A DNA stretch of 64,000 nt from Paramacrobiotus metropolitanus. Its lineage: Eukaryota; Tardigrada; Eutardigrada; Parachela; Macrobiotidae. The notes beneath the pieces were generated by a model. That model saw nothing but the letters and a program-made list of their open reading frames with translations. It was not told where the DNA came from and searched no databases. The translations under genes and the position numbers were made by a program. Where the stretch lies: the NCBI RefSeq assembly GCF_019649055.1, contig NW_026570221.1:2728001-2792000 (forward strand). The letters run 5' to 3'. Of the stretch, positions 1 to 64,000 are shown piece by piece; the first letter of the stretch is position 1, and each line of letters starts with the position of its first letter.

Positions 1-1287
1 AGGGCAATAAGCAGACACTACTGCTTCGAAATTAAGTTAGGATTACCGTTATCGTCAAACTTCCGACATATTTTTGCTCGTATACGCATACAGAGATATA
101 CACATACGAAGTACTGCAATAAAATCAATTAAGTATTTGTATTGTTTCCGGCTTAATTTTGTACGAAGTTACGATGAGCTTGTTTAAAATTACCACGCTT
201 TAGTTCATTTCTATAATTATTTCCAGTGTTTCGATTTTTTGAGCGAAGAAACCGCACAGTTGCGTTGCGTTAAATACAGACAAGGAAAATCGTTGTGGTC
301 GGCTTATGATACTGTACATCAATACAGTACGTACCGTTTATAACCAAGTTTTTATTCTCAGTCCCAGAATAGTTACTAACTTTATTTAATCACTACAAAT
401 TGATTACTACCAAATCAAATTAATGCTATTCATAATTTTCTACTTATCGGCATTCATCCATTGAATTAATTGGTCCAGTGTGTGGATATAAGAAACTCCG
501 GATGAAAGAAATGAACGCCAAAAACCTGATTGCCCATCGAATTGTAGATTAAAAGTCGAACTACATAATAATTCGATTTAAACGTTAATAATATTAACGT
601 TTAAATTTTGCATCATTAATTGTAAGTGGTGTCCACCAGCGAAAGCTTTTTCTAGAATATTTATATGAACCGACCATTTATTGCTAATCGTAAATATCTA
701 TATGTACGTATGCGTATGTAAAAATTAATTGCCGGCGCTTTATATTTAAGTCCCTAACGGACCTCCCACAAATGCGCAATGGATGCTGCACGTGCTGATT
801 ACTGGTGTCATCGATGTGCACCCCCCGCCGGAAATCGGATCAAAAGTGTACATCAGGGAAGATTAACCACATCATGATCATATTTGTGCCAAGCAGGATT
901 AAGCGCGGCACGCTACGCCACCACCCTGTTGACCAATGACAGCGCCTGTTCTTGTGCAGCATCGTCGGTACGCGGTCTGGTTACGTGTTTAGCGTTAAAG
1001 CTCTAGCTATTCATATTTTTTTCCGGCTGGTAGTATATATCAACCTTTACTGAGTTCCGCTTGCTGTTATGCGGCAAAAAACCCCTATTAAAAATTAGGG
1101 GAAAAGGCACGCATAACCCTTTTTTTAAAAGTTTTGTAAACAAAACTCACGCAACGGAAGCATCAATAAGGTAAAAGACCGCTTGCTCTCCTCTACTTAA
1201 CACATGAATCTTTTTTTTGTAATTTTAAAGAAGGAATTATAGAGTATAGAGATTATAGTGAATATATGGTAATCGAACGCGATATAC
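1..1287. other. AT-rich stretch without recognisable gene
   Basis: I see no coding exon, RNA gene or element boundary here. A short hairpin lies near 1081-1103, where an ACCCC run faces a GGGG run across an AT loop. Its role is unknown. Confidence 0.5.
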
Positions 1288-1295
1288 ATACACAT

Positions 1296-1558
1296 TAGAG
1301 CCCCCAAACAGTAGCAAATTTCTATACGGCTACGTACGGTTTCCGCTTACGGCTCCTACTGGTACGGTACGGTTACGGCAAAAATAACTGGATTGACCGT
1401 ACCGTATAGTTATACAAACCCATTGTTTTTGGCTTACGGTTACGTACGGCACTTTCGTTACCGTACCAATTTTCACTACGGTTACGTACTGTTGTGCCGT
1501 ACAGTATGCCGTATACGGCAGTACGCCAGTACTGTATACGTACTGTTTGGGGGCTCTA
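1296..1558. mobile_element. 263-bp hAT-type MITE
   Basis: The element is bounded by inverted ends starting TAGAGCCCCCAAACAGTA and by a perfect 8-bp direct repeat, ATACACAT, at 1288-1295 and 1559-1566. An 8-bp target duplication plus a terminus of the form YAGNG is the classical hAT signature. The interior is built almost entirely of CCGTAC/GTACGG-like words on both strands, so it can fold on itself. Open frames through it are short and low in complexity, and I do not regard them as genes. With no transposase it must be non-autonomous. Confidence 0.85.
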
Positions 1559-1657
1559 ATACACATTTACGTACTTCCAACTTCAAAGTGGATGCGTGCA
1601 ATTTTGCCGGTTTGCCTTTCTGTTCGCCCAAATCTGCTACCAATATAACGAGCTGAC

Positions 1658-1729
1658 TCCCATGTGGTCTAGTGGCTAGGATTCCGCGCTTTCACCGCGG
1701 CGGCCGGGGTTCGATTCCCCGCATGGGAA
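1658..1729 (+). tRNA. tRNA-Glu (anticodon TTC)
   Basis: A complete 72-nt cloverleaf: acceptor stem TCCCATG/CATGGGA, A-box around TGGTCTAGTGGCTAGG, anticodon stem CCGCG/CGCGG with loop CTTTCAC (anticodon TTC at 1691-1693), and T arm GGGGTTCGATTCCCC. The sequence reads GAA/GAG codons. A T-rich run follows directly as the Pol III stop. An identical gene in opposite orientation lies about 350 bp downstream. Confidence 0.95.
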
Positions 1730-1749
1730 AACTTTTTTTGTTTTTTTTG
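1730..1749 (+). terminator. Pol III T-run terminator of tRNA-Glu
   Basis: Two runs of seven and eight T follow the tRNA 3' end after a few bases, as expected for RNA polymerase III termination. The inverted partner tRNA is followed by a similar T-rich flank, so the duplicated unit included the terminator. Confidence 0.75.
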
Positions 1750-2057
1750 CCGCTGAACCACATCTAAATTACTCGTAGTAACCAAAGTAAGGAAATATTC
1801 ATTCAACGTTTGAATTATTTATCAGGGGTTGTGTGTTACGATGCACTAATTTATTTATCATGTACAGTAATTTATTTTAACCGTTAATTAATAGTTGTGC
1901 TTGCACGGCTAGGGTTGTATTCGTGTGTACAGTACAGAGTACGTTATACATAGTTCAGAGACCGCAATAAATGTTTTCCGCTCTTATTTGTCTATTATTT
2001 AAAGTTTTTGATGCCTTTGTATAGTTGAAGCAAAGCAACCCTAATGCCCGAAGTGAA

Positions 2058-2078
2058 AGCGTGAAAAAACAAAAAGTT
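2058..2078 (-). terminator. Pol III T-run terminator of second tRNA-Glu
   Basis: On the minus strand the tRNA is followed by CTTTTTG and then TTTTTT, which is a typical Pol III stop. The flank resembles that of the plus-strand copy. Confidence 0.7.
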
Positions 2079-2150
2079 TTCCCATGCGGGGAATCGAACC
2101 CCGGCCGCCGCGGTGAAAGCGCGGAATCCTAGCCACTAGACCACATGGGA
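2079..2150 (-). tRNA. tRNA-Glu (anticodon TTC), inverted second copy
   Basis: Reverse-complementing this stretch gives the same 72-nt sequence as the tRNA at 1658-1729, with no mismatch seen. The two genes point at each other with about 350 bp between their 3' ends. A recent inverted duplication, or gene conversion, would explain the identity. Confidence 0.95.
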
Positions 2151-3072
2151 TATTTCCTCTTATACACTGTGCGGTGTTTGCCCATGTAGCGGTAGAGTAG
2201 CAGAGTTAGTCATCACTCATCGTTATGTAATCAACACTTGCCGATTTTCGTGCATGATTTGCCATTGCATTCTCTTCGCATTGCGTAATTAGCTTCGTTT
2301 ATATCTGATCATGTGCACGGCATGCGCAAAAATAAACCTCTGTTTAATTAAGCCGATTAAATTCCTAAGACGTACCTTGGCGATTCCGTTAGAGGAAATG
2401 CGACTGTTGTATTGGGACCACTATCAGTGCATGGTCCGAATAATTTTGAAGTGAAGTTGTCAGTTGATATTTTCACATCCGGGTTTCTCTTATATTTTCA
2501 AAATTAAAATTTCTGATAATTTTAATCGGTGCCTACGAGACACGCACGCTTATTATTGCAGCCATTAATTATACCTGAATAAAATCGTTCGATTTTATTT
2601 TTATTCCGGCAATACAAAAATTCCGTTTAAGTATGTTTACATACGATATTGTAGTCTATGGGCTTGTGTGGCTCCGCGCAGCTAGCTTCAGATGACAACT
2701 GAACCGAGAAAAAATCGGATTGCCATGTATAATAACTGAATGAAGTTAACTTGCAGAATATACATTTTTGCCCTCTTTTAATTGTACGATACTCATTATT
2801 TTTTAATACTTTGTGTCCTTTATTTGTCTCGTTAATTGTACATTTGAGCTAACGTAATTATTTTGTAATTTTTTGACTAAAATAATATCAGTTTATCAAT
2901 TTACGGTATTGCAATACAAACTCCTGTTACACCCTGACATAATTTTACATCAGTTAACACGCACATGTTTCGCTCTTAGCTCGCAACAACGCGTCAGAAG
3001 AAATTTAATTCCCTGACCACTTGAATCTCCTTCCAATGCGGGTTCATGCGGCAAAGCCTGAGAACTGTCCCC
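2151..3072. other. Non-coding stretch, nothing recognised
   Basis: AT-rich DNA without a convincing exon, RNA gene or repeat boundary. Confidence 0.45.
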
Positions 3073-3231
3073 TCAGCAGTAATCCATAGAAAGCGGTTCT
3101 TTCAGTGGTGATTGTTTTGCCATGATGTTGGACAATTCGCCGACTGTTCGCTTAGCCCGGGCAGCATCAACATGATTAAGCCGGTCCGCATGCTCACGTT
3201 GCCGAAGTGCAGTCAATTTCACAGGACGTCC
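3073..3231 (-). pseudogene. Possible coding fragment of unknown family
   Basis: An open stretch of 53 codons on the minus strand ends in TGA at 3073-3075. Its composition is protein-like (charged and helical, with EHADRLNHVDAARAKR in the middle), while flanking DNA is AT-rich. It has no in-frame ATG at its start, and sequence upstream on that strand shows no obvious partner exon. I do not recognise the family. It could be the last exon of a lost gene or a transposon relic. Confidence 0.3.
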
Positions 3232-3301
3232 CTTTTAAACAGCGTTGCCGAACGGCCAAAACAATGCTGCATTGTGTAAAGAAATTTACGAAAAAGGCGA
3301 G

Positions 3302-3310
3302 TATATAAAA
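3302..3310 (+). promoter_or_regulatory. TATA box of the Kazal gene
   Basis: TATATAAAA lies 76-84 bp upstream of the ATG at 3386. That fits a transcription start about 25-30 bp downstream of the box and a short 5' leader. Confidence 0.55.
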
Positions 3311-3385
3311 AGCCGGTAGCGGAAATGCCGGTGCGGCATTGTTTGTATGTATCCAACGGAATTTTTGAGGATTTATTCATACAAC

Positions 3386-5907
3386 ATGTTAAGCGCACTC
3401 GCCTGCTTCTTATTTGTCACAGGTATGCGTCATTAAAAATCCTTGAATTATTTATTTAGCTGTAATGATATTACTTTCGCTAATTTTATTACTTGTTTTT
3501 ACGTGGAACGAATTTAAACACCTGAACCAGCGAAGATTTTTATACTACAGGTACACAATTTTTTTCATTTTTTACAGAATTCTGTTTTATTTTATTATCC
3601 TTAGCATGCGAACAAATATTTTAAAAATGGTGGGATATTTCCTTATTTGACAATAATTGCTAAATGGCTGCTATACGGTATTTTGCCAACGCGTCATAAT
3701 TACTTACTGCTAATAAAAATATTAGGAACTTTAATTGTCCGAACAATTTAATTCCTAATTTTACCTTTTCAGTTTTGCGGGTGATTCTTAATATACAATG
3801 TATATATTTTTAGCTTTTACGTGCCGATACTATATAATTAAGTTGTGCATTAAGTAAAGGTCATCCCGCGGCGTGGGCCCTCTTCGCCCACCATCCCTCC
3901 AGCACGACAATCACCAGCGTAGCGGCGCCGACGGTGCTTCCGCCCAACTGCAACTGCACCGCGTTCACGCCGCCTCTGGCCCCGCCCCCACCGCCACCGC
4001 CCCCTCATACCGACAGTCATGCCAGCAGCGGTCACCCTTCGCCCCCGCCCCACCCGCCGCCTCATCCCCCGCCCCATCCGGTGATCTGCGCCAACGACGG
4101 AAAAAACTACACGAATCCCTGCGAGTTTGTTAACGCCATGGCCAAGAACGCAAGTACGCCTACCGCCTCATGGGGCTTAATAGTCAAATTTATAAAAGTT
4201 ATGAATTTAATTTTCCTTTTATTTTAACTTAATTTTTATTTTAATTCAAATTTTATTACATGCAGGTCTTACCAGGGAACATTTTCCGCCTCTAAATTCA
4301 AAAAATTCTCATATTTTGTAAAATGGTAGTGTACTTTTGTAGTATGCTTAAAAAATATTTTTAGCTGCCATCGTCAAGGGGGCGTGGCCAGACAACAATT
4401 AAAAGTTTGCATACTATCACATACTGTGTAATGCAGTGCAGTACAAGTTATTCGTAATTATGATGTTAACTTTTTCCTTCAGCACCGTGGACCTTTCGCA
4501 ACTGTCCGCTGTCGTGAAACGACATCAAAAAAACCCACGTGCGTCGGCTCGTGCCATTGCTGCCTGTGTGCACATTTTCAGAAATTTGTTATGTTAATTC
4601 AGAAAGTGCAGCACATATCTGTTTATTAGCAGAAAAAAGTTTCTTGCACAACTTATTGTTTACAACACAAATCGATGAAAAATTTTCGAAAATGTGTACC
4701 CAGGCAGCAATGGCGTGAGCCGACGCACGTGGGGCTCTTTTAATTACATCATTTCACGACAGCGGACAGCTGCAAAAGGTCCACGGTGCTGCAGGAAAAG
4801 TTAACATCATAATTACGAATAACTTGTACTGCGTTGCATTACACAGCATATGATAGTATGCAGACTTTTAATTGTTTTCTGGCCACGCCCCCTTGACGAT
4901 GGCAGCTAAAAATATTTTTTTAAGCATACTACAATAGTACACTACCGTTTTACAAAATATGAGAATTTTTTTATTTTGGAGGCGGAAAATGTTCCCTGGT
5001 TAGTTTAAGGTTTTATTAATTTTATACCAGTTATTTAGTTATTTTACATTTTCTATGGCTTTCTCGGTAGCGCTGGGCGGCCGGTTGTGCGCCAAGGAAG
5101 CGGAGATTTATTGGTTGGAGCATGCATTGGAGAGTCACGGTAACGAAGTCGAACCGGACCATGGAAAAGCGGGGCATCGGGAGAAGGAATCCAGCGAAGA
5201 GGAGGAGCCGGAAGAGGATGAGCCGGCATGCCTTAGCGATGGCCATACCGCCGCATCGGGGCATGCCGCGGTGGTCTACCTTCATGACAATCCCAGTAAG
5301 TAGAAAGGTCACTTCAAGAATTACTACGTAGTTTAATGAATTTTCTTGTCGAAGCTTTTAGATTTCATTTCAGCTTAATTTTACATATTTTTTACAATAA
5401 TAAACGCTGTATAACATTCTTTGCACTGTATAGTTAGACTGCATAATAAGTATTCCAAAAATATTCGGAATTACACTAGCTGCTGTATCGAAAAACGTTC
5501 ATGACAAGTATAACTTATACGGAAAAAGTACATGAATCAAAACGGGATTGATATTATTTAAATTGCAAATATTATTTACTAAAGTCTAAATTGTTTTTTT
5601 TTTAATTTTTAATTTTTATCAATAATTTTGCGTGTTTTTGGAAAGGCAACTTGTACGTTAATTTACAGAAGCGGGAATCCGTTGCGGAGGTCCCTGTCCG
5701 TGTACCCTGACCTGTCCCCATCCCCCGCCCTTCCCGCCCCCGGGAGCGGACCACCACCCCGGCCACCGGCGCAAACGCAGCGATCTGACCAATCTGAATC
5801 CCGGCCACGCCCACAACAGCCACAGTCACGGCCACCTCAGCCATATTAGCCATAGTAACGGCGGCGGACACGGGCATCTTTCACCGCATCCCAACAACGG
5901 CCATTAA
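3386..5907 (+). CDS. Secreted Kazal-domain protein with Pro-, Glu- and His-rich regions
   Basis: Four exons join in frame: 3386-3422, 3860-4153, 5071-5295 and 5669-5907 (about 264 residues). Exon 1 encodes a signal peptide (MLSALACFLFV). Exon 2 encodes a run of Pro and His-Pro repeats, then a Kazal-like core (ICANDGKNYTNPCEF.NA). Kazal domains usually inhibit serine proteases. Exon 3 is 225 bp, begins and ends in phase 1, and has a GTAAGT donor; it is acidic, with a Glu-rich stretch. It could be a cassette exon, because skipping it keeps frame and brings the CGGPCPC motif of exon 4 next to the Kazal core. Exon 4 has a KR-rich site and a Gly/His-rich tail ending at TAA. The exon-2 acceptor is weak (little pyrimidine tract). 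A foldback transposon fills most of the intron before exon 3. The Kazal call is moderate because the final cysteine spacing depends on splicing. Confidence 0.6.
4272..4999. mobile_element. 728-bp long-arm foldback element (PIF/Harbinger-type)
   Basis: Ends CCAGGGAACATTTTCCGCCT and its reverse complement are flanked by the 3-bp direct repeat TTA (4269-4271 and 5000-5002), a target site typical of PIF/Harbinger transposons. The two arms run about 310 bp each, to roughly 4585 and from 4685, with scattered mismatches, leaving about 100 bp between them. The whole element is therefore close to one long hairpin. It encodes no protein and lies inside an intron of the Kazal gene. Confidence 0.8.
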
Positions 5908-6145
5908 TTAACCCATGTTTGCAATTTCCGCATGCGAGAACCTTTGCTATACACAATGTACACCATCGAAGATCATTGAATACTCTCAATAATAATTTCG
6001 TATACATGCTATAGATGCGGACAATTAATGCAGTAATTATTTTAATAAATACACAGTATGTAAATATACTGGCCAATCAACTTAACAGTCAACAAGAAAA
6101 ATCACAGATTGCATTATGGGATGTATGGCAAAAAGTCATGGGAAT

Positions 6146-9100
6146 TTAGCCGAGGCTCCGCAGTCGGTCCATGGAGGGTTTGTAATCCAGCATCTGCTGC
6201 GGTTTGTTCGCGTACAGGTTCTGATTCGGGGCGCCCGGCACCGTTACCACCGGACAGCACTGCGGTCAGCATATTTTTAATTAATTTAATCATTTATTAT
6301 TTATAAACCGCCGCAATGTAACTGATTTTTTTTTCTAAATGAATTTCGATTTTAATTTTGGGATAAAGCAGCTGTTAGCGCAACCGTACCTGTATCCATA
6401 CCACGTGCAGCTGATTATCCCAGGGATTCGTAGCAAAACCAGTACCTACAATGTACATACATGTATATTATCGAAGTAACTATCGCTTACAGCCCTATAA
6501 TTATTGGGCTATGTATAAACTGTATAGTAGACATACGAATTATCAGTAATTCGTATGACCGACAAATGACAGCACAGATAACTGACAGACGAAAATGACA
6601 CAAGGACGAAACGATAATATTCCAAGGAACGACTGGAATTTTCCAATCAAAAACAGGTTTTTTTCTGTTCTAACAATTATTAAACACAGTATGTACTAGG
6701 TATAGTCTGTACAGACCGCTTATGGTTAGATTAGCGCTGTATTGGCACGAGTACTTAAACAATACGATTTCGAAAGGTCATACCTGTCATGACGTAATGC
6801 GTATCACATTTAACAATCCAATACCCGTCGTAATGTTCACCGGCTCTGCAGAAGCAAAGGTGAACGTGTTAAACTTTTTATTCCGAAACAAAACGTCCTA
6901 ATTATACGGTGATGTACAGAGTACTAGCTGGATGCATATGATGCTCTACTGTACAGTGTACAACCGGAACAACCCTTATTTCCTTACCTATCATGTGTGT
7001 ACTTCCACTCGCAGCGCGTATAATCAATTTTATATCCCGGTGGCGTTTTGCCTGTTGACAATTGTTATAATTACAATTACAAAAAACTTTTACAATTGTT
7101 TAATCGGTTGTCCTATTACCGTAATTATCGAATTTGATGCCTCCCCCCCCCCAGTACAGGCCCATGCCCGTAATTGGAGCCCACCGCGTGGGTCTTTTAA
7201 AATACGAAAGTGCTATGCGCCCCAAAATTTTAGGGCGCATAGTTAATTTGCTATGCGCCCAAAAAATTGCAGTTAAAAATTTTGTATTTCCATTTTTACC
7301 GTTTTTATTACTTTCTTTTAACGGGAAAATTAATTTTACGTTCTTTATCTCCTTTTAGAAGTTTTTTCACTGTTTTTGAGTTGTCCGCGAAATCTGATGC
7401 ATTTTTTCGTGTATGTGTACACTGTACAGTACATATGTACCCCGCTGATTTACCAGTTAGATTTACCAGACTTGAATTGGCACATTTCGTATTTAGGCTG
7501 TAAAAGTATAAATGGCACACCGTTGACCTTATCTATTTAACCGGTAAAAATTTCATTTTTCATGAATTTCATCAATTTCTTTCTTTTGCGATTATCGGTA
7601 TTAATAGCTTACTGCAACCAGTTTTTCTGTGGTTACCGGTATTTGGGCCGCGCTTCCGAGACGGCTTCCATAATTCCATGCCACTGTCTCGATTACAGAG
7701 GGTGTTTCAGCCGTGTTTACAGTTTTTCGGACATTTATTGTGAGATATATATGAGAATATCAAATGGAATATATGAAATAAATATTGGAATATATGAAAA
7801 AAAACAAATACTGGAAAATATTATTTTCTAAAGATAAATAGTTATCATAATAACAATTACCGGTACATAGTGACATAAAAAGGTAGACTTTTAACTTCGC
7901 TGTACTTGTATACCTGTGTTTCGGCATAGTTATCATCTAAATTTATAATCAAACGTACTCTGCATCTGGCAAGTTGGTAAAAACAAAATTTGTCTGCTTA
8001 TTTAGGTTTTCTTCAGCACTGGTTATGTGTTATTTAGTTAGCAATGCGTTATGGCTTCTATAGGCATTACGAATCCATGCTTCAACATTTTAACGTAGAG
8101 ATTGCCTGACTGAAAAAAGAAAACTATCTGTCGGCTTTGTTCACCAAAATTAAGGAGTACAAGTACCCCATTAATAAAGTTCGTAAATTCAATCAATAAT
8201 CACGGAACCTTACATTTTTCTTAGTCTATGACAGATTAAATAGGAAATACTGCAGCAATTTCTTTTGAATTAAAATCTGATTATGCCTGGTTAGTGAGCC
8301 ATCGTAATTATTTGTATTATAATGTTTTGGATTAAAGTGCCGTAATGCGTTGTACGAGTACAAGCATGACCATTTTTTTTTTGCAATATTTGCCTGGTCT
8401 GTACCACTTTCACAGCAACATTACGGATTCGCTGATACCATGTTTTAACGCTCCATAACGTTTTGAACTACTGGCTTTTCTATTTTGACCGGAAATTTTG
8501 GGGCGCATAGCAAATTAACTAGGCGCCTCAAATTTTTTGGGCGCATAGCAAATTAACTATGCGCCCTAAAATTTTGGGGCGCATAGAAGTGACCTTTAAA
8601 ATATTTGTAACCCTGGGCTTCTAATTCGATAATTACGGTATGTGCGCCTTTAAACACTTATGAGCAAAACAGAAATAACTGAAAATAATAATGGTGTGAT
8701 AATAAGTAATTAACGCAAGGTCACACGTACAGCATTTTTGCAGTGTAGGCTGCAGAGGATCCGCCGAGGTGGCTCCGTAATAAGCTTAAAGGGAAAATCA
8801 CTGTATGGGATATTCATAATTCCGACGCTTGAAAGATGGTAAATTTAGAGCACCATCTACCGGTTACAAAGGTATCAACTGTGTCCATCGGATAATATTT
8901 ATCATAGCAGTAAAACTCCAGCATTGTCATATTTCTGCAAATATCGCAAAACACGTAATTATAATTATTATATTTTACCCCTTCGAGAAAATACCGGAAA
9001 AAAATGAATAAAATATGTTTTTATGCCTATTCCAATACTGCTACAACTCGCCTAAGCAAATATTCTGTACGAGCCCTCGCTACACAAATAGGGCAGATGA

Positions 9101-10320
9101 AGATAGAACGAATTATGAATACTAACCGTATTACTATAAATTTTTATACTACGCAGATTAATACAGAATAATATTTGATAGTTAATATTTTTAATGCTTC
9201 GATTTTATAAAAATCCAGCTTCTCAATTTAACGTAATATTATAATATTAAGATTATCTCAGTGTGATTAAGGAATAGAGGCTTTTTCTGACCTCACATTG
9301 CACGTCGAATAAAATGGATAAATTCCATTTGACGGCGGTTTCATCGGAAACATGAAGAAACACCAGATTTCTGTAACAAAAATAATTAATCAACAAATTT
9401 AACGGCGTCGTCCTAAAAAAGATCGCCACACATAGGTAGACCCGATGTGACCTACGCGAAATCCCCATAAATTGTTTGTAGGTGTCGTAGATGCCTACAA
9501 GAAACAAATCTGTCAAGGTAAAATAAATGCGCGAGCAGGGGCGGAAAAACTTCTCTATCAAAACAATTGTGCCACAATTAAGCGTGCAATTTAACCGCCA
9601 AGTGTACAGATGTGTGTGCGGACAATGGACTTAAAATATCGGCCAAATCGGCGCCCGCGGCCCAAGTTCAGCGTTAAACCTACAGGGCTTCCTTTTTCTT
9701 GAATTTGCGTGATTAATTGCTTTGTAATTACTATCACTGTTTATTTTATTAAGAGCTCTATTTGCATCTGAGATTTTATTTTTCACGCCTTTGCATGGAA
9801 AATTAAAGCAGATTTAAGACAGGCAATAAAGTAGACCAAATCTTAACTATTCAAATTATATTATTGTGAAAAAACCATTTTTTATCTATCTTTAGAAAGC
9901 AAACAATTTCAAGAAAATAACTGTTTTGCTTTTAAGTGATTAATTGATTATTTTTAGTGATTAATTGATTAATAAATAAATTACTTATGTAAACAAAATT
10001 GACTTAAAACGCAAAATAATTTATTTATGGAAACGGAATGATTTTGGTTATTAAAAACTAAAAAGTAAATATATTTTATGGTGATTAATGATTATTAATA
10101 AATAAATTATTTCACAATATTCACATCAAACACGAAATATATTTATTTACACAGAATAATGCAGCAAATTGCCCTTATAAGAAATTAATTGCAAATGCAT
10201 TATAGGGTTTTAACTTACCGATTAACGCTTCCCCATCACCGCATTCGGCCATCCATCTGTGATATTCATCGGTGAAACCGCCTCCCAAGTAGCCAATCGC
10301 AATTATACAGTCGCCGGTGC
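6146..10320 (-). CDS. Secreted-type protein with dermatopontin-like motif (3' exons)
   Basis: Three minus-strand exons join in phase: 10219-10320 (33 codons plus split codons, donor GTAAGT), 6390-6445 and 6146-6259, which ends in TAA. The joined reading has TGDCIIAIGYLGGGF, then YHRW, CGDGEALIG, WDNQLHVVWIQCC and a 37-residue tail. A Cys, a G-rich loop, a W/DN element and a final CC resemble dermatopontin-like repeats of extracellular matrix proteins. That resemblance is from memory and is only suggestive. The 5' end is missing. A candidate upstream exon is 10912-10969 (acceptor AG, donor GTGAGT), which fits in phase but is poorly supported. The 3.8-kb intron contains a Tc1/mariner-type MITE. 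A decayed copy of the first listed exon is at 45137-45250. Confidence 0.5.
7117..8640. mobile_element. 1.5-kb Tc1/mariner-type MITE with word-repeat arms
   Basis: The element starts TA|CCGTAATTATCGAATT and ends with the inverted copy followed by TA, so TA target duplication is likely. Inside each end lies a second inverted block, about 55 bp, made of CTATGCGCCC/GGGCGCATAG words spaced by AT-rich DNA (7210-7266 and 8505-8587). One extra degenerate copy of the word is at 8500-8535. A C-run near 7141-7152 separates the two left blocks. The centre (about 7270-8490) has no recognisable protein. Confidence 0.7.
8641..10218. other. Rest of intron, AT-rich, with a tandem duplication
   Basis: No exon is recognised. 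Around 9935-10160 an AT-rich unit of roughly 130-140 bp, containing GATTAATTGATTA and AATAAATAAATTA, occurs twice in imperfect tandem. Otherwise I see nothing. Confidence 0.4.
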
Positions 10321-12013
10321 CTAATTAATAAAACTGCGGTGACGAATAAATTCATTAAAAATTAACTGTATAATCTTTCTGCACATCAAATCAGCTTTTT
10401 ATGGCATCAAATCAGTTCATTGAAAGGTAATCGCTCATATTACTCAACATGGAACAGCGCAATAAAACAGCATAAATCAACAATCATGACTTACCAAAAC
10501 ATCGGTTGTGCTGATAATAAGCGTAAATTCCCAACAGCGGCAGCCAAAGAAACACCAAAAGGCGAAATAATAAAGAATTCGAATAAATACGCATTTCACG
10601 TGCTGACGTTTTTACGTCAAAATATTAATATGAATTATTGGCGAAAATTAATAAACAAAATAAAACTAAAACGTGCATATAAAAATGACAATATTATACA
10701 AAACTAATATAAAAAATAACCCATGCATGCAGTAAATAAACAGATGGATGACACAATAAGTAATTAAAAGGAAAAAATTATAATATTGTACTATCCATGG
10801 TGAACAATCAGCACACGGTTCGAACAATACGCAGGTGCGCGCCGAATTATGTCATCGATGCAGCGATGCGTGAAAAGCCGAAGAAAAAAAATTTACCGGT
10901 GAAGAACTCACGCGGTGAACGGCGTTCGAGCCGGAAGTAGAAGAGCGCCTGCACTAACCAGCCAAAAGCCTAAATTAAGCGAAAGCCCGCAAAACGGTGT
11001 GTGCTTAAAATAAATGGCTACGGGCTGTACAACACGCACATCGATGTCCGAATATCACAGCCGCAGAAAATCAGTGATAATAATTTTGATTGATCTGCAA
11101 GACATCTTCCGTACATGTGTCATTTTATCTGCTGCATTTCACTACATAAAATCTCTTTCTTAATGAAGCAAACCTGATTAATTATGCTGTTATCCTATAT
11201 ACAGGTACAACAGAAATTCGCCGGCCCAAAAAATTAGCCTAATAAGAAAACGGTCAGGATTTAGGCGTCAAAATGGACAATTTGACGGCCGGGCAAAACC
11301 GCAGGATATCGCGTAAAATTTATAAACTCGCGTTCTGTTTTTTAAACACGCGCATCACACACATCCCGGTAATAATTATTTTTAAATGCTGTACGTTATT
11401 TATATTATGAAAGCAACTTCTTACTTAAAATATATAGATAATGCATCTGATCAACTTGTGAATAAACTTCATATGGTTACTTTTTATAATAATAATTTAT
11501 ACCATGACAATGTCGAGCGAGACAGATAAAAATGGAATGAATTTGTAATAATTATGCTTGTGCACATTTTTGCTTGTGCGCCTAATATTAAAACCCTTGT
11601 TGAGCAATGACGTACTGTACGTACGCTTCTGTCATGACATAACGATGCTTGTCATATTAATTTTGACGACCTAGTATCCGTCATTTTGCTCGCCAGTCCT
11701 TTGAATTGATTGGCCGCCAATCCGTTAATATATGGAATATGTAATTATGCACTAGTAAATCACTTCCAATTAACTGGAGTGTACTTATAGCGTGCGTTTA
11801 ATCAGTTTCCAGGTTTGCAGCCCGGCGATGTTTCACAATTATACAGTTGTTTTACAGGCTTTCTTGCATAAGATTCGCAGAGGCTGCTTTGCCGAATAAT
11901 CAATGACGATGCCGGTGAAATACGCACAGGCTTGAGGAAGTTTTTGGTAGAAATGAAACACTAATCTAACAAACTGAGGTTAACATCAGCACAACCTAAA
12001 ATATTACAATATT
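10321..12013. other. AT-rich stretch upstream of the dermatopontin-like exons
   Basis: The promoter and first exon of the minus-strand gene ending at 6146 should lie here or beyond. Apart from the weak candidate exon 10912-10969 I found no signal-peptide exon or clear promoter. Confidence 0.35.
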
Positions 12014-12014
12014 A

Positions 12015-12160
12015 TGGCTGCGTGCACGGGTAAACACGGGTGTTGGCTGCATGCAATATTTTTGGGACCGCACGGGTGTTGGCTGCGAGCACGGAGTTTC
12101 GAACGGGTGTTGGCTGCGGGCACGGGATTCCTGCACGGGCGTTGGCTGCGTGCACGGGGA
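12015..12160 (+). repeat. Degenerate tandem repeat, CACGGGTGTTGGCTGC words
   Basis: The word CACGGG(T/C)GTTGGCTGC recurs four to five times at uneven spacing of about 30-40 bp, separated by AT-rich bits. It looks like one arm of the word-repeat elements seen elsewhere in the window, but I find no inverted partner nearby. Confidence 0.6.
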
Positions 12161-13904
12161 AATTTAAATTTTTATAATTTAAACAAATGTACGAGTATAT
12201 TAAAGCGAATGAACGTGTCTAAGCGGTTTACCATGTGTGGCACTGGCTACCTGTTCTGACCAGCTCACCATGCGGATAGCATGACCAGACTAGACAAATT
12301 TATCGGAAGCTGCCCATTCTATTTCTAAAATTGATTTTAGTTTTGTTTCTTCTTCCGTTCGTACGGGACGTACTAATAAAGTTAGGCCTGCGATCTGGCC
12401 GCACAGTGAATTGGTGTTCATCAATTCTGGTAATCGTAATCATAGCTGCTTCGTGACCTTGCATCCTTTTCCAACCTGAACAGTCGACTGCTCCCTGGAA
12501 GCGCTGTATAAGCAGTTCCAGTTGAGATGCTTTAAGAGCATCGTTTTAATATTTTTATTATAATTGTTTTGCGTAATTATTACAAGCCCAGCACGGATGA
12601 ATATTGGCCGATGACTATTACAAAATAAGTAATTCCAAGGATGTGTTGCTTTGCGGTAGCTCACAGACTAAAAATAATATTTATGAAGCCGTACGTATGT
12701 TTAGTAGTATCTATAATTATTATGATACGCTTTACATAAATTAATCGAAACACGGACTGTCTACTTGTACATACGGTACATAACTTGCAATGAAGACTAA
12801 CGTGATGATGACTAACGTGTTGAGTTACATGAATTTTTTACTTTGTGTTGTACTCGTACTAGTACTTATTGTTAAGTAGCAGCTCAAATATTTCTACTGT
12901 TCTGGGTCAAGTTGTGTTAGAAGAGTGTGCATTTCTTATCGCGTCCATGGTAACAAGCCTATGATTGACCACTGGACCTAACAAATGATTTTGGCAAAAG
13001 TCACAATCTGGGATCCACCGCTACACCTAGAGAAATTGGATGTACTTTAAAGCAACAAAATTGGTGAAGTAGAAGCCGAGATCCTTTGCCTCAAAGGACA
13101 GGGGCCGAAGTCCTGGCACAGATAATCAGTATTCATATAACTACTGTGTTACCAGGCTACCAGCGGATGCTTGTTAGTGCAGTACCATGAAGTACTTGAA
13201 AGTCACCGTAAGAAGAGATCGAAGACATGAGAATTTCTGTAATATTTTTTTCCATGAAGATTTTTGTAATAAGGTAATCTGATCATGCCATTTCTGTGTA
13301 AAATGGCCACGTGAGAATTTCTGTAATATAGCCATGGCTACCGCGTTCCTTTTCGGGAAGAATCCTGGAACGGTCACTTTTGAGCAGGGTCTCATGCAAA
13401 ATTGCGGACACACTTGGTGGGCGCTTATGAAGCATGTAACCGACACTATCCACACTTGCATCAAGCCGCGTAGAAGAATTCTGTGCCGTAAAACAAAGTA
13501 TCTGTTTAGTTTCTATAAGTAGTTTGTGGCAAATGAAAAATAGGTCAGAAACCGGTCGAAAAACCTGTTGTGGTTGAATAAGACCTGGAAAACTATAAAT
13601 GCTATGACTAAAAACCGAAAATCATAAAAACTGAAAACTGAAAAAGCCGTGTACACAGCCAACATCCGTGCGGACCCAAAAAGGTCACCCGTGCACGCAG
13701 CATCGATCAAAATATTATTGCTTTAACGTAAATTTTTGGATAAAGAATAATTCCGGTGTACCATAAACATCACAAGCACATGGATTGCCGGCCCATAAAT
13801 AAGCAACATGACGGCCACTGGATCGTCAAAATTAATATGATACGTATTATACCATGACAGGAGCGTACCTATTACCTAGTAACTACCTACTCGTATATCG
13901 TCTG
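12161..13904. other. Non-coding stretch
   Basis: No gene recognised. A phrase containing GAGAATTTCTGTAATAT recurs near 13227 and 13312. Other open frames here look random. Confidence 0.4.
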
Positions 13905-14195
13905 ACACTCTCGCACTCTCGCCTGACACCGATGCTGCACATCCTCACCAAAATAGACGGTTCCATTCATGTCCGTCCACGCAGTGACCTCATCTTCCAG
14001 CCCCAGGATAGACCTGCCTATCAACAAGGTGGTTCCCTTGCGCCACAGGAAGCGGTTGGTCATGATACCGGGGAGAAAGTTGAAGCGCATCGCTCAGACC
14101 ATCTCCGCTGAGTCGCCGTAGCGGACGCGCCGGACGGTGATGTTTTTCATCGGTGTTTCGAAGACGTTATGGGGGAAAAGGGTCACGTTAACCCA
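13905..14195 (-). pseudogene. Ig-family member A, truncated
   Basis: The minus strand reads clearly as the middle of the Ig family described at 49027: an F.TPMKNITV segment, RYGDSAEMV, RFNFLPG and FLWRKG. A TGA replaces the conserved Cys after AEMV, a few extra codons sit before RYG, and similarity stops after the HRC motif near 13905. Upstream it runs into unrelated DNA and then a retroelement fragment. It is a dead partial copy. Confidence 0.8.
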
Positions 14196-14339
14196 AGAAA
14201 AGCGCGAATCGTTATGTAAACATTTATCCGGTTGAACATCTATACTGAATTGCTGAGCATTTATACGGTTTGCCGTCTAATTGCGGATCAAGCTCATTAC
14301 AGAACTGTTAGAGAAAAAAAGAAACTATACAGCTACAGT

Positions 14340-15263
14340 TCATGCAGTTCTTCCTGCGCTTCCATCGTGCCCGCAATGACGCTGTATTTCTTTTTGGATT
14401 TTTATCGACAACCGCTGCCGCAGAAATTGGTGCGAACGTGCTTCTCCAGTGTGCTGTTTAAGTCTTTTCCCTAGCTCTTTGATGATTGCAATCGCCGACG
14501 GTCCCCATGAACCAAGCGTCTTGAAGGCAATCGGTACCAATAGGTAGCGGCCATCCAGCTAAGAGTAAAATCTGGATTTCTTTTCCTCTGCTTGCACTGC
14601 GGCCGCTTCCGCAGTGGCTTTGACATGCGACGGCGCAACAGTGTCTTCGCATGTAACGTCCCATGCGAGACACAGCCCGCGTTTCCAAGCGAGTGTCGTG
14701 CAGCCGTCCGGGCGGCGTTCGGTGGTGTGAGAGGTGCCGCGCGGCTCTAGTTTTGCAGGTACGCCAGCGGATACAAAACTCATGCACGATATGCAGTTTA
14801 ACGCTCCGTGACGCGGATGCCGTCCGGCGGAAAAGGCACATGACAGCCCGTGGTGCTCCTAACCATCAAGTGGTTTATGGCATTTAGCGCAGTCATGAGG
14901 GTCGCAGATCGTGGCACCGAGGCGGAGACCAACGCTGATCTTCCGTTCGTCGTCACCTAGTAGTTTGCCGATGTGGGCCAAAGGCAAAACGTTTAGCCAG
15001 ACGCCGGCTTCCGGCCTAAACCGGGCAAGTAAACGCGCTGTACTGATCTCGTGCCTTGAAACAGTTGCAGCAGGGTGGATAAGGAGACGTTGCATAATGG
15101 TCTCCTCCCAGGCCTTCTGGGACTTCCGGAATGGGGCTTGAGTTTGTCGGCTTACAGGCCAAAGTGTCCGGCGGACGGTTGATCCGTCCGGATGGTTCCG
15201 CCGGTTACAAACTGATTCGTTCCCGCACAGCGCTACGCGTTTCTGTCGTAAGCATAAAAACAT
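14340..15263 (-). pseudogene. C-terminal fragment of a reverse-transcriptase-bearing retroelement
   Basis: Broken minus-strand frames spell, in order, QKAWEET, RLLARFRPEAGVWLN.LP, GLRLGATICDPHDC, a Cys-His knuckle, LEPRGTS..ERRPDGCT, and VPIAFKTLGSWGPSA followed by LGKRLKQHTGEA. I recall this series as the conserved tail downstream of the reverse transcriptase in retroelements of sponges, cnidarians and other invertebrates. At least two frameshifts interrupt it. A plus-strand copy lies at 51206-51801. Confidence 0.65.
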
Positions 15264-15464
15264 CCGGGTGACGATAAGTTCGCAATGTACCGTTAAAACC
15301 TGCCTGTTGTTCGCTGTGGAATATTTCTAAGTTTGCAAATACTTTTTAACTTTCTTTTAAAGCTGGCTTCTTGCAAAAACGAAAATTATGGTTAAATGGA
15401 ACATGAAGGGAAGGCAATAGGTGACATCTGCATAATCCTCCAGTAACGTACATGAAGGCTGCGC

Positions 15465-15706
15465 GGCCCAGACTCCAACTCTGACTCTGACTACTCAAAG
15501 TCTGACTCTGACTCTGAAGGTTTGTTAGGTTTCTTATTAGGTTTCTTAGGTTTCTTAGTTTTCTCAGGTTTCTTAAGTTATTCTTAAGTTTCTTTAGGTA
15601 TTCTTAGGTTATTCAGTCAGAGTCAGAGTTTGGAAAGTCAGAGTCAGACTTTGAGTAGTCAGAGTTTGAGCGGTAAGAGTCTGAGTCAGAGCTTGAGCGC
15701 GGGCCC
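15465..15706. mobile_element. Word-repeat foldback element, copy 1 (CTGACT arms, CTTAGG core)
   Basis: The 242-bp element begins GGCCCAGACTCC and ends with GAGCGCGGGCCC. It is flanked by the 8-bp direct repeat GGCTGCGC (15457-15464 and 15707-15714). The left arm repeats GACTCT/AACTCT words and the right arm repeats their complements. The core repeats TTTCTTAGG. A second, longer copy is at 48066-48373. It codes for nothing visible. Confidence 0.8.
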
Positions 15707-15938
15707 GGCTGCGCTGGCATTTTCTACCACACATGCAATACGTCTAAGTACAAGCCCGGCCCGAGAATTTTAGACTGCTATAAGACTGCTAAATCTTTTC
15801 ACATTTTCCGGAAATACCCAGCCTTTTTCGGTTACAACAACAATAATCATTAACCATTCCAGAGGCAAACGCAAAATGATTCATAGGATACAAAGCTCAC
15901 ACGCAGTTGCTTAACCGCCAGCTAAATGGTGGTTTCAG

Positions 15939-17250
15939 TTAGACAACGTTCAGGTAGGCTTCCTGAGCGATCCACTCGTCCAGACGATCATTAATGCGGA
16001 ACCAGCATTCATAGAGACCGTCGTGTTCCCAGGTGACGCTTTGATCTTCATCTTCGAGTCGCATCGACACTGATCATCCACGCCGAAATGGAAGATTCCA
16101 TTAAACCCCGCCAAGAAGTGACCTTTTCCGCTACCTCCGGAACGGAAAGGGCCGAAAGCAGTAGTTTCCTTTGCGCCACAAAAAACGGGTCCTCAGGGCG
16201 CCGGGGAGGAACTTGAAGCGAACCGGGCACGCCATCTCCGCGGGGTCGCCGTAACGCGCGGTGACGTTCTTCATGGGCGGATCGAAAACCTCGTGGCGGA
16301 AGAGAGTGGCGCTGACCCAGTAGCTGCGTCACCACCAACTGGTTCCCGTTGGAGTGCAAGCACTCGTACAGACCGGTGTGGACATACGTGAAGTTCTTCA
16401 ACGCGATGGAAAAAGCGCCAGTGACCTCGTCGTACCCGGACACCCTCCCTTGCGACACATTTCCTCCCTTGGTAACCATTTCAGTTGCCGGGTCGCAGCA
16501 ATAATTCAAACCCTTGTACGGTTCCAAGGTCACAGTGGAATTGTTAATAGCAATTTCGAGTCCGTTATCTGTGAATGCCGGCGGAATCGCGATGTGGGAC
16601 ACCTGTACGGAATACTGACAGTCATTCACAAACAACCCTGATAAAAAACGGCAAGATGATTTTAATTACCAAACCCAAACCGGCTTGTTCACTCGAAAAC
16701 TCACCTTTACAGGCACATTATGATTATGTTAAGCAGTAATTACAGACTTACAGTTACTTCGTGCCACAAGAAAGACGGTCATTTTGATTACTGTGGTTCT
16801 ACCTATGCTGCTGTCGTTCTGAGTGCATTCTGTTCTTGCACGACTATGTCGCTATCTAACTGGGTTCTGAGACTTCTGACCAACAACCAAATATACCGCT
16901 TGATGATAAGTTCAAATGAATATACCGATTGATGATAAGATTTGCGTATAAAACTGTATTTTTTGTTGCCCACATTAGCTGTCGGTTCCTTTGACATCAA
17001 TGGAGCCGACGCCCAGTGCGAGCGGTCCAGGGATTTCTCTGTCCCTAATATCGCATATACAGTACCTTCTTGTCGTTTGAGTTGTTACAAGGAAGGAAGA
17101 GTGTGCCGCCTTCAGGCGCTCGATGATCTTCGTCTGCGACGGCCATTCCGGCTACGGGATAATGTCGGGAGGACGGACCGCGACCATAGCCGTGCAAATG
17201 CATGATGCCGTGACCGCTACGTTGTTTGGCATCGTTTAAAATCTGGTTCA
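15939..17250 (-). pseudogene. Ig-family member B, two exons, frameshifted
   Basis: The N-terminal exon, 17066-17250 (185 bp), keeps the family length and both splice sites (pyrimidine tract plus ATAG acceptor, GTACTG donor). Inside it an inserted and a deleted base cancel, so a short segment is read in another frame before APEGGTLF returns. The C-terminal exon, 15939-16602, starts correctly (VSHIAIPPAFT, FTYVHTGLYECLHSNG), but a 2-bp deletion after VTQ and later shifts destroy the second Ig domain. The stop TAA at 15939-15941 is at the family position. No signal exon was found upstream. Confidence 0.8.
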
Positions 17251-18225
17251 CTATACAGAAGACTATGGTCAAACGAGAATAAAAGTAAACGCGCAACACG
17301 TATAACCATGGTCTTATCGCAGCATGCAACATGAGAAAGAACGGTATGCAATACGCGAAATGCGGTATGCAATACAGGAAAATGCAGTGTTTTTTAAGAA
17401 AAACTTATTTCTGAAAATAACAAGGAGATGAATCTGGAACAAAGCACAAAGCTGCGGCTTTGTGCACTGACATACAGATATAATCAATCTTTCAGATCTG
17501 AAATCAGTATACAGCGACAGTACAGCACGCATACACCCACACTCACTACAGCGAGTTTGCGCTAAACGTTTCCGAGTGACTGCAGTTTATTCTAGGGAAA
17601 CAACCAAGTTTAAAAGAAAAACCTGGAAGACCTTATAACACAAAGTCTAAGGAACTTTGCAACAGCCAATCAGAAGAACTCGAAACCAGTTGGCATTTGA
17701 GTACCGTCTTCAGAGGCGGTATGCTTATTTTATTTATAAGTAATATTCCGCCCATGGGGTGGGACCATAAGACTACTGTGATGCCAAGTGGTACTTTGTA
17801 TGTGCTGCTTGCTACATGAGAAAACGGCTGCGTGCTAAATATGGCTGCGAACGGAATGTACGGAATGGTTCAGACTTCAGAGACTAGAGTACGTGCTCCG
17901 CAGCCCAGTCCGTACACAGACACGTGCGGCGGCAGATAAGCGGTACGTCTGCAGGATAAAAACTGCTTCATATCTTTGTACGGTATTACGCAATTTAGTC
18001 ACGTACAGCAACGAAAAATAATTCGAGTCGACTGCGCGCGAGAGCGCGACCACCTTGTCGACGGTCGGCACTAGGCAGTGTGAACGCACAAAAAAGACCC
18101 ACAGGGCACAGGCAGTATATGCCGGCCTGCCAACCGTTGCAAGCATCTGCGTAAGTAATAAGGGCATGTGAGCGGAGAAGCGGCTCACGTAAAGCGACAA
18201 AATCTTTCAAAGGATTTAACGTATT
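17251..18225. other. Non-coding stretch upstream of Ig member B
   Basis: No signal-peptide exon like that of member C (25576-25672) was found here. No other feature recognised. Confidence 0.4.
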
Positions 18226-18297
18226 GCGCCGTGGTGCAGTGGTACTGCCTACGCGGATCTAACGACGTAGCCGGGGTTCGATTCCCCCATCGGCGCC
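18226..18297 (+). pseudogene. tRNA-like sequence (Gly-like body, defective anticodon arm)
   Basis: Complementary ends GCGCCG/CGGCGC, a good A-box (TGGTGCAGTGG), a strong B-box (GGTTCGATTCC) and a following T-run make this tRNA-related. The acceptor lacks one base, and the anticodon stem CTACG/CGTAG encloses a 12-nt loop instead of 7. It is probably a tRNA pseudogene or the head of a tRNA-derived SINE. Pol III could still transcribe it. Confidence 0.55.
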
Positions 18298-19971
18298 TTT
18301 TTCGGCCGTTTCTCGGTTTCCCTCGGATTGCGCCCTGCTTAGAGGCACATAGTTTTTACGCCTGATTACAGCGACTTCGTCGTGAACGGACGTAAACCAA
18401 CCCGCAACGTGATCTTCCACACGGAAAATAAACTGTACAGAACCGGGCTGTGTAATGACTGCATTCTGAAATAGACTTTATATAATCCTGCATGCTCTAC
18501 AACATGTTAGTGTTTACATTTCCCGTTGACAACTTTTTGCTAAAATTTTTTGACTCAATGTTCTTCGAATCAAAGCAAAAAAAATTAAAAGGTACAGCAC
18601 AGAATATTTTGCATCATCAACCGAAAAGCGAAGCCGCCGACACGATCGGAGGCATAAAATTAAAAACTTTACGATGATTTCGAGAGTCCGAAAGTGGTCA
18701 AAACCTGTGACTGAAGAAATGGTCCAAGAATGGGCAACGACGAAAATGCATGTACGGGGCACTTGCACAAAAAAGACAGAACACGTAGTACCACTGAAAG
18801 TTTGCTTATCTGTTTTCTGATATTGTAATTTTATAACAAATAACGACAAGAAAAATAAACTGCGACAAGAAAATTAGTATACTGAAATCAAATTTTCCGG
18901 TAGCTGTAAAGACTACAACTTGGATGCAAAGCCGACAACTGACTGAAAACATGAGGCAAAATTAACAATAGCGTGACCTTTATACGATAACTTCAAACGT
19001 TTTACGCACTTTGACTTTTTGCATGGAAACGAGACCGGGAAAGGTGGAATGACTAAAAGCTATCACGCAAAATAAAACAAAGATTTAAACTTAACCGGTT
19101 GAAGCAGCTGAATTTTGTTACTGCCCCAACTTGACTGAGAAGTGTTTCTGTTTATTTACCAATAAAATTTTTCTCTACGGCCAATTTTTAAAATATTATT
19201 ATTTTGCAACATTTACGGCAAACTGGGAATCACTATGCGTGGCAGCGTGGTTAATTTTAAAAGCGCCTGAAGATGAAAGAAACTGTTCCCGAAATGTCGG
19301 ATTCAAGACATCTCAATTTTTGAATGTAAAATCGTAGTTTCAGAATGGGGAATTTAATTGACAAAGTTAGTAGTAACAAATAAAAATTATGTCTCATGTG
19401 CGGGAGTACGTACAGTAAATACGTAATACAGGCCAGCTTACGTATTCTAATTTAAAGGCCACCTCGAACACTGTTCCCGCACAATTTTTTTGCTAAATTT
19501 TAAGCATCCTAAAACGATTATTAATCTCCCTTTAATCACCCTTTGTTCCCTTCCTGACTTGCTAGAAGATTCTGATTTTGATACGGTTTGATTTGCAACT
19601 AAATTGTACGCTAAAAAAATACAACATAAATATCAAAACGACAGACAGAAATATTCAGAATTTATTTTTCAAAAGTGCCCCGACTTGGCTGAGCAGGGCT
19701 GTAATTCGATAATATAAAATCGTCTGACTGCAAAGCGCACGTAAAAGGCCAAAACAAATTAGGGTAGAAACGCACGGCAGTCGTCTTTTCAGACCAGCGT
19801 ACGGTTGCGTCGTAACGAAAGGTTTTGCCATAAGCGGGCGTAAAACGAACTTTATAACGTTTAATTTCAAAAACTTTAACGCTATTCCGTAGTAAAATAT
19901 AGTTAAAAGCGCGCTAGTACAAGCAGAATAGCAACTGCCTGCTTTTACCACAATTACAATAGCCTACACTG
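18298..19971. other. Non-coding stretch
   Basis: AT-rich, no convincing exon or repeat recognised. Confidence 0.4.
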
Positions 19972-20223
19972 ATGATACTGTTAGTGCCTTTCCTCGGTAT
20001 AAAGATTTATGCGGATGTCCAGACCGACGGCTATCCGATAACGCCAAACGATGAAAGGTGCACACAGCGGACTTCAATCCATACCGAGCCGGGAACTCCA
20101 GTCGTTTTCTGGCTACGGACGAAACCTGCCGCCTTTGTGTTAGCATCGCATTATTCTACAAAGAATTCTGACACCGGCAGTGCAGCATTACACGATAGAA
20201 TCAGTTTTAAAATGCGAAGGTAG
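19972..20223 (+). CDS. Hypothetical small secreted protein or exon
   Basis: An ATG opens an 83-codon frame with a hydrophobic start (MILLVPFLGI), then a polar, Cys-containing stretch with an EPGTPVVFWLRTK segment. Codon choice looks more protein-like than the surrounding DNA. I do not recognise a family. It could be a genuine short protein, a first exon, or chance. Confidence 0.22.
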   Translation: MILLVPFLGIKIYADVQTDGYPITPNDERCTQRTSIHTEPGTPVVFWLRTKPAAFVLASHYSTKNSDTGSAALHDRISFKMRR

Positions 20224-20272
20224 ACCGCTGAATACGACAACAGTCTAAACAAAACGCTAGCGCAATGCCGCA

Positions 20273-21113
20273 AGGGGTAGATAATTATTTCAACAACTTC
20301 TGCCACGAAAACAGCTGCCAAAACTCCCGGCTCACAGTTATAATCTTTAATTTAATAATTAAACAACGCAGAAACAGCTGATTTGATCTGATAGCGATCG
20401 ATTTGATCTGATAGCGATCAAAAAGCGATCGAATCGGATAGTGAAATCCACAACGAGTCCCTGAACTGTCTGAACATACCACTTCAATGTCGAACTCAAA
20501 GGAGAATTCCCGGACATCTTTCCCCGACAAATCACTAAATTTATCCTGCCAACTTACTGAAATCAATGGGGATGCTGCTGGTTTGTCTTCTCGCCGAACA
20601 GGGGATGCTCCGGGGGATGAGCGACAACATCACGAAACCTCCAACAATAACCGCTAGACGGCACATTAGGGAAGATTCCACAAGAATAAGATAATTAAAA
20701 AAGTAAAAAATAAAACACTGGTGTCTACGAGTAGAACAGATGGAAAAATTGTTCTTATGCTTCGTGAAGAAGCAGGTTCTTCGGTGAAATTCAGATGATT
20801 GAGATTCGTAGGATTAACATTGACCCAAATCAGCATCTCATGATCTTGCTGATTTGCCGAAGCCAGGTGGTTCTGCAGGGCGGCTGACCGTACGGTACTG
20901 AATCACTGACCGTCCAGCATCCAAGCTGGGTATGACCGTACCATGCGCTGCTTGCGCCGTCCACCCGTCATGAGTGCCGAGCGCCGTCGACGATCTGTCG
21001 GAACCGGTGGAAATCAAATCTGCAGTTAATAGATTTATTAGCACGTGTTGATATGCAAAATTACAGTAGTTATAAGTCCGGGTGATTTTTGCTCATTCAA
21101 TGCAAATTATTTT
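20273..21113. repeat. Dispersed repeat, copy 1 of 2
   Basis: From GGGGTAGATAATTATTTC to about ATTCAATGCAAAT this stretch matches 55889-56683 in the same orientation, with small indels. Inside, a minus-strand frame (20285-20566) has segments such as WQDKFSDLSGKDVREF and SDSSGTRCGFHYPIRS that stay open here but carry a stop in copy 2. A 20-bp unit (GATTTGATCTGATAGCGATC) is duplicated in tandem here only. I cannot tell whether it is a transposon or a segmental duplication. Confidence 0.75.
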
Positions 21114-22139
21114 CATTATTTTCAGTCATACAGACCAGTAGCTAGCGCGTGCTGGTGTTTAAGTAAAGTTATTACGAAGTACAGTTACGACAGTTATTTA
21201 AGTTAGAAAAGCTCCGCGTTACCAGCCGTTATCTACTGCGCGCGCATTTTGCACAAAAACCAACTGACGCTGGAAGATACAAGAATGTCTGGGTCTTCGC
21301 AATGTACATCCGGATTGTTGTGCTCACATAGTCGCATCGGCGTTTGACGATTCTAGTACATTCTAGTTTGCCGGTTCTAGTACGATGGGAACCAACAAGC
21401 GGGGCAGTGATGTTGCCGCCAGTGCGCGGCTCATCTTTAGGACAAGCTTGTTATCACTTATCAGCAGTCGTTATTACGACTGTGTCCACTACCTCGCATA
21501 CCGCCATGAATATTGCGAATAAGTAATGGACGATAACGGCCCTCTGTCGATTAACCGCTAAACTTTTTTCTAACGCATGAATTATGGGAAAATTCAGGGA
21601 GGATTACAAAACACCCGCAGTGGTTATCATGACATGGCTTGTGCAGATAACCTAAGCGACTAAACTATTGTATCAACAATACATCAACCCGGAAGAGCAC
21701 ATTAAATGCATGAACAATGGTTATCCCCCAAACTCCAAAGTCCGATGGGTACAACGTACGTACGTACTCGTATGTCAGACTGAAATTTGAACGTCTACTG
21801 TCTGCTCTGCCTGTTTGCTTACGAAGTGCGGAGTACGTGCAGGCACGTTCCCGATTCACAATAAAAGTTATTGTGATACAAATAATAGAAAAAATTTAGT
21901 AAGAAACAAATGCCTAGCTGCGTACAATAAAGTACAAAATACTCTCACTGAGAATATTTTGAACTTTATTGTCCGCAGCTGCCCCAACTTGGCCCGACAT
22001 CCATGTAGTTATTCACACGAACGCAAACTATTTCTATGTTTTTATTCACACGGACTGATTGAACTGAATCCGTAAGCAGCGTTCAAAGGATTCAATGTCA
22101 CTTTTTCAGGACAACCATGTAATCCATAATGGTTACTAA
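21114..22139. other. Non-coding stretch
   Basis: No exon, RNA gene or clear repeat recognised. Confidence 0.4.
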
Positions 22140-22370
22140 ATGATTACCCCAAAGACACGAGGACACTACAATGACGCGCAGACCACAATTACTGTTCCAT
22201 TGACGGGCAGAATCTTCGTTGACGCGCAGACCGTTGTTAATGATTCGAATCATTCACAATCAGTTCATTCGCAGACACTACGATGACGCGCATGTCCTCG
22301 ACTGACATGCAGACACAACACTGCTGCGCAGACGCAGACACAACACTCCATTGACGTGCCGACCGCATTC
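22140..22370 (+). repeat. Degenerate GACGCGCAGAC word repeat
   Basis: Variants of GACGCGCAGAC and GCAGACACAACACT recur about eight times at irregular spacing. A short palindrome, AATGATTCGAATCATT, lies inside. It resembles the arm of a word-repeat element, but I find no inverted partner. Confidence 0.55.
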
Positions 22371-23737
22371 ATCTTAAAACCGCTAATGGTCTCGTAGCGG
22401 CTCGTAGCGGCGTAGACCACCTGTTGGCGCACCACAAATTCCTGTTTGTTAGTGACGTCAAAATGACACACTGCCAGTCCGCAATCCCGGCGAGAATCAC
22501 GAATTCACAGTGCAGGGCAAATCGGATCCGTGTCGACATGCACCAACACCTAATGTCCCTTCATCTGCCTCAGACACTGGATATAAAAGGATGCTTGGTC
22601 ATCGCTTACTGTACTGTATTTACACGATATTAAGGGACAGAGAAATCCCCAGGACCGCCCGCACTATCGTGTAAATACAGTAATTACTTTTATTTCTCTG
22701 CTTATTACTAATTATTGTTGCCATGCAATTGTATTGCTTCCAATACAACGCTGTGCATAATTCGGGACAACCCCGAGCGAAAACTTTCAATACGGACGTT
22801 TGAACCAGTTTTGATGATTTTAATATTTTGACAAATTTCCACTACACGGGCGGGGACACGGAAGTGTAGTAAATATGGTAGGAAAAGTGAACAAAACATG
22901 ACTTACGTTTGCTGTTATTTCTTGAAGTAACGAAATGTCTTGACTTTGTTGTCACCTGCCAGGATGAGAAATGTTAAAAATTAGTGATCACAACATTCTG
23001 AGGGAGATTTTAGCAAGAAAGGTTGTTTAGACAGTCCGCGCCTCTACAGCGAGCGCACGAAGGCGATCACTTCGACAATGCTCGCAGTCACACAGCAAAG
23101 GTTACGCATGCGTAGAGAAAATTAGGCGGCGTTAAACGAGTTCAGCAGACTATTCAGTACCACTTTTACAGCAAATTCCTTGCTCTCTCGAAGTGTTTTC
23201 CCTCATGTTTTCCGAAATTTATTATGATATCCTCAACCTACCCTGTTTGAGTATGCCGGAAATATGCAGTTCAGGAGATGAATGCGTAATTGACGCAATT
23301 AGCGAAAAAAGTTGAACGTATTTACCGTATTTACGGACTTCGTTAAACATCACCAAATGCGATTGCTCGCCAAACACGACGGGAAAACTATGGTCAGTGT
23401 GCGCGCCGCGTGGGACCGGTCACACGTTCCTATACATTTTGGCCAAGGAGGCATCATAAACACCATGACCAACTTTATTCAGTTTTCCTACCAATATTTA
23501 CGACAATCAACATTTTGGTACTTCTTAGTAAGTTTTTCAAAACAAAATTTCGCCTGTTGCTGAAATTAAAAAATTAACTGTTACAAACCGTTATAACTCT
23601 TATAGCTAATTGTTAAATTAACCTAAAAATTAAATGTTAAAGCGAATATTCCGATCACTCCAAAGTTAAAACGGAAGTGCAACAAATCCAGAGTGAACGA
23701 GATCGTGGGACGGTGCACGCAGTTGCCACAATTCTGC
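22371..23737. other. Non-coding stretch
   Basis: Nothing recognised apart from scattered short open frames of random appearance. Confidence 0.4.
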
Positions 23738-25672
23738 TTAAATGACGTGCAAGTAGGCTTCCTGAGCAATCCACTCGTCCAGACGATCATTAATGCGGAA
23801 CCAACACTCGTAGCGACCGGCGTGTTCCCCACGTGACGCTGTCCACCTTCATCTTCGAAGCGCATCGACGCTGCTCATCCACACCAAATTGGAAGTGTCC
23901 ATTATAACCTCGCCGCGCGTCGGCCTTATCGGCTACATCCGGGATGGACAGGGCTATCAGCAAGTGGTTTCCCTTGCGCCAAAGAAAGCGGGAATGCAAC
24001 TCGCCGGGAAGGAAATTGAAGCGCACCGAACACACCATTTCGGCTGGGTCGCCGTAGCGAACGGTAACATTCTTCATGGGCGAATCGAAGACCTCGTGGC
24101 GGTAGAGGGTTGCGCTGACCCAGTAGCGTTGCGTTACCACCAGCTGTCTACCGTTGGCGTGTAGGCACTCGTAGAGACCGGTGGCAGCGTACGTGAAATT
24201 ATCTACGGCGATAAAGAACGCCCCAGTGTCCAGATCGTATCCGGATAGCCTCCTCGTGTGCCATTCAAAGTATTCTCCGGTGCTGACTTCGTTTGTGCAG
24301 TTGCAACAAGAATTCTTTTCCTTGGACGGTTTACGAATAGCTTTGTCCATCAAAATGTGAACAACCTGCCCGTTGTAGGTGAATCCCGGCAGCAGTAGGA
24401 CTCTGGAATCCTGTATGCAATGCCGACAAATATGCCTGGTTAGAACGGCAAAGTGTACTTAAATCATAAATGTAATTTGCTCCCCTGGAAAAATTACTTT
24501 CACTGGCACATAATGTATAAAATTTGAGCTAAGGAAAAAAGCAAAACTTGTTCGATGTTCTTTGCTCATAAAAAAAGACGGCCCTATCGACTCTGCGCCA
24601 CTCCAGATTGCATTGGCTTTTTCAGTGCTTTCGCTCTGTTATAAAACAAACTGCATAATGTGCTTTCTAGTTGCGTTCTGAAGCGCGAACCAAAATACAC
24701 CGGTCGAAGATACAGTCCTAGACTCGAGAGCACATACTTGCATGTTCTTGGTGCTGTTACACGGAATGAAGAGAGTGCCGCCTTCGGGCGCTCGAAGGAT
24801 CTCCGTCTGCGCGGCCACTCCGCTATGGGGAACCTTGGGGATGACTGACCGATTCCATATCCGTGTAGGTGCATGACGCCGTTACCGTTACGCCGTTTGG
24901 CTTCGTTCAAAATCTGGTTCACTATAGAGGAGATTATGATTACACGAAAAAAAAGTAAACACAACAACATGTTCTTTGTGCCAGCACACAGATACTCAAG
25001 AGAACCTTCGGTATGCAAATGCATGAAAAAAGCATCGTTTCTTAGGAAAACTAATTTCTGAAAAATAAGGGAGAATGATTCTGGGAACAAAGCACATACT
25101 GCGGCTCGTTGCACATACAATCCATTCATTTCAGATTCAGATTTAAAGTTAAAAAGAAAACTCTGGAAGAGCTTACAACACAAAGTCTGCGGAGCATTGC
25201 AGCAGCCAGTCAGAGAACCCCGAAGTTCGAAACCAGCTGGTAGTTATTGCTCTAGTGAGCCCCTCAAAGTTCCTATTCTTGTGGCTGTTTTATGATTTAC
25301 TTATGACTTAAGAAGGCAGGATGACGGGATTGATCTATACTCGTAGCGACCGAACAATCCGAAATGAACCTTGAGTCATAACTGGGCATCGCGACTTTGT
25401 CCGCCCCGGATCTCTACACGACCAGCATTACGCCGTGAAGAACGTTCGGATCAATATACAACACGAATCAACACGAATTAAAGCCGTACGTTACCAGCGC
25501 GACAAACTCTAGGCACACCCTGCCGCGACATATGAGAATACGGAGCTTTGTCCTACAAAAAGTGCGGCAACGTACGTCTCTTCACGCTGAGTTTGTTTTG
25601 CGTCGGGCAGCTGAGGCTTCCGATTAAGCAGCACAGGAAAATTGCACCAGCCGCTACGAGAACACGAGCCAT
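23738..25672 (-). pseudogene. Ig-family member C, three exons including signal peptide, frameshifted
   Basis: Exon 1, 25576-25672, encodes a signal peptide (MARVLVAAGAIFLCC) and a short mature start; donor GTACGT, phase 1. Exon 2, 24738-24921, begins after a TATAG acceptor, reads NQILNEAKRRNGNG and is 184 bp rather than 185. The missing base after the AEWP motif shifts the frame. Exon 3, 23738-24410, carries both Ig cores (NFTYAATGLYECLH; FLWRKGN; GVDEQRRC), but one extra G after VTW shifts the last 30 or so codons. Repaired on paper only as an alignment, the tail would match the other members. Two independent one-base shifts suggest a recent pseudogene, unless they are sequencing errors. This is the only member with a visible signal exon. 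Confidence 0.75.
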
Positions 25673-26095
25673 TATCGATGATCGCACACGGATAAAATGG
25701 TAAAACAGTAAAAAAACAAGGACAAAGTTCGCTCTGCTAAAATCACACTCGACGGGTTGGAATTACCGACCGAAACGCTTCTGATAGCATTCCTGGCAAG
25801 TGTGGCTGCATATTGAGGAGGCCGGCTGAAGGCGGCTGCACTTTACACCGGTCGACAAAATAAATCGCAAGTTTTAACTATTTGTACGCTATAGTAAGGA
25901 TAAACCTTTATAATATCAACACGTTATACGTATAAAGATACACGAAGCTAACGTTTATCCAAAAACCATGTACAGGCACGACAAAATCAACATTATCCTT
26001 AAATAAATTTACAATTTTTAGAGTTTTTTGCATTGTTTCCCAAACGGTTTCCACGCAGATGTACTCTGTGTACGTTTTTGGCTGTAGAATGGCAT

Positions 26096-26103
26096 AAAAT
26101 AAT
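26096..26103. other. Left 8-bp target site duplication of the giant element
   Basis: AAAATAAT here equals AAAATAAT at 44864-44871. Each lies exactly six bases outside the shared TGGCTCAATC block of the inverted termini. Confidence 0.75.
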
Positions 26104-26214
26104 TAGGACTGGCTCAATCCGTACCAAGATCTTGCGTTGCGCGACAGTCGCGGCGTAGCTACCACTCTAACCCGCAACAGGCAGCAACAATGCTACCGTG
26201 ACTATCGGGCTATG

Positions 26215-26907
26215 CAGACGCAACGCCGCAACGGGCCGCAACAGTGCTGGCGTGTGTGCTGGCACTGGGCTGCCGCGACGCCGCAACAGCCGCGACACAG
26301 CTTATATGCCGCGACACGCCGCAACGGGCCGCAACAGGCTGGCGTGTGTGCTGGCACTGGGCTGCCGCGACGCCGCAACAGCCGCGACACAGCTTATATG
26401 CCGCGACACGCCGCAACGGGCCGCAACAGTGCTGGCGTTTGAGCTGGCACTGGGCTGCCGCGACGCCGCAACAGCCGCGACAGGTCTTATAAGCCGCTAC
26501 ATGCCGCAACGGGCCGCAACAGCGCTGGCGTTCGTGCTGGCACTGGGCTGCCGCGACGCCGCAACAGCCGCGACACAGCTTATATGCCGCGACACGCCGC
26601 AACCGGCCGCAACAGTGCTGGCGTTTGAGCTGGCACTGGGCTGCCGCGACGCCGCAACAGCCGCGACAGGTCTTATAAGCCGCTACATGCCGCAACGGAC
26701 CGCAACAGTGCTGGCGTTTGAGCTGGCACTGGGCTGCCGCGACGCCGCAACAGCCGCGACACGGCTTATAACCCGCGACACGCCGCAACGGGCCGCGACC
26801 AGTGCTAGCGTGTGTGCCAGCACAGGCTGCCGCGACGCCGCAACAGCCGCGACACGGCTTATAAGCCGCGACATGCCGCAACGGGCCGCAACAGTGCTGG
26901 CGAAAGC
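26215..26907 (+). repeat. Left subterminal array of 93-bp units
   Basis: About seven units of 93 bp, built from GCCGCAACGGGCCGCAACAG, GCTGGC(A/G), GCCGCGACGCCGCAACAGCC and CTTATATGCCGCGACAC. Because 93 is a multiple of three, frames stay open on both strands. That produces long but meaningless Ala/Arg/Thr-rich reading frames. GC content is far above the flanks. The opposite-strand counterpart is at 43735-44790. Confidence 0.9.
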
Positions 26908-28758
26908 CTGATGTTTACAAACGCCAACAACCGAGGGCCTGCACAATTTCGATTCAACCAAAATGACATACCACCTACGAGTAGAATGTTCCACGGTAGA
27001 TTTTATAAGTAATACAAGGCTTTACCTACACGTCGATGCCACCAAACCAGAAAACCGTATTAGCACCGAGTTACCGACCATTTGAAGTTCAGTTAGATAT
27101 GCTCGTGGAAGTAGGAAAGAAAGCAGACGGTTCGGTAAATAAAACTAATAAAACAGCGGAAAATTATCAGAAAAATCGGAAAAACTCGGTTCAAAAATGT
27201 TATTCAGTGTGCTGTGTGGATACTACAAAGCGATGAGTGTGTCGGAGCACTGTTTCAGCCGGAATACTTTGATCTGAGCAATATTTTAAGGGTGACATAG
27301 AGCTCCGACCAAAATGTCCGGGCTGGAGGAGTAGTCTGGCCCAAATGTCCGGCTCGAAAAAACTGCGAAAAGCATTAGGGCATTAAAAATTACAGTATCT
27401 CTGATAGACATCGAATCGACTACCCTTCGTCGGCTCAATATGCACGAAATCGTAAAACTGATGTGCCATTTTTCTGACATGGATACATTCGTTTTATTAG
27501 GAAAGGCTGAAATGCCAACGCTAACGTTTCCAACCTGAAGCATGATGGCTGCTACCATCACGCTAATGATGTAGCTATACCGCTAAAAGCAAGATCCCTC
27601 ATCTCTGTGTGTCGCGCCTATCTGCTGTTCAGCTTGACTGCCGTTCAGGATTGTAAGTCTATAGCAGCCGGGAAACAATAATTCCTAGCTCGAGAACGTA
27701 TTCCGTAGCACCCGCGACGACAGGAATAATTCAGCAAGTAATTTCGCTCATTTTTTGCTCATTCAAAAAGGTAAAGGGCTTATCTATAAATTGTTTCTCA
27801 GTCGCAAAGTTGATGCCTAGCAGTTGCTCTACATGCTTCTTGCTGGTTCTTATTTTTTTCTGGATTTTATGGCACTTTTGAAGATTAGTTCGACAAGAAG
27901 CGTTGCGATAAGGCAAGAAAAGTAAATTTAAAATGCTTCCAACGAACTATACAAGCAAGATACCGTGCACTGGGAAAAGGTGTTGCACTTATGTAGCAGC
28001 GAAGCGCGCGCAACCAGGCACGTTTCTTACATCAAACTGGCAAATTAGGAACAGGCCATCGACTTGCTGATAGTAGCAGTAGCTCTTAGCGCAATTTTCA
28101 ATGAAAACCCTCAACCGATATCTCGAAAGAAAGAAAAAATAATTTCTAGAATTTCGATACAAAAAAAGTTGTTCTTTAAGGGAAATGGCCCGGTACATAG
28201 CGTCCACAATGGTATATATACACTAAAACTTTCGCTTGCGCGCGCACTGACAGTAAGGTCGAAAGTCAACCAGTTTCAGGTTCATAGTACTTTCCCACTA
28301 TTTTAAACCAATGAGTGTAACCAATTTAAACCAATTTGGAGCTAGATCTGAAGGTTGTATGGTAAGCTAGAAAGTACTCATTAGCGTCTTTACAAATTAG
28401 AGGTTTGTTGCTTGATTTACAGGAGTAGTGATATAAGATTTTGGCTTGAAGGACAATTACAGCGGTGGTACATCCTAAATACTGCGCTAGAATGAAGGCG
28501 AAGACGCTGCTTCGTGCTTTATTTATTGAGTCAAACTAGACACTATTATACGAGTACCACCATGTATATCATGTATATTCGGCGACTGAAAATTTATGCA
28601 CGTCCTCGTGATGTTATTCACTTTGAAGAAAATTGAGATAAAAAACTGCAAACAAAATTTATAACCAGAACCTGCTTTGCAGACACTTTCATTCTAAAAT
28701 CCGTTTCCACGTAATTACCGTTCTTCTCAGATAACGATTCAGTTCATAATGCGGCGCG
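26908..28758. other. Interior of the giant element, no gene seen
   Basis: Between the left array and the PHD-finger gene I found no exon with support. The 3' untranslated region of the PHD gene must lie at the right edge. Confidence 0.4.
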
Positions 28759-31700
28759 CTATTCTTCGGCACACGCGAGACACTTGAAAGCCTTTTCCTT
28801 AGCGCTGGTCAACCTTCCCGTAACGCCTCCGCATTTCTTATGAAACACAAGACTGCAGGTTATACACGCAATTCCACGTTCCTTCGGACTTGTTGCCTTG
28901 GCGCACTTGGCACACTGCTAAATACAGTATTGCAAAATTTACACCAGAAACACTATTAGTAGGGTTTGGGCACTGACCTTTACTTCATCATCGCGCGAAA
29001 CAACTTCAACAAGTTTTGGTTTTTGCTTTTGAGGCCCAGAACCTGAAAACGACTGAACAATTCAAAAAAGAGATGTGGGGACTGCAAACTATAGCTAAAA
29101 TTAGATTGTGTTGGCACGATTTCGTTAGTACGACTGAAGAGCTCCGGTGCCCTTTAGCGCGCAAAAAACTTGGTTCTTTGTGGTTATGTTTGCCGGCAAT
29201 TACTATCCTGGATTAATTTTTTACCCCGGATCAAACGAAAAAACTAACAAACAAGCGTCTCTAATGCTAATTTATGTTCTTATAGTTTCTGTGAGACAAG
29301 TAAGTAGTTCCCTTTGGCTATTTCAACAAAATGATGGGTTCGAATGACGGCATTTTTGCAGTAATAAAGCATTTTGCTGCGAGCTGTATGCATTAACATG
29401 GTTTTACCGATGGCTTTTGCCGCTGTGTTCTATGTTCTAGTTCATAACAGGATAAAGGCGTCGCAAAAGGTCATAGAAAACCAAATAGTTCACAATCTAA
29501 ATTTATCATTTCTTTTAAGACTAGTACGTGAATCACAGTATAGACGAACAAATACGAATACGAGTATATGAATACGAATACGAGAATGCGAATACGAAAA
29601 ACATCGTAAGGGTGTCCTTTTATGTCTGACGCCTAGATGTCCATGGCTCATGCAACATCACCTGTTATGCAATGAATCATACCAAGTACTGTGCATCTTC
29701 ACAATATCTGCTCTGATTGCAAAATGTGGGAATTTACATTTAGTTTCGTTAAAGCGCAGTGGTGCTTGGTATATGGCCTTTCTTCTTACCTGTATCCACA
29801 AGTTTTCGCTTTTTTGCGGTGCCATCCGATTTCGGGCTCTCTGAATCAAGATTTAACTAGTTGTTATCACATTACGTAAGTATGACAGGAAAGGAACAGT
29901 TATGCCAATTACTTGTACCAATGTTATAGGCAAACATTGAGAGCTGTTTCATATAATAACCTGACAGCTGGTCGTCGGTGGAACTGGGCTCCTCATGTAC
30001 ACCGCGAGCACCGCCATCTCTCTGATCTGTTGGCGATGCAACACGTTCGGATGGGGAAACACGTCCGTGTTGCACAATGGGCTTCTCCGTTTCAGACCCC
30101 TCACCGCATTTCGAAGTTGACGGGGAGCTCGCAATCGTACTAGCTGAGTCTGTCTTTGATGCCGGCTCGCTCTGTATCGGTAATGCGGGCTCTGCGGCCT
30201 TGTCCTGCGGATTATCCGTGAGTGCTGGTGGAAGTTTCTCAGCAGATTGCGGTGGGTGGTCAATCGAATCAGCGGTCAAGCCCGAGATGCCTAGAAAATT
30301 AGGACAACCAATAAAAAATAATTTTATGTTCACGACAATCTTCAGTATTACCAAGAGTCGCGAATGATTTTACTGATTCCAGGTTTACAAGAAAGCCAAA
30401 ATTATTGGTGGAAGGCAGAGCAGTATCTGCTTTTAAGCATCCGGCTAACGATTGCCATGTACGAGTTTTTATCACCACAGAATGAAATTGATAAGAGTGA
30501 TAATAACATTAACAATATTGATAAGAGTTATGGGTGCATAAAACTTAACAGGAGTCAGTAGATAAAAAATTATTACTTCCATGTAAAGCAACGTCAAGAA
30601 TCTCGGGTTCCCGGTATAAAAGAATATGATGTAAAATTTCCCAAATTTAAAAGAAAGCTTGTAATTACTAGTAACGTTATAGCGCAAATCACCGCTGGAA
30701 CTTCTAGGTTTACTTTTTTATTCAAAAACAAACAGGCACGATACTTTTAAACCGTATCCACAGGTATTCGATAGCATAAAAAAACTTGCCGGTGGGCATC
30801 GCTAACTACTCGCAAGTCGTAATTATACTTCAGTGGTTTTTTCTGCGGATATCAGTGAAGTTGGTTTTCTCGATGTACCTTAAAATTTCAAAATCGGATC
30901 ACCATTTCTAAGTTAGCTGCAATACACAACACCATTAACAAAAGCACTGAAGACACGCCACGTACTCCAATGATCTACAACAAAGTACCGCCATACTAAA
31001 GCTGCTGCAGTTTTCTTTTACACGGCACAGCTCATCACGCGTATTGCGGTGAATGCAGTGACTCTGGTATAGTGGAAACGTGTAACATCTGCTGGGTGGG
31101 GGAGGGCTGTATCCATCAAAACGAAAAACCGAAAGAATGACGACTCGAGGGAGACATACAGTGAAACGTCCTAATCTTGAACCCCTCGGTAGTAATTTAG
31201 TTTTCAAGGTTAACAGATGTTTAGCGCTCAAAGTCATTGCACCTATGGGCGGTTAATCCTTTACGGGGTCCTTGTTCTCACGCACAGCTGGATAACTTTT
31301 ATAATATATGGTTTTTATCATGATACTTAGTTATTACATTTTAAAAGAGCGGGTTTGTATGACAGTCATAATTCAAAGAACTTATAAGTTCCTCGTCAGT
31401 CGGCCCAAGAATAACTGAGATCGTCATTTATTTACTCGAGTAGGAGCGGTCAGCTTGTCTGCAATGAATGCGTTTTGCAAGGTCATTTCCCGACACACTA
31501 ATAATCTCAACGGTATCGCAGCAAACATCTAGCGGCATTTCGAAAATTGTTCTGAAGCCATAACGGCAGCTGTTTCTTTATAAATGGCGAACACCTTGAA
31601 CACTGGCATTCCTTTACGTGTTGCTGAGCCGCTCTGTTCATGCTGTAGGTGGAGGTCAGGTTATTAAGAAACACTACCGTGGTACGTAAAGGAGTGCTTA

Positions 31701-32599
31701 GGATTCAGAGGTCGGAGGTGTTCAAGGTTCAGAAGTGCTCCCAACGTGATATGTTACGAGAATCGCCGGTACAAAAAATTCTGTTCAAAGCTGAGAGGTG
31801 TTCACCGACTGAGAGTATTCGAAGTCGCAGCTCACACAGTAAATGAAACTGGCCACTTAAGTGTATGGCGTCCATTAACTTATCACGTGAACGTCATTAC
31901 GACTACAATTATGATTTAAGCATTGCTTTTGTCATTTAAATGTATATCATCACAAATTACACCTCTGCCGGAGTCCTTACCTAACTGACGCATTAACTCC
32001 ACAGCATTTTTTGAAATGAGCTGCAGCGGAACGGCAGAGGCCTTGACGGGGCGACCGTCCAAACGTACATCCCGAGAAATTTCAGCGCTGTGAATAAGAC
32101 GTAAAGTTGGCAAATAACTGCTCAAAAAGCGCGCATCAATTCCTCTGGTTTTCAGGTTTGTCACAAAAGCGTCCTGCTTAAAGGCAAGGAAGGCCACTGC
32201 ATCTCCGCTTTTTGCCACTCCGTTTACAACTCGGACGTTACTCACAACCTAGCAACGCATTAGTGTTTCATAAGTAGGGCTTGCACCAATTATCTAACTA
32301 GCATTCGTATCACCATTACTGATCGTTAAAAAATGTCGTACCGTGCCTGGATCAGCTTTCTGGATAGCTTCTTCGATAATCAAGCTCAACTTAGTGGGAG
32401 CCGATGCGATCTGCTCTTCTTTGACATTAGGCGAAAGCGGCGTCTGAGGTGGTGCATGTTTGGGTTTAGGGTCGGGATTCTTTTGCCATTGGGCCGATTC
32501 TCTGCACATATCCTTCAGGACAAAGTGACGCAGGGCTTCCAGATTTACCCGTTTGTTAACATCCACCATCTCCAGTACCTGAAAGAGGCAACGGGGCAT
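28759..32599 (-). CDS. PHD-finger nuclear protein carried by the giant element
   Basis: Six exons join without a phase conflict: 32342-32599 (ATG at 32599, or an acceptor at 32578), 31981-32248, 29961-30290, 29790-29840, 28978-29042 and 28759-28917, about 376 residues. The N-terminal half is helical and charged with no family I know. The middle is Ser/Pro/Glu-rich and probably disordered. A basic KKRKLV motif follows, a likely nuclear localisation signal. The last exon encodes a PHD finger: C-x2-C, C-x2-C, FHKKC and C-x2-C in order, then the stop. PHD fingers read histone tails. The gene is divergent from the transposase, so it may be an accessory factor for targeting or regulation; that is inference. 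The first exon is the least certain. Confidence 0.65.
30291..31980 (-). other. Large intron of the PHD-finger gene
   Basis: About 1.7 kb between exons with a TTTTCTAG acceptor and a GTAAGG donor. I see no exon or element inside. Confidence 0.45.
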
Positions 32600-32639
32600 T
32601 ATGACAGCAGTATATTAAAGTTGATAGACTACGTGCCAC

Positions 32640-33290
32640 AACCGCACCCGGACAACTGGAAGTGTGACATTTCGCCGCACTCAAACTGGACGCGCGACTT
32701 TTCGCCGCCGGACATTCGGACGCTGGGACACTTCGATTTGGAACATCATGCTTTGTGACATTTTACCTTTGCGACATTTAGACGCAAGACGTCTGGTTGC
32801 GGACATTTCGTTTTGGGGAATTTTGAACGATGCGACGAATCGCCGCAAAATAATTCACCGCGCTTAATTGCTAGATTTTCAGTTTTTTTTTTGCCTCGTT
32901 CTTAGTTTTTCTTAGGTTTCCTTGTCTTTCTTAGGTTTCTCATGTTTCTTAGGTTTATTAGATTTTTTTAAGTTTTTTTCTTGGTTTTCTGAGGTTTCTT
33001 AGGGTTCTTAGGTTTCTTACGTTTCTTAAGTTTCTCGGGTTTTTTAGGTCGTTCGTTTAGTTTTGATTTTAATTTTTCCCTATTTGGACTCTATCAAATT
33101 AGCTTAGTTATCATTTATCTGATAGGCGAAATGTCGCTTCGTCGAAATATCCTTGCGGGGAAACTTGCTTGCGTTGAAGCGGCCATGCGACGGAAGGTCG
33201 CGCGGCGTAAAGTCCTACCGACGAAATGTTCTGCGACCAAAAGTCTTTCGCCTAGTTGTCCGCGGGGAAATGTCACGGTGCCGGCAACAA
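32640..33290. mobile_element. Word-repeat foldback element (GACATTTCGCC arms, CTTAGG core)
   Basis: The left arm (about 32640-32860) repeats degenerate GTGACATTTCGCCG-like words. The right arm (about 33120-33290) repeats the complement, GGCGAAATGTC. Both arms contain GGACAACT/AGTTGTCC. The core, about 32880-33055, is TTTCTTAGG repeats, as in the elements at 15465 and 48066. No clear target duplication was found, so the outer limits are approximate. It sits just upstream of the PHD-gene ATG. Confidence 0.6.
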
Positions 33291-33373
33291 CATGGCTCGT
33301 TTGTTTACTCAATGTACCAATCGTTTAATGTAGTGCATCGTAGCTTATGTTGCAACAAGGCAATTAGTTTATT

Positions 33374-34244
33374 TAAGGATGGTAATATCCATGAGAAAGC
33401 CTCTGGATATGGGATATATCCAAAACGTATCCGGATATATCCAGAAATATCTTGGATATATCATTTTCTATCCAGATATATCCAATAACATGTTTTTTTA
33501 TGAAAAAGCCTTAAGAATTTAGGTATTAAAAATAAAAGCATCATACAGTATACAAACAATCAACGCCAAATTTAGATATTAATTAGAAGGAAACAAGAAT
33601 TGCACTGGTTATACATACTTACTTCGACTTTTCTCGATAGTCGATGTTAGCGCAAGTTTAACTATACATCTTGAAAAATGGATCACCCGCGTATTTTAGT
33701 AATCCAATGGTAAAAAAATATCTGAATTAATTATTTGACGCCATTTCCGCCGTACCTCCAACATATGCTAACCATAGTTCCAGTGCGACCCTTTGTTGCG
33801 ACGGCTCCGAGTTTTTGATAAAATTTTGTTTCAGCAAAAAACTATTATTGTGATTTGCACATTTATGTATTTTGCGGAGACACCAATAGAACGTCAGATG
33901 TCATATTGATGTCTATGCAAAACTTGTTGATCTTGAAATATTTTGTTACTATCAGAATACTTGAATAGTTGGGCGATCCGTTTTTCAAAATATTTAGCAA
34001 ACTGATCTGTTGCTGAGAAAAGTCGAAACATGTACAGTAATAGTAATATTTAAATGCCTTTTCTGGAAAAAATATATTTATATAAGTCAGATCTGTCTTA
34101 TATCCGTCAATATCCTGCTGTATCCTTGTATCCACCAAATATCCAAAAATATCCGTATCTTTCGAGACAGCTCGTGATATGGATATGATATTCGGATATT
34201 TAAGCTCTGGATACACTTTTGGATATTGGATATTGCCATCCTTA
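33374..34244. mobile_element. 871-bp word-repeat foldback element (GGATATATCC arms)
   Basis: Termini TAAGGATGGTAATATCC and the inverse of TAAGGATGGCAATATCC are flanked by the 8-bp duplicate AGTTTATT (33366-33373 and 34245-34252). Both arms consist of many GGATATATCC-like words (about 33383-33490 and 34090-34236). The centre has no recognisable gene. It lies in the divergent promoter region between the PHD and transposase genes. Confidence 0.8.
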
Positions 34245-34345
34245 AGTTTATTTACTGCACTAGATGTAAAACAAACGCACATCATAGTGATCTCGCATGT
34301 ACACGCCTTCGGAACTAGTCACACACAACCGCACAGTGGAGGTGA

Positions 34346-34494
34346 GTTGCGATTAAGACACAGTATATTCTTTCAATGCCACGATCTTAAATGTCCTTGC
34401 GTTGTCCACGCCAAATGTGTAAGAGGTGGTAGCCTGATTAAAAACTTGTTGAGCAAAGCTTTACCTGATTACATTCGCACATTATCATTACCGA
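34346..34494 (+). other. Possible upstream exon of the KDZ transposase
   Basis: The plus strand contains a frame with CHDLKCPCVVHAKCVRGG, then an LLSKALPDYIRTLSLP segment. A zinc-ligand-rich N-terminus of this kind would suit a KDZ transposase. Using the weak donor near 34509 (CCG|GTCAAG) the frame could join the acceptor at 34979 and read into the first accepted exon. I see no good acceptor or ATG for it. Confidence 0.25.
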
Positions 34495-34984
34495 TGAATC
34501 CATGCGTCCGGTCAAGGAGTACTCTGGGGTAGAAAAGATGGCAACATAAGCACAATGCAGGAGTTTACTGGTTTCACAATTTTACTGGTTTTACGCAAAA
34601 CAATACTGAGAGCAGTAATTCTACCAGATCTTCCAGTTCTCTGCGATCCCGAAACGTGTTCTTCCGCTGTAATTTTATTCGTGCCGCATCTTTGCAATCA
34701 CGCGCACAAGAAAAACCTGACTGGCGCAACACCCTATGTGCTCTGTGTGTGTGAATGGAGGCGGCACACTACCGCTTGCGGTGTATGTAGCTGTGCGCGG
34801 CACATTAGAAGAGCGGCAGCGCCTTTGGTCTTAGGCAGTTGTGTGGTGTGCCTTTGCCGCCCTTTCCATAACTTTCTGCGTTGCATGCATGTAATCAGAA
34901 GTGGGATTTTACATAACCATACAGAGTTACTTAGAGATAGTTGAAACTTTAGATCTAAATGAACTTGTCATAATTTTTAGCGTT

Positions 34985-37900
34985 ATGGCGAAAAGAATCA
35001 ACCTGGACGCGAATTCTCGTGAGGCGTCCTCTTTTATGGCTGAAAAATATGGATTTCAAAATCTGGAGCGCCTGAAGATTTGTTGCGCAGCTGTACCGAG
35101 AAGTTTGCCCTTTCCTCGTCGACTGAAGGTGAGATGTCCTCACTCTGAATGGAGCTCTTTCGCTAGATAAATTTAAGTCGATAAACTGTTAAAATTTTTC
35201 TGAAATTCCTAATGCGTGCATTCAGAATGTTTGCATTTTTTCAATAATTAACTACCCAGGACGCATTTTTTGTGCTCAGATTAAAAAAATGGCAGCGTTC
35301 CCAGAAAAAAGAGAAACTATTTTATTATCGCTAATCAGCAAGCGTGATTGCGTAAACATGCTGGCTGTACGAGTATTATCGTATGTATTCAATATGATCG
35401 TAATAATTATGCTTGTTACTGCGTGGTGGGTGTTAAGTACACTTCGATAGGGGATTCCCGCGCCACTTTCTCCGTAGTGCTCCAGCAGATAAATCGGCGT
35501 TCCTTCAAGCAAGGACTTAACCAAACCCCCAGGTTGATTCTTGCCACTATCGTCTAACCGTAATGCTTGCTTTGAGTTTTTGGGTGCAATGGAAAATAAA
35601 GGGTTGCAGAATGAAGCCGATAGTTGTGGCAAAGGCAGACCACACAAGGCAGACCACCATTTGTGCAGGTTATTATTTCGGAGCAACGGCATAATCTCCC
35701 CCAGGCGACATGCCTCGCTTAAATGAGTATAAGGCGCTGAAAAAACGTGCTCTGAAAAAATAAGATAAGGCATTAAGAACTTCAGCCGTGCATTTTTTAA
35801 ACGATTCGAATTATTTTGATTTCAGATATTATCGGAAATGCTGGGGATGTCTAAGTTGTTAACAGACACCTTTCTGAAAGACTTCGAATCGTTTTCTCCC
35901 GCTTTTTTGGAGACTGGTCCTTTTGTTGCCCCATTCCAAGTACTGTGTCCACCAGTTGTCCATTGTCTGAAGGGCTGCGTATGGAAAAAGGGAGCTAACA
36001 AAGGCATGCCAAGAGTCTTGCAGTGGCACCGCGATCCAACCAATGTACGCCCGTAATCGTATTGTATTGTAAAAGTATTTGTGTTTTAAATAGTTCTTCT
36101 ATTTATTTTGACGATTTTATATGTATTTGTACACGTTTAACTTAAATATTCGACTAAAGCGAGTCGGATGTACTGAGTATATGATCAGGACGATCAGGAG
36201 AATTGAATAATACAAAAGGGTAAAACCGGACGCAAAAGGCAAAAGGGGCACCTATAAGAAATGCGGGTAAAAGGGGTGCTGATCGTCTCACCCAGTTAAA
36301 AATCTTAATAAAACAATTAGTTTTTCATTTTAAGTACTTTTCTAAGAATTGCACAACGATATCCTTTACGAAGCAAAACGTTTCTTGAGAAATGGTGCTT
36401 TGCGCCAAATGCACCCATGTGCGTCGCCGCTTTTGCTCGTCCACCGGCTAGACTGCAGCCGTTAGCTGCGTAGGTCTGAACATGGGAAAGCTTGGTTGTT
36501 TTGAAGAGTGTCAAAGGAATCAGACAAGATCACACTTCGGTGGCATCGTAAAGGGCTTTTGTCCAAAAATTTGCCTTTAATCGTATCAAATACAGAAGTT
36601 GTAAGAAATTTTAATGTAACAAAAACAGATCTTTTTGTATTAATTTTTTGTTTTAAACAGATAATTTTTGCCCACAAAATTTCCTTCCTCTTTTTGACTA
36701 GAAAAATTTCCTTCCTCCTTTGACCCCCCAAAATTTCCTTCCTAAAAATTTTCCTTCCTCCTTTTGACCACACAAAATTTCCTTCCTCTAAAATTTCCTT
36801 CCTCCTTTTGACATTGGCCCTTTCTTTACCAATTGTGTTTACGATACCCGACCACCTGGCCCTTAGATCAGCACGTGCTTAATATAATTCCAATCCAAAG
36901 AAATTCTATTGTTTTAAAGATTTAATGATTTCCAAGGAGAAAGCGGAAATTTGAGATCTCAGAGAAGCCAGCGCGGATACGATGGCTGATTAACAGGGCC
37001 CGGTCACCGGCTCCTGGCTCCGAAAAATTTAGTTTTTTGCGGGAAGAAAAAAAACCCTTTGGCATACTTTAAAAATCTTTTCATCGGCCATGGTTAAGTG
37101 GGCATGGGCCGCATGGCTAAGCTTAATTTTAGTTCATTAATACACACAGCACTATGTATTGGATTTGGGAATATCGTAATAGTGTATCGGAGAATGTCAG
37201 AGGTTTTGACCAGTACGTGTAATCAGCACTCGGATCCTTTTCAATTCTAAAATAACTGTTTAGCAAATCACCGAGAAGAATTATATAGAACAATACTAGT
37301 TTGTAATGGGAAAAGGGAAAGACGCCACGCCGCGATAGAGTATCATACGTCATGTGTGTTGGCACAATGGCAGTACGCGTTATCAGTACTCACTGGTTTC
37401 ATAATCTATGTTAAATTCTTCTCGATTATTAACAGGTAATTTTTGGAAGAACTAGAAAGGATCCGACTGCTGTTAACACGTATCTGTTGCAAAAATCTGA
37501 CGCTGTACGGTACACTATTACTGTATTCGCAATACATAGTGCTGTATGTATAAATTAACTAGAATTAGGTTTAGCCACGCCCCCGCCCATGACAGATGAA
37601 AAATTTTTTTAAGAGTACCCAAGGATTACTCTGACTTCCCGCAAGAAAATGAAATTTTCGGAGCCGGGAGCCGGTGACCAGGCCCTGGTCAACACAAAAG
37701 TCAACAACCGCTATACCAAGCTGAGCGTAGCACTATGCGTAGTCTTGTTGCAACCTTTGAATGAGTGTGTTTGCTCGATGGCTGTCTCACCTTTTCTGCC
37801 CAGTCACACGCGTTACTTTTCGATGTTGCATGATTCCGATGTAGCCAGTCGATGCTAGTACGCGCCATGGAGTAAAAGGTGCGATAGCTATCGTGGCAAC

Positions 37901-40900
37901 ATTGCTCTGAGTTCTTGATGAAAGCTGGCTGCGCGAGACGCATCCGCATACTGGCGACGTATGGAATACTGCCGCCAGGCTGCCTTAACAGCGTCTGCTG
38001 ACGTTTGATCCGAAATCAGCCATCATAATTATGAGCGCTGGCTCCCCTTAGAATTCAAAATTTTACTTTTCTCCAAGGGAATGATTTGATTTCCAAAGAA
38101 CATTATACAGATAGAGTTTCTGAGAATTCTAATGATACTTAGCACTAGCTGATCGGGGTGGCAGGTGGTCGAGTATGCCGTCGTTAGCTATTACCGCGCG
38201 CAAGATTACCCACAAATTATGAGGTTTTGTTTTGCCTTACGGTCAGCTAGCTGACTACACTTCAAAATTTAGGGCACTAATTTTAAGCTAAGGTTTACGC
38301 TTTGTTTTAGGTTACAATGTTTTGTGGCGCCGGAAAAATTGTTCACGGGTTAGCAGTTACACTAAGATGCCGAGGTTGCGGTTCCCGTTATTCCCCCTGT
38401 ACGTGGACGAATCGGGAAACGTCCACATATTCTTTTTACGATTCGGAGCAGCCATTCCTTGATATTTCCCAGAAAATATACGTTTGCCGAAAATTTGCAC
38501 TGGAAATCGTGAACAACATGTATGCGAAGGCTATTGTGTTTGCAGTGTTGCCGTTTAAAAACTGTTATTTATTTTTACTTCCAGATTCTTCAATCATGCA
38601 ACTTACGACGGTATTGCTGAGACCATGAGACACACGTACGGTTGGAAAAAATGTTAAGTCACATGATTTTGTTAAGAATTAATAAAACGTGAATAAACCT
38701 GACTTTTCTGATTGTTGTAGTGTTCTCACGAAAAACTGTAGCCGTCATCTTCTTACGGCATGAGATCGAATGCGACATTAGAGAGCGAAAGGTCACATAC
38801 CAGTTCGAGGAAAACAGAAGTGTGCTGCAGTACTTGGACACACGCATGGACAAAATTTTTACCAGCACCTACAACCACCGCTGTTCTGAAGCCTGTCTAG
38901 CAAAGCAGTGCGGAAGGATCTTTATTATGGACGGAATCTGGAAAGTCGTTTTTCGACATTGTATAGCAGAAGTAGAAGTACGTAACTGCCAGAACGGCGT
39001 GTTGATGCAGGAAGTAAACAGTTGTCCTTGAAAATGACTTTTAACACCCTTATTACGGTTCTGCTATTTGGGATAACTTGCAAGTTGCGGAGTTCCAGTA
39101 TCTTTTACGTACTCCTACAGACGCATACAATACTATCTTTACGTACAACACATCCCGCTTCCGACCCTTCTTTTGGACTGCCTACTATTTCTGTAATTCA
39201 GTGTGAGACAGGAGATCCGTCATGCTGTAGTAAAGTTTGTCGCGCATTTTAGTTCCCCTTCCGTTCCTCGTATTATTAGCGTTGCTTGATTTAACTAATA
39301 TACCAAATAGCAGTATCGGTGTGAGTCGCTTTAAAACTTCTTAGCACAGCGGTAAATACTGTACCCTAATCATGCACTTGAAGGAAATTTGTACGCTATG
39401 GAGCGACACGGTGCTGTATAGCCGGACGAACGTTCAGCCAATTCACGTTCTAACATGCACTAGCTGCAAGCCGTGTATGTGAATGGTGAATGCGGTCGTA
39501 CAAGTGCGTGTGGCTGCACTGTACAAATTTCCTTCAAGTGCAGGGTTAGGGTACAGTAATTAATTCGTGATTGCAGAACGATGTGATATTCTTTCAGAAT
39601 TTTGTGAAAGGGATCCCACTCGCAAACTTTCCATGCGTATGCACGCACTCGCCATCCGGAAAGTCACTGTACTGCAAGAAACACAGCCTCCTGGACCGCC
39701 ATACCGAGAAGGAAACCGATACCATTACAATACACATGGCAGGTTGGTTTTGGTTTGCATATTTATTATGGGAAAGAAATCATCATCAAGTCATCCGGTG
39801 TCGTTTTCTTGTTATCTTGCAACTACGAGAACAACTACACCTACATGTCTTGCTACACCAAAGAGAAGCCTGCCAAACATAAAACTTTATACGGGGACTT
39901 TCACTAGTGCGGTGAATTTTGGCATACGGATTTTATTGCATGTAGCTGGTTTCGTGCATAAAGAAACCGAATTCAATTTCTCATACAGAGGTTTTTTTAA
40001 AGTTGTTGAATTTGATCTTACTGCTTGTACCAAAGTGCTGTGGCCTTACAGGAGTGTCCAGAGCTTTACAGGCAAAAGCAACGAGCGACATCAACTCAAT
40101 TCTGAGCGGTGAAGTGGATGCTGAGACACCGGACAGCGATTGTCGAAAGTTTGATCCGAAGGCCGGTTGCAGAAAAAACAAAGGAGAAAACCAGCGCGGG
40201 CACTTGTATAGCCTGGGATATCTTTTCCTTGTGGGTCTAACAGGCCACATTTTCAGCTTTGCCCCAATCTACAGGTACACTTGATAATGTATTTACAGTC
40301 ACGTCAAACTGCACTGTTGATTAAGCATTTGTCGTCGAGATCAGCGCGTGGCGTAGTTGTAACTTGAGTTTAGAACCGACTCCTATCACTACATTATAGT
40401 ACAAGTATCTGTCTACTCCGCACATTACGACTCTCTAGTTTCCATGCTACTCTTTTAGGAAAAGTAGCTCGCGGCTTGGTCACCATCAAATGTTATGTAG
40501 CGCACAGTAAACTATTTTGCAATGACAAATGACATTGTTAGGCGGATAAATTCTGTCTGTATGCAACACGATGCAAAAGATCACGAACGTTTTTTTTCAG
40601 GGCAGAAAGCCTTGGACAAGTTTACCTGTTCGTCGTCAGCGCGCTTTATGATTTGCTGCAAAATGTTGCGCCGGAAGAATGGGACAACATTTTTGTGTGC
40701 TACGACAACATCTGTCAGCTCAATAGACTAAAAGCCGCAAGCGATCCTCTTCCTTTTCCGGTACCCTTCGACCAAATCTGGAACCGTGTGCCGAAAATTG
40801 TCGACGGACTGCATATTCAAAACCACAAGGATCCTAGATGCAAAGAGAAGTACCATCCTGATAAGTACTTGAAGAGCTATCCTACTGCCACTGAACGAAA

Positions 40901-41090
40901 CACCATGGCAGCAGAACAGACCTTTTCCTGGATCGCCAAGTTTAAGAAGCAATTAAATGCGATGAACAAGGCCAGGCAGGTTTTCTTTATCCACCGAATG
41001 ATAGTGCGAAGAAATGAGTACATGTCAAATTGTGTGGCGAAAAATATCCGCCCTTTTGGGGGTACGATGCGCACGTTCAAAGAAAAGTGA
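34985..41090 (+). CDS. KDZ-type (Kyakuja/Dileera/Zisupton) DDE transposase
   Basis: Eight exons join with consistent phases: 34985-35128, 35826-36044, 38311-38519, 38585-38652, 38721-39013, 39598-39742, 40052-40274 and 40601-41090 (TGA). That gives 596 residues without a break. Cys motifs typical of the family are present (LRCRGCGSRYSP; HRCSEACLAKQC; CVCTHSPSGKSLYCKKH). The proposed acidic triad is D284 in IMDGIWK, D469 in VCYDNICQL and E539 in AAEQTF. YRAESLGQVYLF precedes the second Asp, and VDGLHIQNH follows it. The first exon may not be the true start, since a TTTTTAG acceptor directly precedes the ATG. The 2.3-kb intron 2 holds a foldback element. An unbroken frame over eight exons argues for recent or current function. 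Confidence 0.75.
36690..36815 (+). repeat. TTCCTTCCTCCTTTTGAC word repeat, copy 1
   Basis: The word AAAATTTCCTTCCTC(CTTTTGAC) recurs about six times and ends in TTTTGACATTGGCC. A sister array with the same terminal phrase lies at 62085-62232, so this is a dispersed repeat rather than a local slippage product. It sits in an intron of the transposase gene. Confidence 0.75.
36994..37687. mobile_element. 694-bp inverted-repeat element in transposase intron
   Basis: Ends CAGGGCCCGGTCACCGG and the inverse of CAGGGCCTGGTCACCGG pair over about 50 bp. A further inner pair (around 37060-37190 and 37500-37610) extends the arms. No clean target duplication is visible: flanks are GATTAA and GTCAAC. It encodes nothing recognisable and is probably a MITE, possibly hAT- or PIF-related. 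Confidence 0.7.
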
Positions 41091-42089
41091 GCGGTAATAT
41101 GGGTGCGCAAGGCTATTTAGGTTTACAGTTGATTTATTAACCAGCATGATACAATACTTGGTTTCTTAATTTTTGACTTCTGTGCGATTACTTTCATGAG
41201 ATAAACCGCCTTAGTTGTTGTTCAGGTACATATATTGTGTAGACATGTTTGTTCTGTAACCTTGGTCTCACTCTGGACCTTTCCGTACTAAAATGTTTGT
41301 TTACCTCGGAGTGCAAGAAAAACCAAGTTTTCATTTGGTTGTTAAGGATGCTAATCGGCCATTTTACTGCATTCTGTGTTAGCGCGATCGGAGAAAGGCA
41401 TTACACAGATAAAAAACCTCAGAAACGTCACATATCGTATCACGCAAACAGACCTTTTAAACGGCATGATTTAACTGGACAGATCTACGTCTTTCTATCT
41501 GGGGTTCCTCGACATTAGCCAGCGATGTTTCAGCAACAATGTGCAATTTGCCTGCTCCGTTTTCAAACGCCAATGCACTCTGTAGAATCCTGTCGCGGAA
41601 TTTCAGGCATTTGCATAAATCAAGTCGAAAATATTTCTGTACTTAGTTTAGTAATATTTCTCGCAGTTTCCCAGTATGACCTTTCACTGCGGACCCGAAT
41701 AGGTTAAAATAAATTTAAAATAAGGCGGTAATCGGCCAGCCAGTTAAAGCCGGGATCGGGTAGTAGTAACTTTTAGAGGGCTTATAGCTGACCTTCCAGA
41801 CTGTGTCCTTCCAGCGAAAAATAACCATGGAAATTTTTATAAGCTGTTGACATTTGCGTGATTGGTGTTTGATGTGATGATCCCAAATGAACGTGCGCTT
41901 CTATAAATTTTTTCGAATGTTAAAAAGGCTGCAGGAAGATGGCGGTTAGTTAGCCAGCAAAGATAGCTAACTTGGAGATGATGTTATTGTTTTTCGAGTA
42001 TGAGACATACGGTTAAGTACAGGAGTTTTGTGTTGTGCCTGATATCTAAAAAGCAAGCGAGCTGGTGGAAAGATCGAAGAAAAATCCGA
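41091..42089. other. Region after the transposase stop
   Basis: This should hold the transposase 3' untranslated region. No further exon or RNA gene was recognised. Confidence 0.4.
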
Positions 42090-43357
42090 GGCAGGGAATA
42101 AAAGGTGGCAGTGGCATCTGCCACTGGCAACTGCCACTGCCCACTGGCAATTGCCACCGGCAGTGGCAGTTGCCACTACGCCTTCTGGGAAGCGGTAAAA
42201 GGTGTCAGCTGCCAGAAACGGTAAAACTTAGTTGTTTTCCTACAATAACGTCAGATTTCTCTGGAGCAGCTAATGCGCCCCGGTTATATCGGTTGAGAAA
42301 TAAACATAAAAACCACACTGCTCATAAAGACAATCGATTTCAGTATTCTGGTAAAACCTGAGAGACCTAGAGTAAGGCCTTACACATTTAAGAAACAAAA
42401 AAAGCATTATAAACTCAACAAGCTAAAAGGCAAAAAACTCAAAAGCTTCCGAAAACTGAAAAGATGGTACTAATTTCTAGTTACGGAGATGATTCTGGTA
42501 GTGGCAGCGGCAGCGGTGCTGGCAATCTTAGTGGCGCTGGTATTGGCCGTACAAAAGGCTAGTAGCGGCTGCCGTATCGCTGTCATACAGTTTGAATTTT
42601 GTCTTGTTTTGATGTTCATCCATTTTGGGTTGGAGGTTTTCTTCGTCTCTATGGTTACTTAAACGTAGTTAGATTTGGTTAATTTGACAGATATTTCTTA
42701 AGGTTCTTATGCTTGCTGAGGTTTTCGGAAGTCCTTGGAGCCCCAGGCCTTCTAGAAGTGTAAGTAAGCTATACTTCAGATTTGTTGCGATAAATAATGC
42801 TATTAAATAAAAAAAATTTTGCTTGCAGTGGACAGCGCAGTATAAGTTTATGTAGCAGTTCTACTTAACGTTAGCGGAGCTTTGACGTTTTTATACTTTT
42901 AAAGATAAGACACCCAGGAAGCCGATAAAAGCAGACTGGAAAAACGACAAACTGGTACTGTCATGGTTCCCATCTATCGGAGCATTACCAAAACCACTGC
43001 CAATCTCATCAACTTTTCCAGAACTTCCAACTAAAGAAAACCTAAGACAACCTAAGAAACAACCCTAAGAAAACTAAGAAAATTGCCAAACCTGAAGGAT
43101 CCAAGTACTCGTAGATTGCTGGCTGTGGATAAATACGCCATCATTGACGATTGATGACAGCCAAACAGTTTCCACCTTCTTTGGAGCTTATTCGGTTGAG
43201 TTCTTGTTTTATCTGTCGTGCTAAAATAACTTTACGTGGGATTTCTGGTTTCTGGCAACTGCCACCTTTTATCGCTTGCCAGAATACGTGGTGGGAACTG
43301 CCACTGCCGGTGGCAGTTGCCAGTAGCAGGTGCCACTGCCACCTTTTATCCTACGCC
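42090..43357. mobile_element. 1.27-kb word-repeat foldback element (TGCCACTGGCA arms)
   Basis: Inverted ends of about 130 bp begin GGCAGGGAATAAAAGG and GGCGTAGGATAAAAGG and consist of palindromic TGGCAGTGGCA/TGCCACTGCCA words. The 9-bp phrase AAAATCCGA occurs directly outside both ends (42081-42089 and 43358-43366), so an 8-9-bp target duplication is likely. The core contains CCTAAGAAA repeats (about 43020-43085), the complement of the TTTCTTAGG core of its relatives. No gene is visible inside. Confidence 0.75.
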
Positions 43358-43734
43358 AAAATCCGACAAAGCAGTGCCTAGATGAACCTGTCGCCTGCGC
43401 TAAATGTGTTTAATCGGACCTTGTGGGATTGGTTGCTTAAAAAGAGACATAACGTCGTGGCCAGTGGTTTACGAACGAGATTTTATTATAAAAGGCAGAT
43501 GGGACCATCAGAGGTTCCTTTACAAGATCGCAAAAGGAAACGTCATCCATTTTATCAGTGCCACCTGTCATACTGCATAGGTCACATAGCCTTCACTGAA
43601 AAACCAAAGGGAACTGTACCAAACTAATTAATAAGACCTTCGTCAGCCATGTTCGCCCTGTGGCGGCTTATATGCCGTGTCGCGGCTGTTGCGGCGTCGC
43701 GGTAGGGCATTCTGACAGCCTTGCTAGCACTGTC

Positions 43735-44790
43735 GCGCCCTGTCGCGGCTTATATGCCGTGTCGCGGCTGTTGCGGCGTCGCGGCAGGCTGCGCTAGCAC
43801 ACACGCTAGCACAGGTCGCGGCGCGTTGCGGCATGTCGCGGCTTATAAGCCGTGTCGCGGCTGTTGCGGCGTCGCGGCAGCCTGTGCTGGCACACACGCT
43901 AGCACTGGTTGCGGCCCGTTGCGGCGTGTCGCGGGTTATAAGCCGTGTCGCGACTGTTGCGGCGTCGCGGCAGCCCAGTGCCAGCTCAAACGCCAGCACT
44001 GTTGCGGCCCGTTGCGGCGTGTCGCGGCATATAAGCTGTGTCGCGGCTGTTGCGGCGTCGCGGCAGCCCAGTGCCAGCACGAACGCCAGCACTGTTGCGG
44101 CCCGTTGCGGCATGTAACGGCTTATAAAACCTGTCGCGGCTGTTGCGGCGTCGCGGCAGCCCAGTGCCAGCTCAAACGCCAGCACTGTTGCGGCCGGTTG
44201 CGGCGTGTCGCGGCATATAAGCTGTGTCGCGGCTGTTGCGGCGTCGCGGCAGCCAGTACCAGCACGAACGCCAGCACTGTTGCGGCCCGTTGCGGCATGT
44301 AACGGCTTATAAGACCTGTCGCGGCTGTTGCGGCGTCGCGGCAGCCCAGTGCCAGCTCAAACGCCAGCACTGTTGCGGCCGGTTGCGGCGTGTCGCGGCA
44401 TATAAGCTGTGCCGCGGCTGTTGCGGCGTCGCGGCAGCCCAGTGCCAGCACGAATAGCCCAGTGCCAGCTCAAACGCCAGCACTGTTGCGGCCCGTTGCG
44501 GCGTGTCGCGGCATATAAGCTGTGTCGCGGCTGTTGCGGCGTCGCGGCAGCCCAGTGCCAGCACGAACGCCAGCACTGTTGCGGCCCGTTGCGGCATGTA
44601 ACGGCTTACAAGACCTGTCGCGGCTGTTGCGGCGTCGCGGCAGCCCAGTGCCAGCTCAAACGCCAGCACTGTTGCGGCCGGTTGCGGCGTGTCGCGGCAT
44701 ATAAGCTGTGCCGCGGCTGTTGCGGCGTCGCGGCTGCCTATGTCAGCAGACATGCCAGCACTGGATGCGGCGTGTCGCGGCATATAAGCC
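43735..44790 (-). repeat. Right subterminal array of 93-bp units
   Basis: About eleven units, the reverse complement of the left array. Sub-variants differ at CCGGTTGCGG versus CCCGTTGCGG and at ATATAAGC versus TTATAAGAC, and these alternate in a higher-order pattern near 43960-44700. One unit is interrupted around 44450, where AGCCCAGTGCCAGC is repeated after a partial unit. Long frames across it are artefacts of the 93-bp period. Confidence 0.9.
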
Positions 44791-44863
44791 GTGTCGCGGA
44801 CTCTGGTCCGCAACGAGACAGTGACGGTTAAAGCCGATCTTGGTACAGATTGAGCCACTTCTG

Positions 44864-44871
44864 AAAATAAT
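44864..44871. other. Right 8-bp target site duplication of the giant element
   Basis: AAAATAAT, matching 26096-26103 and lying at the same six-base distance from the conserved inner part of the terminus. Confidence 0.75.
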
Positions 44872-45136
44872 GCAAAAAAGTCTTTAGAAGTGCCTGAAGG
44901 CGAAAATTTTCATGCATGTATACCAGTTTGGTGTCATATACCGGGTTACTTCCCTTAACGCAACGCTGTCAGCGGAAGATTCGTATAGGATGGCCATGAG
45001 TTTGTGATTAAGTGAGGGCGGAAAAGGCTATGATTCGTATCGTACGAAATTAAAGAGTGCATTTCTTTTACAGGATGCCCGCCGCCACAGGAAATCACAG
45101 GTAGGGCATCGTTAACATGATTGATTTATACTGTAC

Positions 45137-45250
45137 CGATAACCGCTTTCCCATTGTCGCACCCGACCCCTGGATGACAGCCAGCGTTGATACTTGTTAC
45201 CGAAACCGTTGCCCTGGTAGCCCTCCGTGATGATACATTCGCCGGTGCCA
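45137..45250 (-). pseudogene. Decayed copy of the dermatopontin-like exon
   Basis: The minus strand reads TGECIITEGYQGNGF, then a YQRW motif, clearly related to the exon at 10219-10320 (TGDCIIAIGYLGGGF, YHRW). The acceptor AG of the older exon is TG here, and about ten extra bases near the RW motif shift the frame before the CDNGKAVI segment. The donor position (ATCG|GT) survives. No partner exons were found nearby. It is a dead duplicate. Confidence 0.6.
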
Positions 45251-45869
45251 GGAATTAAGTAATCTGCACATCTCGCGAAGATTAGAAAAACGATATCAGC
45301 ATCTATTAACACTACGAACGGGAGTCGTAATGTACCACTTTTACGCCTACTTTTCCGTTATTCCGATAGCGGCTGGTGAATGTTATTGCAAGAACATTAG
45401 CCGGTGAATGTTATTGCAGGAACTGAACGGTACTACAACGGTTTTCAGTAAATTAATATACTGATGATACTGATGAACGACACTGCTGAGATTCTGTACT
45501 GTTGGAGCGATATACCGCTTGGTGCTTAGCAATATTGTTTTCAGATGTTTTTAACCGTTTTGACGCATATGGACTCATGCAGGTAGAGAATGGTTAAGGG
45601 CGTGCCGTATTATTGCGGATGCTCGAAAGGCGGCGCGCAGGGATGCTGTAACTCTTCCTTTCACACCTTCGCCAAACCATAATCCACCTTTAGTTGGTCT
45701 GTGCGGTCCCTTCGCGCTTTCTCAGTGGATTTTCGCATTGAAACACAACACACATAAGCGGAATTTCCAGTACAATGCCGGAATAAGGAAAGAAAACCGG
45801 CCGGTCGGTACGCGGTTCAAAAATTTCCTAATAATGCCAGCAGTGTGGAGAAGGATTATTACAAATAAG

Positions 45870-46055
45870 CTGACCACTCCGTGCACACCCTTTCACTATC
45901 TTTTACTCCGTACACAACCTTTTTGCTCTACCTTTCGTTTCGTACACAACCTTTTCGGGCACTATCTTTTTTCGGTAGACCACCTATGACACTACCATTC
46001 ACTCGGTACACTAAAAATTGCGCTTTACGCGTTGGCGTTTCTTAGGTTTCTTCGG
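45870..46055 (+). repeat. One-armed word repeat (CCGTACACAACC) with CTTAGG core
   Basis: Words like TCGTACACAACCTTTTCGGG and CACTATCTTTT recur five to six times to about 46000. They are followed by CGTTTCTTAGGTTTCTTCGG. That is the same order (word arm, then CTTAGG core) as the foldback elements elsewhere, but the right arm is missing. Confidence 0.5.
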
Positions 46056-46177
46056 TTTCCGAAGACCGCAAATTGTCATCAGCAAGTTGTCGATGCCCAC
46101 AAAAAGTAGTTCAGCGATTCGTCGTTTTAAGAAACTAAGTAACAACTACTAGGTTCAGCAACTAGGTTCAACAACAG

Positions 46178-46470
46178 ACTGAGCGCGACAAACTAGCCAG
46201 ACTACAACGTAAAGCTCTAAAAATCATCACTGATTACAAGATGCTGGTTACTCCGGAACTGTATCAGAAATCGGGTATCCCTCACATATTCGACCGAAAG
46301 CGTCAGGGCGATGCGGTGTGGCTGTTCGAAATCTGGAAAAAAGTTCCCACTTCCGCCCTACCTCCTGGGTATGATCCAAGTAAAAGATAACACAATGCGC
46401 TATAACTTGCGGAAGCCGGCCAGGATCGAGGTTACGCGAGAAAGGAAAGTTATCGGAGAGTCGACTATAG
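46178..46470 (+). pseudogene. LINE-type reverse transcriptase C-terminal remnant
   Basis: The plus strand reads ERDKLARLQRKALKIIT, then TPELYQKSGIPHIFDRKRQG, LFEIWKKVP and, after an in-frame stop, NLRKPARIEVTRERK. A motif of the LQR.AL.IIT type followed by an R-rich tail is the usual end of non-LTR reverse transcriptases of the CR1/RTE/Jockey kind. The catalytic part is absent. Confidence 0.55.
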
Positions 46471-47325
46471 AAATGCCTCTTAATCATCTTCTTGATAAAA
46501 TCTTACTGTTAACCTTCAAATGCTTCCAGTCAGTTCTGTACCTGCTCAAATTTCTACTCAAATCTGTTGATCTATCCTAGATATTTTTTATAGCTTGAAA
46601 ATGTTTCTATTCGACCAGACCTGAAGACCTTTTGGGTTGCCTGCTCTTGTGCCGTAATAACAATAATAATAAGGTTAGAAAATTTGTCAATTCGCCATAT
46701 TTGTGCCGTCAAATAATGAGTAAAAGTTTGTCTAAGCAGTAAGTTCATTTAGCTTTACCTTAGTATCAAAAGCATATCGCAATTTCTGGAAAGCTTTTGG
46801 TACGGAAAAGCAGCACAGGACAGCACGTGTGTATTGCTCGCTCTGAAGTATGCGAGGCTGCGACGTAAATGATGCTCGTGATATTAATGGACATGATATT
46901 CAGGCATCGAAACCTGCTTTCATCCAAAATACCGAATAAGCCCGAGGATGACTATCAACGCACTCTTTAGTAGATTTTCTTTACTTTATTATGTACTTGC
47001 CTGCACTGCGACCGTGCGACGAGACCGAAGTTCGGCAGGGACTGTAACAAAAACCCCGATAAATTATCTTCTTTTAGTTAATAAAAGACCCGAAAATGAG
47101 AAATTATTAGAGAAAAAATTATAAGGTCACGAGAATGCATCATAAAAACATAAGAACATGACAGCATCTCTTTAACGAGAGCGTTTTATTACATTTCCCC
47201 CAACAAACGCCCTACACTATTTCACGTTCACAGTAAAAACTAAAAGTTTAAAACGCTCTGTACACTCAGCATACGAGATCCATGTACACGCAGTTGCCGA
47301 ACCGCAAGCTGAATGGTGGCTGCGC
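46471..47325. other. Non-coding stretch downstream of Ig member D
   Basis: Nothing recognised; the 3' untranslated region of member D would be at its right edge. Confidence 0.4.
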
Positions 47326-47991
47326 TTAAACGACATCCAAATAGGCCTCCTGAACGATCCATTCATCCAAGCGATCGTTGATGCGGAACCAGCACTCGTA
47401 CCGACCGGCGTCTTTCCATGTGACGCTGTCGATAATCATCGTCGCATTGCACTGACAGGGCTCCCCCTCCCCAAACTGAAAGGTGAAACCATAAGGCAAT
47501 CTGACTTTATCCCTCATCGCCGGAATGGACTCGGCAAGCAACAGAACATTTTCCTTGCGCCACAGAAAGCGAGTAACGAGGTATCCGGGGAGGAACCTAA
47601 AGCGGACCGGGCATACCATCTCCGCTTTATCGCCGTAGCGCACGGTGAGGTTCTTCATGGGCGGATCGAAGACCTCGTGGCGGAAAAGGGTGACGCTGAC
47701 CCAATAGCGCTGCGTCACCACCAAATGGCTACCGTTAGAGTGCAGGCACTCGTATAGACCCGTAGCGCCGTACGTAAAATTCTCCACCGCGATGGTAAAA
47801 GCGCCGGTTGCCAGGTCATAATTTCGCACTCTCATCTTGTGCCGAAAAACTTTGTTCCCGGAACTGAAGTCACTTGAGCAGTTGCAACAATAATTCTCTT
47901 CATTGGACAGTCTTCTGGGTGTTTTTGAAATGCTATTACCAACTTGCAGTCCGTTATATGTGAGTGACGGCGGAATCCCGGTTTTGGACAC
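47326..47991 (-). CDS. Ig-family member D, intact C-terminal exon
   Basis: An uninterrupted 222-codon terminal exon. The acceptor is CACACAG and the stop TAA is at 47326-47328. It encodes the end of Ig domain 1 (NYCCNC; NFTYGATGLYECLHSNG), a linker (FDPPMKNLTVRYG) and a complete Ig domain 2 (AEMVCPVRFRFLPG; FLWRKEN; VTWKDAGRYECWF), ending EAYLDVV. N-glycosylation sequons are present. Its own N-terminal exon is missing: the DNA up to the next gene holds a foldback element 75 bp upstream of the acceptor. The phase-0 acceptor would accept the donor of member E's exon at 50091, so D may be an alternative last exon of E. Function is unknown; secreted or surface recognition is plausible. Confidence 0.7.
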   Translation of the reverse strand: MSKTGIPPSLTYNGLQVGNSISKTPRRLSNEENYCCNCSSDFSSGNKVFRHKMRVRNYDLATGAFTIAVENFTYGATGLYECLHSNGSHLVVTQRYWVSVTLFRHEVFDPPMKNLTVRYGDKAEMVCPVRFRFLPGYLVTRFLWRKENVLLLAESIPAMRDKVRLPYGFTFQFGEGEPCQCNATMIIDSVTWKDAGRYECWFRINDRLDEWIVQEAYLDVV

Positions 47992-48065
47992 CTGTGTGCA
48001 GTGCCGACGATCAATCAATTATAAATTCACAAACAGTCACTTTTAAGAGTAAGCGCGCTTCTACT

Positions 48066-48373
48066 GGGCCCAGACTCCAACTCTGACTCTGACTCTGATT
48101 CTGACCACTCAAACTCTGACTCTGACTACTCAAAGTCTGACTCTGACCGCTCAAAGTCTGACTCTGATTTCTTAGGTTTCTCAGGTTTCTTAGATTTCTT
48201 AGGTTTCTTAGATTTCTTGGGTTTCTTAGGTTATCTTAGGTTTCTTAGGTTATTCAGTCAGAGTCAGAAATTGGACAGTCAGAGTCAGACCTTGAGTAGT
48301 CACAGTCAAAGTTTAAGCGGTCAGAGTCAGAGTTTGAGCGTTCAGAGTCTGAGTCAGAGCTTGAGCGCGGGCC
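48066..48373. mobile_element. Word-repeat foldback element, copy 2 (CTGACT arms, CTTAGG core)
   Basis: Starts GGGCCCAGACTCCAAC, ends GAGCGCGGGCC, and is flanked by CTTCTACT at 48058-48065 and 48374-48381 (8 bp; 7 if the shared C belongs to the element). It has more word copies in the left arm than copy 1 at 15465. The core is TTTCTTAGG repeats. It lies immediately upstream of the acceptor of Ig member D. Confidence 0.85.
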
Positions 48374-48381
48374 CTTCTACT

Positions 48382-49026
48382 GTTTAGTGCTGGCACAATA
48401 TGCTTAGGCGGCGGTATGGTGTACATGATGCAGACCCGCCGTCCTATTGCCGGCTCGCGCTCAACAAAACTATCACATTTCACTGTTGCACCGGTTCGGC
48501 TGATATATTGGAGTTCCCATAGACGATGCATAGGGTCGGGTCGGCAGAAATGTGGTGCAATTCGGCAGATTTATGGGAGGAAAACCACTTTTCTGCCGGG
48601 CTCGCCAACACTCAACAGGCTAATAATATTACACAGTATCTGCCGGCTACACATGCTCACTGGAATGTGTCATAATTACCGTGCGCGGCATTTGATTGAT
48701 ATTATGTTTTGCCAAAAAAAAACAACTTTGACCATTTCGAAGGAAACCAAAGCTTCAGCAAAACCCGTGTCTATTCCAAAGTGAAAAGTACTGTAACGGC
48801 TAGAAGACACTGCACCACTTTTAGACCCGGACGCTGCTTCTCCTTTATCTGGCATCGCAAGCGTTACGTAGAGCAACGAGCAGCGTCGGTAACATTCCCA
48901 GATTCTGTGGTGGAAGTTCGCCTAGCGGCTACAGTAAAGCTGCCGCGAATACAGCTGAATACAAGGGGTATCTGCCTGTCCATTGAACATTCGCTAGCTG
49001 CACCGCTTGCTAAATCCTGGCTCTCA
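48382..49026. other. Gap between Ig members D and E
   Basis: No N-terminal Ig exon for member D is seen here. Some open frames run through it by chance. Confidence 0.45.
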
Positions 49027-50275
49027 TTAAATGACGTTCAGATATGCTTCTTGAACGATCCACTCATCGAGGCGGTCGTTTATGCGGAACCAGCATTCGT
49101 ACAGACCGGCGTGTTTCCATCTGGCGCTGGGGATCTTCAAGGTGGAGTTGCACAAACAGGGCTCACGAATCCCAAACTCAAAACGCCCATTAAAGCCCCA
49201 CCACGAACTGGCCTCATCGGCCACATCCGGGATGGATTCCGCCATCAGCAGATAGTCTCCCTTGCGCCAAAGGAAGCGGGTGGTCATCTCGCCGGGGAGG
49301 AAGTTAAAGCGCACCGGGCACACCATCGCTGCTGGTTCGCCGTAGCGTACGGTGAGGTTCTTCATGGGCGGATCGAAGACCTCGTGGCGGAAGAGCGTCG
49401 CGCTGACCCAGTAGCGCTGCGTCACTACCTTCTGGTTTCCATGGGAGTGCAGGCACTCGTACAGTCCAGTGGCAGAATACGTGAAGTTCTCCACCGCGAT
49501 GGTAAACGCGCCGGTTACCAGGTCGTAATTTTTCACTCGCAACGTGTGCCGAAAATGTTTTCCCCCGATAACGAAGTCGTCTGTACAGTTGCAACAATAA
49601 TTGTTATCCTCGAACGGTTCTCTGGAATTGTCACTAGTGACTTCCACTCCGTTATATGTGAATGACGGTGGAATCGCGATGTGGGACATCTGTGTGCAGT
49701 GCCGACAGTCAATCAGAATTTCACAAACAGGTACGACGACAAAATGAACGTAACGACGACGTTACACAAACGACAAGACGAACGTTTCACAAACGACAAG
49801 ACGAACGTTTCACAAAGGACAAGATGAACGTAACTGAAAATAAACCCGGTTTAATTACTCCTCGAAAAAATTACTTCTGCTGCAACCGTGCCGAAACAAA
49901 TTCAGCGCCCCAAAATTGTGACAAATTTTCATTTTCCAGAAGAAAGACCCCTTTCCCATAAGAATAATTACTGCGACGCTACAGATGTGTTCCCATTATC
50001 GCATGCGCTACCTCCTGCACGATGCTTTCTATTTGCGTTTTAAAGAACAAATCAAAATAAACTGGTAGAGGACAAAAGTCATGTACATACTTGCATGTTA
50101 TTCGTGTTGTTACAAGGAATGAGGAGTGTGCCGCCTTCCGGCGCTCGGATGATCTCCGTCTGCGGCGGCCATTCCGCTACTGTAAAATCCCGAGAAGACG
50201 GGCCTCGCCCAAACCCGTGCAAATGGACGGTGCCGTGGCCGTGGCGTCCTTTCGCTTCGTCCAAGATCCGGTTCA
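49027..50275 (-). CDS. Ig-family member E, intact secreted two-Ig-domain protein (signal exon not found)
   Basis: Two intact exons: 50091-50275 (185 bp, acceptor ATTTAG, donor GTATGT, phase 0) and 49027-49689 (221 codons including stop). The N-terminal exon carries NRILDEAKGRHGHG, a Gly/His patch, and the first Ig strand (APEGGTLLIPC). The second exon carries the rest of Ig domain 1 (YCCNC; NFTYSATGLYECLHSHG) and Ig domain 2 (AAMVCPVRFNFLPG; FLWRKGD; KHAGLYECWF). Each domain has the Cys pair, and the D.G.Y.C signature is varied to ATGLYEC and HAGLYEC. Extra cysteines in domain 1 suggest a second disulphide. By analogy with member C a separate signal-peptide exon should lie upstream, but I did not find it. 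Family identity is unknown to me. Confidence 0.72.
49733..49832. repeat. Tandem ACGACAAGACGAACGTTTC repeat in intron
   Basis: A unit of about 22 bp (CACAAACGACAAGACGAACGTTT) is repeated about three to four times between the two exons of Ig member E. The start includes a small AACGTAACGACGACGTTA palindrome. Confidence 0.65.
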
Positions 50276-50291
50276 CTAAATAGACAGCTGC

Positions 50292-51205
50292 GGTAAAATA
50301 AAGTAAAACATAAACCCAGCAGGTGACAGCTGCATCTGTTTATGTTGAAGTTGAACTACGGAGTATGCTCCTTAAGCTCCATGGAGGATGCGGTGTAATA
50401 GTTGTGCGTATACATATTTCAGCGATAATATTTGTACGAAAGATAAGACCACTCAATTATGATTTATCATTCCATCGCGTTATGAATTTCTGCCAACTTT
50501 ACCGGCTACATCTCCTTCTCATGATTTTCTGGAATTCAGTCTTGTACACTCGGTTAGATACAGCTTGCATCTACTTGATCAACCTTGCCATAATCTCTCG
50601 CCCAAAACTATGCCCCGTTTCTTGCGTTGTCATTGTCATTAAACATGCCTTGAGTTTCGTTGTTGCGTTAACCGCTTGGGATGAACCTGTGTCATCCCAA
50701 TCGGAGCCACCTGTGTAATATTGTTAGTCAGTTAAGAGCGCCACGATCGACCGCACCGTTGCCGGTCGTGCAAACCTTTCATCCTAACAGGCGCTTAATC
50801 GTGGTAAAAGCTGATTGCTACCCCTTAGAACAGCAGCCAGACTGCCAGATACGCTATTGCTACAATAAACACTGAATAGTACATACACCTAGTGAACCTC
50901 ATCTCAAACTAAGAAAAAGAGACACCAGTATGCGACTAGCCGTTACCATGGTGAAAGTTGGTAGACTTACCTTAGAAAGTTTCGTAAAGTCAAGTCCGCT
51001 ACTCCCGCTTCCATTACCATGGCTACCAGTGTACCACCGATACTCAGCGTTGCCACTGTTACCGTGCATAGCCTAACTATCGCCACATTGCTAACCTGTT
51101 GCGCAAATCACGCCTCGCACGGGTTACAATCAGCTATTAGCACTAAGAAAAATTCAAACATAAAGGTTTGAATTTTCAGTCCTTGTTTCTATTAAGAAAC
51201 AGTAT
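50292..51205. other. Region upstream of Ig member E
   Basis: The missing signal-peptide exon and promoter of member E should lie here. I found no short hydrophobic ATG exon with a phase-1 donor that convinced me. Confidence 0.35.
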
Positions 51206-51801
51206 GTCTGTAAGGAACACAAATGTCGATGCGGGGAAACTGTAGATGCTCAAGGCTTACACGGTTTATCTTGCTTGAAAAGTCAGGGGAGATTCAGGCG
51301 ACATGCGAGTTTGAATAGCGTGATACAACGCAGTCTTGGGTCAGCGAAAGTCCCGACAATTTTAGAGCCTCCTGGATTGAGCAGATTAGATGGAAAGCGG
51401 CCGGATGGCTTATCACTCTTTCCTTGGAAGAACGGTCTTCCATTGATATGGGATGTGACGGTATGTGACACATTCGCGATGTCGTACATAGCTGGATCAT
51501 CGGTGGCAAGGGTTCAGCAGCGGATGACGCGGAAGAACGAAAGAGGAACCTCTATTTGGAACTCACTGACCGATATTTCTTTGAACCGGTAGCTTTGGAA
51601 ACGATGGGTAGCTGCGGCACCAGTACCCGCCAGTTCATCAGTGAAGTCGGTCGGCGCATCAAAGAGCAAACAGGAGAAGCGCGTGCCACTGAGTTTTTGT
51701 GGCAGCGTATAAGTGTCGAGATTCAGCGCGGAAATGCGGCATCTGTTTTGGGTACTGTTGCTTGTTCAAAAGAGCTGGAAGAGTTGTTTTATCTGTTCTA
51801 G
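51206..51801 (+). pseudogene. C-terminal fragment of a reverse-transcriptase-bearing retroelement, plus-strand copy
   Basis: The frame begins in a C-x2-H-x-C-x-C knuckle ([10 protein letters not shown]), then [37 protein letters not shown], and after a frameshift near 51540 [25 protein letters not shown] and QRGNAASVLGT. The order equals that of the minus-strand copy at 14340-15263, and the two belong to the same family. Upstream reverse transcriptase is absent. The last 200 codons are well preserved, so it is younger than the 14-kb copy. Confidence 0.7.
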
Positions 51802-52128
51802 CTAGCTGATCTTTTGAGTTTAAGTGAAAATGGCATGTTGCTTGTACAAGTATATTAAAGTTTTGGATCATTTGTAACATAAAGGTTACTATTACATTAA
51901 CTATAGGTTCTCCGAGCAATAATAACATTGTAGTGATTGTACGGAAATAAAATGGCTGGCTGAAACAAATGGCCGTACCATCTGTGAGCACTACCTGTTT
52001 TTAACATTAATACTGAGACCGTTGCCCGTAAACAGTAGTACCACAACAACCGAAATCTGATATCCCTGAGCATCAGAAAATTTATTAATTATTTCTTATT
52101 TGACAACACTACCATGACTTCGATTTAA

Positions 52129-52502
52129 GACTAAACGGTCGCATACTCCCTGTTACACGTGGCGGCGTGTAGGACGGTTCCCGAAAGGGGAGAATGAGAC
52201 GGGAAAGGCGAAATGGGAATAAACGCAGTTTAATAACTAAGACAAAAACGTTGGAAAAAACTGCATCGCGATGGTGATGTGCTGCCGTAAATTGCCAACA
52301 CTGAACACTCCCTGTAGGTGAAAAACAACAGTCGACTCGAGCGGTTTAGGACCGCTCGAGGACGGTGGAACAGGGAAAATGACGGAAAGCGTCACCTGCT
52401 GTTACATCCCACATCCAGCCTTCAGTACGCATGCGGCGCAGTGCACACGTACGACAGCCGGATACTTTGACTTAGTCATACAGAGTGCTCGACCGTTTAG
52501 TC
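52129..52502. mobile_element. 374-bp MITE with TTAA target site
   Basis: Inverted ends GACTAAACGGTCG are directly flanked by TTAA (52125-52128 and 52503-52506), a piggyBac-like target site. The centre contains a second perfect palindrome around 52337-52361 (CTCGAGCGGT, AGG, ACCGCTCGAG). No gene. Confidence 0.65.
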
Positions 52503-52506
52503 TTAA

Positions 52507-55150
52507 ATTTTATGAGCCGCCCAGTAAAATTTAGGACCCAGTAAAATTTTTTTCTAGGCGGCTTATAAAATTTAGGGAAAACTTAACGTTTGTAATTAGT
52601 AATTATCATTTGTGATACCTTTTGTAATAAGTAAATACCATTTGCAACTATAATACCATCTGCAATGGTTAAAGTGGCCATTTGGTAAAAAAATGGTAAA
52701 TATTACTGCGGTACTGGAATTTTGTAGTTGTAACAAGTCTTACCCACATACTCTGTGAAGGCAGATAGTTTATCAAATGAATTCAAACAATAAGCCGTTC
52801 TCTTCGCCTCTGCTGACCCAGTCTTGTTTTTTTACTAACAACTAACGATTACAATGCAATATAACCCATCGAGACATACTGTTTGAATGCCCGAAAAATT
52901 TCCTACAAGCTGATGTTAATATTGATAACACATTTATATGAAATTCATCTCCTAGCGATCCTCTTAAGAAGTCTGAAGGACTATCCCCCGAACTATATAC
53001 CCCCGTATTCCGATTCACGACTTTCGCTACCTCGTTGCGCTGCGCTTCTTTAACATAAGCCTTTATTGGAGAAGCCGTTTCCGGACTTACCAAATTTTCC
53101 GGTCACTTCTATCATTTTTCGGCGACTATACGGCTGATTTCAAAACGATAACTAAAAACCGCACGCAAATTTAGTAAGCCGTTTTCTGTACAATGTGGTA
53201 TCAGACGAGTTGTTTCTGGCCCAGCTTTCGGAGAATAGAACTCGCTCGTTCGCTCGCTAGTTCAACAATAAGCACATTACTCGTAATCGCCCATTACACA
53301 ACATACTCGTAGACAGTCGTAGTTACACATAATAAGCTCTGCAAAATACGAAACTCTAATAAGGCACTAGGAAGGCAATTTTCGTATGACTCGGTATGAG
53401 TTATGTTACCTGAAAGTCTAGCACCTCATATCGCTAAAATATTGGCTAGCAACTTCCCGCTGTACGACTTGAGCACCTCCCACCGGCGTACTTCATTCAA
53501 GTACACGGACATTGTAGTCTACACAGCAAAACCGCAGTATCACAGACCGGCAGCTCGCAGATGTCGCAGCCGATCGCGGAGCTGTGCCCCTTTTTATTTT
53601 ATTATATCATTCTGAAGTGTAAAAAGTTATACAGAGCAAAACTGCTTAATTTGATGTGTTACTGTGTTTCAGTTAACTAAAAAGTTTTGTGATCCTGTTA
53701 CGCAGATGTTTTGCATATATTTTGAATGAGAAAACTTGAACATTTTATTACACAGGTACTCCTATTGGTTTACTAATGGATTTAATTTTGCTTTCAAACA
53801 GTAGTGTAGTTATTAAATCAACGAGAATACAGTTCAGTTATCTAGTACTATTAAAAAAAATTACAAAACCATCTCGGAAAGAACGGCGCTCCCGATAACA
53901 CTAATGGTGGGAACGGGCCGAGTTCGTCCCGAGTACGAGGGTTTTTGCTAAAACTGTCGCTTATCTTGTTATATAACAAGCAGCCTGTACTGTTGTCCCA
54001 ATGGTCGTCGAAGTGCGCCGGCGAAACCACCACAACAAACTGAGAAAAGTGGCAATTTTCGGCGCAGAGTGCAAAATGCAATCAGCGAGTCAGCGACAGC
54101 GCATGCGTGTAAGCCCAACGGCTGTAGCGTCCGGCGCGGACCGCTGAGCAGTGACTGTCAAGTACCCGCTCAAGTGCGCATCCTGTACACAAAAAGTTTT
54201 ATTTATGTCCGCTATTTATTACCATACAATAAAGTCAGCCGCGAAAGCATACACAATTAAGAGGAGGTGCCAAACAACACAGGTGCTGTTGATTTACTGC
54301 GAGTGTTGACCGCGTTCAGCCCGACCGGCGCGTCGGATTGGATAGTGGTGAAATACCGGCAGATTTTTTCAGTGCATTGCATAAAAAGTGGTAATCAGGA
54401 TTAAACTAAATTAATAATTATTAACAAATTAACAACAGCAACTAAAATACTACTGAAAACAGATGTGCTTTATCTATGCGAAATGGTCAATCAGATCTAG
54501 AGTGCATGCATGCTTCTCCAGCATCGAGATGTACATCCTAGCGACACGCTTTAATGGCTTTCCAGGGCTGGACACTGGTCAACCAAGTCGTCCGGCCTTG
54601 CAGCTTCCTCCGCTGCGTTCACCGGATTTAGGCTTCGCTAATTCAATTTTGCTACAGTTTTGTGCACTGAGTGGGCTTCTGTGCCGCTGTAGATCGTTGT
54701 AATAATTGTTACTCAAAACTTGAAAAACCAGCAATATTAGCAATATTGCTGTCTGTAAAGTTGCTGAAAATCAGGATCTCTCAGACTGATTCCGTGAAGT
54801 CTGGAACAACCTCCCCAATAAACCACGCGATAAAAAGGGGATAAAGAAAACGAAACATATTCTTTGCTATTTAGGGATCTCAAATTCTCCATTTTCCTCT
54901 CAACTTAGGTTAATCGAGTAAAACAATTAAGTAAAACAATCAACTGCCAAAAAAACGTAAAAATTTTGAAATTTCTGGGCCTGGGTTGTCGGGGCGCACA
55001 GCTATTTCGTAAAATTATAAGGTCGTTTAAATATGATTATTCACAGATCCTTTTATTTTTTAACACATCTCGTAGTCTGATGACAAGGTATATGTAATTT
55101 CAGAATAATTGTCATGAATTTTCTGTTGCAAATTAACTTCACCTTTTTTT
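52507..55150. other. Non-coding stretch
   Basis: Short repeats of a CAGTAAAATTTAGG phrase occur next to the MITE (52525-52575). I recognise no exon, RNA gene or element in the rest. Confidence 0.4.
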
Positions 55151-55753
55151 AATTGCCCGCGACGGTCGGTCATCGCCGGAATTTCGAGTAACGAAATGGA
55201 CGTCCCAGACGGTTTCGGAAACCGTCAGTGCACCTGAAGGCGGCACACTCTTCATTCCTTTGGAACAACCGTCTTTTTTTATTATGTACTTAAAACTAAT
55301 TAGCTGTTTTGAACGCATTTTACTGTCTGATTTCAGCTCATTTTTTGACTATTTTCCTCCGAATTAATTTCTTCTTAATACTTTAAAAATAAATCATCTT
55401 CGATTTTAAATGCTTTTATTATAGATTAAAATTACTCGTAATAAGTAATTTTAATCCTTAATAAAAGCCATTAGAAAAATAGCAAAATGTAGAAATTAAA
55501 GTTGAATATTTTTTTGATAGTACTGGGGAGAAATTAATTCGGAGGAAATCAATCAAAAACTGAGCAGAAATCAGGCAGTAAAATGCAATAAAGACAGCTA
55601 ATTAATTTAAGTACCTCGTACTTACATAGTGCAAAAGGAAGGTTATTCCAAGGAATGAAGAGTCTGCCGCCTTCGGACGCACCGATGGTTTCCGTCTGGG
55701 GCGTCCATTTCGCTGCTGGATATTTCGGCGACGACGCACCGTCGCAGGCAATT
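55151..55753. repeat. Large imperfect palindrome made of two Ig N-terminal exon relics
   Basis: Two arms of about 290-300 bp run head to head around a centre near 55440, where ATTAAAATTACT meets AGTAATTTTAAT. The plus arm (55151-55275) and the minus arm (55640-55753) each carry the end of the Ig-family N-terminal exon (WT(S/P)QT, then a GG(T/R)LFIP segment) followed by matching intron-like DNA. Arms differ by several substitutions and small indels. Neither relic keeps the Cys of the family (IPC reads IPL and IPW), so both are dead. Confidence 0.75.
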
Positions 55754-55888
55754 AATAATAGGTAAGTTATGCGTTTTCGTTGTCCGTTTCACAACTTTCA
55801 CAAATGAATCTGTGACCAAAAGCTTTGACGGATGAACTGCAAACGCCGCATGACGCGCAGTTGTACAGGAATTCTTGTTAACACGAAA

Positions 55889-56683
55889 GGGGTAGATAAT
55901 TATTTCCGCAACTCCTGCCACGAGAACAGTTGCCAAAACTCCCGGCTCACGGTTACATTTCTAAATTAATAATTAAACAATGCAGAAACGGCTGATTTGA
56001 TCTGACAGCGATCGAACTGCGATCAAAAAGCGATCGAATAGGATAGCGAAATCCACAACGAGTCCCTGAACTGTCTGAACATACCACTTCAATGTCGAAC
56101 TAAAGTGAGAATTCCCGGACATCTTTCCCCGACAAATCACTAAATGTATCCTGCCAACTTACTGAAATCAATGGAAATGCTGCTGGTTTGTCTTCCCGAA
56201 CAGGGGTTGCTCCGGGGGATGAGCGACAACATCCCGAAACCTACAGCAATAACAATAACCGCTAGACGGCTCATTAGGGAGGATTCCACAAGAATAAGAT
56301 AATAAAAAAGTAAAAAAAATGAAACACTGGTGTCTACAAGTAGAACAGCAAGAAAAATTGTTCTCTTGCTTCTTCGTGAAAAAAGGCACTAAGTGGCTAT
56401 GGTGAAATTCACAACTGATTCTTTGGGTAACGGCTAACCCAAACCAGAATCTCAAGGTGGTTCTGCAGGGCGGCTGACCGTACGGTACTGATCGTCCAAC
56501 ATCCACGCGATGGATATGCAAATCGTATCATTCGTTGCATGCGCCGTCCACCCGTCATGCTGAGCAACGACGATCTGTCGGTGGGAATCAAATCTGCAGC
56601 TAATAGATTTATTAGCACGTGTTGATATGCAAAAATACAGTAATTATTAATCCGGGTTATTTTTGTTCATTCAATGCAAATAG
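55889..56683. repeat. Dispersed repeat, copy 2 of 2
   Basis: Matches 20273-21113 in the same orientation from GGGGTAGATAATTATTTC onward. It lacks the internal tandem duplication and has a stop (TAG on the minus strand) where copy 1 reads through. The similarity ends after ATTCAATGCAAAT. Confidence 0.75.
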
Positions 56684-57360
56684 AATAATTATATTAATTA
56701 ACAGGATCACGATCATTAACAGGATAACACGACACAACGTACGTACATTAGAGTAACTTTCAGTTTCAGCAGATGGATTTTACAGATGTTTCTGAAGGTT
56801 TCAGCTTCTGACTGTGTACCAGAAATGCAGAACTGGTCTTTGCTCCAGGAAAGCCGTTCTTCTCAACGCATTTCTAAATTTGCCTGGATAATCTCGTTGT
56901 ACTCATAAGTCATCCAGCCGATGGATTAACAGCTCTACTCATAAGTCATACAGTCATACTAAACGTGGTTTCGTATAGTTTGAAATCCTTTTCAACAGCT
57001 TCTTGATAGTGGATTTTTAGTGGAGAGTGGAGGCCCGCTGTCCAGTCCACACTCAACAGTGCAGTGAGGTCGAAAACGACAGCCAAAAGCTCTAATAAAA
57101 CATATCAGTTTTCCAAAATCGCTGTCATCCTCAATGAAATAAAAGTCACTAAAAATATCCAGTTACGAAGAGAAGTACATGTAAAGTTAGGCTAAACCTA
57201 CAAAACAATTTATCTGACACCCGATTATAATTTGCACCTTTCCTGTATGCAGGAAAGCAAGTTTGTTTGTTTTAAACGCGCTCTGAGTCCTTCCATCGGG
57301 TGCAGCCAGTCAGTACTGAAACCAGCGCGGAGAATGAAATGAATTTAAAGAGTTTCGTGG
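56684..57360. other. Stretch before the DIRS element
   Basis: No gene recognised. The left terminal repeat of the DIRS element should begin here, but I could not define it. Confidence 0.35.
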
Positions 57361-57861
57361 AAATGCGGTAGATGAATTCGCTGTTCACAGCTGGCGCACT
57401 GCAGTTAAATTGTGTAAGACCTTGTCAGGAGAGTACGCCCACACTCTTCTTGAACATCTTGAGTATAATGAATTTTATCTGCAATGCGGTGTAACTTTGA
57501 TGACAAAACAGTAATGGCGTTTGACCAGGATTTTCGACATTCAGCTAAGGAAGAACTGTTTTCGCTTAACGATTTCCAACAGCGTAACAGTATCGGCGCT
57601 AAGCACTTTCATGCCGGCAACCGCCGTGACGCGAATAAAGCCGGTAATCAGCAGCTTTTTCGCGGGCGCGGTGGCTCGATTACGAGCCGCTACAGATTTG
57701 CCTGTTGTTTTGCCTTCCAAGAAGGTAACTGTCCCCGTTCTGCAGCTTCTTGCTCTTTCAACCACGTCTGTGGAGAGTGTGGTAAGCGAGGGCACAATTT
57801 CCGTGAGCATCGCGACACCGGACACACCAGTGCCGGTGCTTCTAACCGAAACACAGTTTAA
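57361..57861 (+). pseudogene. DIRS gag C-terminal part
   Basis: The first frame (VDEFAVHSWRTAVK; LLEHLEYNEF) breaks near 57485 and continues in another frame with TVMAFDQDFRHSAK. It ends in a finger-like region, CCFAFQEGNCPRSAASC and FNHVCGECGKRGHNFREH, which would bind nucleic acid. The N-terminal half of gag is not visible upstream. Confidence 0.65.
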
Positions 57862-58159
57862 CTGTTTGGCACCGTGCAACTCTGACAGCTCAGAGTCAGC
57901 CGGTCTGCCGTTTGAAGAATTAATGGAATTTTGTTGTTTTGACCCGGCATTATGCCAACTGGGTCACCGAGTTTCGGCGTCGATGACGCTGATTTTATTC
58001 TAAACGGTATTCGTGAAGGATTTCGTATTGTTAATGATTGGAATGCAATCGGGCCAGCCGATTGCAAGAATTACCCCAGCGCTCTTAGTGACGAGACAAA
58101 GCCAGTCTTGGATAGGCTTTTTCGCGAAGAGCTGCAAGTAGGTCGCATTAAGGAGCAGA

Positions 58160-58726
58160 GAGAAGCCTCTGCGTATACAAGCCATAGGAGCTGTCCCTAA
58201 AAAGGAGACTGGCTCTGTTAGGCCTATTACTGATTGCAGTCGTCCTAATACTGATTCTTTGAATTCTTTTATTGAGGCTGAGCCATTTTGTTTTGAATCT
58301 ACTGACGATGCATTGCGATTAGGAACACCTAATTGCTATTTCGCGGTAGTAGATATTAAAGCAGCTTACCGCTCGGTGGCGGTTCACCTGACACAGTGGC
58401 AGCTGCAAGGTTTCCGCTGGGCGTTCAAAGGAGAACCTGAAAAATATTACGTTGACCGATGTTTGTGTTTTGGCGAATGCGCTGGCAGTATTTCAAAAAA
58501 TATCGCGTGCGCTAGCAACAATAATGCGCAAGCGTGGGTTTTAGTGGTTTGTTACTTGGACGACTTTCTATTAATTGGCAAAGATTACGAAAGTTGTAAC
58601 GCAGCGTTATTGTTCTTTAAATTTGTTGACGAGGCTTGGTTTTTCTGCCAAATGGGAGAAAACGTTAGACCAAGCCAACGCATAACCTTTCTGGGGCTAA
58701 TTATTGACCTGTTTTTCAGCGGCTGA
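58160..58726 (+). pseudogene. DIRS reverse transcriptase
   Basis: Conserved blocks are GAVPKKETGSVRPITDCSRP, FAVVDIKAAYRSV (first catalytic Asp), GFRWAF, a divergent CLCFGECAG block, VVCYLDDFLLIG (catalytic YLDD) and ITFLGLIID. A frame change follows near 58704, and the connecting region is broken into short frames up to 59060. Confidence 0.8.
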
Positions 58727-59019
58727 GCTACCAGTTGACAAGCTTGAGAAACTGTTGTGTTTGGTTAAAGTTCATCAAGAGGCAAAGTTCATTTCAAAAA
58801 AGAACTGCAGGTTAGTCACATGTCGTTTGCATCCAAAGCGATTTATGGTGCCCGTACTTTCTCAAGAATCTTTATTGATGAACTTTCTCTGCTGAAGAAG
58901 CCTTGGCAAAGTGAAGGTCAACCGGCTTTTACGCCACGAGCTGCTTTGGTGGAGCAGCTCGCTTCCGATTTTAACGGCCTTTGTCCGTGCCCATTCGGTG
59001 TTCCTCGAACACTGGTTAC

Positions 59020-60465
59020 GGTTTGCAGACGCGTCCTTTACCGGCTTTGGTGCGGTGGTTAATGGCATCTGGCTCGCCGGAACTTAGGCACCGCATGTTC
59101 AAATATCCCCTCAGGGTTTGAACAGAACTGGTTACCGCCGCCGGACGTACATAATTCGATCCAACAAAACATTAATTTTTGGAGTTAATCGCTGCTTGCA
59201 TTCCCCTAATAATTTGCGCCCCGTATTTACAAGAGGCGAAAGTGTTGGTGCTGTCCGACAACACGCAAACTGTTTCGTTCCTCAACAGAGGAACGACTAA
59301 AAACCTGGAGGCCCTTAAATGGCTTAAGCGTGTGTTTGCAGCGAGTGTAGCCCATGGCTACAGGGTCATGGCTACACACTCGGCTGGCGTAAAAAATGTG
59401 CTCGCAGATGCTCTCAGCCGCTTAACAGAAGCTCCGCAGCAGAAATCTCGCTTTTTGAATTTTTTAAAAGCAGTTTTCCTGGCCCTAAATTGCCTTTTTG
59501 TGGTTGTTGCAGTTTCCAAACTGCGCCGTAGATTATCCGATCTCCGGATTAAATCAATGGCAATCACCACATCGAAAACGCGGGCCTCGCAGTGGAAGAC
59601 TTTCGTGACCTTTTGCACGCAGTATAAACTGCGCGTCTTGCCAGCTAGTGAGGAAACAGTAGCACTCTATGTTGCGCATTTGTCGAAAACTTTAGAATTT
59701 TCAACAGTTAAAAATTATGTTGCCAGCTTGATCTCGTTTCATACATTTAACAATTTTATTCCACCCGATTTAAACCATTTCTCTATTAAGCAGGCCTTGT
59801 CAGGCCTGCAGCGCATTCGCACTGAACTGCCGAACAAGCGAGATCCGCTGTTGCCCGCGGATTTGCTAAAAATCTATGTGCATTTAAGTTCTGTTGACAA
59901 AATATATCGCCGCTGTTTTTGGGCCGCAACTGTGGTTGGGTTTTCCACACTTTTGCGCAGCGCCAACCTTTTCCCAAGCAAAGCGGGTTGTCACCTGCTC
60001 GCCGGCGACGTTGAATTTACTGAGCAGGGCGCGCTTCTGTCAGTTAAAGTTTTGAAAACAGATCGCTTTCAACAGAAAACGATCACCATACCAGTTTATA
60101 GACTGGGACAGAAGAACCCGCTTTGTCCTGTTAGGGCATTGCGCAGGCTGTTGGAATCTACACCAAGCACGCCCCAAAGCGCCCTGTTTTCCTATTTTGA
60201 TAACGGGAAAATAATGCCCATGTGTTCTAGCATTTACAACAACCTTCTATCCTCGTGCGCCCACCGCGCCGGCCTTCCCGCCTCCCGCATATCCGTCCAT
60301 TCACTACGCAGTGGAGCCGCAACATTTTCCGCATCAGTGGGGATATCTACCGCATCACTAAAAGCCCAGGGACACTGGAAATGCGACTGCTATCAGCAGT
60401 ATGTGCGTCGGGACGTCGAATATCGCCTGGAATTCTGCCAAGCCATGCGGGAAGCCCTTCGCTGA
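59020..60465 (+). CDS. DIRS RNase H and tyrosine recombinase
   Basis: RNase H residues appear as FADAS (about 59035), ELIAAC (59182), LSDNTQTVSFLNRG and NVLADALSR. The first Asp lies before a frame break near 59090. From 59179 one open frame of 428 codons runs into the recombinase: an N-terminal SAM-like part (TSKTRASQWKTFVTFC), then the catalytic Arg in TLLRSANLF, a Lys in KVLKTDRF, HSLRSG, GHWK and a Tyr in YQQYVRR, giving the R-K-HxxR-H/W-Y set. It ends at 60465. The recombinase would integrate a circular cDNA without making a target duplication. Confidence 0.82.
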
Positions 60466-60639
60466 GCTGCTATTCACCATCCAGTTGCCTTTCTCTCTTT
60501 ATTTTGCCTTTCTAGCTCCGTGTTCTTTCTTGGGGGTTTTTGGAGGTTGTTCTGCCGTGTTGTTGTTCGGTTAGCGATAATAAAATCACCCCCCTTTGTG
60601 AAATCGTAGCGTCCCACCAAAACAATAATCAGCTGGGAT

Positions 60640-61607
60640 ATGTTTAAACGCCCGATCCGAACTGGCATCTACACGCTCTGCGCAGCCAACTGGAACTTCT
60701 TCGGACAGTCTTGGGTTTGTATGGTCATTATTGCACATTCTCGGCACAGCGAGAGATGCGCTGAAGCGGGCACCGTGCTATACATCGGTCCAGCAGGTTT
60801 CTGTCTAATCTGTTCACTCATCATGGTTTGAGTCACGAATGCGGCCGGCACGAAATGTCTTGTCATACTCGAGCCATACAACAGGTGAATAAACTCCCGC
60901 CAACTCGGTGATGATAGTATGATAGGAATCCAAAGGGTACTGCAGTACCGGATGGTAAAAACTTCGTACACGGCGAAAACAATAAAGGCTTCATTCCACA
61001 GAGTAAAAGATGTGATCGTGACTTTTCGGGCTTTGAGTCCGAAAGAACAAAATTGCCATCCCTGATCTCAAACTCAAGCCGCCTTGAATCGGGGACATGA
61101 TGCTATTCGTTCGTAACAGCTTATCCAAATCGATGTTGATCGTGAGGTCAAACAACTCCTCCAGACACTTCGCCAACATAGGAAACCCAGCTGGCAGTGG
61201 TGGAGGTTTTTTACTGGTACCGCTTCCCGTGCTCGCAGATGGAACTGGCTGAGCATCATTGACCTTCTGAGTTAAGTGGGTGAGCTGATTTTGCTGGTTC
61301 ATCATCAACTGGAGAATCATGGCCATTTCTGTAGGCTGCGACGACGGCGGAACGGTACTCGAAGCAGGCGGATATGAATCACATCCCGATCCTTGCTAGC
61401 GACCAGAGACTGCAAATGCTGTTGAGCAGCTGCAATCCGAGTGTCGAGATCACCTGAAGGTTCCGCTGTTACCGTGGGGGAACTATTCGTGGGTGGATTA
61501 TCGGAGATGGGATTGCCAATTGCCCGTCGGCGACCACGACCAGGCCGCTTTGTTGGTGGCAGAGGCGCGGTGGACCTTCTTGTAGTTCCCCTACCTCTTC
61601 CGGACAT
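60640..61607 (-). pseudogene. Gag of a second DIRS-like element, inverted
   Basis: The minus strand starts with ATG at 61607 (MSGRGRGTTRRST), runs through a basic Pro/Ser-rich segment, shifts frame near 61380, continues with NQQNQLTHLTQK, PLPAGFPMLAKCLEELFDL and further shifted pieces including VVWLEYDKTFRAGR. The last phrase resembles gag-type W..YD..FR motifs. The element ends tail to tail with the recombinase of the plus-strand DIRS element. No RT follows on this strand. Confidence 0.5.
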
Positions 61608-62084
61608 AATGATGCATAAAAATGTATGCAGTACAATGAGATTAATCAATGATATGCAAATTATGATATGTAAATGCAATAACACGGCAAAACACATTCA
61701 CTGAACAGCTTCTAAATTCCAGTCCGCGTGCAAACGACAAAATGCCAGACACAGATCGTACCACACAACCAAAGTATGCTGCTAACGCAGGTAAATGGAA
61801 CAGCTCTAACGCTGCATATAGTGGATAAGGCAGGCGTTCCGGTGCAACAGGTAAACTTCACATTCCAGGCAACCAACGGAAGGCGATAGGTGATCCGAAC
61901 AAAGGCTATTGTTCAGAGCCGCAGAATGAGATCAGCCGTGCCGGCGTTTTCTCATCGTCGTTAAAACAAGTTAGCGACTAAACGCTAACTTCAATTACTT
62001 GCGAATAGTGCTTTGGTGGTCGCGCAGAAAAAACATATTTTATGCCTATAATGGTTTTTTTACCAGGAAAATTTTCTTTTGACC
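61608..62084. other. Non-coding stretch
   Basis: No feature recognised beyond what may be the 5' flank of the inverted gag. Confidence 0.35.
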
Positions 62085-62232
62085 ACAAAAAATTCCTTCC
62101 TCTTTTTGACCCGAAAAATTTCCTTCCTCCTTTTGACTCCAGAAATTTTCCTTTCTCAAACATTTCCTTCCTCCTTTTGACCACACAAAATTTCCTTCCT
62201 CTAAACTTTCCTTCCTCCTTTTGACATTGGCC
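62085..62232 (+). repeat. TTCCTTCCTCCTTTTGAC word repeat, copy 2
   Basis: Same words and same terminal phrase (TTTTGACATTGGCC) as 36690-36815, with different spacing of the units. Outside the phrase the two loci differ. They could be right ends of a word-repeat element whose left ends I could not find. Confidence 0.75.
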
Positions 62233-63736
62233 ATTTAAGAAGAGATTATACCGATTTCGACTTCTTTTGACTATTCTCGCTGGCGCAATGCGTGCGCTTA
62301 TGCTGCAACATAACTACTCATCTGACCTAATACTATGATATTTTCGCTACATACATTGAAAGTCTGAAATTGGTTAGACAATTTTAAAATGTTAAAGTCA
62401 CTGATCAAAAGCCGTTATTTTCCGGAAGCAATAAAAATTCAAGCAGATTTTTGAAATTTTTCTTTCAAGCGTAGCGATGTGTTCCGCTAAAATGACTAAA
62501 GCTCTGTAGAGCGTTTTTCCAAAAAACTCAACCATTCTTGAAAAAAAACAAACTTTTTTACGCTCAAAGTTACCTTCTTTTATTTTTTACAGAATATGCA
62601 ATCATTTTTCACAAAAACGCTCCACAATTCTTCTTGAAAATGATTTTTCTTGAATCTGATCAGATGTCAGAATTTTCTGACATCTTTCAAACTTGTTATT
62701 GAGTTCAGAAGTCAATTTTGAAAATTTTTCAGAAAGTGGCGAAGAACCTTCTTTGTTCTGCGCTTTCCTTTGGTCTTACCGATTCTGTGCTTGCAGTGCC
62801 GCCACACTGAATGTGTGCACAGCGAAGAATGGACTTTGGCCACTCTTTCATGTGCACTCACGGGATCGAGCTACGTGTTTCCATTGTCTAGCGCCTTTGT
62901 TATGCTGTATTCGTCCTCACTGTGTGAACCTGAGCCTTGTCTGGTCCTATTACACTTGCAGTCTGGCACGGAATATAACAGCCACAAGGTATATTCCAGA
63001 TTGAAAGAAAGCACATCTGGTGCAATCTTTCTTTCGCTTATTTTGACCACAGGTGGCAGTACTGTAGAAAGATGCGATAGCCCGCCAAATCGCTCCTGGT
63101 CGGCAACGAAAAAACTTGAATAAGTTTTTTCGTTGCTACCTGAATCTACTGAACTTTCGCCCAGTAACAGATCAAACTATTCTTATTACACTGCAGAATT
63201 TCGAAAATCTCATTTTCAGTCTTGCTACCATCGTATAATTCTCCTTAAGCCGATTAGCAGCGAATTTTATATTTTGCTCGATACACTTATGTGGGGTTGC
63301 CTAATAAATGCGGTTCCTCATCCAGATACCACTATTTCTACAGCCTACAAGACTTTGTATGATGCAAAGAACTATGAAAGTACAGTTAAATCCTGAATGC
63401 CGATACCACACTCCACACTCCACAGTAATAACGTTTACTGAGTAATCCTCTTTTGTTACTGGAGTTTTATTACCATTACCGTATACGGCGGCCAAAAATT
63501 AGTTCAGAACGGTTCAACCGACCCTAATTACTATGTAATCCATTTCAGGAAAGAAAAGCACTGAAATGCCTTATAAATATCATCACATAGAACTTTGGTA
63601 TGTCTCCTCACATTGTGCGGAACGCCGAAAGCAAATTAAATACCCATTCCGGAGTTAGAACAGAAACGCTACAGATCCACAGAGCGACCGAAACGTATGC
63701 ACACACTGTCGAACCGCTATCTGAATATCGCTCTGC
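62233..63736. other. Non-coding stretch downstream of Ig member F
   Basis: A 117-codon plus-strand frame at 62770-63123 has a Cys-rich start, but I recognise nothing in it and see no splice partners. The rest looks random. Confidence 0.35.
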
Positions 63737-64000
63737 TTAGATAACGTGGAGATGGGCTTCCTGGACGATCCATTCATCCAGACGGTCGTTAATTCGGAAC
63801 CAGCATTCGTACAGCCCGGCGTCCTTCCACGTGACGCGGTCGATCTTCATCTTCGAGTCGCATCGGCCCTGATCATCCACACCGAAATGGAAGACGCTGC
63901 TAGAAGCCTTGATCTTATCGGCCACGTCGGAAATGGACCTGGCCATCAGCAGGTAGCTTTCCTTGCGCCACAGGAAGCGGGTCTTCAGAGCGCCGGGGAG
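63737..64000 (-). CDS. Ig-family member F, partial at window edge
   Basis: The visible 88 codons run from LPGALKTRFLWRKE through GVDDQGRCDSKMKIDRVTWKDAGLYECWF to the stop TAA at 63737-63739, all in one frame. They cover most of Ig domain 2, and the remainder lies beyond the window. In its second half it is closest by eye to member B before that copy's frameshifts. It may be a functional gene. Confidence 0.75.
   Translation of the reverse strand, partial: LPGALKTRFLWRKESYLLMARSISDVADKIKASSSVFHFGVDDQGRCDSKMKIDRVTWKDAGLYECWFRINDRLDEWIVQEAHLHVI

Follow-up and report, generated by a model that had tools for sequence, protein, structure and literature searches.

The question raised by this locus is whether a long segment with inverted tips, subterminal repeats and two genes represents a genuine mobile element and, if so, how its ends relate to the genes between them. 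In the window, i.e., the whole stretch of 64,000 nucleotides analysed here, positions 26104-44863 (18.8 kb) are a real, nearly intact copy of a giant two-gene DNA transposon family (Table 1). Its left-end (LE) and right-end (RE) tips agree at 24 of 28 positions, and recounting returned the four mismatches given in the preliminary description, as well as the 8-bp duplicate on both sides of the element. The 22-base core of the tips has two matches in the window at up to 3 mismatches, compared with a maximum of 0 in 100 shuffles.

Table 1. Features of the window copy (positions in the window).
Feature	Position	Strand	Remark
Left 8-bp target-site duplication AAAATAAT	26096..26103	.	empty-site homologues have the interval once, letters differ
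LE tip TAGGACTGGCTCAATCCGTACCAAGATC	26104..26131	+	one among 38 LE-type tips in the genome
Left subterminal array, 7.3 units x 93 bp	26223..26902	+	CCGC[AG]AC inward
Accessory exon 6	28759..28917	-	PHD-like finger, C-terminus
Accessory exon 5	28978..29042	-	
Accessory exon 4	29790..29840	-	basic KKRK stretch
Accessory exon 3	29961..30290	-	
Accessory exon 2	31981..32248	-	conserved N-terminal region
Accessory exon 1	32342..32599	-	
Transposase exon 1	34985..35128	+	
Transposase exon 2	35826..36044	+	CxC5 region begins
Transposase exon 3	38311..38519	+	CxC5 region
Transposase exon 4	38585..38652	+	
Transposase exon 5	38721..38977	+	D284 (candidate catalytic Asp)
Transposase exon 6	39598..39742	+	
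Transposase exon 7	40052..40274	+	
Transposase exon 8	40601..41090	+	KDZ domain; D457, E527
Right subterminal array, 10.9 units x 93 bp	43741..44771	-	inverted relative to the left array
RE tip CAGAAGTGGCTCAATCTGTACCAAGATC	44836..44863	-	minus-strand reading; one among 30 RE-type tips found
Right 8-bp target-site duplication AAAATAAT	44864..44871	.	

The same genome contains 68 matching termini, 38 of the LE and 30 of the RE type, mostly with the tips TAGGAC or TAGAAC / CAGAAG, whereas the reversed control returned none. Only 41 of the 68 stand in a pair. The preliminary description had named termini that never occur in pairs as an observation that would speak against its reading; in fact, all 21 inward pairs on the same contig, two of which have one RE in common, consist of one LE and one RE. 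An exact in-register 8-bp duplication flanks ten of these pairs and two further ones show an 8/8 duplication after a shift of 1 or 3, while among 1119 non-partner LE x RE combinations only two are duplicated in register. Nine pairs are without a duplication, including C1:375265 and C56, both of which are counted in the orientation tally below. Empty sites, for which a search had also been proposed, were likewise found: of 47 sequences that match the window site in its joined form, 44 cross the join, all six homologues fetched align through it and are gap-free there, and the joined site of the 1.6-kb copy C247 matches 26 satellite places with 2-3 mismatches. C247 and the copy C9c, both of which lie within satellite, have their left flank and duplication in common and may be alleles of one insertion. 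Of the 15 best transposase matches (at least 67% identity across the greater part of exon 8), 13 are accompanied on their contig by a matching tip no more than 25 kb away. No tip at up to 3 mismatches was found within 25 kb of the matches in C335 and C104, and most other transposase matches, of lower identity, sit away from these tips.

The exon borders of both genes are predictions based on reading frames that stay open, on splice signals and on what is conserved in relatives. Eight exons with GT/AG borders (34985-41090, plus strand) make up the transposase gene, which is without a stop, as described before, although its product has 584 instead of 596 residues. In the profile search proposed for it, a CxC5 region (PF18718, residues 84-208) passes the Pfam cut-off with 41.4 bits against 26.9, as it also does in C56 and C38, but exon 8 falls just below that of the KDZ domain PF18758 (24.1 bits against 26.6, E 3.4e-5). 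Exon-8 reading frames of the family match PF18758 at E<=0.01 in 6 of 10 cases, and none of five spliced or part proteins does so at E<=1. Three sequences of the same genome, C65, C129 and C515, exceed the PF18758 cut-off, and exon 8 matches them with E values of 3.3e-20, 4.0e-40 and 2.3e-27, respectively, at 36-41% identity. A KDZ-type assignment is thus supported by CxC5 together with this chain of similarity, and the features found include a CxC cluster N-terminal to the KDZ core, the 8-bp duplication and terminal inverted repeats. D284 is invariant in the seven copies covering it, and D457 and E527 are invariant in 15 copies each; we take these three to be candidate DDE catalytic residues. 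As a measure of selection among copies, the transposase has a dN/dS of 0.03-0.16, and the AlphaFold model of exon 8 is poor (mean pLDDT 48.1).

The accessory gene, divergently oriented to the transposase, comprises six open exons (32599-28759, minus strand) encoding 376 residues with a C-terminal PHD-like finger. A second intact gene had been announced and is present, but its naming as PHD is less secure, as the Pfam match stays at 21.5 bits, below the cut-off of 24. The basic stretch in exon 4 is presumably a nuclear signal. The dN/dS among copies is 0.07-0.59, and the structure predicted for exon 2 is poor (mean pLDDT 55.1). Taken together, the LE and RE pairs, duplications, empty sites and open genes support the earlier reading of a near-intact KDZ-type transposon.

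The oppositely oriented 93-bp arrays just inside the tips were found as described, and both inverted arrays recur in every one of the 12 long copies whose full sequence was read. In these 24 arrays the motif CCGC[AG]AC points inward 1407 times and never outward. The arms measure 0.3-4.6 kb, with a similarity within one copy of up to 0.97. In a 12 x 12 comparison of arms, the best match of an arm is its partner in the same copy in ten rows and ten columns, the exceptions (two rows and two columns) falling in the C56/C7b and C35a/C35b groups. In the six short copies (0.3-1.6 kb) this array rule was not seen: C134, C17, C90 and C245 hold at most 6 motifs in total each, and in C142 one array extends past the middle, with its motifs pointing outward at the other end. 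The distances between motifs on the same strand have their peaks at 9, 28, 19, 48, 20 and 46, and given these peaks we make no claim of a strict helical phasing at 10.5 bp. Every unit of the left window array contains a TTATA core.

The gene block between the arrays has one orientation in five two-ended copies and the opposite one in seven. This flipping interior is the main novelty and goes beyond the preliminary description. Across much of their interiors, C7a and the window copy are colinear, yet inverted relative to each other. In the kilobase just inside its LE array the window copy matches neither C7a nor C171, so that the inverted block has only one visible edge there. C38 and C9c are inverted relative to each other over 9486 aligned bp at 98.7% identity. 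The interior of C9c begins at the inner edge of the RE array of C38 while its LE tip equals that of C38, which places the switch point inside the array; the RE end of C9c was looked for and not found. As judged from 98.7% identity over 9.5 kb, this flip is recent. The interior probably flips because the repeat arrays near the ends permit its turnover.

We have high confidence in an explanation that unites these observations, namely a giant cut-and-paste KDZ transposon, present in multiple copies in an animal genome, with LE and RE ends, docking arrays and a gene block flipped by recombination between its arms. The transposase, perhaps together with the PHD protein, would dock on the CCGC[AG]AC arrays and thereby bring the two ends together, and excision and insertion would require one LE and one RE. 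The same arrays would double as recombination substrates: with two arms that face each other in inverse orientation and stay similar, homologous recombination could invert the gene block between them (about 3-27 kb). As such a flip would leave the ends and docking sites as before, mobility would be independent of gene direction. The PHD protein may, as a guess, direct insertion or oppose silencing via chromatin.

Several other readings have to be weighed against this one. Long similar inverted arrays are a weak point of assemblers, the arms seen here are of this kind, and in assembly-level sequence, which is all that was used, a block between them could be flipped artificially. That the element is real and its flipped interiors are assembly errors is nevertheless improbable: none of the 12 fully read long copies contains an N, contigs reach 4.48 Mb, which points to long-read assembly, and every main part of the tree includes both orientations, which are also found where one arm is shorter than 0.6 kb (C44, C60). 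The flips could also be genuine and result from aberrant transposition or end exchange between copies. End capture is known from other elements, and exchanging both tips yields the same map as inverting the interior; we consider this origin unlikely, since similarity between arms is mostly higher within a copy than between copies (10 of 12), as expected from repeated exchange within a copy, and since the C9c switch falls inside the array.

An old, inherited orientation, with two ancient lineages of opposite gene order, might be suspected from the small sample and from C92 and C150, which are near-identical in exon 8 and share their orientation. It is rejected, and only a very slight chance is left to it, because C38 and C9c are identical at 483 exon-8 sites and still opposite, and because orientation changes six times over the 13 tips of the tree, not fewer than in shuffles (mean 4.57), which indicates no phylogenetic inertia. 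The close relatives window/C7a and C7b/C56 are opposite as well. Finally, the satellite-like appearance of the 93-bp arrays could suggest a host satellite into which genes landed by chance, with no transposon involved. This too is rejected and has next to no probability, given that all of the 100 listed among 161 unit-core matches, on six contigs, are no more than 18 kb away from a recognised tip, and that duplications and empty sites exist.

Within the preferred explanation of arm recombination in a KDZ transposon, a far-reaching extension can be considered, although we regard it as doubtful: arrays and interior would form a built-in inversion switch, with frequent in-place flips, maybe in step with transposition, and the end that the transposase gene faces would set the activity of the element, with the TTATA-bearing units of the left window array as possible promoters, making this a phase-variable transposon in an animal.

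Kyakuja-Dileera-Zisupton (KDZ) elements rank among the largest cut-and-paste transposons, with giant examples in the algae Ectocarpus (30.3 kb) and Chlamydomonas (31.7 kb), and fungal ones carry accessory genes (PMC12477816). KDZ1 of Cryptococcus has about 11 kb, 241-bp terminal inverted repeats, an 8-bp duplication and CxC1 (PMC12810828), and Zisupton of fish has 8-bp duplications (PMC12730594). Like Zisupton, KDZ1-3 of Cryptococcus and the giant algal elements as described there, the present family combines a CxC-bearing transposase, terminal inverted repeats and 8-bp duplications. Two Kyakuja families are reported with 7-bp duplications and no terminal inverted repeats (PMC12730594), so the 8-bp duplication and inverted termini speak against membership in that branch. 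As far as these accounts extend, the family differs from known KDZ elements in its 28-nt tips of two fixed, unlike types, in its long copies, whose arms consist of an inward-pointing motif arrayed in tandem, in an accessory gene that is PHD-like and not TET/JBP, and in an interior found in both orientations.

In Galileo, a P-superfamily element of Drosophila, tandem repeats lie within long terminal inverted repeats, and two hold binding sites for the transposase THAP domain (PMC3688188); its copies are prone to ectopic recombination (PMC4168063). The tandem repeats in inverted terminal regions and the recombination-prone copies are shared, but the inversions described for Galileo turn over segments of chromosome that lie between copies rather than the inside of a single copy, and a Pfam scan of both proteins at E<=1 found no THAP domain, the feature of that superfamily. 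Many short transposase-binding motifs inside the ends are characteristic of En/Spm (CACTA) and other elements. The many short motifs inside the ends here are similar, with binding as their candidate role, but tips of the types found and 8-bp duplications do not fit En/Spm, for which 5'-CAC tips and duplications of 3 bp are described (PMC12730594).

Among the papers listed in a literature search by title and abstract opening, with subscription papers largely outside, none was found on a KDZ element that carries a PHD gene, has inward arrays near its ends or inverts its interior, which does not prove that such elements are absent. Giant size and accessory genes were already known in KDZ elements. 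The same literature yielded no account of the mechanism that joins the ends of such long KDZ elements, and here the answer may be legible in the consistent pairing of LE with RE (21 of 21) and in the dense one-way motif arrays. The turning interior uncouples the identity of the ends from gene orientation, suggests concerted evolution of two arms within one mobile element, and provides a natural setting for assaying recombination between inverted repeats in an animal. From near-identical copies in opposite states, such as C38 and C9c, one can measure how often and when flipping takes place.

The transposon in the window, a copy on contig C1 of the genome searched (169.8 Mb in 533 contigs), belongs to a family with two unlike types of terminus, between which the gene block lies in either of two orientations. 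Matches to wnt-family exons number 34 in this genome, spread over seven contigs, which indicates an animal host, Wnt genes being animal genes. The preliminary description had claimed an 8-bp flanking duplicate and 28-nt inverted termini with four mismatches, and both are present: AAAATAAT stands on either side of the element, and the tips are unlike at 4 of 28 positions. A 22-base tip core occurs twice in the window, whereas 100 shuffles gave no occurrence, and genome-wide, with up to three mismatches, the tip core is matched 68 times versus 0 for a reversed control.

Coordinates of the element and of neighbouring features in the window
Feature	Positions	Strand	Remarks
Transposon, window copy	26104-44863		18,760 bp; bounded by two AAAATAAT copies
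Flanking ORF	16048-16665	minus	similar to the other three, by eye
Flanking ORF	23790-24458	minus	similar, by eye
Flanking ORF	47326-48018	minus	similar, by eye; Ig match above PF00047 cut-off
Flanking ORF	49027-49761	minus	similar, by eye; weak Ig match
Consecutive ORFs for reverse transcriptase and tyrosine recombinase	58142-60465	plus	PF00078, PF00589, both under cut-off

All 68 matches were read and typed as left-type (LE; n = 38, tips mostly TAGGAC or TAGAAC) or right-type (RE; n = 30, mostly CAGAAG) termini. The search for further copies sharing these termini, suggested at the outset, yielded 21 pairs (same contig, facing inward, <40 kb), a single RE on contig C171 being common to two of them, and every pair combines an LE with an RE (about 5e-7 under random pairing of types). 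An exact in-register 8-bp duplication flanks 10 of the 21 and none is found at nine; two further pairs, C9:1847505 and C60, match at 8/8 positions when displaced by 3 or 1 bases, a result obtained by trying 25 offsets. Among non-partner LE x RE combinations, 2 of 1119 have an in-register duplication. The pairs are 0.3 to 29.8 kb long, so that short copies also exist, and 27 of the 68 termini have no inward partner on the same contig within 40 kb.

Short LE/RE derivatives of 1192, 301 and 397 bp on C17, C90 and C245 (stretches L022, L027, L032) have the same outer flanks and no 8-bp duplication, and are perhaps carried within another repeat. An additional LE tip at C9:874734 (in L100), inside copy C9c and exactly at the end of its homology to copy C38, is a family member nested in another. 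Transposase exons 69% identical to those of the window occur at C335:22518-31765, accompanied by a divergent second-gene exon, and at C104:428975-429472, with no tip match on either contig; these are copies with other or lost ends.

In the window copy the transposase is directed toward RE. In C7a, whose transposase exon 8 is 92% identical, every colinear match in the interior runs inverted with respect to the tips, and the stretch that adjoins the window RE array on its inner side is found immediately inside the C7a LE array; neither C7a nor C171 has a match to the kilobase inside the window LE array. C9c and C38 likewise lie inverted to each other, with 98.7% identity across 9486 aligned bp, the inner edge of the C38 RE array being the start of the C9c interior, and their LE tips are the same with few differences. 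Among two-ended pairs read for gene content and with a readable gene, the window copy, C171, C38, C7b and C1:375265 are unflipped, and C7a, C60, C44, C56, C35a, C35b and C58 are flipped; this tally includes C1:375265 and C56 (no duplication), C60 (shifted duplication), and the similar, possibly non-independent C35a and C35b. One-ended copies are unflipped (C92, C150, C63) or flipped (C9c, C121, C27). Orientation was mapped on an exon-8 tree of 15 copies, from which two of no known orientation were removed. It changes at least six times among the 13 (shuffled mean 4.57) and four times among nine two-ended copies with transposase (shuffled mean 3.21), and thus shows no phylogenetic inertia.

Both arms of all 12 fully read long copies contain tandem arrays with a main period of 81-94 bp. 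Across the 24 arrays, CCGC[AG]AC motifs have a density of 1.9-6.2 per 100 bp and point inward 1407 times versus 0 outward; the longer GCCGC[AG]AC occurs outward 0 or 1 times per end in the whole outer kilobases of eight copies. The arms of a copy resemble each other (mean tile identity 0.84-0.97), the own partner being the best match in 10/12 rows and 10/12 columns, with exceptions confined to the C56/C7b and C35a/C35b groups. The inward rule fails in short copies (six examined): C247 and C142 have arrays, that of C142 extending beyond the middle, and the motif is nearly absent from C134, C17, C90 and C245. The array unit core has 161 genome matches with up to one mismatch, and the 100 listed lie on six contigs, none of them more than 18 kb from a recognised tip. 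The C171 copy (L064, C171:5900-15899) contains two sets of left array plus second-gene exons, each set having a separate LE tip.

The eight-exon transposase described initially was recovered, with a predicted product of 584 aa. Its proposed KDZ (Kyakuja-Dileera-Zisupton) type is upheld by the cysteine cluster domain CxC5 (PF18718, 41.4 bits, cut-off 26.9) but not by the direct score of the KDZ domain PF18758 on exon 8 (24.1 bits, cut-off 26.6); the type is decided by a chain through C65, C129 and C515, loci that pass the KDZ cut-off and match exon 8. PF18758 was detected in 6/10 family exon-8 ORFs and in none of five spliced or part proteins. D284, D457 and E527 do not vary in the copies that cover them. 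The accessory PHD protein stands as a gene of 376 aa and six exons on the opposite strand, but its C-terminal PHD-like finger scores under the cut-off (PF00628, E 2.4e-4, 21.5 bits, cut-off 24); a chromatin-reading role might be guessed from this domain. The 12 long copies contain transposase exons in eight, the second gene in ten and both in seven, divergent in all seven. Second-gene exon 2 has 16 genome matches, 15 of them within 10 kb of a family tip or transposase, or within a copy (exception, C121:113236). Pairwise dN/dS (0.03-0.16 for the transposase and 0.07-0.59 for the second gene) indicates past constraint on both, weaker on the second, values which are silent on which copies are intact, since many dS exceed 1 and are saturated, pairs lacking computable dS were excluded and stop-codon positions were dropped. 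C35a (L085-L087) and C35b (L088-L089) lack KDZ transposase matches and bear other long ORFs, by eye hAT-like in both and Gypsy-like in C35a, possibly nested insertions.

Empty sites were also found. With both window flanks joined over a single AAAATAAT, 47 places matched (40 scored of 187 first-look candidates), of which 44 cross the join, mostly spanning query 373-384 to 482-494; the remainder are the two flanks themselves and C44:14949. All six fetched homologues are ungapped at the junction, the duplicated interval itself having diverged. The window copy is therefore inserted in a dispersed host repeat. The joined site of the 1.6-kb C247 copy is matched 26 times in a satellite with 2 or 3 mismatches and never exactly. 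That copy (L008, C247:47022-48903) and a long one (L001, C9:859555-860554) have in common a left flank terminating in CCCAAAAC, reflecting either one satellite site hit twice or a single insertion with later internal deletion. The four ORFs flanking the window copy, two with Ig-domain matches, probably represent a tandem array of related Ig-like genes that was interrupted by insertion of the transposon; the reverse transcriptase and recombinase ORFs look like a DIRS-type retroelement.

Giant KDZ elements are known from Ectocarpus (30.3 kb) and, in active form, Chlamydomonas (31.7 kb), and accessory genes have been published (PMC12477816). Reports also exist of 8-bp duplications and of active KDZ elements of 9-11 kb in fungi (PMC12810828), animal Zisupton is multi-exon (PMC9297572), and CxC5 is termed KDZ-associated, though in Pleurotus it does not adjoin KDZ (PMC7641404). 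For the PHD-like accessory gene, the inward-facing arrays and the flipping interior, no earlier report in KDZ elements was found among the titles and abstract openings of the papers listed.

We propose that the transposase would recognise the unlike tips, LE and RE, as a pair, and that the one-way motif arrays would gather transposase, a role paralleling that proposed for THAP sites in tandem repeats of Galileo, a P-superfamily transposon of Drosophila (PMC3688188). The gene block may have turned over where it stands or in the course of repair that follows excision, or the inversion may exist solely in the assembly. In the proposed mechanism, the arrays, because they are inverted and kept alike, would recombine with each other and turn the gene block over.
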